Source: Sphaerochaeta associata (GTDB lineage Bacteria; Spirochaetota; Spirochaetia; Sphaerochaetales; Sphaerochaetaceae). From it: DNA of 64,000 nt. Made by a program: the position numbers and the translations under genes. Below are positions 1 through 64,000 of the stretch, in pieces. The first letter of the stretch is position 1, and each line of letters starts with the position of its first letter. The notes beneath the pieces were generated by a model. That model had not been told where the DNA came from and ran no database searches. It saw only the letters and a program-made list of their open reading frames with translations. Where the stretch lies: NCBI RefSeq assembly GCF_022869165.1, contig NZ_CP094929.1, forward strand, positions 2,604,001 through 2,668,000, given 5' to 3'.

Positions 1-247
1 CCAGAGCCTGCGAGGCAAGGTTGTCATCGGGGTTGCAAGGCGGGCAAAGAAGGTCAATGTACCGGTTGTTGCCATCGTCGGTGACATCGGAGACGACGTT
101 GAAGGCGCCTACAACGAAGGTGTGAGTGCAATCTTCTCGATCAACCGCCTGGCCATCGACTTCAAGGCTGCAAAACCCCGCGCTCCCCAGGATATGGCGA
201 AAACCATGGACAATCTGATGCGCTTCGTCAAGCGCATGGGCCTGTGA
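1..247 (+). CDS. glycerate kinase, C-terminal part (5' end outside window)
   Basis: Reading from base 2, 81 codons stay open to a TGA at 245-247. The peptide has the C-terminal signature of type-1 glycerate kinases (GarK/GlxK family): a GKVVIGVA strand, then PVVAIVGD, then an 'EG.YNEGVSAIFSI' stretch and a closing helix ending KRMGL. The family phosphorylates D-glycerate with ATP in the cytoplasm and feeds lower glycolysis. The N-terminal domain and start lie before the window, so completeness cannot be judged. The stop overlaps the GTG start of the next gene (GTGA), which suggests translational coupling. Confidence 0.8.
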   Translation, partial: QSLRGKVVIGVARRAKKVNVPVVAIVGDIGDDVEGAYNEGVSAIFSINRLAIDFKAAKPRAPQDMAKTMDNLMRFVKRMGL

Positions 248-939
248 ACCAACACCTGCTTCGCCAAAGGCTCAGCGATCTCGCTGAGCCTTCCTATCGC
301 GCCTTCAGCAAGAAACTCAAGGTCAGTGACCGACTCATCTTCGGAATCCGGACCCCCAAGCTTCAGAAGCTCATCAAGCAGCTGTACGGGGAGGAAGGCA
401 TCAAGGCCCTTGATGATTTCTTCATCTACCAAGAGCCTTCGTATGAAGAGATCCAAATTGCCTTCTCTCTCTTCGGGCTCCTGAAACTTGACTATCAGAG
501 TGCCCTTTCATATTTGGACAGGCTCAGACCGTTCAACGATAGTTGGGCGACCAATGACAACCTTGCCGGATGGTTTTCCCATCTTGCGCAGGAAAAAGAT
601 TTCTACAGGTATCTTCGCTCTCTTCTCCGAGAGCAAAATCCATACGACCAGCGCCTCGGCATCGTTTCACTGATGAATTACTACCTTGAGGAGAATTCGA
701 TTGCGGAAACACTGGTCGAGCTCGCTTCTGTCACCAACCCTCATTATTACGTTGTGATGGCACTCGGTTGGGCCTATGCCACCGCCTTCTGCAAGGACCG
801 CAACAAAACACTGCCGTATCTGCAACCGGGCATCCTGGGCGAGCAGGTTCGGCGAAAAGCCATTCAGAAGTGCCTTGAGTCACGCCTTGTCAGTGAAGAG
901 GATAAAACCCTGTTGAAAAGCCTCAGGAAAACACCCTGA
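244..939 (+). CDS. AlkD-like DNA alkylation repair protein
   Basis: This is a 231-residue protein with the all-helical HEAT-like fold of the DNA alkylation repair family (AlkD), whose members excise 3- and 7-alkylpurines without flipping the base. The family's key residues can be seen: a Trp with an Asp four residues later in DSWATND (AlkD W109/D113), an Arg in YDQRLGIVSL (R148), and a Trp in MALGWAYA (W187). That favours an active glycosylase. The start is GTG at 244, overlapping the upstream TGA; no strong Shine-Dalgarno sequence is seen, so translation is probably coupled to the kinase. The 3' end overlaps the converging dipeptidase gene by 17 bases. Some family members (AlkD2) bind DNA without catalysis, but the preserved residues argue against that. 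Confidence 0.85.
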   Translation: MNQHLLRQRLSDLAEPSYRAFSKKLKVSDRLIFGIRTPKLQKLIKQLYGEEGIKALDDFFIYQEPSYEEIQIAFSLFGLLKLDYQSALSYLDRLRPFNDSWATNDNLAGWFSHLAQEKDFYRYLRSLLREQNPYDQRLGIVSLMNYYLEENSIAETLVELASVTNPHYYVVMALGWAYATAFCKDRNKTLPYLQPGILGEQVRRKAIQKCLESRLVSEEDKTLLKSLRKTP

Positions 940-1831
940 GGGCATTCTCAAACCACATGGCCTGCAACTCGGAGGACGTAAAGCCTGACTTTTCCAATGC
1001 CTGCCAGAGCAGAGAAAGTGCATCGTAATGGGGAATTTCAAGCTCACCCGTGATGCCGTCGTAATCGGTGCCCAATGCCGTAACAGCACTTCCCCCAACC
1101 TGCTTGAGATGGACGGCATGACGAACCATCGCCTCGATGCTGCTTCTCATCCAGTCCTCACTGAGAAAGGAGGGACAGAAATTCAATCCCACCACCCCGC
1201 CTTTGTCTGCGATGGTTCGGATCATGCGGTCACTGAGGTTTCTGCTGTGATTGGTAACTGAACGGCAGTTCGAGTGGCTCGCCACAAACGGCTTTCTCGA
1301 TATCGAGGCTACGTCATTGAGTCCTTCATCGTTGAGGTGAGAGACATCGACGAGGATGTTGTGGTGCTCAAGCTCCTCAACCGCCGAGAAACCCAGCCGT
1401 TTCAAGCCTCCTGCAAGGTGATGAGGAAACCCATAGTCGTTCTCATGGTTCCATGTCAGGGTGGCAAGGCGGACGCCCCAGGAGGCAAGTGTCCCGATGC
1501 GGCTGAGTTCTCCTTCCAGGATTTGCAGCTCCTCGCAACTGAGAATCGCACCATGAAGAGAAGATCCCCTGATTTCGTCTGCAGTTCTGACCTGCACAAT
1601 CCTATCCTGATTCTGCTCCAATTCCAGAAGGAATCGTTCATGCAGTCTCTGTGCCGATCGCCAGCAATTGCCTTGCTCGCTGTCGACGAACATGGCGAAA
1701 CAGGCGGTCACTTGTCCTGCCTTATCCATCCAAGCGAGTGATACCTGGCCGGAGTTTTCGGCTAGGGTTCCCGTACCCAGTTGCTGGAGTTCGTAGATGG
1801 TATCACAGTGCAGATCGAAGACTGGATGCAT
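923..1831 (-). CDS. membrane dipeptidase, peptidase family M19
   Basis: This 302-residue metallopeptidase resembles renal dipeptidase and bacterial M19 enzymes, which hydrolyse dipeptides, including D-residue types, using two zinc ions. The metal ligands are in order: HxD in DLHCDT near the N-terminus, Glu in LSCEELQ, His in DVSHLND and ASHSNCRS, and the late Asp in ALGTDYDG. ATG at 1831 was chosen because GGGAG sits nine bases upstream and the family begins with this HxD strand; the open frame runs 11 codons further without a ribosome site. No signal peptide is seen, so it is probably cytoplasmic. It is divergent from the thioredoxin gene and converges on the alkD-like gene with a 17-base overlap, so no terminator separates them. 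Confidence 0.9.
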   Translation of the reverse strand: MHPVFDLHCDTIYELQQLGTGTLAENSGQVSLAWMDKAGQVTACFAMFVDSEQGNCWRSAQRLHERFLLELEQNQDRIVQVRTADEIRGSSLHGAILSCEELQILEGELSRIGTLASWGVRLATLTWNHENDYGFPHHLAGGLKRLGFSAVEELEHHNILVDVSHLNDEGLNDVASISRKPFVASHSNCRSVTNHSRNLSDRMIRTIADKGGVVGLNFCPSFLSEDWMRSSIEAMVRHAVHLKQVGGSAVTALGTDYDGITGELEIPHYDALSLLWQALEKSGFTSSELQAMWFENALRVFS

Positions 1832-1903
1832 AAAAAAGTACTCCCAAGTAGTTGCCGTTAGCAAATAAAAGTAGTAATGTATCTATACGATATAAGAATT
1901 CAC

Positions 1904-1918
1904 CTGTATAGTATACAG
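1904..1918. promoter_or_regulatory. palindrome ahead of the thioredoxin gene
   Basis: CTGTATAGTATACAG has perfect 7-base arms around one central base. It lies just upstream of the Shine-Dalgarno sequence of the thioredoxin gene, in the dipeptidase/thioredoxin divergent region. It could be an operator or simply part of an AT-rich promoter. No second copy was noticed. Confidence 0.35.
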
Positions 1919-1934
1919 TAACAAGGAGCATAGA

Positions 1935-2249
1935 ATGATCAAACATGTAACCAAGAGCACATATGAAGCTGAAGTACTGAAGAGCAGTGTACCCGTAGTC
2001 GTCGATTTCTGGGCGGCTTGGTGTGGTCCATGCCGCATGCAGGGAACCATCCTTGAGCAGCTGGACAAGGAGATCTCTGCCGACCAGGCTAAGATTGTAA
2101 AGGTCAATGTCGACGAGGAAGGTGAACTTGCCGGTACCTTCGGCGTACAGTCCATCCCCACCCTTCTGTTCTACAAGGACGGCAAGGTTGTGAACAAGGC
2201 TGTTGGCGTACGCGATGCAGCAGCCCTGAAGAAGACTCTGGGAATCTAA
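1935..2249 (+). CDS. trxA: thioredoxin
   Basis: This 104-residue thioredoxin carries the active site WCGPCR near residue 30 and the family cis-proline in SIPTLLFYKDG. It reduces protein disulphides in the cytoplasm and is itself recharged by thioredoxin reductase, which is not in this window. AAGGAG sits seven bases before the ATG at 1935. The middle residue after the active site is Met (CRMQG) rather than the usual Met-Ile/Ala pattern; the rest of the fold looks standard. The gene is monocistronic: a Rho-independent terminator follows at once, and its own promoter region carries a 15-base palindrome. Confidence 0.95.
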   Translation: MIKHVTKSTYEAEVLKSSVPVVVDFWAAWCGPCRMQGTILEQLDKEISADQAKIVKVNVDEEGELAGTFGVQSIPTLLFYKDGKVVNKAVGVRDAAALKKTLGI

Positions 2250-2274
2250 ATTCCCTTTCTGCTGCTGCAGCAAG

Positions 2275-2307
2275 CCCACAGGACACAATGGTTCTGTGGG
2301 TTTTTTC
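2275..2307 (+). terminator. Rho-independent terminator after trxA
   Basis: CCCACAG at 2275-2281 pairs with CTGTGGG at 2294-2300, followed by six T residues. It ends the thioredoxin transcript. Confidence 0.85.
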
Positions 2308-2420
2308 TTGAAAAAAGCGATCTTTCTCTGAATAATTCATAAATAAGTGTTCTAAACAATAAAAATGCCATACAAATAAAAAAGACGTTTCTTTTTATAG
2401 AAACTTTTCTCTTTTTCCTG

Positions 2421-2450
2421 TTGACAGATTGTTTCTATCTACAGTAACAT
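2421..2450 (+). promoter_or_regulatory. sigma-70-type promoter of trpB
   Basis: A perfect TTGACA (2421-2426) is followed after 18 bases by TAACAT (2445-2450), 24 bases before the trpB start. The preceding 110 bases are AT-rich and show no leader peptide, T-box or trp attenuator. Confidence 0.6.
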
Positions 2451-2473
2451 CGGAACTCAAGAAGGAGAACCTC

Positions 2474-3757
2474 ATGCAGAACCCACTAACCAAAGAGATC
2501 AACACAACCAATCTTCCCGACCGGGATGGACGTTTCGGAGAGTTTGGAGGTGCCTATATTCCTCCCCAGTTGCAGGTCGTCATGGACGAAATTACCCAAG
2601 CGTATGAGCAGATCGTCCAGGATCCTGAGTTCCTCACCGAACTTGCCAGCCTCCAGAAACATTATATCGGACGCCCGTCTCCGGTCTACCATGCAAAACG
2701 ACTGAGTGAAGCAGTCGGTGGAGCTCAGATTTATCTCAAGCGCGAAGACTTGAACCATACCGGAGCGCATAAGATCAACCACTGCATCGGTGAAGTGCTT
2801 CTTGCCAAGAAGCTCGGCAAGAAGAAGGTCATCGCAGAGACCGGTGCCGGCCAGCATGGTGTGGCCCTCGCCACCGCAGCAGCCCTGCTCGGCCTTGAGT
2901 GTGATATTTATATGGGTTCCATCGACATCAAGAAAGAAGCTCCCAACGTAAGCAGGATGAAGATTCTCGGTGCAACCGTAGTGGAAGTGACCAGAGGAAC
3001 CAAGACACTCAAGGATGCCGTTGATGCAGCCTTCGAGGCCTACCTGCAGGACCCTGTCACCCAGATTTACTGCATCGGTTCGGTTGTCGGTCCCCACCCC
3101 TTCCCTATGATGGTCCGTGACTTCCAGAGTGTAGTCGGTATCGAGGCACGCAAGCAGATCCAGGAGCTGACCAAGGCCCTTCCCGATGCTGTTGTAGCCT
3201 GTGTCGGCGGTGGTTCGAATGCCATGGGTATTTTCAGTGCCTTCCTTGAAGACAAGAGTGTCAAGCTCTATGGCGTTGAGCCTGCAGGAAAAGGCTTGGA
3301 CACTCCTGACCATGCAGCCACCATCACCAAGGGAAGCGTGGGTGTCCTGCATGGGTTCAAGAGCTTGTTGTTGCAGGACGACAAGGGTGAAGCACTTCCT
3401 GTCTACTCGATTGCAAGCGGATTGGACTATCCGGGCGTCGGTCCCCAGCACAGCTACCTGCACACCATCGGACGGGTCATCTACGACAGTGCCACCGACC
3501 GCGAGGCGGTGGAAGCCTTCTACGGCCTGAGCAGGATGGAAGGCATCATCCCCGCCCTTGAATCCAGCCACGCTGTGGCGCATGCGATCAAGCTGGCCCA
3601 GACCCTGCCCAAGGACAAGGTAATCCTGGTCAATCTATCAGGCAGAGGCGACAAAGACATCGACTTCGTCATGGAGCACTACCCCTTGGTTGAGTATGAA
3701 CCACAGGAAGGTGGTGATGGGTTTGAGGAGTTTCTGGCCCATATCAAGCAGAAGTAA
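2474..3757 (+). CDS. trpB: tryptophan synthase beta chain
   Basis: This 427-residue PLP enzyme condenses indole with L-serine to make tryptophan. The family sequence is clear: [13 protein letters not shown] at the N-terminus, the PLP lysine in HTGAHKINH, the catalytic Glu in [10 protein letters not shown], the phosphate-binding GGGSNAMG loop and the C-terminal SGRGDKD. ATG at 2474 has GAAGGAGAAC just upstream; an earlier in-frame start would add 15 unconserved residues. It stands alone, without trpA or other trp genes nearby, so it may salvage indole or pair with a distant trpA. It has its own promoter and a following hairpin. Confidence 0.95.
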
Positions 3758-3782
3758 GCCAGAAATTGTAGAATCACTATAA

Positions 3783-3813
3783 ACCAACCACGCCATTGCA
3801 TCGCGTGGTTGGT
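3783..3813 (+). terminator. hairpin after trpB
   Basis: ACCAACCACG (3783-3792) is a perfect inverted repeat of CGTGGTTGGT (3804-3813). The T-tract is poor (CATTTCT), so termination efficiency is uncertain. Confidence 0.6.
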
Positions 3814-3818
3814 CATTT

Positions 3819-3956
3819 CTATGTGCTTCGTCTTGCCATACTTGGCTGTAAATACGAGCCGAGCCTGCCCCTGTTATTGAACAGGGCAACACCCAAGAGT
3901 ATCATCACCCCTCCGGTGATGGTTCCTGCATCGGGAATATCGCCGATTATATTCCT
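3819..3956 (-). pseudogene. remnant: C-terminus of a DMT/EamA-type transporter
   Basis: On the minus strand this stretch reads NIIGDIPDAGTITGGVMILL and continues GVALFNNRGR. That is the last transmembrane helix and tail typical of drug/metabolite (EamA) transporters, where 'GE.P..GTI.GG.LIL.G..L.N' is the usual pattern. No ribosome site or upstream EamA helices connect to it; the frame before it is unrelated. It is therefore read as the tail of a decayed gene, not a functional protein. It lies next to a transposase-like remnant, which suggests the locus was disrupted by an insertion. Confidence 0.5.
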
Positions 3957-4074
3957 GGAGGGACGAAGGCGATGAGATATTTTCACGTGCACGAAACTGA
4001 CAGGGCGCTTTCTAAAAGATTGTTTGCAAAGAAACTCAACAAACAGTTCGTTCTCAAGGCAGAGGCTCATAGAT

Positions 4075-4224
4075 TACCAGGCCCGTCCAGTGACTGGTGC
4101 CTGCTTCCATGACTGCAAGGTTTCAGTGCTACTGATGAGAACGGCCGTCCAACATACGAACTTCCTCTACGCTCTCATGGACAAGGGCTATCGCAAACCC
4201 CACATCAAGGCCTACCCGATCTGA
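4075..4224 (+). pseudogene. remnant: DDE transposase fragment
   Basis: The plus strand encodes about 49 residues resembling the middle of IS4/IS5-like DDE transposases: VTGACFHDCKVSVLLMRTA, then FLYALMDKGYRKPHI. The usual family pattern is 'TGAS.HDS.VA.PL....... LYDLMD.AYD...I'. The frame stops soon after, and neither the N-terminal nor the final Glu domain was found in any frame. Terminal inverted repeats were not recognised. It is called a fossil insertion sequence on resemblance alone. Confidence 0.42.
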
Positions 4225-4407
4225 TCGGGGACAAGCCCGCAACGTCCTGCTGACCGGGAAAGGAAACCCAGGATGGTCGAAAAACCATCGTTGTTTTCGT
4301 TGCTTGGGTATTCAAAATCTTGATTGCATGCTATTGCATTATCATGTAGAGCTTGAAGCATGATGAACTGTTTTTAAATCAGCGCTGCCATACTCAATTT
4401 ACATAGT

Positions 4408-5034
4408 TTAGAACGACACCCGCATCCCCACCACCGGTCCTGCCAATATGTGGGGGGCGTTGCTGTCTCGCTGCAGCAACCGATATGTCAGATAGGGACC
4501 AAGAAACCCAATGGCAGACCCTATCGCTGCACCGGCCAGAACATCTTCCAGATAGTGATTGCCGCTGATCACCCGAAGCGTTGCAGTGGTGGCAGCCAAA
4601 ATCCAAGTCGTTGCACTGACGGCCTTCATGGTAGTTGAATCAGGATAAAAAAGAAGCTGCATGGTCTGGGCATACGCAGCAGCGCTGAAAGCCATAATGC
4701 TATGACCTGAAGGAAAGGACTCATAGTCCTTACTTGTATCGGCAGGTCGATCAATTTGTCCAACATACGGCCTCGGTTTGTGAATGACATGCTTCAAGAC
4801 GGTACGGACTCCATAGGCGCTCACCATGGTCCCTGCATAGCTGCTCACAATGGCGATGTAGTCCGATGAAGGTGCTATCAAGCCCAGTACCCCTGGGGTT
4901 ACAAGCGTCAGGCCCAAGGTAATGTCACTGGCTTTGGATAGACTCTCATTATACTCGAATGTAAAGGCCGCAAGGGGAGACAGGGCGAAACAGAAAACAA
5001 GAACAATTGCTATTGCTGTCTGCTTTCTACTCAT
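4408..5034 (-). CDS. PAP2-family membrane-associated phosphatase
   Basis: This 208-residue protein has all three phosphatidic-acid-phosphatase motifs: KHVIHKPRP (KX6RP), PSGH, and RVISGNHYLED (SRX5HX3D type, with Arg, His and Asp kept). The family dephosphorylates lipid phosphates such as undecaprenyl pyrophosphate or phosphatidylglycerol phosphate at the membrane. An N-terminal hydrophobic segment (about residues 6-23) looks like a signal or first membrane helix. ATG at 5034 has GGAGG upstream; the frame extends 74 codons further into the recX gene and that part is rejected. It lies 25 bases after recX and ends the rimO-uvrD-rplM-rpsI-recX strand run. The substrate cannot be read from sequence. 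Confidence 0.85.
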   Translation of the reverse strand: MSRKQTAIAIVLVFCFALSPLAAFTFEYNESLSKASDITLGLTLVTPGVLGLIAPSSDYIAIVSSYAGTMVSAYGVRTVLKHVIHKPRPYVGQIDRPADTSKDYESFPSGHSIMAFSAAAYAQTMQLLFYPDSTTMKAVSATTWILAATTATLRVISGNHYLEDVLAGAAIGSAIGFLGPYLTYRLLQRDSNAPHILAGPVVGMRVSF

Positions 5035-5059
5035 GCTTGCCTCCTCGTTTTTGCTAAGT

Positions 5060-5665
5060 TTACTCGGACTTCTCAAAGCCCTCAAGACCAAGTCGAATTT
5101 CGTAGGAGGAAAAGCCTTTCTTCTGCAGTTGCATCCTGACCTTATCAGCACCGACTTTTTGTTCTGCTTGAGTATAGGCCCTCTGCACATATTCGACAAT
5201 CGCCTCTTCATGATACAGTTCATCCAAGGCACGGTTGGCATCCTCGCGATTGACACCTTTTGCGGCGAGACGCTGAGCCATCAGGATTCTTCCCTCAGGA
5301 CTCTTCCTCTGCCTCTGCTCAATGGTCAAGAGAGCATAGCGGTACTCGCTGAGCAGGTTCTCCTCGGCAAGCTGATCAAGCGTGGTTCTGATGATGCCGG
5401 TCTCATACCCCTTTTGGGTGAGCTTCTGCGTCAGCTCAAGACCGGTATGCTCGCGCCTGGCAAGGTAGCCCATTGCCTGGGAGCGGCAATTGCGCCTGGC
5501 TTGAACTTCCTTGAGCTCAAGGTACTCAGCTTCAGTAAGCTCTTGGCCGACTGAGAGGTGCAGGGAACGAAAAACATCGGCTGTAATACAAAAAGGGAAA
5601 CCCTCGTGGACAGAAACTTGATAGCCCTGGCCAGGGATTTCCCCTTCGATGCGTGCAAATGCCAC
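5060..5665 (-). CDS. recX: regulatory protein RecX
   Basis: This 201-residue protein modulates RecA filaments. The RecX repeat pattern is visible: LARREHTGLELTQKLTQKGY, LDQLAEENLLSEYRYA, and the third unit RMQLQKKGFSSYEIR near the C-terminus. GTG at 5665 follows the rpsI TAA with no intervening base, so translation is probably coupled to the ribosomal protein gene and the start is not set by a separate ribosome site. recA is not in the window. Location behind rplM-rpsI is unusual; recX more often follows recA. Confidence 0.88.
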   Translation of the reverse strand: MAFARIEGEIPGQGYQVSVHEGFPFCITADVFRSLHLSVGQELTEAEYLELKEVQARRNCRSQAMGYLARREHTGLELTQKLTQKGYETGIIRTTLDQLAEENLLSEYRYALLTIEQRQRKSPEGRILMAQRLAAKGVNREDANRALDELYHEEAIVEYVQRAYTQAEQKVGADKVRMQLQKKGFSSYEIRLGLEGFEKSE

Positions 5666-6079
5666 TTAGCGCTTGGAGAACTGGAACTTGCGGCGAGCAC
5701 CCGGCTGACCGTACTTCTTGCGTTCGACCATGCGGGAGTCACGGGTCATGAATCCAGCGGTGTGCAGTGCAGGCCTGTAAGCCTCGTCGTGCTCACAGAG
5801 TGCACGTGCGATACCGTGGCGGCAAGCACCGGCCTGACCGGAGGGACCACCACCAACAACATTGATGAGGATATCGTACTTTCCGGCGGTTTCGGTGGTC
5901 TCAAGCGGCTGCTTGACAATGAACACCAACATCGGGTTTCCGAAGTAGGAATCGACATCCCTGCCGTTCACTACAATCTTGCCCTCGCCTTCGCGCAGAT
6001 AGACACGAGCGACAGCGGTCTTGCGGCGACCGACACCATGACCAAGATCTACAACTTTTTTAACTTCTTTCTTTGCCAT
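5666..6079 (-). CDS. rpsI: 30S ribosomal protein S9
   Basis: This 137-residue S9 has the family core [44 protein letters not shown], and the conserved C-terminus RRKFQFSKR that reaches the ribosomal P site. The ATG at 6079 has TAGGAG upstream. It lies 14 bases after rplM, the usual bacterial pairing. Confidence 0.97.
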
Positions 6080-6093
6080 TTTTCGCTCCTACC

Positions 6094-6522
6094 TTAGATT
6101 TCAACCTTGATGGGCTGCTGAGCCTGCTGCTGGTGGTTCGCACCTGCATAGACTTTCATGTTGGTGTACAACTTGCGACCGAGCGGACCACGGGGAAGCA
6201 TACCTTTGACGGCACGTTCCATCGGGTACACCGGGTTGCGCTTGATCATATCAGCATAGCTGTACGAACGAAGTCCACCGGGGTAGTTCGAGTGGCGATA
6301 ATACATTTTGTCCTGGTACTTGTTGCCCGAAAGAGCAGCTTTCTCAGCATTGATGATAATCACATAATCACCCATGTCCTGGTGAGGCACATAAATGGGT
6401 TTGTTCTTCCCGCGAAGGATGCGTGCAGCGGCAACTGCGACCTTGCCAAGCTCCTTTCCCTCTGCATCAATCAGATACCATTTCTTCTGAACTGTCAGCG
6501 GTTTCACAAAAATAGTCTTCAT
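6094..6522 (-). CDS. rplM: 50S ribosomal protein L13
   Basis: This is a 142-residue L13 with standard landmarks: WYLIDAEGKELGK, ILRGKNKPIYVPHQDMGDYV, and the MERAVKGMLPRGPLGR segment. It is the first gene of the rplM-rpsI pair. An 85-base leader separates it from the upstream aminotransferase-like gene and holds a short hairpin, so either a separate promoter or translational control is possible. Confidence 0.97.
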   Translation of the reverse strand: MKTIFVKPLTVQKKWYLIDAEGKELGKVAVAAARILRGKNKPIYVPHQDMGDYVIIINAEKAALSGNKYQDKMYYRHSNYPGGLRSYSYADMIKRNPVYPMERAVKGMLPRGPLGRKLYTNMKVYAGANHQQQAQQPIKVEI

Positions 6523-6538
6523 CTATTCATCCTGTTCT

Positions 6539-6555
6539 GCAAGGACCAGCCTTGC
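6539..6555 (-). promoter_or_regulatory. hairpin in the rplM leader
   Basis: GCAAGG (6539-6544) pairs with CCTTGC (6550-6555) around a 5-base loop, 17 bases upstream of the rplM start. Leaders of L13-S9 operons in several phyla carry structured regulatory RNA; no match to a known motif is claimed here. Confidence 0.35.
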
Positions 6556-6606
6556 GTGTGTTTTTTGCATGGACAGAAGGATGCCTTGCACCCCGACCTG
6601 CCATAT

Positions 6607-7449
6607 TTAGTATGTTACAGCACCAGCATACCGACGCGACAACTGCAAAAACGCCTGTACATCACCGGCCGAATACTCAGCAGGAACAATGAACGGTACG
6701 TCAGCAGAAGGAGGAAGCATCACCTTGAGGGCCAAGGCCTCCAAAGCAAACTCCTCGTAGCGTTGAGCACAAAGGCCGGTTAATCCGTACGGACCTCTGG
6801 TCTCGAACACTCCCTGGAGGGGATTGTTCATTCGCTTTGCAACTGTATCCTCCGCTTTAAGTGTGCGTATCAGGAACGCTGTGGTCTTGATGAGCAAATC
6901 AAGCAACAACGGTGAAACGCAATCCGAGGGCGGTAGCCAAGCTGTACAGGCTTCTTCCTTGAGGCAAACGACCTGAGGTACGAAACTCCCTGGGAAAGGT
7001 AGGATAGGGAGGAGCATCACGGAATCTGCCCCGCCAAAACCTAGGAACGGTCGCCAATAGGACACTGTACGGCTCGCATGCTCAGGAGAGATCGCGGGAT
7101 CAAATATTGCATCATTCGATATCCGTTGAACCACCTGAAGAACCTTCTGTTGATCAGAGTATACCCTGATTACCGGAAAGTCTGGAAACAGCATTGCCAG
7201 CAGCTTTTCAAGCCTTCCTGAGAACAGCGAAGGATATTCACTGATCAACCCGCGACTGACCGTGGCCTTTATGGACCGTTGGATCTGTTCGGGTCGATGC
7301 CCCAGAATGGCTCTGCCATAATTCTGAAAAAAATCGGTATATCGTACACCCCGCCTATCATACAGATAGAACGAACGCGCACGGACAACGGTAGGCATTG
7401 TATAACCTTCCGGCCTTTCTTGTCTAGTCTCTTTCCCCCCATCGGTCAT
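6607..7449 (-). CDS. aminotransferase class III-like protein lacking the catalytic region
   Basis: This 280-residue protein has an N-terminal segment like glutamate-1-semialdehyde aminotransferases and relatives: FYLYDRRGVRYTDFFQNYG followed by RAILGHRPEQI. It is far shorter than the family (about 430). The central PLP-binding part with the Schiff-base lysine and the 'DEV..GFR' strand is not recognisable. The protein is therefore probably not an aminotransferase, and its function is unknown. ATG at 7449 starts one base after the uvrD stop (7451-7453), with GGGAG upstream, so it is co-transcribed with the helicase. rplM follows. Confidence 0.65.
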   Translation of the reverse strand: MTDGGKETRQERPEGYTMPTVVRARSFYLYDRRGVRYTDFFQNYGRAILGHRPEQIQRSIKATVSRGLISEYPSLFSGRLEKLLAMLFPDFPVIRVYSDQQKVLQVVQRISNDAIFDPAISPEHASRTVSYWRPFLGFGGADSVMLLPILPFPGSFVPQVVCLKEEACTAWLPPSDCVSPLLLDLLIKTTAFLIRTLKAEDTVAKRMNNPLQGVFETRGPYGLTGLCAQRYEEFALEALALKVMLPPSADVPFIVPAEYSAGDVQAFLQLSRRYAGAVTY

Positions 7450-7450
7450 A

Positions 7451-9721
7451 TCACTCACTCCCAATTTTCTCAAGCTGAGCAAACTTGCTGATAAACGTGG
7501 CTTTTCTTCCCCCGCCGAAGCGGACTTCAATGACCTCCCGGTCTCCGTTCATCCGCACATTCACCACCTCGCCTTCTCCATAGCTGTCACTATACACCCG
7601 TTGACCGACAGGAAATAGAGGTCCGGCATCAGCCTCATCGTGGACGGTCTTCATGGTAAAGGTCTTGGCGTTGCCGCCAAAGCCTTTCTGGATGAGCGAG
7701 CCCCCGCTGCTACCCCACGAAGAGGAGGGTTTAGCGGCACTGAGGTGCTCCCTTCGCTTCTCGCCGAGGCTTGAAAACCCTTCGAACCCTGAAGCATGCA
7801 ACGATCCGGGCCTGATGCCCTGAACGCTGACCAAGGAGGAGTCGATTTCATCGAGGAAGCGGCTTGGGTGCTGGTAGCTTGTCCGACCCCAAATCTTTCT
7901 CGCCCTGGCGCAGAGAAGGTACAATTCATTTCGAGCACGGGTAACGGCAACATAAAATATGCGTCGCTCTTCCTCGATGTCGTCATCGCTCTCACTCGCC
8001 CTTCCAGGAAAAAGCTCCTCTTCCAGCCCTGCAACAAACACCCGGTCGAATTCCAACCCCTTGGTATTGTGCATGGTGATCAGGGTGACCCCTTCCTTGT
8101 CACGGGGGTCCTCCCTGCCCAAGGTGGTCGGGTCCAGCGAGAGCTGTTCCAGGAAAAGCAGCAAACCCTCCAATGAGGAGTCGTATGAGGAGAGGGCGTT
8201 GACCAGCGCTTCAAGGTTGCCTACCTTGCCGGTGCTGTTCTGGCTGTCGAGCTCCTGATAGTAGTCCAGCAACCCCGCCTCCCTGATCAAAAAGTTTGCA
8301 CAATCAACCAGCTCCCCTTCTCCGAGCATCGCCTGGGCATGCTCGAACATTCTCAAGAAATACGAAGCACCGGCTTTTGCCTTGGTCGAAAGAATATTGC
8401 CTTGGATGGCAAGCCTGAGCATGGCAAAAAGACTTCCGTCGGTCTGAGAGGCAAAGGAGAGTATGCTGTCCAAAGCCCCCGGACCGATACCCCTTGCAGG
8501 CTTGTTGATCATGCGCTTGAAATTCACCTCATCCTTCTCATTGGTAAGCAGGAACAACAAGGCGAGGGCGTCCTTCACCTCTTCACGGTCATAGAACTGC
8601 AGAGCCCCGACGACCTTGTATGGGATGGAAAGCCGCTTGAACATGGTCTCAAAGGCAACAGACTGGGCGTTGGTTCGGTAGAGTACTGCACTTTCATTGA
8701 ATTTCTTGTCCGAAAGGAGAATGTTGCTCACCCTCATCGCTTCGTCCTGCTCATCCTGTATATATAAGAGGTTGGGTTTTGATCCCTTGGTCTTGGCAGT
8801 CCACAGCTTCTTGTCATGGCGGCCCTTGTTGTTTTTAATGACTGAGTTGGCAACATCGAGAATATGCTTGGTGGAGCGATAGTTCTGTTCCAGCTTGATC
8901 GTTCTCGTTCCATGATAGAGTTCGGGGAAGCTGAGAATATTGCGTACTTCGGCCCCTCGGAAACGATAGATGGACTGGTCGTCGTCACCGACAACACAAA
9001 TGAAGCACGCCGGTCCGACCAGAAGCTTGAGCAGGTTGAACTGCGCGGCATTGGAGTCCTGGTACTCATCCACCAGGATCATGGAGAACCTGTGATGGAC
9101 CCAATCCAATACGCCGGGTTTCTCCTCAAGCAGTTCTATACTTCGACCGATCAGATCGGCAAAGTCGACGTTGCCGATGCTTCTAAGCTTTCTCTCATAC
9201 GCCTCATACATTCGCTTGAAGGTTCCATCCACCTTCAAGCTGGTGAGGTTGTCAGTAGGACGGAGTCCACGGTCCTTGGCATACGAGATTTTGCGCATGA
9301 CCGGCTCGAGCTCCCGCTTCTTGTAATTCGGGAAACAGGACGCAAGAAGGGAAAGCGAATCATCGTCATCATAAATGGTAAAATTCGAGGCCAAACCGAT
9401 TTCAGAACCAAACCGCCTGAGCAGCCATGCACCGAAGGAGTGAAAGGTACGGATGGTGCACTCATCGGCCCGGGCGTTTCCATCGAGCATCACCTTCACC
9501 CGCTGCTTCATCTCGCTGGCTGCCTTGTTGGTGAATGTAACCGCAAGAATCTTATAGGCAGGAATACCGAGCTTCTCAATCGCGTAGGCTATTTTGGTGG
9601 TAATGACCCTCGTTTTCCCGCTGCCCGCCCCTGCCAGCACCAACAAAGGTCTGCCGTTCTCAAGAACCGCCTCCCTCTGTTGGTCGTTCAGTGCATCCAG
9701 CATTGCTTCGATATCAGCCAT
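7451..9721 (-). CDS. UvrD/PcrA-type ATP-dependent DNA helicase
   Basis: This 756-residue SF1A helicase works in nucleotide excision and mismatch repair and in clearing replication blocks, moving 3' to 5'. Motifs in order: the Q-motif LNDQQREAV, Walker A GAGSGKT at 31-37, motif II DEYQDSN, motif III GDDDQSIYRFRGA, motif V TMHNTKGLEFDRVFV and motif VI VAVTRAR. The last 50 residues form a Tudor-like domain (GQRVYSDSYGEGEVV) as in PcrA/UvrD. ATG at 9721 has AAGGAG upstream; 14 further open codons belong to the 3' end of rimO. It overlaps rimO by 8 bases. uvrD, pcrA or rep cannot be told apart safely. Confidence 0.93.
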   Translation of the reverse strand: MADIEAMLDALNDQQREAVLENGRPLLVLAGAGSGKTRVITTKIAYAIEKLGIPAYKILAVTFTNKAASEMKQRVKVMLDGNARADECTIRTFHSFGAWLLRRFGSEIGLASNFTIYDDDDSLSLLASCFPNYKKRELEPVMRKISYAKDRGLRPTDNLTSLKVDGTFKRMYEAYERKLRSIGNVDFADLIGRSIELLEEKPGVLDWVHHRFSMILVDEYQDSNAAQFNLLKLLVGPACFICVVGDDDQSIYRFRGAEVRNILSFPELYHGTRTIKLEQNYRSTKHILDVANSVIKNNKGRHDKKLWTAKTKGSKPNLLYIQDEQDEAMRVSNILLSDKKFNESAVLYRTNAQSVAFETMFKRLSIPYKVVGALQFYDREEVKDALALLFLLTNEKDEVNFKRMINKPARGIGPGALDSILSFASQTDGSLFAMLRLAIQGNILSTKAKAGASYFLRMFEHAQAMLGEGELVDCANFLIREAGLLDYYQELDSQNSTGKVGNLEALVNALSSYDSSLEGLLLFLEQLSLDPTTLGREDPRDKEGVTLITMHNTKGLEFDRVFVAGLEEELFPGRASESDDDIEEERRIFYVAVTRARNELYLLCARARKIWGRTSYQHPSRFLDEIDSSLVSVQGIRPGSLHASGFEGFSSLGEKRREHLSAAKPSSSWGSSGGSLIQKGFGGNAKTFTMKTVHDEADAGPLFPVGQRVYSDSYGEGEVVNVRMNGDREVIEVRFGGGRKATFISKFAQLEKIGSE

Positions 9722-11063
9722 GAACAGCTCCTTGTACCGGAATGGCTTCCAAATCAAGACCATTGACTGAGCGTATTCCGCACAGCACCTTCCGACCCGG
9801 CTTCAGCGACCTTCCCACGACAACCGTAAGTCCGTCAACCTCGGGAGCCTGGGCATACATGCGCCCGATGGCAAGGTCCTCTCCTTCAACAAGCTCCTCG
9901 ATGAGGACTTCAAACTCCTTGCCGACGAACCGCTGAAGGTTTGCATGGGTGATCGGGGCCTGTAAAGCCTGAAGCTGCGCCTGATACATTTGGGCGATTT
10001 TGTTCGCCTTCTTGTGCTCGCGCTCGCCCCTGAGCTTGTATGCCTTGGTTCCCTCCTCCCTGCTGTAGGTGAAAGAACCAACCCAATCGAGTTTGGCCTT
10101 GGATAGGAAGTCCAGCACCTCGGCAAACGCCGCATCATCCTCTCCCGGATACCCTAGCAGTATCGTCGAACGGACAACCGCTTCAGGAACAGCCTTGCGA
10201 ATCGCCTCAATGAGTGCAAGATAGCTCTCCTTCGTACCGGTGCGGCCCATGCTTTGCAGGACTCTTTGGTCGGCATGCTGGAATGGAATGTCGAAATACG
10301 GCAGTACCTTCTTGTGAGTAGCAATGAACTGGATGAGCTCGACGGGGAAGGCATCGGGATGGATGTAGAGCAGACGGATTGAGAAATCACCCTCCAATGC
10401 AACCAAGGCCTCAAGCAGTTGCATGAACTTGCTCTGCCCGTCGGCTCCATCGGTCCCATAGGCGGCCAAATCCTGGGCGATGAGGTTGATCTCCTTGATG
10501 CCACGCTCGATCAGGGCTTTCGCTTCGGTGATAATTACATCCATCGGCTTGCTCCTCAGTCCTCCCCTGATCAAGGGAATTGCGCAGTAGGAACACCAGT
10601 GATTGCAGCCTTCGCTTATCTTCAGATAGGCGCTGCCGGGGAACGAGAGCAAATCATTGCGCTCATACACCTCATTCTCCATGGGGGGATAGGAGGGAAT
10701 GGTTACAACCCGATCACCTGCAAAAACCTGCCTGACCACCTCATTGATCTTTGAGAGGTCGCGGTTGCCGAAGATGGCCGAAGCCTCGCCCAGTTCTTCC
10801 TGCAGCTCCTTCGCATAGCGCTGGGCCATACAACCGCTGAGAATGATTTTTGCATCGGGATTGGCCTCATGAAGTGCAAAGAAGGATTCAATCGACTGCT
10901 GACGAGCCGATTCAATGAATCCACAGGTGTTGACCATGATCAAATCGGCCTCTCCCACCTCCTGGGTGTGGATGAACTGGTCGTCCTCCAGCAGTTTTAT
11001 CAATGTTTCGGCATCAACTTGGTTCTTGGAACAACCAAGATTCTCCATATATACTTTTTTCAT
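9714..11063 (-). CDS. rimO: ribosomal protein S12 methylthiotransferase RimO
   Basis: This 449-residue radical-SAM enzyme adds a methylthio group to an Asp of ribosomal protein S12. Three N-terminal cysteines bind the auxiliary cluster (LGCSKN, NTCGF, SGCMAQ). The radical-SAM cluster motif CNHWCSYC follows at about residue 150, and a TRAM domain ends the protein. The opening LGCSKNQVDAE is diagnostic of RimO rather than MiaB or MtaB. The ATG at 11063 has AGGAG upstream. It is the first gene of the minus-strand run to the PAP2 gene and diverges from oppB. Confidence 0.93.
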   Translation of the reverse strand: MKKVYMENLGCSKNQVDAETLIKLLEDDQFIHTQEVGEADLIMVNTCGFIESARQQSIESFFALHEANPDAKIILSGCMAQRYAKELQEELGEASAIFGNRDLSKINEVVRQVFAGDRVVTIPSYPPMENEVYERNDLLSFPGSAYLKISEGCNHWCSYCAIPLIRGGLRSKPMDVIITEAKALIERGIKEINLIAQDLAAYGTDGADGQSKFMQLLEALVALEGDFSIRLLYIHPDAFPVELIQFIATHKKVLPYFDIPFQHADQRVLQSMGRTGTKESYLALIEAIRKAVPEAVVRSTILLGYPGEDDAAFAEVLDFLSKAKLDWVGSFTYSREEGTKAYKLRGEREHKKANKIAQMYQAQLQALQAPITHANLQRFVGKEFEVLIEELVEGEDLAIGRMYAQAPEVDGLTVVVGRSLKPGRKVLCGIRSVNGLDLEAIPVQGAVHG

Positions 11064-11371
11064 GAGGTTCTCCTGAATGACTTATTGTACAGAGTGGCAG
11101 ATTAGCATGAAAGTGAGGCGTTTTCCTACCTCCCAAGGCTTATAAACACTCTGACAGATACTGAAATAGTGTTAATAACCGCAAATGGTTATTCTTCCTG
11201 TATCTATTTGCACCCAAAACTCTTATAGCTTTGCAAAAAGTATTGGAATTGCATAATTATCGTAATTCTTGCATAAATGACTGTCTTGGTATAGTATCTG
11301 AAATGCTGTATGATCACAGGCTTATTGTGCCCTTCCATGCCATGCAACAAAAATCTCACAAGAGGAAACGA
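11064..11371. promoter_or_regulatory. rimO/oppB divergent intergenic region with inverted repeat
   Basis: These 308 bases separate divergent genes. AATAACC (11174-11180) and GGTTATT (11187-11193) form a perfect 7-base inverted repeat with a 6-base spacer and no T-tract, so an operator fits better than a terminator. For oppB, TTGCAT (11269-11274) and TAGTAT (11292-11297) are 17 bases apart, a plausible promoter 74 bases before the start. Nothing coding was found: the oppB frame stays open for 47 codons upstream of its ATG but without a ribosome site. Confidence 0.5.
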
Positions 11372-12301
11372 ATGACGAAATATATCGTGAACCGCCTATT
11401 AGGAATGATTCCTACGCTACTTATCATCATCACGCTGAGTTTCTTCATTGTCCGCATTGCACCCGGTGGTCCGTTCGCTACAGAGCGAAACCTTCCCGAG
11501 GTGGTAAAGCGAAACATTGAGGCAAAATATCATCTGGATGAACCCATGCTCCAACAATACGGCCGCTATATGTTTGATATCCTGCGCGGCGATCTAGGAC
11601 CGTCCTTCAAATACAAGGACTATGACGTCAACTACTACATTGCAAACAGTCTGCCCAAATCAATCGTTCTTGGCAGCTGGGCAATGTTCGCCGCCCTGCT
11701 CTTTGGAATCTCGGCGGGAATCATTGCGGCGGTCAAGCAAAACTCATGGATCGATTACCTGAGTATGGGGATAGCCGTCATCGGCATCTCGGTCCCGCTG
11801 TTTGTCATCGCACCGGTCCTGCAGCTGATCTTTGCGATGAAGCTCAAATGGCTGCCCACCAGTGGTTGGTACACCACAGGAGAAGGTTGGAAAACCGTCA
11901 TTCTCCCCGCCCTTTCCCTTTCTTTTGCCTATTTTGCAAACATCGCCCGACTTACGCGTTCCTCCATGCTGGAAACACTGAGAAGCGACTACATCCGCAC
12001 AGCAAAAGCCAAGGGAATGAAAAGCACTTCCATTATTTTCAAGCACGCCATGAAGGGGGCCATGCTCCCGATCGTCAGCTACCTCGGTCCCGCATTTGCA
12101 GGTATCATCACCGGTTCGATTGTTGTTGAGCAGATTTTCCGTGTACCGGGCCTCGGCAAGTTCTTTGTCCAGAGTTCCTTCAACCGCGACTATACCCTGA
12201 TCGTGGGTGTCGTCATCGTGTACTCGGTCATCCTGATTATCATGAACTTCATCGTAGACATCGTCTACGCCCAACTCGACCCGAGAATTACCTACAAATA
12301 A
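11372..12301 (+). CDS. oppB: oligopeptide ABC transporter permease OppB
   Basis: This 309-residue inner-membrane subunit opens with the family's signature MTKYIVNRLLGMIPTLL, followed by RIAPGGPF and five further membrane helices. The binding-protein-dependent permease loop is in EAKGMKSTSIIFKHA-like form (RTAKAKGMKSTSIIFKHA), which docks to the ATPases. ATG at 11372 follows AGAGGA. It heads oppB-oppC-oppD-oppF, with 10 bases to oppC. Dipeptide and nickel importers share the fold; the neighbouring oppA and length favour oligopeptides. Confidence 0.93.
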   Translation: MTKYIVNRLLGMIPTLLIIITLSFFIVRIAPGGPFATERNLPEVVKRNIEAKYHLDEPMLQQYGRYMFDILRGDLGPSFKYKDYDVNYYIANSLPKSIVLGSWAMFAALLFGISAGIIAAVKQNSWIDYLSMGIAVIGISVPLFVIAPVLQLIFAMKLKWLPTSGWYTTGEGWKTVILPALSLSFAYFANIARLTRSSMLETLRSDYIRTAKAKGMKSTSIIFKHAMKGAMLPIVSYLGPAFAGIITGSIVVEQIFRVPGLGKFFVQSSFNRDYTLIVGVVIVYSVILIIMNFIVDIVYAQLDPRITYK

Positions 12302-12311
12302 GGAGAGGACC

Positions 12312-13916
12312 ATGTTCTTGAAAAGAAAAGCAAAATTAACGGCCCTCAACGAGTTTGACCAGGTGGTTGAAGGCAACAGTCTGAGCAAGGATGCCTGGAG
12401 AAGACTGAAAAAGAATAAAATGGCGGTCCTTGGCATGATTATTGTTGCAGTGTACTCAATCCTCGCAGCAAGCGCCATGTTCCTGCCCATCTACCCTTAC
12501 GACCAAATCATCCTCGACCATCAGCACCTTCGCCCCTCATTTACCAAGAATGCCGGCGACCTGATGATGGAGACCAGGCTTGAAGACCTGTATTTCAAGG
12601 CTTGGAGATCCGGAAATCTGAAGGTGACCGAGGAGCAGTCCGCCCAGATAAAGACATGGATTGCAGCAAACGAAACCAACAAGGTGTGGGACTTCTGCTA
12701 TGCAGAGGGAGAACGCCAAAAACAAGCAGGAACATTCACGTTCAGCAGCGCCGACCAAAGAACCATCGACCGGCTGCAGGAGAAGATCGACACTGAATTC
12801 TTGATCAGCGTCGACAAGGTCCTGTGGACCGATCCCGCCACCCAAAAGGTGCACAATCTTGCCCGTATGGATTTCATCGAGATAGAAACCATCTACGCAA
12901 ACCTGCTTAACGTTGACATTGCCGTCATCGAGAAGCAGACCAGGGATGAAATTCGCAACCAGGTGCTCAACAACCTGAAGGCTTCCACCCCCGACCTGAG
13001 TGCAGAGGAGTATGAGGCAAACCTCCAGATTGAGATGGACACCCTCGGGGAGAAGGGGATTTTCGCCATGGGAAAGACCAACCTCCTTGGCAAAATTAAA
13101 ACCACGATCACCCGCAACGCCGAGCGCGAGCTCCGCAAGGAGATCAGCGAAGGCAGGGCCCAGTTCCCCATCGACCGCGAGATTAAGGTGAATGATCAGC
13201 TTACCGCCGAAATTACCGCTACTAAAAAACATGAACGCAAGTATTTCCTGGGAACCGACTACAGCGGCCGCGACATGCTGTCCCGCATCATCTACGGAGG
13301 ACAGGTCTCCATCGCCATCGGTCTGATCGGAACCATCACCAGCGTCATCATCGGAATCGTCCTGGGTGCCATCGCCGGGTATGCAGGAGGCAAGGTGGAC
13401 TTCTTCCTCATGCGCTTTGTCGACATTATGTACGGCCTGCCGTACATGCTGCTGGTCATCATCTTCATGGCCATTTTCGGTCGCAATATCATGAACCTCT
13501 TCGTTGCCTTGGCAATGGTCAGCTGGCTGACCGTCGCCCGCATGGTACGCGGCCAGGTCATGAGCCTGAAGAACAGCGAATACGTTGAAGCGGCCCGCAG
13601 CATGGGAGCTTCCACCGGACGTATCATTTTCCGCCACATGGTTCCCAACTCTCTTTCTGTCATTATTGTCTATTCAACGCTCAGGGTTCCCGCATTCATC
13701 ATGCAGGAGTCCTTCCTCTCCTTCCTCGGTCTTGGAGTCCAGGCTCCGTATGCATCGTGGGGTTCCCTCGTTGGAGACGCCGTGAATGGTATGACACTCT
13801 ATCCGTGGAAGTTGATCTTCCCGGCCATCGCCATGACCATCTTCCTCTTTGCCATGAACTTTTTCGGTGACGGCTTGAGGGATGCGTTCGATCCGCAAAG
13901 CAAGAACCAACTCTAG
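12312..13916 (+). CDS. oppC: oligopeptide ABC transporter permease OppC with large insertion
   Basis: This permease has 534 residues where the family usually has about 300. The OppC N-terminus (SKDAWRRLKKNKMAVLGMI) and first membrane helix (about 38-60) are followed by roughly 240 extra hydrophilic, charged residues (about 70-305). The normal core then resumes at KYFLGTDYSGRDMLSRIIYG, with EAARSMGASTGRIIFRHMVPN as the ATPase-docking loop and five helices. The insert is in frame, uses ordinary codons and sits where the loop between helices 1 and 2 faces outside. It could contact the binding protein. RBS AGGAG is 8 bases upstream, and the stop is 10 bases from the oppD start. Confidence 0.9.
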   Translation: MFLKRKAKLTALNEFDQVVEGNSLSKDAWRRLKKNKMAVLGMIIVAVYSILAASAMFLPIYPYDQIILDHQHLRPSFTKNAGDLMMETRLEDLYFKAWRSGNLKVTEEQSAQIKTWIAANETNKVWDFCYAEGERQKQAGTFTFSSADQRTIDRLQEKIDTEFLISVDKVLWTDPATQKVHNLARMDFIEIETIYANLLNVDIAVIEKQTRDEIRNQVLNNLKASTPDLSAEEYEANLQIEMDTLGEKGIFAMGKTNLLGKIKTTITRNAERELRKEISEGRAQFPIDREIKVNDQLTAEITATKKHERKYFLGTDYSGRDMLSRIIYGGQVSIAIGLIGTITSVIIGIVLGAIAGYAGGKVDFFLMRFVDIMYGLPYMLLVIIFMAIFGRNIMNLFVALAMVSWLTVARMVRGQVMSLKNSEYVEAARSMGASTGRIIFRHMVPNSLSVIIVYSTLRVPAFIMQESFLSFLGLGVQAPYASWGSLVGDAVNGMTLYPWKLIFPAIAMTIFLFAMNFFGDGLRDAFDPQSKNQL

Positions 13917-13926
13917 GAGGACACAC

Positions 13927-14976
13927 ATGAGTCTGAATACCGAAGCAAAGGTGGTCCTCGAAGTCAAGGACCTAAAAACATATTTTAAAACCGACGCCGG
14001 CATTGTAAAAGCAGTTGACGGAGTATCATTCACCCTGCACGAGGGAGAAACCTTGGGCATCGTAGGAGAGAGCGGAAGCGGCAAGAGCGTCACCAACCTC
14101 TCCATCATGCGCCTCATCCCCTCTCCTCCGGGAAAGGTGGTGGGAGGAGAAGCCCTCTTTGAGGGTGTTGATATCCTCAAGCTATCCGAACGGGAGATGC
14201 GCGAGATTCGGGGCAACAAGATTTCCATGATTTTCCAGGACCCGATGACCAGCCTCAATCCCTTCCTCAGGATTTCCACCCAGATGGTGGAGACCATCCG
14301 TCTGCATGAGAAGGACGTCTCCAAGCAGGAGGCTCTCAAGCGATCGATCGATATGCTCAAGCTGGTAGGCATCCCCTCGGCAGAGAAGAGAATCCAGAAC
14401 TACCCCCACCAGTTCTCCGGCGGTATGCGCCAGAGGGTCATGATCGCCATGGCACTCTCCTGCAACGCACAAGTGCTGGTAGCCGACGAACCGACCACAG
14501 CCTTGGACGTCACCATCCAGGCCCAGATTCTTGAACTGATCGACAAGCTGAGCACAAAAATGGGAACTGCTGTCATTCTTATCACCCACGATCTGGGTGT
14601 GGTGGCCGGTATGTGCGATCAGGTCTGTGTCATGTATGCAGGCAAGATTGTCGAAAAAGCAGCCACCGAAGACCTCTATGCAAGACCGTCTCATCCCTAT
14701 ACTGAAGGTTTGATCAAGAGTGTTCCGCGCATGGATACCACCAAGAAGGGCAACAGGCTCTTCTCCATCGAGGGGCAACCGCCTAACGTCATCGACCTGC
14801 CTCCCTGCTGTCCCTTCCACCCCCGCTGCCACAAGGCGATGGAAGTATGCCGACATGCATATCCACCGGTAAAGGATTTGGGAAAAGGACACGAAGTTGC
14901 CTGCTGGCTGTACAGCGATGAAGCAACAAAAGCCAAGGCATTGAAAGAGGCGAACGTAGAGGAGAAGGCAACATGA
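13927..14976 (+). CDS. oppD: oligopeptide ABC transporter ATPase OppD
   Basis: This 349-residue ATPase has Walker A GESGSGKS, the Q-loop in MIFQDPMTSLNPF, signature FSGGMRQRV, Walker B VLVADEPTTALDV and switch His in ITHDLGVV. The C-terminal extension of the peptide-importer class is present, with the cysteine cluster CCPFHPRCHKAMEVC that can hold a [4Fe-4S] cluster. ATG at 13927 follows AGGAGG; the frame begins 15 codons earlier inside oppC. It overlaps oppF by ATGA. Confidence 0.93.
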   Translation: MSLNTEAKVVLEVKDLKTYFKTDAGIVKAVDGVSFTLHEGETLGIVGESGSGKSVTNLSIMRLIPSPPGKVVGGEALFEGVDILKLSEREMREIRGNKISMIFQDPMTSLNPFLRISTQMVETIRLHEKDVSKQEALKRSIDMLKLVGIPSAEKRIQNYPHQFSGGMRQRVMIAMALSCNAQVLVADEPTTALDVTIQAQILELIDKLSTKMGTAVILITHDLGVVAGMCDQVCVMYAGKIVEKAATEDLYARPSHPYTEGLIKSVPRMDTTKKGNRLFSIEGQPPNVIDLPPCCPFHPRCHKAMEVCRHAYPPVKDLGKGHEVACWLYSDEATKAKALKEANVEEKAT

Positions 14977-16040
14977 GCACACCAAAGAAACCCCTTTTGG
15001 AAGTCAGGGACCTTAAGCAGCACTTCCCCATAACCAGCGGCTCCCTTCTTCAGAAGCAAGTCGGAGCCATTCGTGCCGTCGACGGTATCTCTTTTGACGT
15101 ATACCCCGGAGAAACGCTGGGTATCGTAGGAGAGTCCGGTTGCGGCAAATCCACCACCGTACGTTCAATCGCCCAGCTCTATAAGCCCACCAGCGGCAGC
15201 GTTGTATTCAACGGTGTCGACTTGGTCAAGGCCGATCAGAGAACCATGCTTAAAGCAAGACGCGACATCCAGATGATCTTTCAGGATCCCTACGCGTCCC
15301 TCGACCCCCGCATGACGGTCAGGTCGATCATCGCAGAACCTTTGGTGATTTATAACAACCGAAAATTGCTGGAGAAGCCGCTCTCTTCCCTGGATATCGA
15401 ACGCAAGGTCGAGAATCTCATGGAGCGCGTAGGACTGAACAAGGCATTCAAGAACCGCTATCCGCATGAGTTCAGCGGCGGCCAAAGGCAGAGAATCGGC
15501 ATCGCGCGCGCCCTTGCACTGAACCCGAAAATCATTCTCGCCGACGAGCCGGTATCTGCCTTGGACGTTTCGATCCAGTCCCAGATTTTGAACTTGCTTG
15601 GTGATTTGCAGAAGGAGTTCGGCCTTACGTATATCTTCATCGCCCATGACTTGGCGGTAATCCAGCACATCTCCACCCGTGTTGCGGTAATGTATCTGGG
15701 AAAGATTGTAGAGATCAGCGATGCAGTGCGCTTGTATGACAATCCGCTGCACCCCTATACGACCGCCCTGCTCAGTGCAGCCCCGATTCCCGACCCGAAG
15801 GTGGAGCGGGAGCGAAAACGCATCATCCTCACCGGCGATGTACCATCCCCGGACAAGGAGCGCAATGGTTGCTACTTCTACGACCGTTGTCCCAAGAAGA
15901 TGCCGTGGTGCTCATGCCATATCCCTCCGATGTTCGACATCGAGGACAAGCACCAGGTCGCCTGCTGGCTCTACGACAAGGATGACCGCAGCAAGGTGAG
16001 TATGGAAGAGGCCCAGGCTGACGCCAACAAGAGCAAGTAA
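14973..16040 (+). CDS. oppF: oligopeptide ABC transporter ATPase OppF
   Basis: This 355-residue partner ATPase has Walker A GESGCGKS, the Q-loop [16 protein letters not shown], signature FSGGQRQRI and Walker [13 protein letters not shown]. The C-terminal peptide-importer domain keeps the Cys motif ([14 protein letters not shown]). Its start overlaps the oppD stop. It ends the oppBCDF unit at a perfect palindromic hairpin. The substrate-binding gene is not in this unit but lies 800 bases downstream behind a reversed gene. Confidence 0.93.
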
Positions 16041-16047
16041 GTGTTGA

Positions 16048-16071
16048 AAAGCCACCCGATCGGGTGGCTTT
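16048..16071. terminator. bidirectional palindromic terminator
   Basis: AAAGCCACCCGATCGGGTGG plus CTTT is a perfect 24-base palindrome between the converging stops of oppF and the next gene. The T-runs are short on both strands, so it may serve both transcripts at moderate efficiency. Confidence 0.7.
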
Positions 16072-16078
16072 CTCCTAT

Positions 16079-16633
16079 CTAGAGATCCTTGTAGGAAACC
16101 TTGAGATCCAAATCGCGGGGCCTGTCCACATACATCGGAAGGCCAGAGACTGCAGCGAGGGCCTGCAGTGCTGCTTCGGTTCTGCCTCCGGAGGTTTTCT
16201 CTGCAATGATTTCAATCGTCCTGACCTGGTCGTCCTTCAGCTTGAGGGAAAGAACCAGCATCGCCTTCAGACGCCGCTTGGTTGGTTTTGCATCCTTATC
16301 ACTGCTTCCTCTGACAAAGTGCGTTAGCTCCAAACGCTCCACTTCAGAGAATGAAAACGTCTCACGCTTGCAGATCCAAGCAAACCCATAGATGCTTGTA
16401 ACCGTATTGTCCTGCGTATTGAAGTACCAGCTGTCGCGATAGAGCGTACCTGCAAGGCTGAGCAGCAGGAGTATCGGAATATGGGGCATGGTACTCAGTC
16501 TGACACCCTCCGAAAGGTTCAGTGACAAGCCCCAAATGAGAAACAAGGTAAATACTAAACACAAGATATGAAATGTACGGGTTATTCCATACACAATTCC
16601 ATCGTGTTTGATAAAGGTTGTATGTCGTATCAT
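16079..16633 (-). CDS. small membrane protein of unknown function
   Basis: This 184-residue protein is not recognised. Two hydrophobic segments (about 22-40 and 52-66) are followed by a soluble C-terminal half of beta-strand character. The motif-like stretch YFNTQDNTVTSIYGFAWICK then SFSEVERLEL resembles bacterial PH-like (bPH) membrane proteins, in which a short strand measures the local membrane domain; this is a fold guess only. Its 5' side faces oppA and its 3' side converges on oppF. No clear Shine-Dalgarno sequence was found before the ATG at 16633. Confidence 0.7.
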   Translation of the reverse strand: MIRHTTFIKHDGIVYGITRTFHILCLVFTLFLIWGLSLNLSEGVRLSTMPHIPILLLLSLAGTLYRDSWYFNTQDNTVTSIYGFAWICKRETFSFSEVERLELTHFVRGSSDKDAKPTKRRLKAMLVLSLKLKDDQVRTIEIIAEKTSGGRTEAALQALAAVSGLPMYVDRPRDLDLKVSYKDL

Positions 16634-16770
16634 GCAGCACCTCGCAATATCATATCAGTATACTGTATTTACTTCCTTCGGTCAGGGGGAGTACCCATAA
16701 TTATGTATGCAAAAAATGCATAAATTCATCCTTTATTATCCACTCCAAGCCCGTTTTCAGCCAAACCTAT

Positions 16771-16799
16771 TTGCGTTTTCTCTTGATTCATGGTTTAAT
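16771..16799 (+). promoter_or_regulatory. promoter of oppA
   Basis: TTGCGT (16771-16776) and TTTAAT (16794-16799) are 17 bases apart, upstream of oppA. Just downstream, at 16814-16827, GTTGAACGTTTACA matches 11 of 14 bases of the LacI-type operators found elsewhere in the window; its significance is uncertain. Confidence 0.5.
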
Positions 16800-16852
16800 G
16801 TGATTTAAGCTAAGTTGAACGTTTACACTTAGAACTACAAGGAGATATGTCT

Positions 16853-18577
16853 ATGAAGAAATTTCTGGCTATCATGCTTTGCGTCCTGCTTGTAAGTGCC
16901 CTCTTTATTTCCTGTGGAAAGAAAGAAGCACCTGCACCGGCCGCAACCACGACGCCGGCACCCGCAGCTCCTGCAGCTCCGGCCGCTCCGGCTCCCGCTC
17001 CTGCTGTAACCGCCACCCCGGCACCGGCTCCTGCCGCACCGGCACCGGCTCCTGCAGCTGTGGCTAAAGATGAAGTCGTATTCCGCATTACCAATGGTGC
17101 AGAACCCGAATCCTTGGATCCAGCCCTCATTCAGGGTGTTCCCGAGCACAGAATTTTCGAGGCTCTCTTCGAAGGTCTGGTAGCAAACGATCCTGTGACT
17201 GCCCTTGCAGTTCCCGGTGTTGCTGAAAGCTGGGAATCCAATGAAGACGGAACCCAGTATACCTTCAAGCTTCGCAAGAACGCTGTCTGGTCCGATGGCA
17301 CTCCCATCACCGCCCATGACGTCGTATACAGCTGGCTGAGGATTTTGGATCCCGCAACCGCTGGTCCTTATGCCTGGTTCCCCTGCATGTTCCTTGCCGG
17401 TGCAACCGAGTTCAACGCTGGAGAGGCTGGTCCTGAGGCTGTCGGTATTCGCGCCCTTGACGACTACACCTTCCAGATGGACCTCATCGGACCGCTTCCG
17501 TATGCAGTCGATGCCTTGACCCACTACAGCTTCGCAATCGTTCCCAAGCACGCCATCGAGAAGTTCGGCGCCGCTTGGACAGATCCCGCCAACTTCGTCG
17601 GCAATGGTCCGTTCGTGCTCACCGATCGTGTTGCACAGACCTCCATCACCGCTTCCAAGAACCCGAAGTACTGGGATGCAGATGCAGTAAAGCTTGACAA
17701 GGTCATCTTCTACTCCTCCGACAGCGATACCACCAACTACAACATGTACCTCAATGGTGAGATTGACTGGGCAACCAACGTTCCCCCAGATCAGCTCAAC
17801 GCTGCACAGATGCGCGACGACTTCCAGCTCGCTCCGCAGCTTGCAACCTACTACTATGTCTTCCAGAATGAAGTAGCCCCGATCAACAACGTACTCGTCA
17901 GAAAGGCTCTCTCCTATGCTGTCGACCGCGAAGCTCTGGTTGAAGGCGTAACCAAGGCTGGACAGATTCCTGCCTGGGGTATTGTTTCCCCGATGGCCGG
18001 ATATCCCGGACTTGAATTCCCGTTCGAGACCCAGGATGAGGCTATCGAGATGGCTCAGGACATGCTTGCACAGGCTGGATATCCCAACGGTGCAGGTTTC
18101 CCGACCGTTTCCATCCTCTACAACACCAACGAGGGTCACAAGCAGATTGCTGAGTTCATTCAGCAGGAATGGAAGAACAACCTGGGCATCAACGTAGTAC
18201 TTGAGAACCAGGAGTGGCAGACCTACCTCTCCAACCGTAACGAAGGCAACTTCCAGATTGCCCGCGCCGGATGGGTTGGTGACTACCAGGATCCGAATAC
18301 ATTCCTCGACATGTTCCTTACCGGTGCCGGCATGAACGGCGGCAAGTATTCAAACGAGATTTATGACGTCCTGATCAACGAAGCAGCAAGAATGCCCGCC
18401 GGTGAAGACCGCTTTGGTGTTCTGAGAACCGCTGAGGACATCATGATCAACGAAGACCAGGCTCTCATGCCTCTCTACTACTACGTAACGATCAACATGC
18501 TCGATACGAACAAGTGGGGCGGATGGCACAACAACACCATGGACTACCATCCGGTCAAGGACATCTACAAGAAGTAG
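16853..18577 (+). CDS. oppA: oligopeptide-binding lipoprotein OppA
   Basis: This 574-residue solute-binding protein of SBP family 5 delivers peptides to OppBCDF. It has a lipoprotein signal ending ALFISC with Cys21 as the lipid anchor, then an Ala/Pro/Thr-rich tether of about 45 residues. The binding fold begins at ITNGAEPESLDPAL and includes the family signature region AVPGVAESWESNEDGTQYTF. ATG at 16853 lies eight bases from GGAG; an ATG two codons earlier is too close to that site. It is monocistronic with its own promoter and a strong terminator, allowing higher expression than the membrane parts. Confidence 0.93.
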   Translation: MKKFLAIMLCVLLVSALFISCGKKEAPAPAATTTPAPAAPAAPAAPAPAPAVTATPAPAPAAPAPAPAAVAKDEVVFRITNGAEPESLDPALIQGVPEHRIFEALFEGLVANDPVTALAVPGVAESWESNEDGTQYTFKLRKNAVWSDGTPITAHDVVYSWLRILDPATAGPYAWFPCMFLAGATEFNAGEAGPEAVGIRALDDYTFQMDLIGPLPYAVDALTHYSFAIVPKHAIEKFGAAWTDPANFVGNGPFVLTDRVAQTSITASKNPKYWDADAVKLDKVIFYSSDSDTTNYNMYLNGEIDWATNVPPDQLNAAQMRDDFQLAPQLATYYYVFQNEVAPINNVLVRKALSYAVDREALVEGVTKAGQIPAWGIVSPMAGYPGLEFPFETQDEAIEMAQDMLAQAGYPNGAGFPTVSILYNTNEGHKQIAEFIQQEWKNNLGINVVLENQEWQTYLSNRNEGNFQIARAGWVGDYQDPNTFLDMFLTGAGMNGGKYSNEIYDVLINEAARMPAGEDRFGVLRTAEDIMINEDQALMPLYYYVTINMLDTNKWGGWHNNTMDYHPVKDIYKK

Positions 18578-18600
18578 TTGTTTATTCACAGTATTTTCGG

Positions 18601-18632
18601 TCCCCGGGATTTCCCGGGGATCTTCTTTTTGC
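18601..18632 (+). terminator. Rho-independent terminator after oppA
   Basis: TCCCCGGGA and TCCCGGGGA (18601-18620) are perfect 9-base arms around TT, followed by a T-rich tract. Confidence 0.85.
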
Positions 18633-18645
18633 CCTGCACCCTTCC

Positions 18646-18674
18646 TTGACATTCAATGACACTCTTCCTAGAAT
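18646..18674 (+). promoter_or_regulatory. near-consensus sigma-70 promoter
   Basis: TTGACA (18646-18651), a 17-base spacer and TAGAAT (18669-18674) make the best promoter match seen in the window. It sits directly after the oppA terminator and drives the 121-residue orphan and perhaps hppA. Confidence 0.75.
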
Positions 18675-18711
18675 TATTTCAGGCTGGGAAAAGCGGACAA
18701 GGAGGGCTCTC

Positions 18712-19077
18712 ATGTTCAGCTGTCAGGCACACTCGCCTAGGTTGCTGGTTTTTATGGCCCTGCTTTATTATGTCTTAAGCTCACCCATGCAACACACTGC
18801 AGACAGCCCTTTGAAGGCGACAACTGAAAACACCCCTTTCCGTCTACAAGCCGCCACACAAATCGTACAGCAGGATCTCATCTGCGAAACTACAGCACAA
18901 GCATATTCCAGCAGAGCGAGAGTAATCCGGGAATTTTGGGTGGGGGCAGCCTCTGTTGTACCAGGAATCGCTGTAGTGGTCGGGCATACCAAGAATGAAC
19001 AGTTTGCAGATGGCATTCCCTCCACCAGGGATTTTATTTTGCCATGCATGCATGACCGGGATGGAAAGAAACGCTGA
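18712..19077 (+). CDS. small exported orphan protein, function unknown
   Basis: This is a 121-residue reading frame that I do not recognise. Support for it as a gene is local: ATG at 18712 follows AAGGAGGGCTCTC, an excellent ribosome site, itself about 30 bases after a near-consensus promoter. Residues 10-24 (RLLVFMALLYYVLSS) form a hydrophobic helix that fits a signal peptide or single membrane anchor. The rest is polar, with three scattered cysteines and a GIAVVVGH strand. Codon use is less typical than in neighbours and no domain is apparent. It lies 84 bases before hppA on the same strand. It could alternatively be a leader region for hppA. Confidence 0.5.
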   Translation: MFSCQAHSPRLLVFMALLYYVLSSPMQHTADSPLKATTENTPFRLQAATQIVQQDLICETTAQAYSSRARVIREFWVGAASVVPGIAVVVGHTKNEQFADGIPSTRDFILPCMHDRDGKKR

Positions 19078-19161
19078 GCCTTGTTGATTTGCAAAGGCGG
19101 GCCGAAAAGCCTGCCGTCCTTCAATCTTCGGTGCACAGCACCCTACAAGGTAGGTTTTTAC

Positions 19162-21240
19162 ATGATTACCATCATTGAGCTATTTGCAATAGCAACTTCA
19201 GTACTCGCATTCGGAATGGCCCTCTGGCTTTATACATGGGTCAAGGCTCAACCTGCGGGCAATAAAAAACTAGAAGACATCGGAGCATACATCCAACAAG
19301 GCGCCAATACATTCCTGAAGCGAGAGTACTCGATACTCTCCCGTTTCGCCGGGGTCATCGCCATCCTCATTCTCCTCTTCATCCCTACTCCGATTTGGAA
19401 GGGTTCGATGCAGAATATCGTCATGGCAGTTTCGTTTCTCATAGGTGCCACCTTTTCCGCCCTTGCAGGCAAGGTCGGCATCCAGGTAGCGACCATAGCC
19501 AATCGCAAAGCCGCTGCAGCATCGCAAACCGGCATCAAGTTTGCCTTCCTTGCAGGCTTCCGAGGAGGGGCTGTCATGGGCATGGCGGTCGTCGGCACCA
19601 GTTTACTGGGTGTGACTGCCGTATTCATGATCACAGGAGATGCAACCGCCATCCTTGGATTCAGTTTCGGAGCAAGTTCGCTTGCCTTGTTTGCGAAAGC
19701 CGGTGGGGGCATCTTCACCAAGACTGCAGACATCAGTGCAGACCTCGTCGGCAAGGTTGAGCTCGGAATACCCGAAGACGATCCACGAAATCCGGCCGTC
19801 ATCGCAGATAATGTCGGGGATAATGTGGGAGATGTGGCGGGAATGGGTGCCGATCTGTTTGACTCCAATGTCGCCAGCATGGCAGCCGCCCTGGTCATGG
19901 CACTCTACCTTGACGGCTCCGCTTCCACCGATAATGTCGCGATCGTATTCTGCTATGCAGCCCTTGGGCTTTTGGCATCCATCATCGGAGTGGGAACGGC
20001 GAGAATGGGCAAGCTGGGCAATCCAAACCATGCCTTGAGCAGCAGCACGTATGCAACTACCGCCTTGTATGTGATTTTTACGGCCGTTGCAACGCTTGTC
20101 CTTGACTTCTCCTGGCGCATATGGGCGGCGGCGATCATCGGACTTGGCGTGGGTACCATCATCGGAATAGCCAGTGACTATTTCACCAACGATGAGAAGC
20201 ATCCCGTCCACCATGTAGCCAAAGCTTCAGAAACAGGACCGGCGTTCACCATTCTCGGGGGCGTTTCCTATGGACTTCTAAGCGTGCTTCCCGCCATGGC
20301 CGGGATTGCGGTTGCAGCATTGGCGGCATACCTGGTTTGTGCCCCCCTGGGCCCCGGGTATGCCATGTTCGGTATATCCATGGCTGCGGTGGGCATGCTT
20401 TCCATCGTGGGCATGATCATCTCCAACGACGCCTACGGCCCTATTGTCGACAACGCAAGGGGTCTGGTTGAAATGGGAGGCTTGGGGGAGAGAGCCCTCA
20501 GGATAACCGACTCCCTGGATAGCGCCGGCAACACGGTCAAGGCGGTGACAAAAGGCTTCGCCATCGCCGCCGCCGGGCTGACGGTCATCGCCTTGCTGGG
20601 AGCTTTCATGGCTGAAGTCAACGATGCTGCCAGAGCCTTGGGAATGGGTGAACAATTCTTGAGTGGCTTCGATCTCATGAATCCATTGGTTTTCTTCGGC
20701 CTCTTGATCGGTGCAGCAATTCCGGCAGTCTTTTCAGCCATGTTGATATTGGGAGTTGAAAGAAATGCACAACGCATGATAAGTGAGATCCATCGCCAGT
20801 TCTTGACCATCAAGGGATTGAAGGAAGGCCAGGAAGGAGTAGTACCACAGTACGATCGATGCATCGATATTGCAACCATCGGGGCTCTGAAAGAGTTGAT
20901 ACCCGCAGGCCTCATGGCAATCATTGTTACATTGTTGGTAGGTTTCATCGGGGGAGTGCAAGCCATCGGAGGTTTCTTGACGGGAAACATCGTCAGCGGC
21001 CTGCTTTTGGCTCTCTTCATGTCCAACAGCGGAGGGCTCTGGGACAATACCAAGAAATACATCGAGTCAGGAAAATTTGGAGGACGCGGCTGTGACGCCC
21101 ATAAGGCCGCCGTCGTAGGTGATACGGTGGGAGACCCCTTCAAGGATACTGCCGGTCCCTCGATCAACACACAAATCACCGTGGTGTCGCTGATCTCCTC
21201 GCTGATGTCTTCGGTATTCCTTACAGCATCATTGTTCTGA
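19162..21240 (+). CDS. hppA: ion-translocating membrane pyrophosphatase
   Basis: This 692-residue polytopic enzyme uses pyrophosphate hydrolysis to pump H+ or Na+. The pyrophosphate site is textbook: DDPRNPAVIADNVGDNVGDV followed by AGMGADLFDS, and near the end GDTVGDPFKDTAGPSIN. At the position that separates K+-dependent from K+-independent enzymes the sequence is GNTVKAVTKGFAI, with Lys where K+-dependent enzymes have Ala. This indicates a K+-independent and so probably H+-pumping type. ATG at 19162 has AAGGTAGG upstream and the protein starts directly in helix 1. It ends at a clear terminator. Confidence 0.93.
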   Translation: MITIIELFAIATSVLAFGMALWLYTWVKAQPAGNKKLEDIGAYIQQGANTFLKREYSILSRFAGVIAILILLFIPTPIWKGSMQNIVMAVSFLIGATFSALAGKVGIQVATIANRKAAAASQTGIKFAFLAGFRGGAVMGMAVVGTSLLGVTAVFMITGDATAILGFSFGASSLALFAKAGGGIFTKTADISADLVGKVELGIPEDDPRNPAVIADNVGDNVGDVAGMGADLFDSNVASMAAALVMALYLDGSASTDNVAIVFCYAALGLLASIIGVGTARMGKLGNPNHALSSSTYATTALYVIFTAVATLVLDFSWRIWAAAIIGLGVGTIIGIASDYFTNDEKHPVHHVAKASETGPAFTILGGVSYGLLSVLPAMAGIAVAALAAYLVCAPLGPGYAMFGISMAAVGMLSIVGMIISNDAYGPIVDNARGLVEMGGLGERALRITDSLDSAGNTVKAVTKGFAIAAAGLTVIALLGAFMAEVNDAARALGMGEQFLSGFDLMNPLVFFGLLIGAAIPAVFSAMLILGVERNAQRMISEIHRQFLTIKGLKEGQEGVVPQYDRCIDIATIGALKELIPAGLMAIIVTLLVGFIGGVQAIGGFLTGNIVSGLLLALFMSNSGGLWDNTKKYIESGKFGGRGCDAHKAAVVGDTVGDPFKDTAGPSINTQITVVSLISSLMSSVFLTASLF

Positions 21241-21256
21241 TTTAAAAAAATCAACG

Positions 21257-21291
21257 GAGCAGGCCCATATACGAGGGTCTGCTCTCGTTTT
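21257..21291 (+). terminator. Rho-independent terminator after hppA
   Basis: GAGCAGGCCC (21257-21266) pairs with GGGTCTGCTC (21275-21284), with one G-U pair, followed by TCGTTTT. Confidence 0.75.
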
Positions 21292-21347
21292 AACTGGACT
21301 GATCGAGCGGTGTTCGGTATAGTTTTACAGAAGCAGGAGGAGCGAGC

Positions 21348-22373
21348 ATGCAAGTATTTGACCTTCGAAGCGATACGATTACCAAACCCACCCTTGAGAT
21401 GAGACAGGCCATGGCCGCCGCCGAAGTCGGTGATGATGTCTATCGGGAAGACCCAACCACGACCAAGCTTGAAAAACTGGCTGCCGAGCTTACCGGGAAA
21501 GAACGGGCCCTCTTTGTCTCCTCCGGATGCATGGGCAACCTCATCAGCCTGTACATCCAGGCTGGAAGAGGCAAGGAAGTGCTGTGTGCAAGCAACAGCC
21601 ACATCATCCAGCATGAGATAGGTTCCATCGCAGCAATCGCCGGAGCTCTTCCGATCACCATCAATGCACCGCGAGGCGTGCTCAATGCCACCGACCTCCA
21701 TTCCTTGGTGAAACAAGGTGCGTACGACATGGCCACCACCGCTCTGATCGAGGTGGAGAATACCATCGGAGGATACTGCTACCCACTTGAAAACCTTGAA
21801 ATGATCAAGGATTTTGCCTCAACCCACAACCTCAAGGTCCACATGGATGGAGCCCGAGTCTTCAACGCACAGGCAGCCACCGGCATCCCGGTAAAGACCT
21901 ATGCCAAGTATGCCGATACCATCACCTTCTGCCTCTCCAAGGGTCTGGGGTGTCCGGTGGGAAGCATGCTCTGCGGCACCAAGGAGTTCATCTCCCAGGC
22001 ACTTACCGTACGCAAGCTGCTTGGAGGCGGCATGAGACAAACCGGCATACTCGCTGCAGCGGGACTCTATGCCCTTGAGCATCATGTCGACCGCCTGAAG
22101 GACGACCATGCACATGCGAAGGCAATCGCCGATACCCTGGTGAAAACAGGGTGGGCCGACGTGGATGTCCAGGGAGTCCAGACAAACATCATATTCTTCA
22201 CCGTCCCCACTTTCAATGCACAAGATGTAGTGAAACAGCTTGCGCGTATCGGTATTCTGGCTAACACCGAAGGGGAGACCGTACGACTGGTAACCAACCT
22301 TGACTTGAGCGATGAGGATACCCAAAGCGTCTGCTCGCTCCTCGCCTCGTTCAATCCCGAGGTCCTCGCATGA
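21348..22373 (+). CDS. ltaE: low-specificity threonine aldolase
   Basis: This 341-residue PLP enzyme splits threonine or allo-threonine into glycine and acetaldehyde. It starts DLRSDTITKPT as the family does; the GDDVYREDPTT loop, the HMDGAR motif and the PLP lysine in FCLSKGLGCPVGS are all present. AGGAGGAGC precedes the ATG at 21348. It is the first gene of a three-gene unit; its stop overlaps the next start (ATGA). Beta-eliminating lyases share the fold, but the N-terminus fits the aldolase best. Confidence 0.88.
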   Translation: MQVFDLRSDTITKPTLEMRQAMAAAEVGDDVYREDPTTTKLEKLAAELTGKERALFVSSGCMGNLISLYIQAGRGKEVLCASNSHIIQHEIGSIAAIAGALPITINAPRGVLNATDLHSLVKQGAYDMATTALIEVENTIGGYCYPLENLEMIKDFASTHNLKVHMDGARVFNAQAATGIPVKTYAKYADTITFCLSKGLGCPVGSMLCGTKEFISQALTVRKLLGGGMRQTGILAAAGLYALEHHVDRLKDDHAHAKAIADTLVKTGWADVDVQGVQTNIIFFTVPTFNAQDVVKQLARIGILANTEGETVRLVTNLDLSDEDTQSVCSLLASFNPEVLA

Positions 22374-23155
22374 AAACAACACTCATCTGCTTTTCAGGAA
22401 CAGGCAACAGCTACTACATCGCAAAGCGTCTTGCCTCCGAACTCGGGGACAGCCAAATCCTGATGATACCTCATCTGATGCAGAACCAGGAGTTCGAGCT
22501 CACCGAACAGGTCGGTTTCGTATTTCCCGTCTACAAGGGCTTTCCTCCCAATCTGGTAACCCATTTCATCCAGGAAGTCTTTGCAAAGCAGGACCTCAGC
22601 CCGATAAAGTACCTCTTTCAGGTAGCCACCCGCTACATGTTCCAGGCCTATACCTTCCAGGCGATGGATGTAGTACTCAAGGAAGCGGGAGCGCTCACCA
22701 GTTATGTCAACCACGTTGTCATGCCTGACGGATATGTGCCGTTGCTGTCAGCTCCCACTGAGGCCAAGATCGACGAGCTCTACACAAAAGCCGACCGGAA
22801 AATTGCGCAAATCGCCGAGGACGTCAAGCAGGAACAGATCAAGCTGCCGTTCCGTCCTCCTTTCAGCCGCTTGGCGATCAACCATTTCATGGTGCCCATC
22901 CATCGATCCTTCATGGACACAGCCCTCGATTTTTCCGTCACCGATGCCTGCATTTCCTGCGGCCTGTGCTATCGCATGTGCCCTTCCTTCAACATCGAGA
23001 TGGTTGACGGCAAACCTGAATTCGACAGGGCCTGCACCGGGTGCCTGGGCTGTTACCACCGCTGTCCTTCCCAAGCCATTGTATTCAAACAAAAGGTGAA
23101 AAGCGGAAGGTATCCCAACCCCCGCTCAACCTACACCGTGGAGTACCGCACCTGA
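22370..23155 (+). CDS. EFR1-type protein: flavodoxin-like domain plus 2x[4Fe-4S] ferredoxin
   Basis: This 261-residue fusion has an N-terminal flavodoxin-like FMN site (CFSGTGNSYYIAKRLA, about 8-23) and a C-terminal pair of ferredoxin motifs, CISCGLCYRMCP and CTGCLGCYHRCP. Such proteins are predicted electron carriers in anaerobes. No catalytic role can be read from the sequence. It overlaps the upstream aldolase by ATGA and the downstream C-S lyase by TGATG, so all three are translated as a unit. A redox partner for a PLP enzyme pair is not obvious from known biochemistry. Confidence 0.85.
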   Translation: MKTTLICFSGTGNSYYIAKRLASELGDSQILMIPHLMQNQEFELTEQVGFVFPVYKGFPPNLVTHFIQEVFAKQDLSPIKYLFQVATRYMFQAYTFQAMDVVLKEAGALTSYVNHVVMPDGYVPLLSAPTEAKIDELYTKADRKIAQIAEDVKQEQIKLPFRPPFSRLAINHFMVPIHRSFMDTALDFSVTDACISCGLCYRMCPSFNIEMVDGKPEFDRACTGCLGCYHRCPSQAIVFKQKVKSGRYPNPRSTYTVEYRT

Positions 23156-24402
23156 TGCTGTATAATTTTGATCGTTCGATCGACCGCCGTCCCACCCTTT
23201 CGGTTAAATGGAACAAGGAAGCCATTAAAAGCTTGTGTGGAAATCCTGATGCAGAACCTTTTTGGGTCGCAGATATGGACTTTTCGGTTGCATCCGAAGT
23301 AACGCAAAAAGCACGCATTCTCAGCGACCATGCCATCTATGGCTATCCGCATGCAACAAACCAACGCCAGGTATTCTGTTCCTGGGCCAAGAAACGTCAT
23401 CTGCTGGACCTCCAGCCGGGCCAGGTAGTCATCAGTCAGGGAGTTCTCACCAGCATTGCAATTCTGGTGGAGTTGCTGAGTGCCGAGGGTGATGGCATCA
23501 TTATCCCCCTTCCGGCTTATCAGCCGTTCATCAGGATTGTGAACAACCTGCAGCGCACGATGTTGGGCTGGCCCTTGCTATATGATCAGGACACCCATAC
23601 GTTCAGCCTCGATTGGCCTCTGTATGAAGAGCTGTGCAAGAGAGCTAGAATCCTGATCTTCTGCTCCCCCCACAACCCCTCGGGCATGGTGTTCGGTCAT
23701 CAGGATTTAATCCGCCTGTGTGAAATCGCCAAGCAAAACAATGTAGTCATCATCAGCGATGAGATTCATGCAGACCTGAGTTTTGAAACCCACCTCACCC
23801 TTCTTGAACCGGCAAGGCAGGTCGGCTGTGAAGCCGTTGTTTGCATGGCTCCCTCCAAAACTTTCAATATCGCCGGAGAGCACTACTCGGTAACGTTATT
23901 CAACTCCAGTGAACTGAAGAAACGATTCGTGACCCGACTTGAACAGCTTTTTCTCTCCACTCCGTCCCTTGTTGCCACCACCCTCGCCCTTGCTTCCTAT
24001 GAGAGCGGTGGGAAATGGCTTGAAGAACTGCTTGTATATCTGCAAAAGAATGCAGACCTCATAGAGAAAACCCTGCAAAAGGAAGTACCGTCCGTCGTCT
24101 TCCTCAAACCCAGGGCTTCCTTCATCGGCCTGCTTGACTGCTCGGCAATACTCCACCTCGTGGAGCGCGACGCCCAAGAGCATCCCGAGCTCTACGACAG
24201 TTCGGCAAGCGCCCAAGGGGGGCTGCTCTCCCGGTTCTTCGGCCAGCGTGCAGGGCTTGCCTTCAACGACGGGACATGGTTCGGAGGGGAGGCATACCGC
24301 CGGTTTGTCCGCTTGAACTTCGGCACCCAACGTTCAAATATTGAACGCGCACTGTTGCACATCAAACAAGCGGTGGCTTTCTTGGAGACGACCTACCGCT
24401 GA
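23155..24402 (+). CDS. PLP-dependent C-S lyase, MalY/PatB family
   Basis: This 415-residue aminotransferase-fold enzyme resembles MalY/PatB cystathionine beta-lyases, which release homocysteine, pyruvate and ammonia. Landmarks are the N-terminal FDRSIDRRPTLSVKW, WVADMDF, the SPHNPSG strand (CSPHNPSGMVF), the DEIHADL motif and the PLP lysine in APSKTFNIAGE. ATG at 23155 shares its A with the upstream stop (TGATG). The last 10 bases overlap the converging SGNH gene, so no terminator separates them. MalY also acts as a regulator in E. coli; nothing here suggests that. Confidence 0.85.
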   Translation: MLYNFDRSIDRRPTLSVKWNKEAIKSLCGNPDAEPFWVADMDFSVASEVTQKARILSDHAIYGYPHATNQRQVFCSWAKKRHLLDLQPGQVVISQGVLTSIAILVELLSAEGDGIIIPLPAYQPFIRIVNNLQRTMLGWPLLYDQDTHTFSLDWPLYEELCKRARILIFCSPHNPSGMVFGHQDLIRLCEIAKQNNVVIISDEIHADLSFETHLTLLEPARQVGCEAVVCMAPSKTFNIAGEHYSVTLFNSSELKKRFVTRLEQLFLSTPSLVATTLALASYESGGKWLEELLVYLQKNADLIEKTLQKEVPSVVFLKPRASFIGLLDCSAILHLVERDAQEHPELYDSSASAQGGLLSRFFGQRAGLAFNDGTWFGGEAYRRFVRLNFGTQRSNIERALLHIKQAVAFLETTYR

Positions 24403-25385
24403 AAGGGAATCAGCGGGGCAAGCGACTTGGCCAGGAAGGAAATCCCTTTCTGGTCGGGATGCAGGAATTGGTCGTCGTAGGCATCACGAAGCGAGAGGGA
24501 GAGCCCGTCAGCCACTTCAACAGCGGCAAAGCATCTGGTCGCCTGTATCAGAGCCTGGGTGAGCTCCTTGAAGCTGCCCATCCTCTTGTTCTGCAGGATG
24601 TCGGTCCGATAAAGCGGCGTCAGCAAGAGCACAGGAACCTTGGGATAGAACTTACGGATGCGTCCCAGCAGGGCGAACATCTCACCGCGGATTTCGGCAA
24701 GGTTCTCCCGTATCGTCCAGTCATTGGTACCTACAGAGAGTAAAATCGAGGCAACAGGCGCCTCAAGCTCCAACTTCTGCACCACCTTGGCGTTGATCAT
24801 CGCCCCGGCAAGCCCTTGGTTTATCACCTGTACTCCCAGCTGGTTGCCAAGCAGAGTCGCCAAATTCTGTGACGGGTGGTGGATTCCCACTCCTTGGACA
24901 ATGGAGTCTCCCAGCAGAAGCAGGGTCTTTGTGTGTTTGGAGATAGGTTCCACCTTCCCTTCCACTTTTACACCAACTTGGTGGTGCAGAGGCAGATGGA
25001 TGGCAATATCCCGGCCTGCTTGAAACACAAGTGGACCGCTTACGAGCGGATGCTCCTCCCTCTTTCCATCGATGCTCACATCGATTGTCTCAAAAAGGTC
25101 CAAGGGCCTGCCATACAAGGCTGCAAAGTCGAGCACATTGTCCCCTTGTTTTGCAAGCAGGGACTGGTTGTAGCGCTTGATGTGCACTGTCGTTTCGCTT
25201 TCAGTAACAAACCGAAGACAGATCGAGGCACTGGTCTTGGCCATCGCCCGATAGAGCGGATGGGAGTTGAACGGCTGTCCGTCACTGTCGTTGAACCGAA
25301 GAAACTGGACATAGCCATCTTCAAGAATTCGATGGGAAACGGCATTGTGAGCCAGCTCAAAGATCAAGGAGTGTTCGTTTTCCAT
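24393..25385 (-). CDS. SGNH/GDSL hydrolase with N-terminal beta domain
   Basis: This 330-residue predicted esterase has an N-terminal domain of about 145 residues, matching the beta-rich domain that precedes some SGNH carbohydrate esterases. The hydrolase domain follows: GDSIVQGVG with the nucleophile Ser161, the Gly block in NQGLAGA, the Asn block GTNDW, and Asp/His in DDQFLHPDQ. No signal peptide is present, so it acts inside the cell, perhaps removing acetyl groups from imported sugars. ATG at 25385 follows GAGG. It overlaps the aldolase gene by 29 bases and belongs to the XylR-like/aldolase unit. Confidence 0.82.
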   Translation of the reverse strand: MENEHSLIFELAHNAVSHRILEDGYVQFLRFNDSDGQPFNSHPLYRAMAKTSASICLRFVTESETTVHIKRYNQSLLAKQGDNVLDFAALYGRPLDLFETIDVSIDGKREEHPLVSGPLVFQAGRDIAIHLPLHHQVGVKVEGKVEPISKHTKTLLLLGDSIVQGVGIHHPSQNLATLLGNQLGVQVINQGLAGAMINAKVVQKLELEAPVASILLSVGTNDWTIRENLAEIRGEMFALLGRIRKFYPKVPVLLLTPLYRTDILQNKRMGSFKELTQALIQATRCFAAVEVADGLSLSLRDAYDDQFLHPDQKGISFLAKSLAPLIPFQR

Positions 25386-26034
25386 ATACCTCTTCCCAGT
25401 TTGTGGTGAAATCGTGGACGGCCTTGGTGATGGAGGGCATGGACAAGCCGGTACAAAGCAACGAGTAGGGAACCGTACAGCAGCTGGCCCCGCTTGCATA
25501 GGCTGTGGTGATCTCATTTATGTTCTTGAAGCTTGCTGCAAGGACCTGGCAGCTGGTGCTGTTGGCCCACAGCAGCGAGCTCAGCTCCTTGATTACCTTC
25601 GCCGCATCGATATCGATGTTCAGCATCCGGTTGTAGTAGACGGCAAGGTATCGCGCCCCGCTGAGCATGGCGAGGATGCCCTGCAGCGTCGTATAGATTG
25701 CAGTCGCTGTAATATTGACCCCTTTCTTGGAGAGAATGCGGATTGCTTCAAGCCCCTCCTGTGTGACAGGAATCTTGACGAAGGTGGAAGGTCCGAGCAA
25801 TGAGACGATCTTCTGTGCTTCAGCCATGATTGAGGCGCAATCGGTACTGACCACCTGCACATGCAGGCTCCGGCTCTCACCGATGAGCTCCCTGATTTTT
25901 CTCATATGGACAAAGAAGTCAACGCCGCCTTCGGCTTTGATGATGGTTGGATTGGATGTCACCCCGCTGATGGGATAGGTCGCAAGGCCTCTCTCGATTT
26001 CAGCAAGATTCGCAGTATCAAGCATAAGTTCCAT
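25357..26034 (-). CDS. fructose-6-phosphate aldolase / transaldolase-like protein
   Basis: This 225-residue protein belongs to the small transaldolase (FSA/TalC) group. The Schiff-base lysine is in FVKIPVTQEG, Asn in SGVTSNPTII, Gln in HVQVVS and Thr in TATAIY. The residue matching Tyr131 of E. coli FSA is Tyr (AVYYNRM); true transaldolases have Phe there, so aldolase activity is favoured. FSA-type enzymes split fructose 6-phosphate or join dihydroxyacetone to aldehydes. AGAGG precedes the ATG at 26034. It lies between the XylR-like regulator (50 bases upstream) and the esterase. Confidence 0.85.
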   Translation of the reverse strand: MELMLDTANLAEIERGLATYPISGVTSNPTIIKAEGGVDFFVHMRKIRELIGESRSLHVQVVSTDCASIMAEAQKIVSLLGPSTFVKIPVTQEGLEAIRILSKKGVNITATAIYTTLQGILAMLSGARYLAVYYNRMLNIDIDAAKVIKELSSLLWANSTSCQVLAASFKNINEITTAYASGASCCTVPYSLLCTGLSMPSITKAVHDFTTNWEEVYGKRTLLDL

Positions 26035-26084
26035 GGCATACCTCTACAGCCATCATGCCACAGATGCAAGGCAGGGGGGAAGTA

Positions 26085-27221
26085 TCAGAAGCGTAGTTTC
26101 TTCGAGCGAAATTGGCTTGGCGTCATTCGATACGCCCGTTTGAACAGGCTGTAGAAACGATGAATGGAACCGAAACCACACTGCTCGCTGATCTGGGTGA
26201 TGGTGGCATTGGATTGCTTGAGCAACAAGCAGGCCTGCTCCAGCTTCTCTGTGGTTATCTCCTCCCAGATTGTACGCTTGCGGTACCGGCGGAAGCGCAT
26301 CTCCAGTGCGCGTCTGCAAATCGTCGCTTCATCGGCCACGTCACTGGCTGTCAGACCCGAGGTGGCCCGGGCCTTTATCAACCGCAACGCGTCGGCCACC
26401 TGCTCATCCTCGCAGAGTACCAGACGGGTGCTCTCGCGTTCGGTCACCGGGCCTGGTGCAATTCGCCGGATATGCATCCCGCTCTGCCTTCCGCCAAGCA
26501 TCGCATCGAGCATCGCCGAAGCTTCATAGCCGATGGTCTTGCAGTCAGGTTGGATGCTGGAAATCGAGGGACTGGCCAGTTCGCAGAGCAGTGTCTCGTT
26601 GTCCACCCCCAGCACCATGACCTCGATCGGTATGTTGATCGAAAGCCGCTGGCAGGCAAGCTCGACCTTCATGGCCGAAAGGTCGTTGCAGCAGAACAAG
26701 CTGATGGGCTTTTTCAGTGTCTGCAGCCATGCATCCAGCTCCACTGATGGTTCGTACAGCTGTCTCCACCACCCAAGCGGCCGGGAGAAGGAGACAATAT
26801 CGGATGGGTTCATACTCACGCTGCTGGCAAATCCCACAAAACGCTCCCGGGCCCAATGCACATGGTCGACTCCGCACCACCCGACGTTCTTGCTGCCAAG
26901 TTTCTTCAGGTAGGTACCGGCGCTCACCCCCGTCTGGTAGTCATCGTTGCGTACCTGGCTGAACAGCTTCAGAGATGATGAGCCGGCAATATCAACTACA
27001 GGAATCCCAAGCGAAGCACAAAAGAGTGCTTCCTGGTCGTCCTCGATGCGGGCGATCAGGGCATCGCACTCCGACAAAGCCTCCTGATCGAGGGAGAAGA
27101 ACCACGGGCCTTGCCCCCTGACCTGCCAATCACCTTTGGCCCTCGCATACTGCACCACCCCGCTGGCAACAGCCATGTCATAGCCGTCCTGAAATCGAAG
27201 CTTCAAACCAATTTGTTTCAT
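26085..27221 (-). CDS. XylR-type transcriptional regulator: sugar-binding domain plus AraC HTH
   Basis: This 378-residue regulator joins a periplasmic-binding-protein-like sensor (about 1-270) to a C-terminal AraC helix-turn-helix pair (about 280-378). The latter includes ATSGLTASDVADEATICRRA and the final ITQISEQCGFGSIHRFYSLFKRAY. XylR of E. coli has this plan and activates genes upon binding a pentose. The inducer here is unknown. The start is uncertain: ATG at 27221 fits the domain edge (MKQIGLKLRF), another ATG lies six codons earlier, and neither has a clear ribosome site. It diverges from the aldo-keto reductase gene and precedes the aldolase. Confidence 0.85.
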   Translation of the reverse strand: MKQIGLKLRFQDGYDMAVASGVVQYARAKGDWQVRGQGPWFFSLDQEALSECDALIARIEDDQEALFCASLGIPVVDIAGSSSLKLFSQVRNDDYQTGVSAGTYLKKLGSKNVGWCGVDHVHWARERFVGFASSVSMNPSDIVSFSRPLGWWRQLYEPSVELDAWLQTLKKPISLFCCNDLSAMKVELACQRLSINIPIEVMVLGVDNETLLCELASPSISSIQPDCKTIGYEASAMLDAMLGGRQSGMHIRRIAPGPVTERESTRLVLCEDEQVADALRLIKARATSGLTASDVADEATICRRALEMRFRRYRKRTIWEEITTEKLEQACLLLKQSNATITQISEQCGFGSIHRFYSLFKRAYRMTPSQFRSKKLRF

Positions 27222-27325
27222 CAGTGGAGAGTGTACCATACTATTCGCAAAACGATACAGCTTTTTCGCATATCAAGCATTGCATAATCAGAGAAACCCC
27301 GTATGCTTGTAATGAGGAGGAACGC

Positions 27326-28339
27326 ATGAGCCACACAACCATTACCATACCCGCTACCGGTGCAGAAATGCCGGTGATAGGAGTAGGAACCTTTGGCAGC
27401 GACCATGTCAGTGCCAGTGAAATGGCCCAGGCAGTCAAGCTTGCCTTGGAAATCGGATATCGCAACATTGACTGTGCCAGCGTCTACGCCAACGAGAAAG
27501 AGATCGGACAGGTGCTCCATGAGAGCAACATTCCCAGAAAGGAACTTTGGATCACGAGCAAGGTCTGGAATGACATGCATGGGAAAAAGAATGTCATTGC
27601 TTCGGCAAAACAGAGCCTACGCGACCTGCGCCTCGATTACCTCGACCTGTATCTGGTCCATTGGCCGTTTCCCAACTACCATCCCCCCAAGTGCGATGTC
27701 ACCAGCCGCAGTCCCGATGCAAGGCCTTACATCCATGAAGAGTTCATGGAAACATGGCAGGGCATGGAGGAATTGGTCAGGGAGGGCTTGGTCCGTCATA
27801 TCGGAACCAGCAATGTGACCATACCCAAGCTTGAACTGCTCTTGGGTTCTTGTTCCATCAGGCCTTCGGTCAACGAAATGGAGTTGCACCCCTGCTTTCA
27901 ACAGAAAGAGTTCAGGCAGTACCTCGCCATGCAGAACATCATTCCCATCGGATACAGTCCACTGGGCTCTCCCAACAGGCCCGAACGGGACACCACGGCG
28001 GAGGACGTTGTGGATATGGAGCACCCGATCGTGCTCGAGCTTGCCAGAAAGCACAACGTCCATCCGGCGGCCGTCTGCCTGAAATGGGCACGGGGCAACG
28101 GTATAGTTCCCATTCCCCAGTCCACCAAGGAGAGGAACCTGAGAAGCAACCTGGAAAGCGTTCTAGGCGAGCCGCTGAGCAAAGAAGAACTCATGCTGCT
28201 TGAACGTGCCGATTGCAACAACCGCCTGATCAAGGGGCAGGTGTTTTTGTGGAATGAAGCGGAATCATGGCATGACCTATGGGACGAGGATGGAACCATC
28301 CCCTGCCCTGAGAGCTATCGTAAAGGAGGAGCACGATGA
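27326..28339 (+). CDS. aldo-keto reductase
   Basis: This 337-residue NAD(P)H-dependent TIM-barrel reductase has the catalytic tetrad: Asp and Tyr in NIDCASVYANE, Lys in ITSKVW and His in LVHWPFP. The cofactor loop IPQSTKERNLRSNL is also present. It is close to aldose/xylose reductase types that interconvert sugars or short aldehydes with alcohols. Substrate cannot be fixed; lactaldehyde from rhamnose or fucose is one option. ATG at 27326 follows GAGGAGG. It overlaps the next gene by ATGA. Confidence 0.87.
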   Translation: MSHTTITIPATGAEMPVIGVGTFGSDHVSASEMAQAVKLALEIGYRNIDCASVYANEKEIGQVLHESNIPRKELWITSKVWNDMHGKKNVIASAKQSLRDLRLDYLDLYLVHWPFPNYHPPKCDVTSRSPDARPYIHEEFMETWQGMEELVREGLVRHIGTSNVTIPKLELLLGSCSIRPSVNEMELHPCFQQKEFRQYLAMQNIIPIGYSPLGSPNRPERDTTAEDVVDMEHPIVLELARKHNVHPAAVCLKWARGNGIVPIPQSTKERNLRSNLESVLGEPLSKEELMLLERADCNNRLIKGQVFLWNEAESWHDLWDEDGTIPCPESYRKGGAR

Positions 28340-29403
28340 CCAAACGTATGATGAAAGGGGCAATGCTGCCGGGCAACAGCACCGTGGCATTTGCAGAGTA
28401 TGAGATACCCAAGCCGGGACACGGCCAGGTATTGGTAAAGACCAAGTGCACTACCATCTGCGGAAGTGATATCCGCTGCATCTACCGCGAGCACCTCGGC
28501 AAAGGCCCGGAGGGCTATCAGAATGTAATCGCCGGTCATGAACCCTGCGGGCAGATCGTCGAGGAAGGCGAAGGGCTGAAGCGCTTTAAAAAGGGCGACC
28601 GCGTCATCGTCTACCACATCAGCGGCTGCGGTGTCTGCCACGAGTGCCGCCAGGGCTTCATGATCAGCTGCACCAGCGACAAGCGAGCAGCCTACGGCTG
28701 GCAGCGCGACGGCGGCATGGCCGAGTACCTGCTTTGCGACGAGAAGGACCTGGTCCTGCTTCCCGATGAACTCAGTTATGCCGACGGGGCCCAGGTCGCC
28801 TGCGGATTCGGTACCGTCTACGAGGCAATCGAGAAAATCGGGGTCAGCGGCAACGATGCAGTGTTGGTAGTAGGTCTGGGTCCGGTTGGATTGGCCGCCC
28901 TCATGCTGGCAAAGGCGATGGGAGCGAACAAGCTCATCGGCATCGAAGGGCAGAGTGCACGCATCGAACTGGCAAAGAAGCTGGGGCTGGTGGACCACGT
29001 CTTCACTCCTTCTGATGAGAATGTTGCCCAGGTGAAGGCAGTTACCGGCGGCCATGGTGTCGAACGGGCCTTCGACTGCTCGGCCAGCGACCCAGGAAGG
29101 GCCACGGCGATCAAGGCAACCCGCAAGTGGGGAAGGATTGCATTCGTCGGCGAAGGTGGAACGGTCCACTTCAATCCCAGCGAAGACATGCTGCACGACC
29201 AGAAAACCATCTACGGCAGCTGGGTTACCAGCATCTGGAAGATGGAGGACTTGGTGGAAAGATTGGTACGTTGGAACATCCACCCCGAAGACCTTATCAC
29301 CCACCGTTTCCCCCTGGACAAGGCTGATGAAGCCTATGCCCTGATGGCCAGCGGAGCGTGCGGCAAGGTGGCTGTCTGTTTTGACGAGGAGCTTCCTAAC
29401 TGA
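28336..29403 (+). CDS. zinc-dependent medium-chain dehydrogenase
   Basis: This 355-residue MDR-family oxidoreductase has a catalytic zinc site made by Cys in TICGSD, the GHEPCG motif and a downstream acidic residue. The structural-zinc loop is GCGVCHECRQGFMISC and the Rossmann signature is GLGPVGLAAL. It likely oxidises a sugar, polyol or alcohol with NAD(P). It is translationally coupled to the aldo-keto reductase, so the two may act in sequence. The 3' end overlaps the converging LacI gene by 8 bases. Confidence 0.87.
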   Translation: MTKRMMKGAMLPGNSTVAFAEYEIPKPGHGQVLVKTKCTTICGSDIRCIYREHLGKGPEGYQNVIAGHEPCGQIVEEGEGLKRFKKGDRVIVYHISGCGVCHECRQGFMISCTSDKRAAYGWQRDGGMAEYLLCDEKDLVLLPDELSYADGAQVACGFGTVYEAIEKIGVSGNDAVLVVGLGPVGLAALMLAKAMGANKLIGIEGQSARIELAKKLGLVDHVFTPSDENVAQVKAVTGGHGVERAFDCSASDPGRATAIKATRKWGRIAFVGEGGTVHFNPSEDMLHDQKTIYGSWVTSIWKMEDLVERLVRWNIHPEDLITHRFPLDKADEAYALMASGACGKVAVCFDEELPN

Positions 29404-30481
29404 AGACCTTGTTGAATCGGGGGGAGTGGTCATACAGGGAGGCTTTGAGTTTCCCGCCCGAGACAATCCCCCCGTTCTCTTTCATCACATGGATGGAGGG
29501 TTCCAGTACAATGGTAGCAGGAAACCCTTCCCTATCCCCTTCCATCCGTCGGATCAGAAGCTGGGCGGCAGCCTCTCCGATAAGATCCAGCGGCTGGGCG
29601 ACTGCATAGTGGCAGAACTGCAGCAGCGGGGCATAGTAGAGATAATCGAATGTGGCGAAGGCCATACTGTTTCGTATGTGTTTGCTCTCATGCGCCATCA
29701 AGTAGCTGGTGGCCCCGATATGAACCATGTCATTGACCATGAAGAATGCATCAGGGCACCCTTCCATCGAAAGGGCTTGCTTCATCAGTGTGTAGCCGGC
29801 TTTCTGTGTCATACCACCCAGAAGGATGAATTGCTTCTCAACCTCCAGGGAATGAGCTTTCATTGCATCCAAAAAACCATGCAGACGTTCCACCGAAGTG
29901 TGTACATGTGCATCACCACCAAGAAAACCGATACGTGTACGTCCCTCCCGAATGAGGGCCGAGGTGACATCAAAGGCTCCCTTGCGGTTGTCGGTAAGGA
30001 TTACATCACAGCCCAGACCCTCTATCTTGCGGTCGATCATTACAAACGGCGTGTTTGAGAGCGGGGGTGTCGCGAAATGATCTCCCACATCGCTGACAGG
30101 AATGACCACCAAACCGTCCACATTTCGCTCCAACAGCAAGGAGAGCTTGCGCTTCTCCTCAATCACCGAGTTCTCGGAGCTGCAGACCAAGAGAGCATAG
30201 CCAAGAGGGCCGAGCAGATGTTCCAGCTGTTCAACGATCTCGGTGAAAAACGTGTTCGAAATTTCAGGAACCATGATCCCGATGCTCTTTGTCACCTTGA
30301 GCTTGAGGGATCTGGCAACAGCGTTGCGCTGATAGTGCAGCATGGTTACAGCCGAGAGAACCTTCCGCTCCGTCTCAGGATTCACCACACCAAGCTTGTT
30401 CAACACCCTGCTTACCGTAGCAATGGAGACACCAGCCAACTTGGCAACGTCCTTGATGGTTGCTGTCTCTCTATTGCTCAT
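29396..30481 (-). CDS. LacI-family repressor
   Basis: This 361-residue repressor has the N-terminal HTH ATIKDVAKLAGVSIATVSRV, the hinge helix NAVARSLK, and a sugar-binding core starting KSIGIMVPEISNTFF. It is the last gene of the minus-strand ABC operon (binding protein, ATPase, permease, repressor), 14 bases after the permease, with AAGGGG upstream. The LacI-type palindromes upstream of the operon are its probable sites, which would give autoregulation. A related palindrome at fucI suggests it or a relative also controls fucose isomerase. The ligand is unknown. Confidence 0.9.
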   Translation of the reverse strand: MSNRETATIKDVAKLAGVSIATVSRVLNKLGVVNPETERKVLSAVTMLHYQRNAVARSLKLKVTKSIGIMVPEISNTFFTEIVEQLEHLLGPLGYALLVCSSENSVIEEKRKLSLLLERNVDGLVVIPVSDVGDHFATPPLSNTPFVMIDRKIEGLGCDVILTDNRKGAFDVTSALIREGRTRIGFLGGDAHVHTSVERLHGFLDAMKAHSLEVEKQFILLGGMTQKAGYTLMKQALSMEGCPDAFFMVNDMVHIGATSYLMAHESKHIRNSMAFATFDYLYYAPLLQFCHYAVAQPLDLIGEAAAQLLIRRMEGDREGFPATIVLEPSIHVMKENGGIVSGGKLKASLYDHSPRFNKVFS

Positions 30482-30495
30482 TCAATACCCCTTCG

Positions 30496-31488
30496 CTAGC
30501 TTCTGCGAGCGTATTTTTTCATATCAAAGTAGACGGCCACGATGATGATGAACCCTTTTACCAACTGCTGGTAGTAGCTGTCCACCCCGAGGAAGGACAT
30601 ACCGTAGTTGATGAGGCCCATGGTGAAGACACCGACCATCATTCCGCTGACAGAACCTACACCACCACTTTGGGAAACCCCACCGACGGTTACGGCGGCA
30701 ATGGCATCCAACTCCATGCCGTTGGCGGTAAGCGAGTTGGCAAGACCCAGGCGGCTGGCAAGCAGTGTACCAGCAATACCATATAAGATTCCAGCATAGG
30801 TGTAAACCATCATCAAATCACGCTCGACATTGATGCCTGATACACGCGCAGCCTGTGCGTTGCCGCCGATGGCATAGAAATGGGTACCCTGCCTGGTATG
30901 CTTGAGCACCACCCAGACAATGAAAGCTGCGATGATGACGTAAATGATGAGATTGGGAATCGGCCCTATGCTGCCCTGGCTGATGTTCTTGAAATTTTGG
31001 TTCAGCGAGCCGACTACTGCAGCCTTGGTATAGATGAGCTGCAACCCCTTGGCGATGGACATCGAGCCGAGTGTGGCAATAAAGGGAGGCAGTTTTCCAT
31101 AGGCGATCAAGTACCCGTTGAATAGTCCGAACAGACCACCGGCCGCAACCGCTGCAACGACAGGAACAATGAGGGGAAAGCTCTGCCCGGCATAGATCGC
31201 CGAAGCATAGTCGGGGTTCTGGGCGAAAGAAGCGGCGACGCTGGCTGTCAGACAGACCACATAGCCTATGGAGAGGTCGATTCCCTTGGTGATGATGATC
31301 ATACCGACGCCTAGAGCTGCAAACGAGCGGACGGATTCGGCGATCAACAGATTGCGGATGCTATTCCAACGCAACGCGTTTCCCTGGGTAAGGACGGACA
31401 GCAGCAGGAGCAGGCCGACAAAGGTGACCCACGTGGTGTACTGGCTTGCAAGTTTCTTGCTGTCATTCAGCAGTTTCTTCATTTCCAT
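30496..31488 (-). CDS. sugar ABC transporter permease, RbsC family
   Basis: This is a 330-residue inner-membrane permease of the ribose/xylose type with about eight to ten helices. The signature loops are IITKGIDLSIGYVVCLTASV, YAIGGNAQAARVSGINV and AAVTVGGVSQSGGVGSVSG. It forms a complex with the ATPase 23 bases upstream and the binding protein ahead of that. ATG at 31488 follows GGGAG at a slightly long spacing; an ATG two codons later is an alternative. Confidence 0.9.
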   Translation of the reverse strand: MEMKKLLNDSKKLASQYTTWVTFVGLLLLLSVLTQGNALRWNSIRNLLIAESVRSFAALGVGMIIITKGIDLSIGYVVCLTASVAASFAQNPDYASAIYAGQSFPLIVPVVAAVAAGGLFGLFNGYLIAYGKLPPFIATLGSMSIAKGLQLIYTKAAVVGSLNQNFKNISQGSIGPIPNLIIYVIIAAFIVWVVLKHTRQGTHFYAIGGNAQAARVSGINVERDLMMVYTYAGILYGIAGTLLASRLGLANSLTANGMELDAIAAVTVGGVSQSGGVGSVSGMMVGVFTMGLINYGMSFLGVDSYYQQLVKGFIIIVAVYFDMKKYARRS

Positions 31489-31511
31489 AATCGGTCATTC
31501 TCCCTCTTAGC

Positions 31512-33014
31512 TTACATAAACTTGGTTGCAAGGCGCATGATGCTCTCCTGGCTGCACTGTTGCTTGTCCAGAACGCCGGTACAACGACCGTTACACAACA
31601 CCATGACCCGGTTGGACATCCCGATCAACTCGGGCATCTCGGAGCTGACCATGATGATGGCCTTTCCCTGCTCAACCAACTGGCACATTATCTGATAAAT
31701 TTCATACTTCGCCCCGACGTCGATACCTCGGGTCGGCTCATCCATGATCAGGATGTCCGGCAACGTCATCAGCCATCTGCTGATGATCACCTTCTGCTGG
31801 TTGCCCCCTGACAGGTTCTGGATCAACGTCTCCATGGTAGGGGTCTTGGTGCGCAGGGCCTCGTTGTACTTGGTCGCTTCCTCTTTGAGCTGCTTATGCT
31901 GCAGAAGCCCGATTCTACTCAGGTACTCCTTCAGCGAGGCAATGGAGGTATTGGTGGAGATGTCCAACAGTGGAAAGATTCCACTGCCCCTGCGGTCCTC
32001 GGTAATCATACCAAGCCCGTGCTCGATGGCTTTACGAGGGGTTATGCCGGCAACCTCCTCGCCTTTGATGAAAATCCTGCCTCCACTTGTGGCCCTCACC
32101 CCGAAAATGGCCTCCATCAGTTCGGTACGCTGCGCCCCCACCAAACCCCCGATACCCAGTATCTCACCCCGCTTCAGCGAGAAGGAGATGTCCTTGAAGG
32201 AACGCGGATTGAGTGCGGTAAGGTTCTCCACACGCAGGATCTCTTCTCCGATGCTGCTTTTTACGGTGGGAAAGCGGAGGTTGGCATCCCGACCGACCAT
32301 CAGACTGATCAATGTATCGTTGGTCAGCCCGGCGGCAGGATAGGTGCCGATCATTTTTCCATCACGCATCACACTCACTTCATCGGCAATGGCGAAGATC
32401 TCTTCCATCTTATGCGAGATGTAGATTACAGCTACGTTTTGAGACTTCAACTGACGGATGATCTTGAACAGGTGGGCGACTTCATTATCGGTCAGGGAAC
32501 TGGTCGGTTCGTCCATCACAACTACGTGGCTGTTGTAGGAGACAGCCTTGGCGATCTCGCAGGTCTGTTGCATGGAGATGGACAAGGAACCGATCCTGCG
32601 GTCGGGCCTGATGTCGATCTCAAGGCGCTTGAGCAAAGACTTAGTATCATCGTTCATCCGTTTGTGATCAATCAAGCCCGTCTTCTTCAACGGCTCGCGG
32701 CCGAGATAGATATTCTGCGCGACCGATCGTTCAGGAACGTTCGAGAGTTCCTGGTGAATCATCGAGACTCCGTTCTGAAGGGCATCATGACTATCCTTGA
32801 AACGGTGGACCACACCGTTGAGCTTGATGGTCCCCTCATCTTCCTTGTAGATACCGAACAAACACTTCATCAACGTCGATTTGCCCGCACCATTCTCGCC
32901 CATGAGGGCGTGAACCGTCCCTGGTTTTACCCGGAAGGTGACATCATCCAAGGCCCGGACTCCGGGAAATACCTTGGTGATCGACTCCATTTCCAAGGCG
33001 AATGTGCTTTCCAT
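31512..33014 (-). CDS. sugar ABC transporter ATPase, RbsA family (duplicated)
   Basis: This 500-residue double ATPase has a complete first half: Walker A GENGAGKST, signature LSISMQQTCEIAKA, Walker B VVVMDEPTSSLTD. The second half is typical of RbsA/XylG, with a degenerate Walker A (GGLVGAQRTELM) but an intact LSGGNQQKV signature and ILIMDEPTRGIDVG. It powers sugar import. It is separated from the binding-protein gene by 78 bases that hold a strong hairpin. Confidence 0.92.
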   Translation of the reverse strand: MESTFALEMESITKVFPGVRALDDVTFRVKPGTVHALMGENGAGKSTLMKCLFGIYKEDEGTIKLNGVVHRFKDSHDALQNGVSMIHQELSNVPERSVAQNIYLGREPLKKTGLIDHKRMNDDTKSLLKRLEIDIRPDRRIGSLSISMQQTCEIAKAVSYNSHVVVMDEPTSSLTDNEVAHLFKIIRQLKSQNVAVIYISHKMEEIFAIADEVSVMRDGKMIGTYPAAGLTNDTLISLMVGRDANLRFPTVKSSIGEEILRVENLTALNPRSFKDISFSLKRGEILGIGGLVGAQRTELMEAIFGVRATSGGRIFIKGEEVAGITPRKAIEHGLGMITEDRRGSGIFPLLDISTNTSIASLKEYLSRIGLLQHKQLKEEATKYNEALRTKTPTMETLIQNLSGGNQQKVIISRWLMTLPDILIMDEPTRGIDVGAKYEIYQIMCQLVEQGKAIIMVSSEMPELIGMSNRVMVLCNGRCTGVLDKQQCSQESIMRLATKFM

Positions 33015-33053
33015 GTGACTTCCTCTTTCCTAATCTCTTTCGGCGTTCATGAA

Positions 33054-33082
33054 GTGTCTCCCGCCCGGAGGGCAGGAGACAC
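33054..33082 (-). repeat. intercistronic hairpin after the binding-protein gene
   Basis: GTGTCTCCCGCCC and GGGCAGGAGACAC form 13-base arms with one wobble pair and a 3-base loop, without a T-tract. Such hairpins typically protect the upstream message, giving more binding protein than ATPase. Confidence 0.7.
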
Positions 33083-33092
33083 GCATACCACA

Positions 33093-34169
33093 TTACATGA
33101 AGTCCTTGTAGTTGACCTTGGTGACGGGCTTGAAGGGAACCAGATAGCACTGTGCGATGACGGCGGGATCATTTGCCGGCTCTTCACTGATTACCTGGCT
33201 GGCGGGAGCAATGCCCCAAGCGGTCATACCGGTGGCACTACCCTTGGTAGCCATGGCATATGCAAGCTCAAAAGCAGTGCTGCTCTGTCCGACCGAGTCC
33301 TGCAGAACGGTAGCATACAGCTTGTTCTGGTCCATGGAATTCAGAGCGTCGGCGGTAGCATCGATACCGATGACCGGGAAGGTCAGGATGGTGCCGTCGC
33401 TGGGATCGTTGTCAACCAAACCATTGGTGATCAAGGATTCAACTGCGCCGAGGGCCATGCCGTCGTTCTGCGCAACCACGAGGTTGAACTTGCCGCGGTG
33501 GGCGGCCAACCAGGTGTCCATCTTCTCTTGTGCCTTGTCAGGGGACCAGTCGGCAGTATCACGGGCGATCAGGTTGACGGTGTAACCAAGGCTCTTGAGG
33601 GTATCAAGCAGACCAGCTTCACGGCTGATCTGAGCAGGGTGACCGAGCTGTCCAAGGAGGTAGAGCATGTTCAAGACCTTGCCGGGAGCCTTCTCAGGAT
33701 ACTTGGTGAAATACTCATCAATGATCTGAGCCTGGTACTGGCCGGCGACCAATTCAGGAGAGGAAGCAAGATAGAAGTCCTTGCCGACCTTCAGGGCTGC
33801 AACGGAAGGCTGGATGTTGGAGAATGCTGCTCCACCACCTGCTGCCTTGATCTGCTGAGCCATCTGCTCGGTCGCGCTGGTATCCTGGGGGATGATCACA
33901 AAATACTTATAACCCTGGGTGATGAGGGTATTCAGCTGGTCGAGCTGACGGGCTACGTCGCCCTGTGCATCCTGAAGGTTCAAGTCCACACCCTTCTCGG
34001 CTGCGAGCTTGCGAAGATTGTCTGCATAGTCCTTCACGAACTGCTCATTGAGGTTGCGGATCAGGGCTCCAACCTTCACCTTGTCACTCTTTGCTTCGGA
34101 TGAACCCTGAGCAAAGACAGCGGTGCTCAAGAGAGCAAGCACCAACAGAACGGCCACTAGTTTCTTCAT
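33093..34169 (-). CDS. sugar ABC transporter substrate-binding protein
   Basis: This 358-residue periplasmic-binding-protein type 1 subunit has a Sec signal (MKKLVAVLLVLALLSTAVFA) cut before QGSSEA. The two-domain sugar-binding fold follows, with the ribose-family pattern VGALIRNLNEQFVKDYADNL, IIPQDTSATEQM and VVAQNDGMALGAVESL. It is the first gene of the operon, with AAGGAG before the ATG at 34169. Its promoter region carries two LacI-type palindromes. The sugar is unknown; the operator link to fucI makes L-fucose a reasonable hypothesis. Confidence 0.9.
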   Translation of the reverse strand: MKKLVAVLLVLALLSTAVFAQGSSEAKSDKVKVGALIRNLNEQFVKDYADNLRKLAAEKGVDLNLQDAQGDVARQLDQLNTLITQGYKYFVIIPQDTSATEQMAQQIKAAGGGAAFSNIQPSVAALKVGKDFYLASSPELVAGQYQAQIIDEYFTKYPEKAPGKVLNMLYLLGQLGHPAQISREAGLLDTLKSLGYTVNLIARDTADWSPDKAQEKMDTWLAAHRGKFNLVVAQNDGMALGAVESLITNGLVDNDPSDGTILTFPVIGIDATADALNSMDQNKLYATVLQDSVGQSSTAFELAYAMATKGSATGMTAWGIAPASQVISEEPANDPAVIAQCYLVPFKPVTKVNYKDFM

Positions 34170-34274
34170 AAGAAAACTCCTTTTACATTTCCAGGATTAC
34201 GCTTCCTGGCGAGCTTGATGTGCATCGCTCCCATTTTTTGTGGGACGATTTACCGGTACCCTTTGTGTTAAGAG

Positions 34275-34304
34275 TATCTTCACATTGGTTTTTGGGTTTG
34301 TCAA
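34275..34304 (-). promoter_or_regulatory. probable promoter of the sugar ABC/LacI operon
   Basis: On the minus strand a perfect TTGACA (34304-34299) is followed after 18 bases by AAGATA (34280-34275), within AAGATACT. The operator at 34313-34326 lies 8 bases upstream of the -35 element. Confidence 0.55.
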
Positions 34305-34312
34305 CAAAAAAA

Positions 34313-34326
34313 TGTAAACGTTTACA
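34313..34326. promoter_or_regulatory. LacI-type operator 1
   Basis: TGTAAACGTTTACA is a perfect 14-base palindrome with the central CG typical of LacI-family sites. It lies immediately upstream of the ABC operon promoter. Confidence 0.75.
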
Positions 34327-34388
34327 AATTTTCTATTTTTAAGCACTTATAGTACAATTTTTTTAATTATTGCTGACTATTGGCTAAG

Positions 34389-34402
34389 TGTAAACCTTTA
34401 CA
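34389..34402. promoter_or_regulatory. LacI-type operator 2
   Basis: TGTAAACCTTTACA matches operator 1 except for its centre. The two centres are 76 bases apart, close to a whole number of helical turns, which would suit a repression loop. Confidence 0.65.
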
Positions 34403-34411
34403 ATTTCCTAT

Positions 34412-34440
34412 AAAAAAACCAGCCTCCCTAAAGAAGCTGG
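34412..34440 (-). terminator. Rho-independent terminator of the rhamnulokinase unit
   Basis: Read on the minus strand, CCAGCTTC (34440-34433) pairs with GGAGGCTGG (34427-34419) and is followed by seven T residues (34418-34412). It ends the long minus-strand transcript just before operator 2. Confidence 0.85.
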
Positions 34441-34460
34441 CATACAAGAATGAGAAAAAT

Positions 34461-35888
34461 TCAGCTCTGAAAGACCTTCACCTTCTGCTCAAGACGAATT
34501 CTGTCCCGGCCTTCCTGCAGACTCGACAGTTCGCCGGTTGCCCATGCCTGAACCACCAGATTGCCAAGAGCAGTCGCCTCTACAGGTCCCGCATATACAG
34601 TAAGGCCGGTCAAGGAAGCGGTCCATTGGTCAAGAATCTCGTTCTTGCACCCTCCCCCGATGATGTACAGGGAAGTGAACTTGGTCTTCAGCACATCCTC
34701 CAGGTCCTTGATCGCCTTTTCGTAGGCACGTGCCAGTCCACGGTAGATGGCAACCATGTACTCGCCCTTGGAGGAAGGACGCGCAATACCATGCTCGTCA
34801 CACCAGCCGTTGATACGGTCGACCATCAGGTTGTCATAGGTGTTTGGCTTGAGAAAACGGCCGTCGGCCGGGTCTATATACCCCTGGTAGTCCTGACAGA
34901 GCAACGTCTGCTCGTCCAGTTCCTTCCAGCTGATGGGCTGACCCTCCTCACGCTCCCAGTGCCGTACACACTCCTGCTGTATCCACATTCCCATGATGTT
35001 CTTCAGAAAGCGCACGTTGCCGCTTGCTGCAATCTCATTGGTGAAACCACTCTCCATGGTCAGGGCGTCGGTCAGAGGGGAAGCGAGCTCCACCCCCAGC
35101 AGCGACCAAGTACCACTGGAGATATACAGCGGGGTCTCTCCCTCGGCGGCAGGGACTGCAGCCACAGCACTTGCAGTGTCATGTGCAGCGCTTGCGATCA
35201 CCACAACGCCCTTCGGGGCGCACACCTCATGAGCCACCTCCTCGGTCAAGGGACCGAGAATGGTGCCGCTGTCCACTATCCGGCCGAACAGGGATCGGTC
35301 GAATTGCATCTCATCGATAAGGTCCCAGGCCCAATCGCCGGTTCTCGGGTCATAGAGCTGGGTTGTCGAAGCATGGGTCCGCTCGTTTTTCATGACCGAG
35401 CACAGCCAATACGCAAGCAGGTCGGGCACCGACAGGTAGTGCCGGGCGGCCTTCATGGCATCCGGCCGTTCCTGCTGCATGGCGGCAAGCTGATACAAGG
35501 TGTTGAACGGTTGGAAGGCGATGCCTGTCCGTTCATAGATGCGCATTTTGCCACCGAGACGGGAGGAAACCTTCTCGATCATACCGTCGGTCCGGCTGTC
35601 ACGATAGTGATAACACAGTGAAACCAAGCCGCCTTTTTCATCGGTGAGGACATAGTCCACACCCCAGGTGTCGATTCCGATGGAGGTTATCTGATCAGGG
35701 TACAGGGCAAAGGCCTTCTTCAACCCCGTCTTGATCTCACTGAACAGACTCTGGAGGTTCCAGTAGAACGAACCAAGAATCTGGTCGTTGTGGGTCACAA
35801 ACCTATGCACAACTTCAAACTGCTTCAGATCCCCTACCAAAACCCGACCGTTGGAGGCTCCCAAGTCGATGGCAATATGCTTGTTCAT
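34461..35888 (-). CDS. rhaB: rhamnulokinase-type FGGY sugar kinase
   Basis: This 475-residue kinase resembles RhaB, which phosphorylates L-rhamnulose at O1. Landmarks are IAIDLGASNGRV (N-terminal phosphate loop), IDTWGVDYVL, ASAAHDTASAVAAVPA, YISSGTWSLLGVE and the C-terminal ATP site IIGGGCKNE. ATG at 35888 follows AAGGAG. It starts two bases after the zinc dehydrogenase stop and ends the DeoR-led unit. It is the only kinase near rhaA and the aldolase, so it is probably the rhamnose-pathway kinase. It could instead act on another ketose made by its co-transcribed dehydrogenases. Confidence 0.82.
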   Translation of the reverse strand: MNKHIAIDLGASNGRVLVGDLKQFEVVHRFVTHNDQILGSFYWNLQSLFSEIKTGLKKAFALYPDQITSIGIDTWGVDYVLTDEKGGLVSLCYHYRDSRTDGMIEKVSSRLGGKMRIYERTGIAFQPFNTLYQLAAMQQERPDAMKAARHYLSVPDLLAYWLCSVMKNERTHASTTQLYDPRTGDWAWDLIDEMQFDRSLFGRIVDSGTILGPLTEEVAHEVCAPKGVVVIASAAHDTASAVAAVPAAEGETPLYISSGTWSLLGVELASPLTDALTMESGFTNEIAASGNVRFLKNIMGMWIQQECVRHWEREEGQPISWKELDEQTLLCQDYQGYIDPADGRFLKPNTYDNLMVDRINGWCDEHGIARPSSKGEYMVAIYRGLARAYEKAIKDLEDVLKTKFTSLYIIGGGCKNEILDQWTASLTGLTVYAGPVEATALGNLVVQAWATGELSSLQEGRDRIRLEQKVKVFQS

Positions 35889-35890
35889 CC

Positions 35891-37165
35891 TTACTCCTTG
35901 ACTCGTTTGGTGCAATGCTCGAGCAGATAGGCCTCAGCTTCTGCCGACCACAAGCCGTTGTGCTTCTCCACCAGCTTTGCAAGCTCGGCAAAAACTGGAT
36001 TGGTCTTTCCAAGCTCTGCAAGGTCGGTGAGGGCCACCAGGGGGAAATCCAGATGCGTATACATCATCTTCTTGCCGCCGGGAATGTTGGGCAGGTTGAT
36101 CACAGCCTCGGGGACTGCAGAGAGGCCTCCGATATGGGTGACCATGGCCGAGGGATTGATCAAGCCTTTTTCCATCAGCATCAGCGATTCGCGCATATCG
36201 TCGGTATTGCCGCCGCTGGTTCCGACAATGTGGGTGGAGGCATAGTGAACGTTGTAGAAGTTCAAACTGGCGGTGAAGTCGGTTTTGTTGGGACCTGCGA
36301 AAAAGTTCAAGCATCCATCCTTGGCAAGGATGGCGTCAGCCTGCTCGACCAAAGCCCGTACCGGCGCCATCACCATAACATCGTCATACCCCTTGCCATC
36401 GGTGAGCTCCATCAGCTTGGCAACCGGGTCGCTGAACTCCTTGGTGTTGAGATAAATCAGCTCCACACCGTTGTTCTTTGCATCCTCAACGCTGTACAGG
36501 CTCGCCGCACGCTTGAGCCGGGCATCATCGATATCGGTGACCACCAACCGACCGGGCTTGCGGTGGGTGTTGTGCAAGGCATAGTCGATGGCAGAGAGGC
36601 CCATCGGGCCGACACCGGCCAATACGGCGAGATTGCCACCTTCCACAATACCCATCTGGTGGACATAGCTGCCATTTGTGGTGTGATACATGGCATGGAA
36701 GGTTCCCACGACACAGGAAACCGGCTCGGCGAGACTGCCGAGGAAGAATGCATCGCCTTCGTAGGGAAGCAGGCAGTCAAGCTCCATCACCTGATGAGGG
36801 ATGATCACATAGGTCGCATCACCCCCAATGTAGGGGAAGGAGTATCCGGGGGCATCGAGGGTTCCCTTGTAGTTGAGAGCCGGCTGGATGGAGAAGCGGG
36901 AACCCACCTTGAACTTGGACTGCCACTTTGCACCGACCTCTACGATTTCTCCGCAGAACTCATGACCGAGCATGATCGGGTTCTTGTCGATATCCTTGGG
37001 GATTCTCTTATGGTTGGGGCCCTGCTCGGCGGCTTTATGGTCGCTCATGCAGATACTGTTCGTAATGACTTTTGCAAGGATTTCGTCCTCAGCAATCTTG
37101 GGAAGTTCGAACTCTTCGAGCCTGAGATCATTGACTCCATAGAGTCGGATGGCACGTGTTTTCAT
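35891..37165 (-). CDS. zinc-binding dehydrogenase, SorE-like
   Basis: This is a 424-residue medium-chain dehydrogenase, longer than usual (about 350). It has Cys in SICMSDHKAAEQGPNH, the GHEFCGEIVEVG motif and Rossmann loop AGVGPMGLSAID. No four-cysteine structural zinc loop is seen; a QPALNYKGTLDAPGYSFPYI segment replaces it. It is reminiscent of L-sorbose-1-phosphate reductase (SorE) types that act on phosphorylated or free ketoses. AGGAG precedes the ATG at 37165, 9 bases after the SDR gene. Its substrate is unproven; its partners are a short-chain dehydrogenase and a ketose kinase. Confidence 0.8.
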   Translation of the reverse strand: MKTRAIRLYGVNDLRLEEFELPKIAEDEILAKVITNSICMSDHKAAEQGPNHKRIPKDIDKNPIMLGHEFCGEIVEVGAKWQSKFKVGSRFSIQPALNYKGTLDAPGYSFPYIGGDATYVIIPHQVMELDCLLPYEGDAFFLGSLAEPVSCVVGTFHAMYHTTNGSYVHQMGIVEGGNLAVLAGVGPMGLSAIDYALHNTHRKPGRLVVTDIDDARLKRAASLYSVEDAKNNGVELIYLNTKEFSDPVAKLMELTDGKGYDDVMVMAPVRALVEQADAILAKDGCLNFFAGPNKTDFTASLNFYNVHYASTHIVGTSGGNTDDMRESLMLMEKGLINPSAMVTHIGGLSAVPEAVINLPNIPGGKKMMYTHLDFPLVALTDLAELGKTNPVFAELAKLVEKHNGLWSAEAEAYLLEHCTKRVKE

Positions 37166-37174
37166 GTCTGTCTC

Positions 37175-38335
37175 CTAATTAAGCATGACCTGGCCGCCGG
37201 TCACCGGGACCGCCTGGCCTGTCTCGTAGGTCTGTTCGACTATGTAGAGGATCGCCTTCATGACATCTGCGGTTCTGCAACCGCGATTCATAGGGACCTT
37301 CGATTCATAGAACCGTCTTACATCTGCAACCGTCTTGGCCCCTGGAACCTTGCCGGCGTTAAGGTACTGCACAAACAAGCCCTTCTCGGGATCCGACCAC
37401 AAGGGGCCGTCAAGAAAATTTCCCGGGCATATGGCATTCACTTTGATATTATCCTCGACCAGTTCCAGGGCAAAGCTCTGCGTCAGGCCGATGGTGCCGA
37501 ATTTCGCCCCTGCATACGCTCCGTTCTTGTTCGAACCCTGCAGGCCCGACTTGCTGGAGATGGCGATGATGTCGGTATAGTAGGATAGCGAAGGAAGATT
37601 CTGCAGGGCCATCTGCCGGGAGGCGAACTTGGTGCAGATGAAAAAGCCTGTATAGTCAACGTTGGTGACGAATTGGAAGTCCTTCAACTGCATCGACTTG
37701 ACCGATCCGGCTCGAAGCACCCCTGCATTGGAGATGAACAAATCCATACTGCCTGTCTGCCTGGCTACTTCATCCATCATCTGTGCGACAGAGGTCTCAT
37801 CGGTCACATTGACCGCAAGCGGCTTTGCCACCGTGATGCACGCCTCATAGTTGAGCTCATCGGCCAGCTTCTTCGCTCCCTCAGCGTTCATATCTGCGAT
37901 ATACACAAAGGCTCCCATCTCCACCAGCGAGCGGACCATGCCTTCGCCGAAGCCCTGGGCACCGCCGGTAACCAAGGCGATCTTGTCCCGCACCACATCA
38001 GAGCGGCTCTCTGAAGGAGCAAGGGTGGGAAGGGCGCTCACCCCTTCTGCACGGGCGGCTTCGTCGTAATTTGTACCCAAACCGTACTGTACGGACAATC
38101 CGTCGATGCCGATCACTGCGGGATAGAGTTGGCGCTCATCCGTATAGGCTGAAAGCAAACGCTTCCAAAGGGCGCAGGCCTCCTCGACTGAGTCCCCTTC
38201 CCTTACTGCAGGAAGAAGCAGTGAAGGCTGCTTGTCAGAAGTCTGGTGCACAAAAAGGCCCTTCTGACCATCGAAGGTCAAGCCCCTGAGTACGGGTGCA
38301 ATTTCGTTGGCTAGATTGGAGGTAAACGTCGTCAT
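37175..38335 (-). CDS. short-chain dehydrogenase with N-terminal extension
   Basis: This 386-residue protein has a complete SDR core from about residue 118: GGAQGFGEGM (cofactor loop), ISNAGV, Ser in AISSKSG, and YAGAKFG (catalytic Tyr-Lys). The family is usually about 260 residues, so the first 115 are extra. They include the stretch LYPAVIGIDGLSVQYGLGTN, which faintly recalls the end of the aldolase part of bifunctional rhamnulose-phosphate aldolase/dehydrogenases, but this is weak. It likely oxidises or reduces a sugar, polyol or lactaldehyde. AAGGAG precedes the ATG, and it is tightly spaced within the DeoR-led unit. Confidence 0.8.
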   Translation of the reverse strand: MTTFTSNLANEIAPVLRGLTFDGQKGLFVHQTSDKQPSLLLPAVREGDSVEEACALWKRLLSAYTDERQLYPAVIGIDGLSVQYGLGTNYDEAARAEGVSALPTLAPSESRSDVVRDKIALVTGGAQGFGEGMVRSLVEMGAFVYIADMNAEGAKKLADELNYEACITVAKPLAVNVTDETSVAQMMDEVARQTGSMDLFISNAGVLRAGSVKSMQLKDFQFVTNVDYTGFFICTKFASRQMALQNLPSLSYYTDIIAISSKSGLQGSNKNGAYAGAKFGTIGLTQSFALELVEDNIKVNAICPGNFLDGPLWSDPEKGLFVQYLNAGKVPGAKTVADVRRFYESKVPMNRGCRTADVMKAILYIVEQTYETGQAVPVTGGQVMLN

Positions 38336-38344
38336 GGATTCTCC

Positions 38345-39661
38345 TTAGAATTTCTCGATGATCGCATAGGGGTCAAAGCTGTCCATGGCCCGCCCCAACA
38401 TGGCATACCGCTCAAGCCTGGATTGCAGACTCTTACCGGAGAGCGGATTCTCGGGATGGAACAGCCCCAGTCTTGCATCCACACTGCTGAGTTTCTCATG
38501 GGCGACGAGAGCCCAGGCAGAGTCGACCAGATGGCGTGCGTTGCTCTGAAGCAACTGAGGACAATTCATGCTTTGTCGGCTGGAGTTTATATCCACCCCG
38601 CTGATCTCCATCAAACCCCGCTCCTTGGCAAGCGACTGCAGGCGGGCCATCTGCTCCTTCGTATTACGCGGCGGCATATAGGTGACTGCCGGGAAACGGC
38701 AGTCGACCAGCAGGTCCATAAGCTCGACCAGAAAAGAGTCCTCAAACTCCTCGGCCTTCTTGTCTCCGGTCACACTATCGGCGATATCCCCAAGGTAGGC
38801 ATAGGCTGCAATGGCTCCTATGCTGTTGGAGAAGTCGACCACCTTGCGGACATCCATGCACTCCTGCCTATCTGGCTGGATGAAAAAACGTGGGAGGAAG
38901 TTGCTTTTATAGACTCCCAAAAGGTCATAGGCATAGTGGGGATTGTTCTCGTCCAACAACAGGGATTGCAGTTTGGAAGAGAGGGGAAGACCGAGGGAGG
39001 AAAGCAGGAAACGTACCAGCTTCTCCCCTTTGCCGAACATCCGTATGCTCTGACCGGCCATGGCATACAGGATATGGCGCTCGGTAACCGAACCGCCTTC
39101 AGAAAAACGGGAGAGAGGAAGTACATCGCGCTCGAAGTCAAGGTCGAAACCGTAACGGCCCACCAAGGCCTGCAATGCCTCGACCTGCGCCCTGTTGCGC
39201 TTGTTCCGGACTTCCTGCAGCGGCTTGAGAAAAGAAGCGACCGCAGGAATGTGTTGTTTTGCAACACCATGGACACACATGTAGACGATGCCCTCACTAT
39301 CGGGATTGTTGATTTTCCGGTTTGCAAGGGGGGTATCGAGAAAGCTCACCCTCAGCTCAAAGCCTACGGTTGTTGCAATGCCGATGTTCCGACCGGATTC
39401 CAGCATCTCGGCGGCGGCCCCGATGCTGTCGTGGTCGATGCTGCCTACAATTCCGAGGCCTGCCTTCCAGGCCGCATACGCGGCCGCAGCAGGCTCGTAG
39501 GGGCTGAAGGAATAGGTGGTATGCACATGGTTGTTCACCTCCTCGGTGACCGTACGGCCAAGCTCACCCCCCCGTATCAGGGAGCCGAGCTTCACCGAGG
39601 CGGCCATGCGAGTCGAGGCATCACGATCATTGATATCCCGTTCAAGCGTCTGTATATCCAT
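38345..39661 (-). CDS. PHP-domain metal-dependent phosphoesterase-like protein
   Basis: This 438-residue protein has a PHP domain. The first metal motif is NNHVHTTYSFSPYEP (HxH) at about residue 43, SIDHDS gives the second, and GFELRVSF and further His/Asp residues follow. PHP proteins hydrolyse phosphate esters with two or three metals; the relatives range from histidinol phosphatase to polymerase subunits. The long C-terminal half is not recognised. AAGGAA precedes the ATG. It lies between the E1 gene and the SDR gene, 9 bases from each, so a phosphosugar or cofactor substrate is a sensible guess only. Confidence 0.78.
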   Translation of the reverse strand: MDIQTLERDINDRDASTRMAASVKLGSLIRGGELGRTVTEEVNNHVHTTYSFSPYEPAAAAYAAWKAGLGIVGSIDHDSIGAAAEMLESGRNIGIATTVGFELRVSFLDTPLANRKINNPDSEGIVYMCVHGVAKQHIPAVASFLKPLQEVRNKRNRAQVEALQALVGRYGFDLDFERDVLPLSRFSEGGSVTERHILYAMAGQSIRMFGKGEKLVRFLLSSLGLPLSSKLQSLLLDENNPHYAYDLLGVYKSNFLPRFFIQPDRQECMDVRKVVDFSNSIGAIAAYAYLGDIADSVTGDKKAEEFEDSFLVELMDLLVDCRFPAVTYMPPRNTKEQMARLQSLAKERGLMEISGVDINSSRQSMNCPQLLQSNARHLVDSAWALVAHEKLSSVDARLGLFHPENPLSGKSLQSRLERYAMLGRAMDSFDPYAIIEKF

Positions 39662-39670
39662 GGCTCTTCC

Positions 39671-42124
39671 TTAGACTCCCTTCCGGCTTGTTCTGAAGAA
39701 CTCACCGTCGGTGAAGTTGTGCTTGGGCGTATAGCCGGCGATGGGAAGAATCTGCTCGTGGATGGCATCCAGGATGCTGGAAGGCTGGGCGAAATAGTAC
39801 TCCTCCATCTCAGCAGGCGGGGTGATCCAGTTCTTCGATCCAGCAATGACAATCGGGGCATCGAGGTGCTCAAAGGCAAGTCTTGAGAGATTGCTTGCAA
39901 CCGTGTGCAGATAACTGCCGCGTTCTGCGCTGTCGGTTACCATTACACAGCGACCGGTCTTCCTGACCGACTCGATGAGCATCTCGTACTTGAGCGGGTT
40001 GATCCACCTGAGGTCGATGACCTCGGCCGACAGACCATGCTCGGCAAGCTTGTCCGCTGCTGCAATGGCGGTGTACAAGGCGGGTCCAAGGGCCACCAAG
40101 GTTACATCCTTTCCTTCGCGTCTGATGGCGGGTTCCCCTTCGGGTATCTCGTAGTAGCCCTCGGGAACACCTCCCTTTTCGAACATCTCACCGATTCCGT
40201 AGAGCTTCTGGCTCTCGAAGAAGACAACCGGGTCGGTCCCACGCAGTGCGTAGTTGAGCATGCCCTTCACATCGTAGGGAGTCGCCGGGTACATCGCCTT
40301 GAGCCCTGGAACAGAGGCTACCATGCTGGTCCACTCCTGCGAGTGCTGTGCTCCGTACTTGTTGCCCACCGACACGCGCAACACCAGCGGCATCTTCAGC
40401 ACACCGGCGCTCATGGCCTGCCACTTGGGCATCTGATTGAAGACCTCGTCTCCAGCACATCCGAGGAAGTCGCAATACATCAATTCAACGACGGCACGCC
40501 CGCCGGCCATCGCGTAGCCGACGCCGCTGCCGACGATTGCAGACTCGGCGATCGGGGAGTTGAAGAATCGGGAGGGAGGAAGCAGCTCGGTCAGACCGCG
40601 GTAGCAGGCGAACGCCCCACCCCAGTCACGATGATCCTCGCCGTAGGCGATCATGGTCGGATCGATGGAGAATCGGTGGGCCATGGCTTCGAAGACAGCA
40701 TCACGATATTGATACTGACGGGCTGCGGGATACTCCTTCCCGTTCTCGTCGTAGGCATAGCGGTTGCGCTTTGCAATCTGCTGCACCCTGGGATTCTCTT
40801 CAAGGCTCTGCAACATGGCCGGCTTTGCATCGTCGAACTTCTCGACGCTGCCGTTGGAGAACATCACAGATTCGACAAAAGCCTCATCCACCATCGGACT
40901 GAGCTTGGGATCGACGGTGATCTGCAGCGTCATTCTCATCTTCTCTTCAAGCAATACGTCCATTGCATCAAGGTCTGCCTGGACAAGCACTCCGTTTTCG
41001 ATCAGATAGTTGCCATAGGCTACAATCGGATCCTGATTGCGGAACGCTTCCAGCTCTTCCTTGCTGCGATAGGTCATTGCATCGCTTGGGCTATGGCCGC
41101 TGTAGCGGTAGGTCAGGGTATCCAGGAAGGCAGGCCCCTCACCCTTGAGCAGCAGCTCCTTCTTTCGGGCAGTTGCATCGGCTACCGCCAAGGGATTGAA
41201 GCCGTCGACCCTTTCTGTGTGCATGGAGTACTCGTTGATGGCAGCACCTACGCGTGCGGCCACCTTGTAGCCCATGGTCTCGCCGATGGGCTGGCCGCCC
41301 ATGGCATACAGGTTGTCGAAGCAGTTGAGCATGAACGGGGGATAGCCGGGATTCTCCTCCCACAAGGTCTTGTACTGGTCCATGGAGGAGAGCACCAACC
41401 CTTCATAAACAGGGCCGCGGGCAAGCGAGCCGTCGCCGATGTTGGCGATGACGATGCCCTTCTTGCGGTTGATTTTCTTATACAGGGCTGCTCCAACGGC
41501 GATGGTGCAGGAACCTCCGACGATTGCGTTGTTGGGCATGCTGCCGAAGGGCTTGAAGAACGTGTGCATCGAACCGCCCAGGCCTGCATTGAACCCCGTC
41601 TTCTTGGCATAGATTTCCGCCAATGCACCATAGAGCACAAAGTTCTCTGCGGTGTCCCGAACATCCTTGCCGGGGAAGTGGGAGGCGATTACCTTGTAGG
41701 TCTCTCCGTTCATGAATCCTTCCATGATGGCAAGCAGGTCCTTGTCCTCCATCTTATGGATGGCCGACATGCTCTTGGCCAGGATTTCTCCATGACTGCG
41801 GTGCGAACCGAAGATCTGATCCTCGGGCTCAAGCACCATGGCCTGTCCTACAGCAGCACTCTCCTGCCCCGCTGAAAGGTGGGCGGGACCCTTGTGATTA
41901 TAGCTGATCCCCTGATACACCCCTTCTTTCTTGATGGTGTCGAGCATGGTCTCGAATTTGCGGATAAGCAGCATGTCATAATAGGCACGAACCAGGCGGT
42001 CCTTTCCGTATAGCTTGAGCTCCTTCTTGAAATCACTCTGGTACTGGTTCACCGGAATGGAAGGGGTCTTGATAATCTGTTTTTCCCTCAGTGTTGCAGG
42101 GTCGAACGGTAGTGTTTTGGACAT
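39671..42124 (-). CDS. 2-oxoacid dehydrogenase-type E1, alpha and beta subunits fused
   Basis: This 817-residue thiamine-diphosphate enzyme fuses the alpha (about 30-450) and beta (about 480-800) chains of the pyruvate/acetoin dehydrogenase E1 family. Alpha has GSHRSHGEILAK, the TPP motif beginning GDGSLARGPVYEGL and the loop YRYSGHSPSDAMTYRSKEE. Beta has YGEDHRDWGGAF, FNSPIAESAIVGSGVGYAMAG and GAQHSQEW. The distance from GDG to the closing Asn is about 38 residues instead of 24-27, and the usual NN is DN. It works with the E2 and E3 genes just upstream. The true substrate could be pyruvate, acetoin or a keto-sugar. Confidence 0.85.
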   Translation of the reverse strand: MSKTLPFDPATLREKQIIKTPSIPVNQYQSDFKKELKLYGKDRLVRAYYDMLLIRKFETMLDTIKKEGVYQGISYNHKGPAHLSAGQESAAVGQAMVLEPEDQIFGSHRSHGEILAKSMSAIHKMEDKDLLAIMEGFMNGETYKVIASHFPGKDVRDTAENFVLYGALAEIYAKKTGFNAGLGGSMHTFFKPFGSMPNNAIVGGSCTIAVGAALYKKINRKKGIVIANIGDGSLARGPVYEGLVLSSMDQYKTLWEENPGYPPFMLNCFDNLYAMGGQPIGETMGYKVAARVGAAINEYSMHTERVDGFNPLAVADATARKKELLLKGEGPAFLDTLTYRYSGHSPSDAMTYRSKEELEAFRNQDPIVAYGNYLIENGVLVQADLDAMDVLLEEKMRMTLQITVDPKLSPMVDEAFVESVMFSNGSVEKFDDAKPAMLQSLEENPRVQQIAKRNRYAYDENGKEYPAARQYQYRDAVFEAMAHRFSIDPTMIAYGEDHRDWGGAFACYRGLTELLPPSRFFNSPIAESAIVGSGVGYAMAGGRAVVELMYCDFLGCAGDEVFNQMPKWQAMSAGVLKMPLVLRVSVGNKYGAQHSQEWTSMVASVPGLKAMYPATPYDVKGMLNYALRGTDPVVFFESQKLYGIGEMFEKGGVPEGYYEIPEGEPAIRREGKDVTLVALGPALYTAIAAADKLAEHGLSAEVIDLRWINPLKYEMLIESVRKTGRCVMVTDSAERGSYLHTVASNLSRLAFEHLDAPIVIAGSKNWITPPAEMEEYYFAQPSSILDAIHEQILPIAGYTPKHNFTDGEFFRTSRKGV

Positions 42125-42147
42125 AATAACTCCTTATCTTTGCATCC

Positions 42148-43500
42148 TTACAGGGTATGGTCGAGCTGGAAACAAGCATCCTTGATCAGCTCGGACACAC
42201 TGGGATGGGGAAATACGATTTCTTTGACATCCTGGACACGCAACTCGGCCTCGATAAGTGCCGAAGCGCCCCAGATCATCTCACTGCTGTAGGGTCCGAG
42301 CAGGTGGACACCGACGATGGCACCGGTCTGTGCATGGCAGATCACCTTTACCAAGCCGGCACCCTTTTTGCCGTGCTCGGCCAAGAACCTTCCATTGGAA
42401 CGCATCTGCACTGTCTGGCTCTTGACGGGGATGCCAAGCTTCGCAGCCTCCGCTTCGGTGATGCCGCAGCCCGCAGATTCCGGATTGCCGTAGACCGCCC
42501 AAGGGATTGCCTGATAGCGCATTCGCATCGATCTGGAACCGAATATATTGGAGACGGCAACCTCCGCCATGCGCGAGGCGCTGTGGGCCAGCAGCGAGCG
42601 GCCGTTGACATCACCGATGGCATAGACCGTGGCAAGGTTTGTCTGCATGCGGTCATTGACCACCACACCCCGCCTGTCGATATCCAGCCCCAGCTTCTCA
42701 AGGCCCTGGGTGTTGGGCTTGCGGCCCACGCTCATCAGCACCATGGAAGCTGCAATGGATTTCTTCTCACCCTTTGCATCGGTATAGAGCACGGATTCGG
42801 GTGTAATTTCCTCGACCTTGCAGCCAAGGTGAAAATCGACGGCCTTGAGCTCGCGGCGCATGAGCTTTGCAAACTCACCATCCATCATCGGAAGGATTTC
42901 ACTCATCATCTCGATGACCGTGACCTTGGTCCCTATCATGGAAAAGAAGGAAGCGAATTCAATGCCGATGACACCGCCGCCGATGACCACCAGCGAAGAC
43001 GGGATTTCCTTGATCTCCAATATCCCGTCGCTGGTCAACACATGATCGAGCTTGGAGCCGGGTATCGGGGGAACGAAGGGAGAACTGCCGGTTGCAATGA
43101 TCAGGTACGAACCCTCGTAGACCGTATCGCCTACCTGCACATGATGGGCGTCAAGAAACTGCGCCTCGCCGAACACGGTCTGCACCTTGTTCGATTTCAT
43201 CAAGAACTCGATGCCGCTTCTCAGCGTCCTTATCGTCTCTTCCTTCCAAGCCATGGCATCCAAAAGGCTGAAGGAAACGCCCTCTGCCTGCACTCCGAAC
43301 TGCTTGCCGTCCTGGGCGTGGGCGTAGAGCTTGGCACTGTTGAGCAGACTTTTAGTGGGGATGCAGCCGCGGTTGGTGCAAACTCCCCCGAAGTGCTCCT
43401 TCTCAATGATGAGGACCTTTTTACCCAGTGCCCCTGCCCGCTCAGCGGCGACGTATCCGCCGGGGCCGCTGCCCACCACAATCAAATCAAAGCTATCCAT
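42148..43500 (-). CDS. lpdA: dihydrolipoyl dehydrogenase (E3)
   Basis: This 450-residue flavoprotein reoxidises the lipoyl groups of E2 with NAD+. It has the FAD loop VVGSGPGGYVAAERAG, the redox disulphide GGVCTNRGCIPTKS, the NAD loop VVIGGGVIGIEFASF, and the C-terminal catalytic His in HPHPSVSE form (FPHPSVSEL: His-Pro with Glu). TAGGAG precedes the ATG. It lies between E2 (9 bases) and the fused E1 (23 bases), so it is dedicated to this complex. Confidence 0.92.
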   Translation of the reverse strand: MDSFDLIVVGSGPGGYVAAERAGALGKKVLIIEKEHFGGVCTNRGCIPTKSLLNSAKLYAHAQDGKQFGVQAEGVSFSLLDAMAWKEETIRTLRSGIEFLMKSNKVQTVFGEAQFLDAHHVQVGDTVYEGSYLIIATGSSPFVPPIPGSKLDHVLTSDGILEIKEIPSSLVVIGGGVIGIEFASFFSMIGTKVTVIEMMSEILPMMDGEFAKLMRRELKAVDFHLGCKVEEITPESVLYTDAKGEKKSIAASMVLMSVGRKPNTQGLEKLGLDIDRRGVVVNDRMQTNLATVYAIGDVNGRSLLAHSASRMAEVAVSNIFGSRSMRMRYQAIPWAVYGNPESAGCGITEAEAAKLGIPVKSQTVQMRSNGRFLAEHGKKGAGLVKVICHAQTGAIVGVHLLGPYSSEMIWGASALIEAELRVQDVKEIVFPHPSVSELIKDACFQLDHTL

Positions 43501-43509
43501 ACCGTTCTC

Positions 43510-44811
43510 CTAAAGGGCCAGCAACAGGTCGATCGAAGCGATATTGTCCATCAGGGCCTTAAGGAAGCGTGCTGCATCAGCACCATCGACGGCTTGGTGG
43601 TCCATCGTCAACGACAGGCCGATGTGTTCAACAAAGATTACATCGCCATCCTCGTCCTCAATCGGTTTGAGAGCGATGGTTCCAACCCCCAGAATGGCAA
43701 CCTCGGGCACATTCAGAACCGGGGTGAACGCCTCGATGCCGAAAGAACCGACGTTGCTCACGGTGAAGGTTGACCCAGAAAGCTCGTCAGGCGATGCCGT
43801 ACCGGCCTTGCATTTGCCGATAAGGGCCTTGGTTCCTTCACTGAGTTGTTTCAGACTCAACAGCTCGCTGTTACGAAGAACCGGCACCAGCAGACCCTTC
43901 GGTGTATCGGTGGCAACACCGAGATGAACGTGGGCAAAGCGCAGGATCTTGTCACCCAGGAAGTGGGCGTTGAAGGCAGGGAACTGCACAAGGGTGCGAC
44001 TGACGGCAAAGAGCACCAGGTCGTTGATAGTGATGCCATTCAGTCCAAGCTCAGGCTTTGAAGCCTTGAAACCGGCCCTGAGGCGCTTGAGCGCCCGGGC
44101 ATCGGCGAATGCATGCAAGGAGAGCTGGCAGGTCGAGTGAATCGACTCCATCATTCTCCTGGCGGTAACCTTTCGGATACCCTTCACTGCGATTTCAGTG
44201 ACATCCTCGACAACAGCTGATGCAACGGGCTTGGCTGCAAGGTCGCTTGAGAGCACCCTGCCCCCGATGCCGCTGCCGTTTGCGGGAGGCTGAAGGCCTT
44301 GCGCAAGAGCCTGCTGGCGGGCAACCGGTGAAAGCGGCTGGCCTTTGGCAGAGAGCACATCGCGTTCAATGATTCTTCCCTTGGGTCCGGTAGGCTGGAC
44401 AGTCGAGAGAGAAATACCCGCAGAAGCGGCCAAAACCCTGGCACGCGGACTGGCGCCGATGGCCTCGGTCGCAGTAACAACAGCGGCCTTCTCAGCCACT
44501 GCAGGAGCAGCCTCTTTTACACGCTCCTCTTGTTGCTTCGGCTCGTCAATGGCAACCGTCTCGACCTTCTCCCCGGCTTCGCCGACAACGGCGATGGGAA
44601 CCATGACCGGAACATCCGCACCTTCTTCAAACAGAAGGGCGAGTACCACACCCTCGGCAGTCGATTCAACATCGATGGTGGATTTATCTGTCTCGGCCGA
44701 GCACAGCACATCACCGACGGCTACCTTGTCCCCGAGCTTTACGTTCCATTCCACGATGATGCAGGACTCGACTGAGTTTCCCTGCTTGGGCATCACAACC
44801 TGTTGTGCCAT
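43510..44811 (-). CDS. 2-oxoacid dehydrogenase-type E2 acyltransferase
   Basis: This 433-residue E2 has one N-terminal lipoyl domain with the modified Lys in ETDKSTID (about residue 43) and a linker. An E3-binding domain follows (SPRARVLAASAGISLSTVQP then GPKGRIIERDVL), and then the catalytic domain. The active-site motif near the end is LTMDHQAVDGADAARFL, with Gln where most E2 proteins have Arg (DHRxxDG), while the catalytic His and Asp are kept. It transfers the acyl group made by E1 to CoA. It is the first enzyme gene after the DeoR regulator, 13 bases downstream. Confidence 0.9.
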   Translation of the reverse strand: MAQQVVMPKQGNSVESCIIVEWNVKLGDKVAVGDVLCSAETDKSTIDVESTAEGVVLALLFEEGADVPVMVPIAVVGEAGEKVETVAIDEPKQQEERVKEAAPAVAEKAAVVTATEAIGASPRARVLAASAGISLSTVQPTGPKGRIIERDVLSAKGQPLSPVARQQALAQGLQPPANGSGIGGRVLSSDLAAKPVASAVVEDVTEIAVKGIRKVTARRMMESIHSTCQLSLHAFADARALKRLRAGFKASKPELGLNGITINDLVLFAVSRTLVQFPAFNAHFLGDKILRFAHVHLGVATDTPKGLLVPVLRNSELLSLKQLSEGTKALIGKCKAGTASPDELSGSTFTVSNVGSFGIEAFTPVLNVPEVAILGVGTIALKPIEDEDGDVIFVEHIGLSLTMDHQAVDGADAARFLKALMDNIASIDLLLAL

Positions 44812-44824
44812 CTATGTCTCTCCT

Positions 44825-45580
44825 CTACTGTGCGATTATGACCTCGACACCCTGCTCCTCGAGCAAGGCGATGAGGTCGGTCGGAAATCCACTGTCTGTG
44901 ACAATGGTATCAATCTCTGTTACCGGCATGATCCGTACGAACCCCCGGTTGCCCACCTTCGATGAATCGACGCAAAGCACCCTTCTGGTTGCCTGGCCGC
45001 ACATGCGTTGGACCACCTGGGCATTCTCCACCAAACTGGTGGTAAGCCCGTGCTCCATGGTGAACCCGTCGGTGCCGAAAAAAGTAGTCGTTACATGGTA
45101 ATCTTCAATCTGGCTGACTGCGGCCGGCCCCACAAGAGCTTCAGCCTGGGGGCGGTATTCACCACCGACGAGCGTAATCACCAATTGGGTATTGGCTCTC
45201 GCATATGGCAGTAAAAGGGTGGAGTTGGTCACCACTTTTATATTGCGCTTGCCGAAGAGATAGCGGGGTATGAGGGAGCAGGTGGAACCGTTGGTGATCA
45301 TGATGCAGTCATTGTCCTTGACCAAGGTGGCTGCGGTTTTTGCAATCAACTCCTTCTGGGAGTTGTTCGACCCATCGCGGAAGGAGGCCTGCGGCGACGA
45401 GGCCGCCACCACCCTTCCATGCGAGCGGACGACCAGGCCCTTGGCATCGAGGTCCCTGAGGTCCCCTCGGATGGTAACGGCAGAAACACCCAACTCCTGA
45501 CTGAGCCGGGTGACCGGGTACTCCTCTCCACTTTTCAGCAGCTGGAGAATTTTTTCCTCTCTGGGAGAAAGGCCTAACAT
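44825..45580 (-). CDS. DeoR-family transcriptional regulator
   Basis: This 251-residue regulator has an N-terminal winged helix (SPREEKILQLLK, then LSQELGVSAVTIRGDLRDLD with the recognition helix) and a C-terminal phosphosugar-sensing domain (ITNGSTCSLIPRYL, TLVGGEYRP, FFGTDGF). DeoR proteins usually repress sugar genes and are relieved by a phosphorylated intermediate. ATG at 45580 has AGGAG upstream; the frame opens 7 codons earlier at a TTG. It has its own promoter with repeated elements and leads the unit from E2 to the rhamnulokinase. Confidence 0.9.
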   Translation of the reverse strand: MLGLSPREEKILQLLKSGEEYPVTRLSQELGVSAVTIRGDLRDLDAKGLVVRSHGRVVAASSPQASFRDGSNNSQKELIAKTAATLVKDNDCIMITNGSTCSLIPRYLFGKRNIKVVTNSTLLLPYARANTQLVITLVGGEYRPQAEALVGPAAVSQIEDYHVTTTFFGTDGFTMEHGLTTSLVENAQVVQRMCGQATRRVLCVDSSKVGNRGFVRIMPVTEIDTIVTDSGFPTDLIALLEEQGVEVIIAQ

Positions 45581-45600
45581 CCAGTTCGCTCCTGCTTTCA

Positions 45601-45641
45601 ATTTACTTTCGTTATGCTTTCGATTCTATTATGCTTTACCG
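45601..45641. promoter_or_regulatory. repeated elements at the DeoR promoter (candidate autoregulatory operator)
   Basis: Three related units lie in one direction: ATTTACTTTCG (45601-45611), TTATGCTTTCG (45612-45622) and TTATGCTTTACCG (45629-45641). The first two abut with an 11-base period, one helical turn; the third overlaps the promoter spacer. TTTCG/CGAAA cores are common in DeoR-family sites. Confidence 0.55.
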
Positions 45642-45651
45642 AATAAATCAA
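45623..45651 (-). promoter_or_regulatory. promoter of the DeoR-led unit
   Basis: On the minus strand TTGATT (45651-45646), a 17-base spacer and TAGAAT (45628-45623) form a good sigma-70 promoter in the 91-base gap after rhaM. The DeoR-to-rhaB genes can thus be transcribed apart from the rhamnose transporter. Confidence 0.65.
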
Positions 45652-45671
45652 GCAGAAATGAAAGAAAATTC

Positions 45672-45983
45672 TTAATCCATGTGAAAGACTTCTTCCAGGG
45701 GAGTTGAGACCGGCGAGTTGTCAGGATGGGTCTCCATCAAGTCGGCCATATAGGCCCACCACTTCTGGACTATGGGGTTTCCACCCAGACCCTGGGAGCC
45801 TGCCTGGCCCTTGACCTGCTGGAATGCAAAGAGTTTTCCCGTTTCACGCTCAAGGAAAATGGTGTAGTCGAACACCCCGCTTTCACTGAGCAGAGCCTTC
45901 AGCTCGGGCCAAATCTCATTGTGACGCTTCTGATACTCAGCCTCACATCCTTTCTTCAACTGCATGACAAATGCTTTTCGCAT
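45672..45983 (-). CDS. rhaM: L-rhamnose mutarotase
   Basis: This 103-residue protein interconverts alpha and beta L-rhamnose, speeding entry into the isomerase. It matches RhaM throughout: KKGCEAEYQKRHNEIWPEL with the catalytic His21 (E. coli His22), LERETGKLFAF, and the closing segment QKWWAYMADLMETHPDNSPV. AGGAGG precedes the ATG at 45983, 9 bases after the permease gene. Its presence identifies the upstream ABC transporter as rhamnose-specific. Confidence 0.93.
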   Translation of the reverse strand: MRKAFVMQLKKGCEAEYQKRHNEIWPELKALLSESGVFDYTIFLERETGKLFAFQQVKGQAGSQGLGGNPIVQKWWAYMADLMETHPDNSPVSTPLEEVFHMD

Positions 45984-45992
45984 GGAATCCTC

Positions 45993-47030
45993 CTAGTGTT
46001 GTGCCTGCAACCTGAGCTTCCGGTTTGCCTTGTACAAGTCCAGCAGTCTGGGAAGCAGGACGGCAGTGATCAACAGGCTTCCGATGACGATGGTCATCAG
46101 CGTGCCGCTGAACTTGAGCAGTCCCATGCCGAACTTTAAATAGCCGACGAGCAAGGAACCTACGAAAACACCGAAGACGGTCCCCTTTCCTCCGGTGATC
46201 GCAACACCGCCGAGAACCACCAAGGTGATGATTTCCAAATCCCATCCGGTTGCAATGTTGGAACGGACCGAAAGAATACGGCTGGCAAGCAGCATTGCAG
46301 TAAGACCGCAGAAGAAACCGGTGACGGTGAAGTTGATGATTCTGGTGAGCTTGACATTCACACCGCTGAAACGGGCTGCCTCCGCACTGTTGCCGATGGC
46401 GTACAGCCTCCGCCCGTAGGTGGTCTTGTGCAGGATGAAGGCGAAGAGGAGCATCAACGCAAGATACAGCACAAACTCATAGGGAATGATGGTATTCGGG
46501 ATGAACTCCTGGCCGAAAATGCCGAAGCCATCAGGAAAGCTGGTACGCGCCTGGTCGCCCAAAAGTCCGATCGAGATGCCGCGATACATGGATTGGGTTG
46601 CCAGGGTGACGGCGATGGCGGGCATGTTCAGACCGGTGATCATCACACCATTGAAGAGACCGGCAAGGGTTCCCACCAACAGGGAGATGAAAAGCAGGGA
46701 GGGAATCGAGGCCCCTGCCTGGGCTGCAGTGCCTACCGCATAGGCGCACAGGGCGATGATGGATGCGATCGATATGTCAATATCGCCGCACATGATGATG
46801 AAAATCATCGGCAGGGCCATGATCGCCTTCTCGCTGAACTGGAAGGTTGCATTCATTAAATTGAACCAATCCAGGAAGTAAGGGGTCCGGCCTGAGAAGA
46901 AGAGAACCATCAACGTGAAGATGATGACTAGAATCACTTCCCACTTGGTAAAGAACTCGATAAGCCGGTTCTTGACCGACATTTCGTCGATGAGTCGGCT
47001 TTTTGCAACTAAATCCTGTCTATCAGCCAT
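45993..47030 (-). CDS. rhaQ: rhamnose ABC transporter permease
   Basis: This 345-residue permease of the ribose/autoinducer-2 type has the signature loops MCGDIDISIASIIALCAYA, LYAIGNSAEAARFSGVNV and LVVLGGVAITGGKGTVFG. It pairs with the second permease gene 3 bases upstream, as in the rhaSTPQ transporters of rhizobia. A cytoplasmic N-terminal segment of about 30 residues precedes helix 1. The symbol follows operon position; the P and Q labels could be exchanged. Confidence 0.85.
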   Translation of the reverse strand: MADRQDLVAKSRLIDEMSVKNRLIEFFTKWEVILVIIFTLMVLFFSGRTPYFLDWFNLMNATFQFSEKAIMALPMIFIIMCGDIDISIASIIALCAYAVGTAAQAGASIPSLLFISLLVGTLAGLFNGVMITGLNMPAIAVTLATQSMYRGISIGLLGDQARTSFPDGFGIFGQEFIPNTIIPYEFVLYLALMLLFAFILHKTTYGRRLYAIGNSAEAARFSGVNVKLTRIINFTVTGFFCGLTAMLLASRILSVRSNIATGWDLEIITLVVLGGVAITGGKGTVFGVFVGSLLVGYLKFGMGLLKFSGTLMTIVIGSLLITAVLLPRLLDLYKANRKLRLQAQH

Positions 47031-47033
47031 AGC

Positions 47034-48035
47034 CTACCCCCTCCTCTGTGCCAGCAATTTGGCACTCTTGCGTTGGTCGGACAGGGTATTCAGAGCCAGG
47101 GCGACCAGAATGATCAAGCCTTGGACGAAGGTCTGCCAGAATACCGACAAGTAGATTACCGGAAGCGCATTGGTGACCACTCCCAGAAAGAGGGTGCCCA
47201 AGACCACACCGATGATGCCCCCGGCTCCACCGGAGAAATTCACGCCTCCAAGCACGCAGGCAGCCACTGCCTGCATCTCGAAGCCGGTGGCCATCTCATT
47301 GACGGCCGAAGCATACCGGGCCGTCCACAAGGCCCCGGCAAGGCCGCAGAGCGTTCCACTGATGAGAAACACCACAACCCTGACCCGGTTCTCATTCACT
47401 CCTACGAACTTTGCCGCTGTGGGGTTGCCTCCGATGGCATACACCTCACGCCCGGTTCGGGTATAGCGACTGAAATAGTACAAGACGGTAATGACCACAA
47501 AGGCTATCCATAGGAGATACGAGAGCCCGAGGAAGGTGGTGCGGGGAAAGCCGATGTAGGAAGGAGACATCTCATGGGCGGTGACCCAGGTGCCCTTGCT
47601 GAGCAGAAAGGTAAGACCGCGATAGATGTTCACCGTTCCAAGGGTGGTGATGATCGGAGGAATCTTGCCGTACGCCACCAGTACACCATTGAAAAGGCCC
47701 ATGAGAAGCCCGATGCCCATGCCCACCAACAGAAGGACAACCGGAGGCACCGATGCATACGATTCGTTGATCATGCCACAGGCCATGCCGGTGAAGGCGA
47801 TGATGGAACCGACCGAAAGGTCGATGCCGTTCGAAAGGATGACGAAGAACTCACCGATGGCAACAATCGAGAGAATGGCCATATCGTTGAGGATTCGATT
47901 GATATTCTCCCCTGAAAGGAACTGGGGGGAACGGATGGTGATGGGAACCAAGAGGACCAACAACAGGAGCATCAGGGTCAGCTCCCTGCGCTCGAGGGCC
48001 TTTTTCAGCAGGGAGGATGGAGAGCGTTCAAGCAT
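47034..48035 (-). CDS. rhaP: rhamnose ABC transporter permease
   Basis: This is a 333-residue permease with ILSNGIDLSVGSIIAFTGMA, VYAIGGNPTAAKFVGVNE and AACVLGGVNFSGGAGGIIG. ATG at 48035 follows AGGAGG; the open frame extends 32 codons further inside the ATPase gene and is not used. It overlaps the ATPase gene by 8 bases and is followed by the second permease after 3 bases. It probably forms a heterodimeric channel with it. Confidence 0.87.
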   Translation of the reverse strand: MLERSPSSLLKKALERRELTLMLLLLVLLVPITIRSPQFLSGENINRILNDMAILSIVAIGEFFVILSNGIDLSVGSIIAFTGMACGMINESYASVPPVVLLLVGMGIGLLMGLFNGVLVAYGKIPPIITTLGTVNIYRGLTFLLSKGTWVTAHEMSPSYIGFPRTTFLGLSYLLWIAFVVITVLYYFSRYTRTGREVYAIGGNPTAAKFVGVNENRVRVVVFLISGTLCGLAGALWTARYASAVNEMATGFEMQAVAACVLGGVNFSGGAGGIIGVVLGTLFLGVVTNALPVIYLSVFWQTFVQGLIILVALALNTLSDQRKSAKLLAQRRG

Positions 48036-49545
48036 GGGCGGCCTCCTGGGCAACAGTGGCAATGGCGTAACGCATGACCGTCTCGGCAGTACACTTTTGA
48101 GCATCGAGAATGGCGGTCTGATAGCCTTCATGCATGACCAGAATCCTGTCGCTCATTCCCATTACCTCAGGCAGTTCACTGGAGATGAGGATGACAGCCA
48201 CTCCTTTTGCAGCCATATCGCAGATGAATTGGTGCACCGCTGCCTTGGTGGCGACGTCGATTCCCTTGGTCGGTTCATCGAGAATGAGAATCTTGGGCTT
48301 TGTTCCAATCCATTTGGCCAGAACGACTTTCTGCTGGTTGCCGCCCGAGAGGGTCTCGGCATCGACATGGTAGCCGGCCGACTTGATCTCCATCTGGTTC
48401 CCATGCTCCAACACATAGGTTTTCTCAGCCTTGGAGCGGGTGACCATCCCCTTGAAGGAGAGAAGCTTGAGCACCGGCAGGGAGATGTTGTGCGTCAGGC
48501 TCATTTTCAGCACCAGACCCTGCTTCTGCCTGTCTTCAGGAACCAAGGCGATGCCCTTATGCATACTCTGTCTCGCACCTTTAGGCATAAAAGCCTTGCC
48601 CTCGAGATACATGGTACCTTCACTGGCCTTGTCAATGCCGAAAATGGTACGGACGACCTCACTGCGGCCGGCGCCCACCAAGCCGAACAGTCCCAGGATC
48701 TCCCCTTCATGCAGGGTGAAGGAGATGTGCTTGAAGGCACCGAGCTGGCTCAGCTTCTCGACCTTGAGTATCTCCTTGCCGAGAACCGGGGTGTGCTCGG
48801 GATAGAGCTGGTCGATCGAGCGGCCGATCATCATATTGATGATCTGGTCCTCGGTACTCTCCTTGACCTTTCCTTCGCCGATATACTGTCCGTCACGGAA
48901 GACGGTGTAATAGTCACAGATGGTAAAAATTTCATCAAATTTATGGGAGATGAACAGAATTGCTTTCCCGCTCTCCTTGAGGGAGCGAACAATGCGGAAG
49001 AGATCTTCAACCTCACGTCCTGTGAGGGCGCTGGTCGGCTCATCCATGATGACCAGTTTGGCATCGAGGGAGAGCGCCTTGGTAATCTCAACCATGTGCC
49101 GTTTGGCAACGCTGAGGTTCTTGACCAACGTATCAGGGTCGATATCCAGCTGCATTCGTCCAAGCAGTGCCTTGGTCTGTTCGGTCATTGCCTTCCAGTC
49201 AAGCTTCTTGGTCTTGGGATTACGCAGATGGTGCCCCATGAAAATATTCTCGGTGACGCTGAGCTCGGGAAACATCGAGGCTTCCTGGTGAATGGCTACG
49301 ATTCCGGCCTGCTGGGCGTCGATGGCGTTCTTGAAGGAGATTTCCTTCCCTTCTAGCAGAATTTTCCCGCCGGTGGGGATATATACACCGGTGAGGATTT
49401 TCACCAAGGTTGACTTCCCCGCCCCGTTCTCACCGATGAGCGCATGCACCTCGCCCGAGCGCAGGGACAGCTTCACATCGTCCAGGGCCCGGATGCCGGG
49501 AAATATCTTGGTCAGATTGGTTACTTCCAACAATGCGTCCGGCAT
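48028..49545 (-). CDS. rhaT: rhamnose ABC transporter ATPase
   Basis: This 505-residue duplicated ATPase has a first half with GENGAGKST, NLSVAKRHMVEITKAL and LVIMDEPTSALTG. The second half has the usual degenerate Walker A (GLVGAGRSEVV), an intact LSGGNQQKVVLAKW and ILILDEPTKGIDV. AAGGAGG precedes the ATG. It is 68 bases from the binding-protein gene, with a hairpin between. The assignment to rhamnose comes from rhaS and rhaM in the same operon. Confidence 0.9.
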   Translation of the reverse strand: MPDALLEVTNLTKIFPGIRALDDVKLSLRSGEVHALIGENGAGKSTLVKILTGVYIPTGGKILLEGKEISFKNAIDAQQAGIVAIHQEASMFPELSVTENIFMGHHLRNPKTKKLDWKAMTEQTKALLGRMQLDIDPDTLVKNLSVAKRHMVEITKALSLDAKLVIMDEPTSALTGREVEDLFRIVRSLKESGKAILFISHKFDEIFTICDYYTVFRDGQYIGEGKVKESTEDQIINMMIGRSIDQLYPEHTPVLGKEILKVEKLSQLGAFKHISFTLHEGEILGLFGLVGAGRSEVVRTIFGIDKASEGTMYLEGKAFMPKGARQSMHKGIALVPEDRQKQGLVLKMSLTHNISLPVLKLLSFKGMVTRSKAEKTYVLEHGNQMEIKSAGYHVDAETLSGGNQQKVVLAKWIGTKPKILILDEPTKGIDVATKAAVHQFICDMAAKGVAVILISSELPEVMGMSDRILVMHEGYQTAILDAQKCTAETVMRYAIATVAQEAAHA

Positions 49546-49573
49546 TGTTCCTCCTTATGCAAGCAAAACAGAT

Positions 49574-49599
49574 GGCTCCCACCGAAAGCGGCAGGAGCC
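49574..49599 (-). repeat. intercistronic hairpin after rhaS
   Basis: GGCTCC/GGAGCC arms (49574-49579 and 49594-49599) enclose an inner CCG-AAAG-CGG stem. There is no T-tract, so it probably protects the rhaS message rather than terminating it. Confidence 0.65.
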
Positions 49600-49613
49600 G
49601 AAGATGATGATTC

Positions 49614-50621
49614 TTAGAAAGTGAACTGTTCTACGTTGTCCTTGTTGAATACGTACGGATAGCCCATGAAAATGATTCCGTCCTTCTCAACCTTCATGGA
49701 GTTCATGCGGCCTGCGGGAATGGACTCGCCGGCAGCTCCCTTGACGGTACCGTCAATGAGGCCGTTGAGGATGTAGGTGGAGGTGTAGCCGAGGTCGACC
49801 GGATTCCACAGAGCCATCTGGCGGCAGGTGCCGTCGAGGATGTAACCCTTCATTTCCGAAGGCAGTCCAAGACCGGTGACTTCCACGATACCGGCCTTGC
49901 CGGCATCCTTGACAGCCTGTGCGGTTGCAAGCAGACCAACAGTGGTCGGGCAAATGATCGCCTTGAGGTTGGGGTACTTCTGCATCAAGGAGACAGCTTC
50001 ACGATAGCTCTTGTCCGGGGCGTCGTCGCCATAGACGACTTCCACGAGCTTCATGTTGGCATACTTGGCATCCTTGATCTCTTCCTTCATCCAATTAATC
50101 CAGAGGTTCTGGTTGGTAGCCTGGGCGGAAGCGGAAAGAACAGCAACATCACCCTTGGAGCCGGTAAGCTCGGCGGCAAGCTGAATCTGCTGGCGACCGA
50201 TGAGCTCGGCATTGCTGGGAAGCAGGTCGACGATGCGTCCGCCTACGTTGATACCGGAGTCAAAGCTGATGACCTTGATGCCGGCTGCCATGGCCTTCTT
50301 GGTGACGGGAATCAGGGCATCGGCGTCGTTTGCGCTGATGGCGATTCCGGCGACTCTCTGTGCAATGAGGGTCTCGATGATCTCGATCTGGCCTTCAGCA
50401 GTTGCCTGGGGAGGACCCATGTAGGTGGTCTTGATACCGCCAAGCTCGGCAGCAGCTTCCTGGCTGCCCTTGAACACTGCATCAAAGAAAGCATTTCCCA
50501 TGCTCTTTACGAGAATGACAATTTCCTTCTCCGATTTTACTGCCTGTTCCTTGGCTCCCTGGGCGAAAAGACCAGTGACGACCAAGCTGGCGATGAGTAC
50601 AAACAACAACGCTTTCTTCAT
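49614..50621 (-). CDS. rhaS: rhamnose ABC transporter substrate-binding protein
   Basis: This 335-residue periplasmic protein has a Sec signal (MKKALLFVLIASLVVTGLFA) before QGAKEQ. The binding core matches rhizobial RhaS and the AI-2/rhamnose group: LVKSMGNAFFDAVFKGSQEA, GPPQATAEGQIEIIETLIAQ, SANDADALIPV and the late GYPYVFNKDNV. It is first in the rhaS-T-P-Q-M operon, with AAGGAG before the ATG. Its promoter region carries the same 64-bp box as rhaA. This rhaS is the transporter gene and not the E. coli activator of that name. Confidence 0.88.
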   Translation of the reverse strand: MKKALLFVLIASLVVTGLFAQGAKEQAVKSEKEIVILVKSMGNAFFDAVFKGSQEAAAELGGIKTTYMGPPQATAEGQIEIIETLIAQRVAGIAISANDADALIPVTKKAMAAGIKVISFDSGINVGGRIVDLLPSNAELIGRQQIQLAAELTGSKGDVAVLSASAQATNQNLWINWMKEEIKDAKYANMKLVEVVYGDDAPDKSYREAVSLMQKYPNLKAIICPTTVGLLATAQAVKDAGKAGIVEVTGLGLPSEMKGYILDGTCRQMALWNPVDLGYTSTYILNGLIDGTVKGAAGESIPAGRMNSMKVEKDGIIFMGYPYVFNKDNVEQFTF

Positions 50622-50734
50622 ACAAACTCTCCTTTTGCGATATCATTCCGGCAGTACCGGAATCTATTTGTACCTGGGCATGCCAGGGCAAACAGCACGA
50701 TTCGATATAGCTGGTTGCTATATCTTATCTATAA

Positions 50735-50798
50735 GTGTGACAGCTTTTTGGAATTCCGCAATAACTGTATAGTCATTTTTTAGCACTATTTTATCATG
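50735..50798. promoter_or_regulatory. rhamnose regulator box, copy at the rhaS operon
   Basis: GTGTGACA (50735-50742), exactly 26 bases, then a 30-base block from ATAGTCA (50769) to ATTTTATCATG (50798). The 30-base block matches the copy at 54222-54251 in 27 positions. It lies 110-180 bases upstream of rhaS, whose transcript runs leftwards. AT-rich -10-like sequence (TATAGA/GATATA on the minus strand) follows on the rhaS side. The ATG that ends the block opens no convincing gene here. Confidence 0.75.
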
Positions 50799-50884
50799 CC
50801 GTGGGATTGCCCGACACTTCGACCGGAATCAAAACGAAAGGGATATGAAATTATAAAGCCAGCAAATGAAGGTCGGTTGATACG

Positions 50885-51823
50885 TCACCACGCATCCTTG
50901 GCAAACAGTCGTGATCCTAGAATCCCTACAAATGTTTGCTGCAGCAGAATGCCGATGACAACAGGCAAAGCTGTTGCCGCGTCGAAATAGGTGGTTGCCA
51001 GCACCAGGGCTGCGCTGATGTTGCGCATTCCACCTGTAAAGGTCATCGAGACCACCGATGATCGGTCCTCATGTACTCCATATCGACTGAGTGTGTAGAT
51101 CAATGTAAAACCCAAAGCTATGACCACAAGGTTCATGAGGATGAGTGGTATGTATGCAACCGAGAACTCGAGCATCCCCGAAAGGGTTGCGACATGCAGG
51201 ATGATGACCAACAGCATGCAAACCTTGGTGACTGGGTTGAGGTACACCCGTGCGTTATTGCATGCATCGGAGGCCGCGTGCTTGACCAGCATACCCAGGA
51301 TCGAAGGGATGACGATCATGAACAAGAGCGAGACCATCATGCCCTGGAAATCCAAAGCAACCGATGAGTCGGCCAAAAGGCGGATCGTAAGCGGGGTCAA
51401 TATCGGGGAAAGCAGGGTGTCGAGCAGGATCAAGGCCAGTGCCAGCGCAGCATCGCCTTTATGGATGGTGGTCCATACAAACGAGGTGACTGCGATGGGA
51501 ATGGAAGAGAGCAGGATGAAGCCGGTTACATAGGAAGGGGAAGCGGGGAATGCAAGGGAGGCAAGCAGCTTTACCATCAGGGGAATAAGCACATGTGCAC
51601 ACACAAGCACCAAGACGATCGTCCGCAGCCGCTTCAAGGCCTTGGCCACCTGAGCGAAGCTGATCTGCAGAGCTCCGATGAAGGTGATGCAGGCAAAGAA
51701 AAAGGTCCCCCATCCCTTGTAAGCGGCGATACGGGAACCCAGGGCCAAGCCTATCACCACCCCGATCGGAGTGATGACGGGCATCGCCTTGTCACTGAGT
51801 GCATTGAAGGTGCTCAGCTTCAT
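50885..51823 (-). CDS. bile acid:sodium symporter (BASS) family transporter
   Basis: This is a 312-residue protein with about nine to ten membrane helices, related to the BASS/SBF fold: PIGVVIGLALGSRIAAYKGW, ITFIGALQISFAQVAKAL, SSIPIAVTSFVW and TFTGGMRNISAALVLATTYF. Family members move organic acids and other anions with sodium. Its ATG at 51823 abuts the aldolase TAA (TAAATG), so it is made with the rhamnose enzymes. A role in exporting a rhamnose end product such as lactate, or in importing a related acid, is inferred from context only. No terminator was found after it, so read-through into rhaS is possible. Confidence 0.8.
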   Translation of the reverse strand: MKLSTFNALSDKAMPVITPIGVVIGLALGSRIAAYKGWGTFFFACITFIGALQISFAQVAKALKRLRTIVLVLVCAHVLIPLMVKLLASLAFPASPSYVTGFILLSSIPIAVTSFVWTTIHKGDAALALALILLDTLLSPILTPLTIRLLADSSVALDFQGMMVSLLFMIVIPSILGMLVKHAASDACNNARVYLNPVTKVCMLLVIILHVATLSGMLEFSVAYIPLILMNLVVIALGFTLIYTLSRYGVHEDRSSVVSMTFTGGMRNISAALVLATTYFDAATALPVVIGILLQQTFVGILGSRLFAKDAW

Positions 51824-52903
51824 TTACGTTGAGGAGACCTTGGAACGGTACTTTTCCACTTCCCAGTTGCGGATGAAATCAATCATCGGCTCATCCATGA
51901 AAAGAGGTCCTCCGAAGCTCTGTGCATACACGCTTATCGCAACGCTGTCCAGAAAGAGGGGCATCGGCTTCTCGCCCAGCGAGAATACTCCCAGGTTCTG
52001 TACACATACAATCTTCGCCCTCCCGCCGTTTTGCGTTTCGAAAGCCTCGAAAGCCTTCGCCACATCTTCGTTTTCTCCAACCCAAAGCGGCTTGAACCCG
52101 GCATAGACGATATGGTCGGGCGTGAAGGAGGAGGAAACATCGACGAATGAAGCCTCGTCCTTGAGGCAGCGCTCATACTCCTTGTTCATGGCAAAGAGGA
52201 TTCTCTCGCTTGTATAGCGACCGAGCACATGCTTTACAGCCTCAACCTTGGCCTGATCAGAAGCGACAGGTGTAAAATCAGGTTTTCGCACCAATACCGA
52301 TTCTATACGACCCATCACGCTCTCATACTGAGAGGCAATCTCCTCAAGAGTTGCCCCCCCGACAAAAATGCCGTGGTTCTGCAGGAAAATCAGGGAACAC
52401 ACCGCTCCGGTCTGCTTGGTATGGACGGCCATCCTCTCTCGCACGATATTGGCAAGGATGAAGCCGGGCTTGACCAATTCAATCCAGAGGGCTTCAGGGA
52501 AAAGTCTTTCTACGGCGGATTTTCCTTCCTTGGCGCAGGTCACCCCGTTGACCATGGCAGGATGCAGATGCACCACATAGTCAAACGGCAGCAAAGCGTG
52601 AAGCAACGCCTCGACCGACGGGCGGGCGGTCTCGCCTTCCAGGCGGCAGGCCATCATGTCCTTCAACACCTCATCTTCCCGCGTATCGTCATCCTGACTG
52701 TACTGCTTGCACCATATGCCTTCCATTTTGGCAAGGTCCATGCGTACAAAGCCCGATTTTCCAATGGTTCCCAGTGCATGCCCGCTGGCCTTCACATACA
52801 TGACTCCCTGCTCCTTACAGGAGGTGTTTCCACCTCCAAGCAGGACAAATGAAGCATCCGAGCCATACCGGCGCGAATGCTCGATCAATGTTTGCAAACT
52901 CAT
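51824..52903 (-). CDS. class II aldolase, stand-alone rhamnulose-1-phosphate aldolase type
   Basis: This 359-residue protein corresponds to the N-terminal aldolase part of the bifunctional rhamnulose-1-phosphate aldolase/lactaldehyde dehydrogenases (B. subtilis YuxG type). Seen are LGGGNTSCKEQGVMYVKASG, RPSVEALLHALLPFDYVVHL followed by HP (zinc His pair), and LIFLQNHGIFVGGATLEE. The expected product is dihydroxyacetone phosphate plus L-lactaldehyde. It stops at NWEVEKYRSK, where the fused enzymes cross into their SDR half. Its start overlaps the rhaA stop and its stop abuts the BASS gene. Confidence 0.83.
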   Translation of the reverse strand: MSLQTLIEHSRRYGSDASFVLLGGGNTSCKEQGVMYVKASGHALGTIGKSGFVRMDLAKMEGIWCKQYSQDDDTREDEVLKDMMACRLEGETARPSVEALLHALLPFDYVVHLHPAMVNGVTCAKEGKSAVERLFPEALWIELVKPGFILANIVRERMAVHTKQTGAVCSLIFLQNHGIFVGGATLEEIASQYESVMGRIESVLVRKPDFTPVASDQAKVEAVKHVLGRYTSERILFAMNKEYERCLKDEASFVDVSSSFTPDHIVYAGFKPLWVGENEDVAKAFEAFETQNGGRAKIVCVQNLGVFSLGEKPMPLFLDSVAISVYAQSFGGPLFMDEPMIDFIRNWEVEKYRSKVSST

Positions 52904-54150
52904 GACCGCTCCTTCAGAACGCTCTCTTCGTAGTCGCTGATAATGTCGATCAGCTTGCTCTCCTGCGGAGCATTGAACCGGGTGCAGAACTCATTCCAAA
53001 CCGCGCCGAAGGGCAATACGCTCTGCAGCTCCAGCAGTGCCATCGTTGCATACCCGTTTCCCGACTCCTCGTATTCTATCAGCTGGTCGATCGGCTCAAG
53101 CAAGGCGAAAAGCAGGGCTTTACGCATGGCGCGGATACCGGTGACCCAGGCCCCGATGCGATTGATCGAAGCATCAAAGAAATCCAAGCCGATGTGTGTG
53201 GATTCAAGCTTGCCGCTGCGAACCAACTCCTCGGCAACCATCTTCACCTTGTCGTTGAACAACACCACATGGTCGCTGTCCCAGTGCATAGGCCTGCTTA
53301 CATGCAGAAGCACCTCGTCATCAAAGAGAAGAATGGAAGAAAGCTTGTCGGAAATATCCTCTTCAGTGTGAAAATGCCCCATATCGATGCACAGCATCTT
53401 GTTGTTTCGCGCAGCATAGTTCATATAGAACTCGTGCGAGCCCACTACGAAGGATTCACTGCCGATGCCGAACAGCTTGGTCTCCAATGCATCGCGCATA
53501 TACTCTGAGGGATACTCGGTTTGGAAAATCTCGTCCAGGCTCTCTTTGAGAATCGAGCGGTATCCGAACTTGTCCACGGTATGGTTCTTGGCCCCGTCGG
53601 GCACCCAGGTGTCCAGAATGCAGGGAGAACCCATCTGCTGTCCGATCCAGGATGCAATCTTTCTACAGCGCTTGGCGTGCTCGATCCAGAAACGGCGTAT
53701 TCTCTCGTCCTTACTGGAGAGGGTATACCCGTCGTCGGCCATCGGGTGGCTGAAGAAGGTGCCGTTGAAATCAAAGGCAACCCCTACTTTCTTGCCCCAC
53801 TCCACCCAACCTTGGAAATGTGCTTCCTCGATCTGGTCGCGGTCGACGAAGGCCGAACCGAATTCGCCATAGCTTGCATGAAGATTCACCCGGTGGGTGC
53901 CGGGTACGAGAGAGAGCACTTTCTCCAGGTCCGAACGCAGCTGCCCAATGGTTTTTGCCTTGCCGGGATAGTTGCCGGTGGTTTGAATGCCGCCGCCGCC
54001 CAGTTCAGCATCGGGTCGTTCAAAGCCCCCTACATCGTCGCCCTGCCAGCAATGGATCGAGATGGGAATTGCCGCAAGCTGTTCCAATACCTCATCGGTA
54101 TTCACGCCATACTCGGCGTATATGGTTTTGGCTACTTCATACTCTGACAT
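52900..54150 (-). CDS. rhaA: L-rhamnose isomerase
   Basis: This 416-residue isomerase converts L-rhamnose to L-rhamnulose and matches E. coli RhaA (419 residues) along its length: ISIHCWQGDDVGGFERP, GGIQTTGNYPGKAKT, LNLHASY-like VNLHASYGEF, the metal-site segment CIDMGHFHTEEDISDKLSS, and LHVSRPMHWDSDHVVLF. ATG at 54150 follows GAGGAGG with 6 bases between; five upstream codons are discarded. It heads the rhaA-aldolase-BASS unit and diverges from the AraC activator, sharing the regulator box. Confidence 0.95.
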   Translation of the reverse strand: MSEYEVAKTIYAEYGVNTDEVLEQLAAIPISIHCWQGDDVGGFERPDAELGGGGIQTTGNYPGKAKTIGQLRSDLEKVLSLVPGTHRVNLHASYGEFGSAFVDRDQIEEAHFQGWVEWGKKVGVAFDFNGTFFSHPMADDGYTLSSKDERIRRFWIEHAKRCRKIASWIGQQMGSPCILDTWVPDGAKNHTVDKFGYRSILKESLDEIFQTEYPSEYMRDALETKLFGIGSESFVVGSHEFYMNYAARNNKMLCIDMGHFHTEEDISDKLSSILLFDDEVLLHVSRPMHWDSDHVVLFNDKVKMVAEELVRSGKLESTHIGLDFFDASINRIGAWVTGIRAMRKALLFALLEPIDQLIEYEESGNGYATMALLELQSVLPFGAVWNEFCTRFNAPQESKLIDIISDYEESVLKERS

Positions 54151-54187
54151 GATAGGCCTCCTCAAGTACGTTGCACTATATACAATA

Positions 54188-54251
54188 GTGTGACATTTTT
54201 CTAAAGATTTACCTTGACAGAATAGTCAATTTCTAGCACGATTTTATCATG
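54188..54251. promoter_or_regulatory. rhamnose regulator box, copy at rhaA/AraC-regulator
   Basis: GTGTGACA (54188-54195), 26 bases, then ATAGTCA (54222) through ATTTTATCATG (54251), the same arrangement and spacing as at 50735-50798. The rhaA transcript starts on the GTGTGACA side, where TATATA on the minus strand can act as -10. The final ATG of the box is the first possible start of the divergent regulator, which may therefore control itself. Confidence 0.75.
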
Positions 54252-55115
54252 TCGAGTTTCACCCTGTCCGAATCCATGTTCTTCCGGGAAAACCGTCTTC
54301 CCATCAAGGTGCTGCTTCGGGACCCGGAAATTCCCTTCTCCTTGCACAGCCACGATTTCTATGAGCTTGTGGTAGTGGTTTCAGGGAAAGGCACCCATCT
54401 CTTGTCCAATGACAGCCGGCATTTGCAGGAAGGCATGGTATTCTTCATCAAGCCGGGGACGGCCCACGGCTATACGGATATTGACAATCTCGTTCTCTAC
54501 GATGTCCTGATCGGGCGTAAAGCCCTCAGCGGTCACCTCAGCGACCTGAGCGAGGTTTCCGGCTTTCAGGAAGTCTTTTTACAAAGCAATGGTGAAATAC
54601 CTTTGGTGCGAATGAACTGCCACCAGATTGCGGAAATCATCGCCCTGGTCAGTGCAATAAAGGAAGAGTCAGAAAAACTGGATTACGGCAACGGGGCTTC
54701 AGCGATGGCCTACTCCAAGCTGCTTCAGCTCTTGATCCTCATCAGTCGCTTCCACACCGCCCGAAAAGGAGGCGTGTTCCAGCCCGACCAACGCCTGGAG
54801 CGGGTCATCGCCTTCATGGAACAAAATATCGACCGGAGTCTTTCATTGGAGGAGTTGGTCGCCTATTCCAACATGAGCGCGAGCACGCTCAACCGACAAT
54901 TCAAGCTCTCAACCGGCTGGTCGCCGGTAGATTTTCACATCCACCGGCGCATCGCCTTTGCCTCCACATTGCTGCTCACCACAAACCTGAGCATCGAGCG
55001 CATCAGTGAAAAAACAGGCTTTTCCGATGCCAATTACTTTGCCAGGCAGTTCAGAAACCACATGCAGATGAGCCCGAGGCAGTATAAACAGCTGTGGACG
55101 ACCCCCCATCCTTGA
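54249..55115 (+). CDS. AraC-family activator, RhaS/RhaR-like
   Basis: This 288-residue regulator has an N-terminal cupin sensor resembling E. coli RhaS/RhaR (HSHDFYELVVVVSGKGTH, MVFFIKPGTAHGYTDIDNL). The C-terminal double HTH reads LSLEELVAYSNMSASTLNRQ and IERISEKTGFSDANYFARQF. It is the probable rhamnose-responsive activator of rhaA and the rhaS operon. The start is open: ATG at 54249 lies inside the regulator box and ATG at 54276 begins MFFRENRLP, the stretch that aligns with relatives; neither has a Shine-Dalgarno sequence. It abuts the converging fucU gene. Confidence 0.88.
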   Translation: MSSFTLSESMFFRENRLPIKVLLRDPEIPFSLHSHDFYELVVVVSGKGTHLLSNDSRHLQEGMVFFIKPGTAHGYTDIDNLVLYDVLIGRKALSGHLSDLSEVSGFQEVFLQSNGEIPLVRMNCHQIAEIIALVSAIKEESEKLDYGNGASAMAYSKLLQLLILISRFHTARKGGVFQPDQRLERVIAFMEQNIDRSLSLEELVAYSNMSASTLNRQFKLSTGWSPVDFHIHRRIAFASTLLLTTNLSIERISEKTGFSDANYFARQFRNHMQMSPRQYKQLWTTPHP

Positions 55116-55541
55116 TCAGACCACTACGCCTTTCTTGAGAATGATGTTTGCGTACAGCGCCGATTCCCCGGTAGCTACGACGGCATACGCCTTGCGGCTG
55201 CGCTCATAGAAGGCAAACCGTTCCAGATGTTCAAAGCCCTTGAATGCAGGATCGCCGGCCTTGGCTATGGTCTCATACGATGCCCAAATCGGAGTTTGGA
55301 CAGTGTCGCCGGCAACCTTCTCCATCAAGAACGCATTGGGGGCATAGCTGTCCAAGGGGAAAAGTTGAAGGACGGCCTTCAGAATTTCTTCGACACCATG
55401 ACCGTCGAGGCGAACCACACGACTGTTCATCGAAGCAGCGGGAAAGTTTCCATCACCGATGACCAATTCATCACCGTGACCCATCTCCATGAGAATCTTC
55501 AAGAGTTCGGGACTCAGAATGGAAGGAATAGTTTTCAGCAT
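55116..55541 (-). CDS. fucU: L-fucose mutarotase
   Basis: This is a 141-residue member of the RbsD/FucU family that interconverts fucose anomers. His22 in EMGHGDELVIGDGNFPA matches the catalytic His of E. coli FucU, and the C-terminus YANIILKKGVV completes the site. It belongs to FucU rather than RbsD by the FPAASM segment and its neighbour fucI. AGGAG precedes the ATG at 55541. It diverges from fucI across 101 bases that hold a LacI-type operator, so both are probably controlled together. Confidence 0.9.
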   Translation of the reverse strand: MLKTIPSILSPELLKILMEMGHGDELVIGDGNFPAASMNSRVVRLDGHGVEEILKAVLQLFPLDSYAPNAFLMEKVAGDTVQTPIWASYETIAKAGDPAFKGFEHLERFAFYERSRKAYAVVATGESALYANIILKKGVVV

Positions 55542-55564
55542 AGGACGCTCCTGTACAATTTGGA

Positions 55565-55593
55565 TTGCAATTGCCTCAATCGTGTGCCATACT
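55565..55593 (+). promoter_or_regulatory. promoter of fucI
   Basis: TTGCAA (55565-55570) and CATACT (55588-55593) are 17 bases apart. The operator at 55602-55615 would cover the first transcribed bases, a typical repression position. Confidence 0.6.
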
Positions 55594-55601
55594 ACACATG
55601 A

Positions 55602-55615
55602 TGTAAACGATTACA
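55602..55615. promoter_or_regulatory. LacI-type operator at fucI
   Basis: TGTAAACGATTACA keeps the TGTAAACG half and TTACA end of the palindrome TGTAAACGTTTACA at 34313, differing at one base. It lies between the fucI promoter and its ribosome site. Confidence 0.65.
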
Positions 55616-55642
55616 TTCCTATCATATACCAAGGGGGACAAT

Positions 55643-57469
55643 ATGGCAAATATATCTGGAATGAAAAATGTAGGTCCTGAGAAGCGTTACGCTTCCTCAC
55701 TTCCCAAGATCGGAATCAGGCCGGTTATCGACGGAAGACAGAGGGGTGTGCGCGAGTCGCTTGAAGATCAGACCATGAACATGGCCAAGGCGGCTGCAAA
55801 GCTGATCAGCGACAATGTGTTCCATGGAACCGGAGAGCGTGTTGAATGCGTCATCGCCGACACCACCATCGGCCGCGTCCGCGAGAGTGCAGACTGTGCC
55901 GAGAAGTTTGCCAGGGAAGGGGTTGCAGTAACCTTGACCGTTACCCCCTGCTGGTGCTATGGAACGGAAACTTTCGACATCGATCCGATGACCATAAAGG
56001 CTGTCTGGGGTTTCAACGGCACCGAACGGCCGGGTGCCGTGTACCTTGCGGCGGTACTTGCCGCCCATACCCAGAAAGGCCTGCCCGCGTTCGGCATCTA
56101 CGGTCGCGATGTGCAGGACAACAGCGACACATCCATTCCCGATGATGTTTCAGAGAAAATCCTCCGTTTCGCCCGTGCAGCCCTTGCAGTGGCTACCATG
56201 AGAGGCAAGAGCTACTTGTCCATCGGCGGCATGTCAATGGGCATCGCAGGTTCGCTGGTCGACCAGGACCTGCTGCAGAGCTATCTGGGCATGAGAACCG
56301 AAGTCGTCGACATGTGCGAGATCGAACGGCGCATCGCCGAAGAAATCTACGACCCCGAGGAGTACAAGAAAGCCATTGCATGGGTTCGTGAGAACTGTAT
56401 TCAGGCCGAGGATACCGTCAACGCTCCTGAAAACCGCAGAAGCGAAGAGCAGTTGAAAAAGGATTGGGAATACTGCACCAAGATGACCATGATCGGCCGC
56501 GACCTCATGATTGGAAACAAGAAGCTCGAAAAGCTTGGATTCAAGGAAGAGGCTCTCGGTCACAACGCCCTGTTTGCAGGCTTCCAAGGCCAGAGACAGT
56601 GGACCGACCACTGGCCCAACGGTGATTTCATGGAGACCATGCTCACCACCAGCTTCGACTGGAACGGAATCCGCGAGCCCTACATCATGGCCACCGAGAA
56701 CGACCACCTCAACGGCATCGCCATGCTCTTCTGCAAGCTTTTGACCAACCGAGCGGCAATCTTCAGCGATGTTCGCACCTACTGGAGTCCCAATGCCGTC
56801 GAGCGTGTGACCGGTTGGAAGCCAGAAGGCTTGGCCAAGGATGGATTCATCCACCTCATCAACAGCGGTGCCACGACCTTGGATGCCGCCGGGCAGATGA
56901 AGAACAAAAAGGGCGGGAGCGAGATGAAGCATTATTGGGAAATCACCGAGGAGGATGTAAGAAAGACCCTCGAGAATACCCGCTTCAGTGTTGCAAACTG
57001 CGGCTATTTCCGCGGCGGCGGATTCAGCTCCACCTTCCTCAGCGAGGGGGGCATGCCGCTGACCATGGTTCGCGTCAATCTGGTCAAGGGCGTCGGCCCG
57101 GTACTGCAGCTCGCAGAAGGCTGGACCTGCGAAGTCCCCGAGCAGGTTTTCGATACCATCAACAAGCGGACCGACCAGACTTGGCCGACCACGTGGTTCG
57201 TGCCCAGGACCGATGGCAAGGATGGTCCGTTCAAGGACGTATATTCGGTGATGGCGAACTGGGGAGCCAACCATGGCGCACTCAGCTACGGACACTTCGG
57301 CGCCGACTTGATCACCCTCTGCTCGATGCTGCGCATCCCTGTATGCATGCACAACGTTGAAGAGGACCAAATCTTCCGCCCCAGTGCCTGGTCGATGCTC
57401 GGCATGGACAAGGAAGGAGCAGACTTCCGCGCCTGCTCCACCTTCGGCCCGTTGTACGGCAAGTATTGA
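55643..57469 (+). CDS. fucI: L-fucose isomerase
   Basis: This 608-residue manganese isomerase converts L-fucose to L-fuculose; it can also act on D-arabinose. It matches E. coli Fuc[29 protein letters not shown], the metal ligands around [11 protein letters not shown] (Glu/Asp), [13 protein letters not shown], and His in [18 protein letters not shown] precedes the ATG at 55643. It is monocistronic, ending at a strong terminator. No fuculose-1-phosphate aldolase or dedicated fuculokinase was found nearby; the aldolase and kinase of the rhamnose island may serve or the rest lies outside. Confidence 0.96.
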
Positions 57470-57489
57470 TCAGCGTAACACTTCGTGTG

Positions 57490-57522
57490 CAGGGTCGGCG
57501 GTTGTGCCGGCCCTGTTTTTTT
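57490..57522 (+). terminator. Rho-independent terminator after fucI
   Basis: CAGGGTCGGC (57490-57499) pairs with GCCGGCCCTG (57506-57515), with one G-U pair, followed by seven T residues. Confidence 0.88.
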
Positions 57523-57598
57523 CGAAGGTGGTCGAAATGCATGCTTTTGCCTGTACAAGCAGTACAACCAGGATTATGCTACACAACTGGAGAAATGT

Positions 57599-58831
57599 AT
57601 GGAAACAATGATTACTGCATGGAAGGAAGACCTTGCCCGTCAAGGGAAAACCGAGCAACAAATTGAGATTGTGGCGCAAGAGCAGCAGGCATCTGCTTCA
57701 CAATTGCAGGAGTACCTTGATCAAGAGGAAGCAGAGCTGGTCTCCCTCAAGCGCATGGGCGCAAGGTTTGAGCTGGTAAGCCAGGCAAATGGTGCAACCT
57801 TGCACACCAAGGCTCTGATCCTGCTGGCCATCCAGTTTGCCATCTCCCGACTGCCCTCTCTCTTCGGCTTTCCCGTCACCGACGCCTCATTACCCTATTA
57901 CCTGCTGAATGTCTCATTCCTTGTCTTTCCCTTCATGGCAATCTATCTCTCCCGTAATTGGAACAAGCAGATCCTCATCTACCTTGGGGCGCTTGCCTTG
58001 CTCTGCCTTGTGGTGAATCTTCAGCAGGCGAACAAGGCTGTCGTCAAGGAAACAACCTTCATTCTCAGCTCCCTTCACCTGCCTCTGCTCGGAATCCTCA
58101 GCCTCGTAATGTTTCAAACACCACAAACATTCAGCCAAAAACTCAGCCGGCACCTGCGCTTCATCGGCGAGGCAGGCTTACTCACCTTCCTGCTCTGCTG
58201 TGCCACCTTTGTGGTGATGATGCTCTCGGTCACCCTCTTTGAGACGATAGGCATCCGGATCGAGGATGGCGTGGCTCAGTTCCTGGTCACATCAATCCTG
58301 CCGTTGCTGCCCTTGCTTGCCGTGCATCTGGTCACCGTCAAGGGCCGGAAGCTGGGACAGCTGACCCGTCTGCTCGCCTCACTGTTCCTGCCGGTATTCA
58401 CTGCAGTAATGCTCATATTCCTTGCATTCATGGTGCTCGAAGGAACAGCCGTCAAAGAAGATCGCACGCTGCTGCTCGCCATCGACCTGCTGCTTGCATT
58501 GCTGCTGTTGATGATTCTCTATGCAACGGACCTTCTGGAAGAAGAGCAGAACTCCCGCTTCTGGCGCATGATGGTCTTGGTCTCATCCATAACGGCGCTT
58601 GTACTTGACTGCGTCGCCTTGGCGGCCATCGGCACGCGCCTGCTTTCCTATGGAGTGAGTGCGAACCGCCTGGCCGTACTGGCCGAAAACCTACTCCTCT
58701 TTGCCAATTTGGTGGCTCTGGTGGTCACCTTGGGGAGGCGACGGTCGACGGCAAGAATCCAGGCAGTGTTCCTTTGCATCTATGCTGCTTGGTTTTCCTG
58801 TGTCATCCTGTTCTTCCCCATCATCTTCTAG
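57599..58831 (+). CDS. polytopic membrane protein, DUF4153-like
   Basis: This 410-residue protein has a charged N-terminal part of about 65 residues, Glu/Gln-rich and likely coiled coil (QIEIVAQEQQASASQLQEYL). About ten hydrophobic helices follow. The arrangement resembles the DUF4153 family of uncharacterised membrane proteins; that is a loose match. ATG at 57599 lies eight bases from GGAG; the frame opens 38 codons earlier within the fucI terminator, which rules out the longer form. It stands alone, ending 4 bases into the converging reductase gene. No function can be given. Confidence 0.72.
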   Translation: METMITAWKEDLARQGKTEQQIEIVAQEQQASASQLQEYLDQEEAELVSLKRMGARFELVSQANGATLHTKALILLAIQFAISRLPSLFGFPVTDASLPYYLLNVSFLVFPFMAIYLSRNWNKQILIYLGALALLCLVVNLQQANKAVVKETTFILSSLHLPLLGILSLVMFQTPQTFSQKLSRHLRFIGEAGLLTFLLCCATFVVMMLSVTLFETIGIRIEDGVAQFLVTSILPLLPLLAVHLVTVKGRKLGQLTRLLASLFLPVFTAVMLIFLAFMVLEGTAVKEDRTLLLAIDLLLALLLLMILYATDLLEEEQNSRFWRMMVLVSSITALVLDCVALAAIGTRLLSYGVSANRLAVLAENLLLFANLVALVVTLGRRRSTARIQAVFLCIYAAWFSCVILFFPIIF

Positions 58832-59829
58832 AGGCTCAGAATCTCCTGCCACACCCGCTCATCAATGGGAATACCCTCCCTGAGGTTCTCCTCCTTGATG
58901 CGGGTGCGCAACTGGCCGGGAAAGCGTACCGCAGCCGCTCCATCCGCCACCTCGGAATTCTGAAGATCCTCAAGACTTGCATGAATTTCCGCCTCAATCC
59001 GATCGCGGTCGGGAAGAGCTGAAAGATGTATTGCCATGAAAATCTGGCTGACCGAACTCTCCTTGCCCATCCGGCCCAATTGACGGGTGGTATTGCCTCC
59101 GCTGAGGGCGCTTACAATGAGATCGAGGGCAAGGGCAAGGCTGGTTCCCTTCCAGAATCCGATGGGCAGAGGCCGCTTTGAAGAGAGAATCTGCTTCGCA
59201 TCGGTGGTAAGATTTCCATCCCGGTCGTAGCCACCTGGAACCGGAAGGCTCTTGTCCTCACGGGCATAGGTCTCAAGCTTGCCATAGCTGAACAGGCTCA
59301 TTGCAGCATCGACGAGCACCGGCCCGTCCTTTGCAGGAATGCAGAGCACCAAGGGATTGTTGCCGACCTTTGCATCGATGCCGCCCCAAGCGGGCATCAA
59401 GGGCATGGTATTGGTCCAGAGTATGCCGATGCAGTCCGCTTCGGCGGCCATCAGGCCGTAGGTTCCCGGACGCATCCAGTGATTCGTATGAGCCAAGGCG
59501 ACACAGCCGATGGTATGCTGCTTTGCAAGTTCAACGGCACGCTTCATGGCAGCATGGGCATTGAGATTTCCCACCCCCTGCCTCCCGTCCCACCGTTCAA
59601 GAGCACCAAAAGAGGCAACCAACTCGGGTTTTGCGTGCACATCGATGAGACCGTCGTCGATCATCCGAATCATGAACGGAAAGCGATTGGCCCCATGAGT
59701 GTAGACACCTTCGGCCGAAGTCTCCCCGACAAGGTGTGCGCATAGCTTGGCATCCTCTGCATGCATGCCGCGCCCGACCAATACCTTCTCAAATTGTTTC
59801 ACCAGTGTTTCAAAGGGTATCCGCATCAT
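58828..59829 (-). CDS. dlgD: Ldh-type oxidoreductase, 2,3-diketo-L-gulonate reductase-like
   Basis: This 333-residue enzyme of the malate/L-lactate/YiaK dehydrogenase family is NAD(P)-dependent, with a fold distinct from classical lactate dehydrogenases. It tracks E. coli YiaK (DlgD): SAEGVYTHGANRFPFMIRMI (catalytic His), HTNHWMRPGTYGLMAAEADC, ILWTNTMPLMPAWGG, MSLFSYGKLE and LPIGFWKGTSLALALDLI. The family-level call is firm; the exact substrate is less so. The start at 59829 shares its A with the addA stop (TAATG), so the two are translationally coupled although their roles seem unrelated. Confidence 0.85.
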   Translation of the reverse strand: MMRIPFETLVKQFEKVLVGRGMHAEDAKLCAHLVGETSAEGVYTHGANRFPFMIRMIDDGLIDVHAKPELVASFGALERWDGRQGVGNLNAHAAMKRAVELAKQHTIGCVALAHTNHWMRPGTYGLMAAEADCIGILWTNTMPLMPAWGGIDAKVGNNPLVLCIPAKDGPVLVDAAMSLFSYGKLETYAREDKSLPVPGGYDRDGNLTTDAKQILSSKRPLPIGFWKGTSLALALDLIVSALSGGNTTRQLGRMGKESSVSQIFMAIHLSALPDRDRIEAEIHASLEDLQNSEVADGAAAVRFPGQLRTRIKEENLREGIPIDERVWQEILSL

Positions 59830-62800
59830 TAGGTTTCTTCCTCCCATATCACGATATCCTGTACATCACGAAGATAGACCACACACCCTTTGACCGGGCA
59901 TTGATGGATCCTTCTCATCGCCTGCATATAGGTCTCTACCTGGAATCGGTGGACCTCTTCATCACGGAACCTGTCGGTCTTGAAGTCGACAACCAGATAG
60001 TGGTCATCCCGCTTGACCAACAGGTCGATCGAACCTTCAGCCACCACCTCTCTGCCCTCATGCTCCACCACCGAGAAAAATCCCACCTCACTTGAGACCG
60101 AGTAGGGCTCAACTTCTTTTTTATACCATGAACTTGAAAAGAATGCATCGCAAAGCATTTGAGCATCCGCGATCACCTGCTTGTGCATCGAGCCGCTCAG
60201 GGAGGGAGGAAGCAACGCCTCAGGATTGACTGCTTTATCATGTTGTACCAACGCTTCACACAGAGCATGAACGAAGGTTCCGAAATCAGCAGCCAATGCT
60301 TCACCAAGCAACGCATCGGAAGGCAAGACAGGCAAGGCTTTGGCTGTTTCCGAGAAAATCGGCTCATGAAGGCTGGTTACCGCATAGCGAATCGGTCTGA
60401 GGTCATATGGCTCGTTCTGCTGGGCATACCAAGTACCTGCTGTTTCGATCCGCCTTGCAAAAGCCCCTTCATCCTCGCCTCCTTGGTCGTACAGGAAGGA
60501 CTCTGCGATGGGAGCAATGCGTTTAACCGTTACAATTCCCTGCTCACATGCCGGATCATCAATGTCGATCCCCAACGCTTGGCAGAGCATGAGAAGCAAT
60601 GTCGAGGCCCTGCCGTCATCTGCAAGGGATCGGTTGTTCCTGGAAAAACATCCACTGACCACCAGATGGGTTTCTGCACGCGTGAGGGCAACATACAAAA
60701 GCCTCTTCAGCTCGGCGCGGTTCAATTGGGCTTCGGTTCCCTTATCCAGCAATTGTCCGGCATGCCGGGCTGCCTCAATTTGGGTCTCACTGACGGAAAA
60801 AGGCACCGACAGATAATGAGGGATGGGGATACCTTGGTAGGTCGAAATCAGATCCTCCTCCGCCTTGCCCTTCGAGCCGGTATTGGCAACCACCACGATG
60901 GGGAATTCCAAGCCCTTGGACTTGTGAATGGATAGGATCTGAACCCCTTGCTCCTGCTCCTTGAGGATGTCCAGATCGTTGATCTTCTCGTTCTGGGCAA
61001 GATTATCTCTCAGAAAATCCACAAATTGGCTGAGACTCTTGCCCTGTTGCTGCTGCATCTGGGCAAGACGGTGCAGAAACGTATAGTGCTCGACATACAC
61101 CTGATAGGAAGGTTTTGATACCAGACTGAGATAATATCCGCTCTCATACCAGAGCAAGGAGACCAAAGAGCTCAAGCTTGCAGTAGCACTGGCTTTCACC
61201 AGTCGCTCATAGAATGCTTTCAGGGCTTCCAAGCGATCTCGATCCTCCGATCCAATCGTATCAGGAGCTGCAAACAAGGCAGTATCCAAAACAAGGGTCA
61301 TTGCCAAGTCGCTGAGATTGCAGAACGGAGAGCGCAGCACCGTCATATAAGCATGCCGGTCCTCCGGGTAGAGCACCAGCTGAAGCATGGCGTACATATC
61401 GTTTGCAGGAGCTTCGAGCATCAAAGAGCGGGCCGCCTGGACTGTATAGGGAATGGAAAACCTGCGCAGCGCTTTCTCAAAACTCAGCTGGCTGCCGGTG
61501 GTTCTCAGAAGCAAGGCGATATCACTGCTTTCCGGTCTTCGGGGCCCCTCTTTCGATGGAATGAGATAGGAGTCGGTATGCAGCATTTCATCAATCAAGG
61601 CAGCGATGGCAAACGCTTCTGCCTCGGCATCGGCGGCGTCATCCTCATCGGTCTTGGCCTCATACGGCTTGACCAGCAGGGTACACCTGCTTTGGATGCC
61701 TTCTGAGGCAGCACGATAGCCCAAGGCTGAGAAGTCAGCCTCAAAGCTCTCGCCATCGTTATGCATCACCGCCGGAAACAGCGTATTGAACCACTGGATC
61801 AAAGCCGGCTCGCTTCGATAGTTGGTATCGAGTTGGATGTGGCGGCCGCCTATCGCTGCAAGTTCCGAACTCAGACGCTTGAACACGCTTACATCCGATC
61901 CGCGGAAGCGATAGATCGACTGCTTCTCATCCCCGACGAAAAAGAGCTTGTCCACCTTCAAATCCGATGGCAGGGGAACTGTGTCCACTTCCCTATCCAT
62001 TCGCTCGGAAAGCAGGTAGAGCAAATCCTTTTGTTGTTCGTTGTTGTCCTGAAACTCGTCAATCATAATGTACTTGTACGCCTGCTTGTAGTATCGGCGC
62101 AAATTCTTGTTCCGCTTGAGAATGTCTACGGCAAGAGAGGAGACATCGGAAAAGGTCAGCACCCCGCTTTGCCGTTTCTGCTTTTGATACGAGGCAATAT
62201 ACTCGTTCATGAAGTGAAGGACAGCCTCAAGTTTCGATTCACCCAGCAGAATGGAAAGGGCGATGCAGAGTTTCTTTCTCAACTGCACCAGCATATCAAG
62301 GGTGTCCTTGATGTATAGCAGCTGTTCAGCCTTCCCCCCTCCGGGCTTTCGGAAATATCCTAGATTCGAGCACAGGATGCGATGCGTCTCTGCAAGATTG
62401 GAACTACCCTCCAACGAGGATCGAAGCAGCAGGGCAGCGTCTCTGGCAGTCTGAACGGTCTTGGAAGAGTCGGTCAGGTTCGCGTAGCTATCCAGAAGTG
62501 TTGTGAAGGGCAGCCAGCTCTGGTCATACACAGAGCGGACGGCAGAGAGAATCTGCTGCTTCGCATCGGAAGGAAGCACTCCGGGAAGGCAGTAGCTGTA
62601 GCTGGCCAGTCGGACCAGTACCTCGTCAATCAGCTTGTCGGGAGTGTACAAGCCGCTGAGGAGCCGAGCACCTTCCTGCTGCGGCCAAGTGTCAAGCAAT
62701 TCAGTGGCGCACCGTCGGGCATTTCTAAGGTTCTGCTCATCATCGATGATAAAATCCTGGGCGATGCCGTAGTAAAGGGAGTCACTTCGCACAATCTGGC

Positions 62801-63131
62801 TGCAGAAGCTGTCGAGGGTGGATATGGAGGCTTCACTAAAACCGGCGAGCTGGCGTGCAACCTCACTATCATTACGGCAGGAAAGCAGGTGGTGATGAAT
62901 ACGCTGGTGCATCTCTCGAGCCGCTTTTCGGGTAAAGGTGAGGGTGAGAATCTGATGTACCTCAGCCTTTGCTTCCAACACGAGACGCAAAAAACGGTAA
63001 CTGAGGACGGTCGTTTTTCCCGACCCCGCCCCTGCACTTACCACACAGTTGACGTCACAATGCACAGCCTCAAGCTGATGCTTATCCAGATTTGCCTTGC
63101 TCTGCAGCAAAAAGTCCTCAAATTTGCTCAT
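59829..63131 (-). CDS. addA: UvrD-type helicase-nuclease, AddA/RecB-like
   Basis: This 1100-residue recombination enzyme processes double-strand breaks. Helicase motifs are Walker A SAGAGSGKTTVL (about residue 33), LTFTRKAAREM, DEFQDNNEQQ, GDEKQSIYRFRGSDV, ILSIHKSKGLEFPIVVV and VALTRAETHL. The C-terminal PD-(D/E)XK nuclease has GSIDLLVKRDDHYLVVDFKT. ATG at 63131 overlaps the stop of the upstream addB-like gene (ATGA) and has AGGAGG 11 bases away. The coupling to an addB-like nuclease gene supports AddA rather than RecB. Confidence 0.88.
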   Translation of the reverse strand: MSKFEDFLLQSKANLDKHQLEAVHCDVNCVVSAGAGSGKTTVLSYRFLRLVLEAKAEVHQILTLTFTRKAAREMHQRIHHHLLSCRNDSEVARQLAGFSEASISTLDSFCSQIVRSDSLYYGIAQDFIIDDEQNLRNARRCATELLDTWPQQEGARLLSGLYTPDKLIDEVLVRLASYSYCLPGVLPSDAKQQILSAVRSVYDQSWLPFTTLLDSYANLTDSSKTVQTARDAALLLRSSLEGSSNLAETHRILCSNLGYFRKPGGGKAEQLLYIKDTLDMLVQLRKKLCIALSILLGESKLEAVLHFMNEYIASYQKQKRQSGVLTFSDVSSLAVDILKRNKNLRRYYKQAYKYIMIDEFQDNNEQQKDLLYLLSERMDREVDTVPLPSDLKVDKLFFVGDEKQSIYRFRGSDVSVFKRLSSELAAIGGRHIQLDTNYRSEPALIQWFNTLFPAVMHNDGESFEADFSALGYRAASEGIQSRCTLLVKPYEAKTDEDDAADAEAEAFAIAALIDEMLHTDSYLIPSKEGPRRPESSDIALLLRTTGSQLSFEKALRRFSIPYTVQAARSLMLEAPANDMYAMLQLVLYPEDRHAYMTVLRSPFCNLSDLAMTLVLDTALFAAPDTIGSEDRDRLEALKAFYERLVKASATASLSSLVSLLWYESGYYLSLVSKPSYQVYVEHYTFLHRLAQMQQQQGKSLSQFVDFLRDNLAQNEKINDLDILKEQEQGVQILSIHKSKGLEFPIVVVANTGSKGKAEEDLISTYQGIPIPHYLSVPFSVSETQIEAARHAGQLLDKGTEAQLNRAELKRLLYVALTRAETHLVVSGCFSRNNRSLADDGRASTLLLMLCQALGIDIDDPACEQGIVTVKRIAPIAESFLYDQGGEDEGAFARRIETAGTWYAQQNEPYDLRPIRYAVTSLHEPIFSETAKALPVLPSDALLGEALAADFGTFVHALCEALVQHDKAVNPEALLPPSLSGSMHKQVIADAQMLCDAFFSSSWYKKEVEPYSVSSEVGFFSVVEHEGREVVAEGSIDLLVKRDDHYLVVDFKTDRFRDEEVHRFQVETYMQAMRRIHQCPVKGCVVYLRDVQDIVIWEEET

Positions 63132-64000
63132 CGGGTTGCAAACCTCCTTCGACAAAGCGGGCGGTAGTCACAACCACTGCAGTGTTGCTTGGATGGCGTA
63201 GCCATAAAGGCACCACCCTCAAGTGCATCGGAAATGGAGCTCAAACATCCATCAAGCAGCTCCTCTCCGAGCAGAGCTTCTTCACTATCTTCATACGTCC
63301 AGAGACTTCGGTACCGCTCTTCCTTGATGCTGTAATACGCGGCATGGGAAGCATCTGCTTTGAGCACCTGCTGGACCAATACCCGATAGAGCGGCAGCTG
63401 ATAGGATTCAAGCGGCTCCTTGAGTCTCGTCATCGGTGCCTCTCCTTTCTTGTAGTCGATGACTGCATAGTGCCTGCCATCGGGGGGATTGAGACAGATG
63501 ATGCGGTCGATGCGTCCATGCAAAAGCATGGCATCACGCTCAAAGGAGAGCTCATGCTCGAACAGAATCGATTGGGTGTGGCTGAACAGCTTTGCTTCCT
63601 GCTCGAGAATGGCAAGCACCTTCTCCCTGTACTCGGCGATGATCCAGCTGCGGATCGAAGGAGTGGGGCCTTCACTGCCATATAGCTCGGTGAGCGTGCT
63701 GTCGAACAACGAAGCAAGCTGATTGCGATACTGATCAAGCAATGCAGGATCAAAGTTCCCAACTGATGAGAAGAACCGTTGATAGACCAGGTGCAGCAGG
63801 TTCCCGATCATCAGATGGTCGACCCGCTGTACGTCAAAATCCTCTTTTGTGACCTTATAGAGGTAGTGAACAAGCCACGCATACGGACAGCGGTTGAAGA
63901 GATCTATTTTAGTAGGGGACAATTCAAGCAGTGCTTTTCCCTCACGCTCCTCAAGAAGCCGACTCACCAAGGTTTTTGGAATCGGATGGCGGGTGTAATC
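63128..64000 (-). CDS. AddB-like PD-(D/E)XK nuclease, C-terminal part (start outside window)
   Basis: The frame is open from the right edge of the window to a TGA at 63130-63128, giving 290 visible residues. A RecB-family nuclease domain is clear: LSPTKIDLFNRCPYAWLVHY, GNLLHLVYQRFF, LHGRIDRI and YAVIDYKKGE. The cysteines NRC plus C-terminal CSGCDYRPLC fit the iron-sulphur cluster of AddB-type nucleases (one Cys before and three after the domain). The helicase-like N-terminal half would lie beyond the window. The stop overlaps the addA start. Confidence 0.82.
   Translation of the reverse strand, partial: DYTRHPIPKTLVSRLLEEREGKALLELSPTKIDLFNRCPYAWLVHYLYKVTKEDFDVQRVDHLMIGNLLHLVYQRFFSSVGNFDPALLDQYRNQLASLFDSTLTELYGSEGPTPSIRSWIIAEYREKVLAILEQEAKLFSHTQSILFEHELSFERDAMLLHGRIDRIICLNPPDGRHYAVIDYKKGEAPMTRLKEPLESYQLPLYRVLVQQVLKADASHAAYYSIKEERYRSLWTYEDSEEALLGEELLDGCLSSISDALEGGAFMATPSKQHCSGCDYRPLCRRRFATR

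Follow-up and report, generated by a model that had tools for sequence, protein, structure and literature searches.

The 64-base box found twice in the window, the 64,000-nucleotide stretch of the Sphaerochaeta associata genome analysed here, is best explained in full as one unit consisting of an AraC-type operator and the promoter that it would control (probability about 0.85). Comparison of the sites across genomes suggests that the regulator encoded at 54249 uses two subunits to bind two half-sites of 16-17 bp, arranged as a direct repeat 21 bp (two helical turns) apart, with the proximal half-site ending over the -35 region of a leftward promoter that has a weak -35 and the extended -10 TGT-CACACT. 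The inducer, as judged from the neighbouring genes and the protein family, is most likely L-rhamnose or one of its derivatives; once this is bound, the regulator would act as a class II activator that recruits RNA polymerase, and the fixed gap of 26 bases would be the distance needed for contact between activator and polymerase. In the copy next to rhaA, the half-sites cover the promoter and the start codon of the regulator gene itself, araC, and binding there should also repress this gene.

Results

The element GTGTGACA lies at 50735-50742 and at 54188-54195, and in both copies 26 bases separate it from a 30-base block, ATAGTCATTTTTTAGCACTATTTTATCATG (50769-50798) in the one and ATAGTCAATTTCTAGCACGATTTTATCATG (54222-54251) in the other, which are identical at 27 of 30 positions with three mismatches. 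The repeat that the sequence-only reading had described was exact at 50735-50798 and 54188-54251, and the two copies do share one orientation relative to the leftward genes, as it had stated. Searching the whole 3.55-Mb genome with a block pattern of 23 fixed bases and at most three mismatches gave three matches (reversed control, 0). At the third (G000:C1:1038112) GTGTGACA is also found 26 bases before the block, and the 64-base unit is thus present three times in the genome. In profile searches of the genome these three sites scored 61.5-66.5 bits and the next match 13 bits.

The copy at 54188-54251 precedes rhaA, the gene for L-rhamnose isomerase (52900..54150, reverse strand; NF002203, 619 bits, over the cut-off), which has GAGGAGG before its ATG at 54150 and a longer frame from a TTG at 54165. 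Leftward after rhaA come a gene for a rhaD-like class II aldolase, similar to the aldolase portion of RhaD/RhaE fusions, and one for an SBF transporter. The copy at 50735-50798 had been assigned to a "rhaS operon"; it does precede a leftward rhamnose operon, but the gene concerned encodes a rhamnose ABC substrate-binding protein (49614..50621, reverse strand; TIGR02637, 405 bits against a cut-off of 342) and not a regulator. This is the first gene of a long leftward run, the remainder of which (34461..49545, reverse strand; putatively part of a single transcript) holds an ABC ATPase, two permeases, rhaM (over the cut-off), a DeoR-type regulator, 2-oxoacid dehydrogenase E2, E3 and E1, a short-chain dehydrogenase, a zinc alcohol dehydrogenase and a rhamnulokinase-like FGGY kinase. 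The third copy lies upstream of genes for a sugar-binding protein and two ABC permeases, against which a GH88-family gene on the other strand ends; we take the latter to be of the unsaturated rhamnogalacturonyl hydrolase type.

The aldolase and the short-chain dehydrogenase, which are fused in RhaEW/RhaD-ADH proteins, are here separate, in two gene runs of one putative regulon (51824-52903 and 37175-38335, reverse strand), and no Pfam family matches the C-terminal 160 or so residues of the aldolase. The 2-oxoacid dehydrogenase complex (39671-44811, reverse strand) is encoded in the part of the rhamnose run that separates the DeoR gene from rhaB, and its E1 has the alpha and beta parts fused (817 residues). 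This run also holds an open frame of 438 aa (38345-39661, reverse strand) that had no NCBIfam match at the threshold used. Genes for L-fucose mutarotase and L-fucose isomerase (55116-57469) follow directly after the rhamnose regulator and carry no copy of the box.

The regulator itself (54249..55115, forward strand) has the C-terminal double helix-turn-helix and N-terminal cupin-type ligand domain of the AraC/XylS family, with HTH_18 (PF12833, 69 bits), HTH_AraC (PF00165, 64 bits) and AraC_binding (PF02311, 44 bits) all above cut-off. Among the NCBIfam models it is nearest to RhaS, yet it reaches only 135.8 bits with NF010028 against a cut-off of 288. An orthologue is present in 25 of the 26 genus genomes, and a profile of the 63-base unit finds the box in the identical set of 25, true sites scoring at least 37.8 bits and the remaining matches at most 23.8. 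The sole genome without box and araC orthologue (G008) has a DeoR-type gene; this genome is incomplete (87%) and its contig ends just upstream of that gene. A scan of related genomes for the two-block pattern had been suggested, and the corresponding 35-base pattern gave 47 matches in 24 of the 26 genomes (control, 0), in addition to the profile matches. Constant spacing in sister species had been set as a test beforehand, and 22 diverse genus sites aligned without a gap across 63 columns. Outside the genus, the strict pattern occurred within the family in only 2 of 113 genomes, both times at rhaA/araC pairs, and searching 12 distant genomes with a wider pattern returned mostly known loci and chance matches.

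Throughout the genus the genes adjoining the site are rhamnose genes. It is very likely that the regulon here comprises three operons, namely rhaA, the rhamnose ABC/rhaM/rhaB run and the sugar ABC transporter beside the GH88-family gene. The earlier proposal that the box defines the regulon of the regulator at 54249 is in keeping with the three sites in the genome and with the joint occurrence of site and regulator.

The 30-base block most likely represents most of an AraC-type operator, with one half-site and part of the other in direct repeat at a period of 21 bp. At the rhaA/araC copy, the candidate distal half-site is TGATAAAATCGTGCTA read leftward (54234..54249, reverse strand), corresponding to columns 1-16, which are near-invariant in 21 genus rhaA sites; its position and the 21-bp period recur in 45 distant loci. 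The candidate proximal half-site, TGACTATTCTGTCAAGG (54212..54228, reverse strand; conserved columns 22-38), is 21 bp from the distal one, overlaps the rhaA -35 region and is followed after 19-20 bp by a -10 hexamer. In front of the rhamnose ABC transporter operon, the sequence and the genus sites point to TGATAAAATAGTGCTA (50781..50796, reverse strand) as the distal half-site, and the proximal one would be TGACTATACAGTTATTG (50759..50775, reverse strand), in which TTGC is a possible -35.

The distant loci were those of 72 AraC relatives outside the genus, from Planctomycetes, Verrucomicrobia, Lentisphaerae, Kiritimatiellae, other spirochaetes and Enterobacteria. In 45 of the 72 upstream regions, TTGTGCTA- and TTGTCAAGG-like boxes with at least 13 of 17 matches stood at a period of 21; each of the other spacings between 12 and 32 reached 13/17 in at most 15 loci. 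Among the unselected bases to the left of the two boxes, the match at lag 21 was 0.517 within loci versus 0.413 between loci (z 6.1), and the within-locus excess was clear at this lag only, with no comparable excess at others. The repeat is perfect over 16 bases in one locus (L130), where TTTTTCGTAAGATAGT recurs exactly at 21 bp, and TGGCCAGA is repeated in another (L111). For the genus sites alone, comparison with a column-shuffle null gave p values of 0.03 and 0.09 for the lag-21 repeat, a modest excess, and of 0.013 and 0.007 for lag 11, a stronger one, which suggests that the genus half-sites are degenerate; the question of lag 11 versus lag 21 in the genus is resolved by what the distant loci indicate. 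These 45 loci were chosen with TCAAGG, whose letters are also those of the araC -35, and part of the cross-phylum signal may therefore be araC promoter; it is the genus sites away from araC that tell operator and promoter apart. The 21-bp spacing is kept by orthologues in Planctomycetes, Verrucomicrobia and Lentisphaerae, and rhaA was within the fetched DNA in 27 of the 45 distant motif loci. Imperfect half-sites, the period and rhamnose genes downstream were all found here, as in AraC-type RhaR operators with a 21-bp direct repeat. The box had been attributed to the regulator at 54249 as its operator, and the co-occurrence in the same 25 of 26 genomes speaks for this part of the claim, but the half-sites would be the 21-bp direct repeat and not GTGTGACA and the block.

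Most likely GTGTGACA is not a half-site but the promoter's own -10 element. The extended -10 of the predicted rhaA promoter, TGT-CACACT (GTGTGACA; 54187..54195, reverse strand), appears as TGNCANACT at a fixed distance in the genus and has TANNNT in its place in distant relatives; for the transporter operon promoter, the sequence and the genus sites indicate the same TGT-CACACT at 50734..50742 (reverse strand). TGTCACACT would be the letters of this -10 element, and leftward transcription is predicted to start at about 54180 (rhaA) and about 50727 (transporter operon). CACACT is a poor -10 hexamer. The conserved TG and the following A, A and T occupy the positions of an extended -10, and GTGTGACA is for this reason best read as a -10 region. 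A TANNNT hexamer is found at the place of GTGTGACA in 38 of the 45 distant loci, 20 bp after TCAAGG in 29 and 19 bp after it in 9, other offsets occurring in 0-4 loci; at the +19 place the genus sites have TGN-CANACT and the locus L070 has TGG-TAACCT. The proximal half-site would end at about -33, over the -35, and class II activators, AraC activators among them, have their site over the -35. If GTGTGACA is the -10, the fixed 26-base gap would be the geometry of a class II activator and its promoter, and no second binding site is needed. The site at the -35 together with the fixed -10 distance that characterises such promoters was found in 38 of 45 loci and without gaps in the genus.

It has to be considered whether GTGTGACA could be the operator of a second regulator, either the DeoR-type protein (44825-45601) or a CRP-like one, so that the box would join two regulators. 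In most genus genomes the transporter run includes a DeoR-type gene, and TGTGA resembles half a CRP site, but the window shows no enrichment of TGNCANACT (11 matches versus 7.6 expected), and readings as a CRP-type palindrome or a DeoR operator were rejected because the second half of the palindrome is absent from all three copies, the TGTGA core is variable in the genus and -10-like hexamers replace the element in other phyla. We regard this possibility as improbable, and as slightly more improbable the original suggestion that a single AraC-type operator has GTGTGACA and the 30-base block as its two half-sites, 26 bases apart. The spacing is indeed constant in all copies and GTGTGACA is well conserved at sites away from araC. 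However, the block alone has one half-site and part of a second at a period of 21 bp; both half-sites lie on the side away from GTGTGACA; the third base of GTGTGACA is free at araC-adjacent genus sites (pattern TGNCANACT, with TGGTAACCT in L070); and in homologous promoters it is the -10 hexamer that aligns with the element, TANNNT being at +19/+20 in distant loci as expected of a -10.

The operator at the rhaA copy also contains what is predicted to be the araC promoter, with TTGACA as the -35 (54214..54219, forward strand) and, after a 17-bp spacer, CACGAT as the -10 (54237..54242, forward strand), a hexamer that reads TATTAT or TATGAT in some Lentisphaeria. The 42 distinct genus sites were divided into 21 adjoining araC and 21 elsewhere (L070 being placed with araC by its letters alone). 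Both groups retain TGAYAAAATNGTGCTA, TGACTATWCWGT and TGNCANACT, and they differ mainly in having TGTCAAGG at araC-adjacent sites versus GTYATTGC elsewhere. TGTCAA, which in reverse is the TTGACA located 17 bp before CACGAT, occurs in nearly all of the 21 araC-adjacent sites and in none of the 21 away from araC. The least probable explanation is that the conserved block is the sigma-70 promoter of araC (TTGACA, 17 bp, CACGAT) with no operator, as the geometry at the araC copy, the TATTAT or TATGAT of some relatives and the start codon or Shine-Dalgarno where the transcript would begin could suggest, but the block is equally conserved at the 21 genus sites without adjacent araC, where TTGACA is absent, conservation reaches into the spacer (TGAC), and rightward genes start neither at 50781 nor at L003, so that the site is not merely an araC promoter. 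The functions of operator and araC promoter overlap and are not mutually exclusive.

The A of the araC ATG is seven bases past CACGAT. In 53 loci, the predicted araC start carries CA in 46 and an ATG exactly there in 21, while several others have AAAAAGGAG directly after the predicted start and an ATG at +14; in some loci without an ATG at the start, a Shine-Dalgarno lies just past it. The CA is weak evidence, since the half-site carries TG there even at sites without araC. From the distance between CACGAT and the ATG and from the predicted starts, araC is probably transcribed from inside the operator, and in Sphaerochaeta its mRNA would probably be leaderless, starting at its ATG. The position of the regulator's promoter and ATG inside the operator at 54188-54251 implies autoregulation, which would take the form of autorepression.

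Discussion

The results supply a concrete operator, with its regulon, for the use of rhamnose by Sphaerochaeta and by a large set of Planctomycetes, Verrucomicrobia and Lentisphaerae, and they illustrate that spacing held constant between two elements can reflect the geometry of a promoter rather than a second binding site. At even odds, three functions share about 40 bp of DNA: the activator operator of the catabolic operon, the -35/-10 promoter of the regulator and its leaderless start codon. This overlay would couple activation with autorepression, and would have been conserved all the way from Spirochaetota to the Planctomycetes-Verrucomicrobia group, including related AraC loci by xylose-isomerase-like genes. 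In Kiritimatiellaeota (L199) and in Lentisphaerae (L202) an AraC gene and a xylose-isomerase-like gene have the 21-bp architecture between them, and the site type is thus not limited to rhamnose. A Verrucomicrobial sulfatase gene (L201, position 1500) has a single site with GTTA for GTCA and no adjoining araC, and resembles the Sphaerochaeta sites away from araC. In S. associata, a paralogue of the regulator (48% identical; G000:C1:646204-647055) is divergent from another gene and has a different box, but also TGACACACT.

Our literature search found no paper on rhamnose regulation in Sphaerochaeta and no such motif for this genus or for the Planctomycetes/Verrucomicrobia/Lentisphaerae group. 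As in the case of E. coli RhaS and RhaR at rhaBAD, rhaT and rhaSR, the regulator belongs to the AraC family, its neighbours are rhamnose catabolic genes and the activator site would lie upstream of the promoter. The RhaS-type architecture expected by the sequence-only reading, however, did not hold: the motif was absent from the ten Enterobacterial loci with rhaA among the 72 distant loci, RhaS loci included, and the Sphaerochaeta operator is a direct repeat at lag 21, whereas in E. coli the 17-bp half-sites bound by RhaS and RhaR form inverted repeats, according to Rodionova 2013 (PMC3870299). The same study describes direct-repeat operators for the AraC-family RhaR of Bacillales, Bacteroides and Enterococcus, and makes no mention of Spirochaetes, to which the present operator belongs. 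It is these RhaR operators that the Sphaerochaeta site resembles in its direct-repeat architecture.
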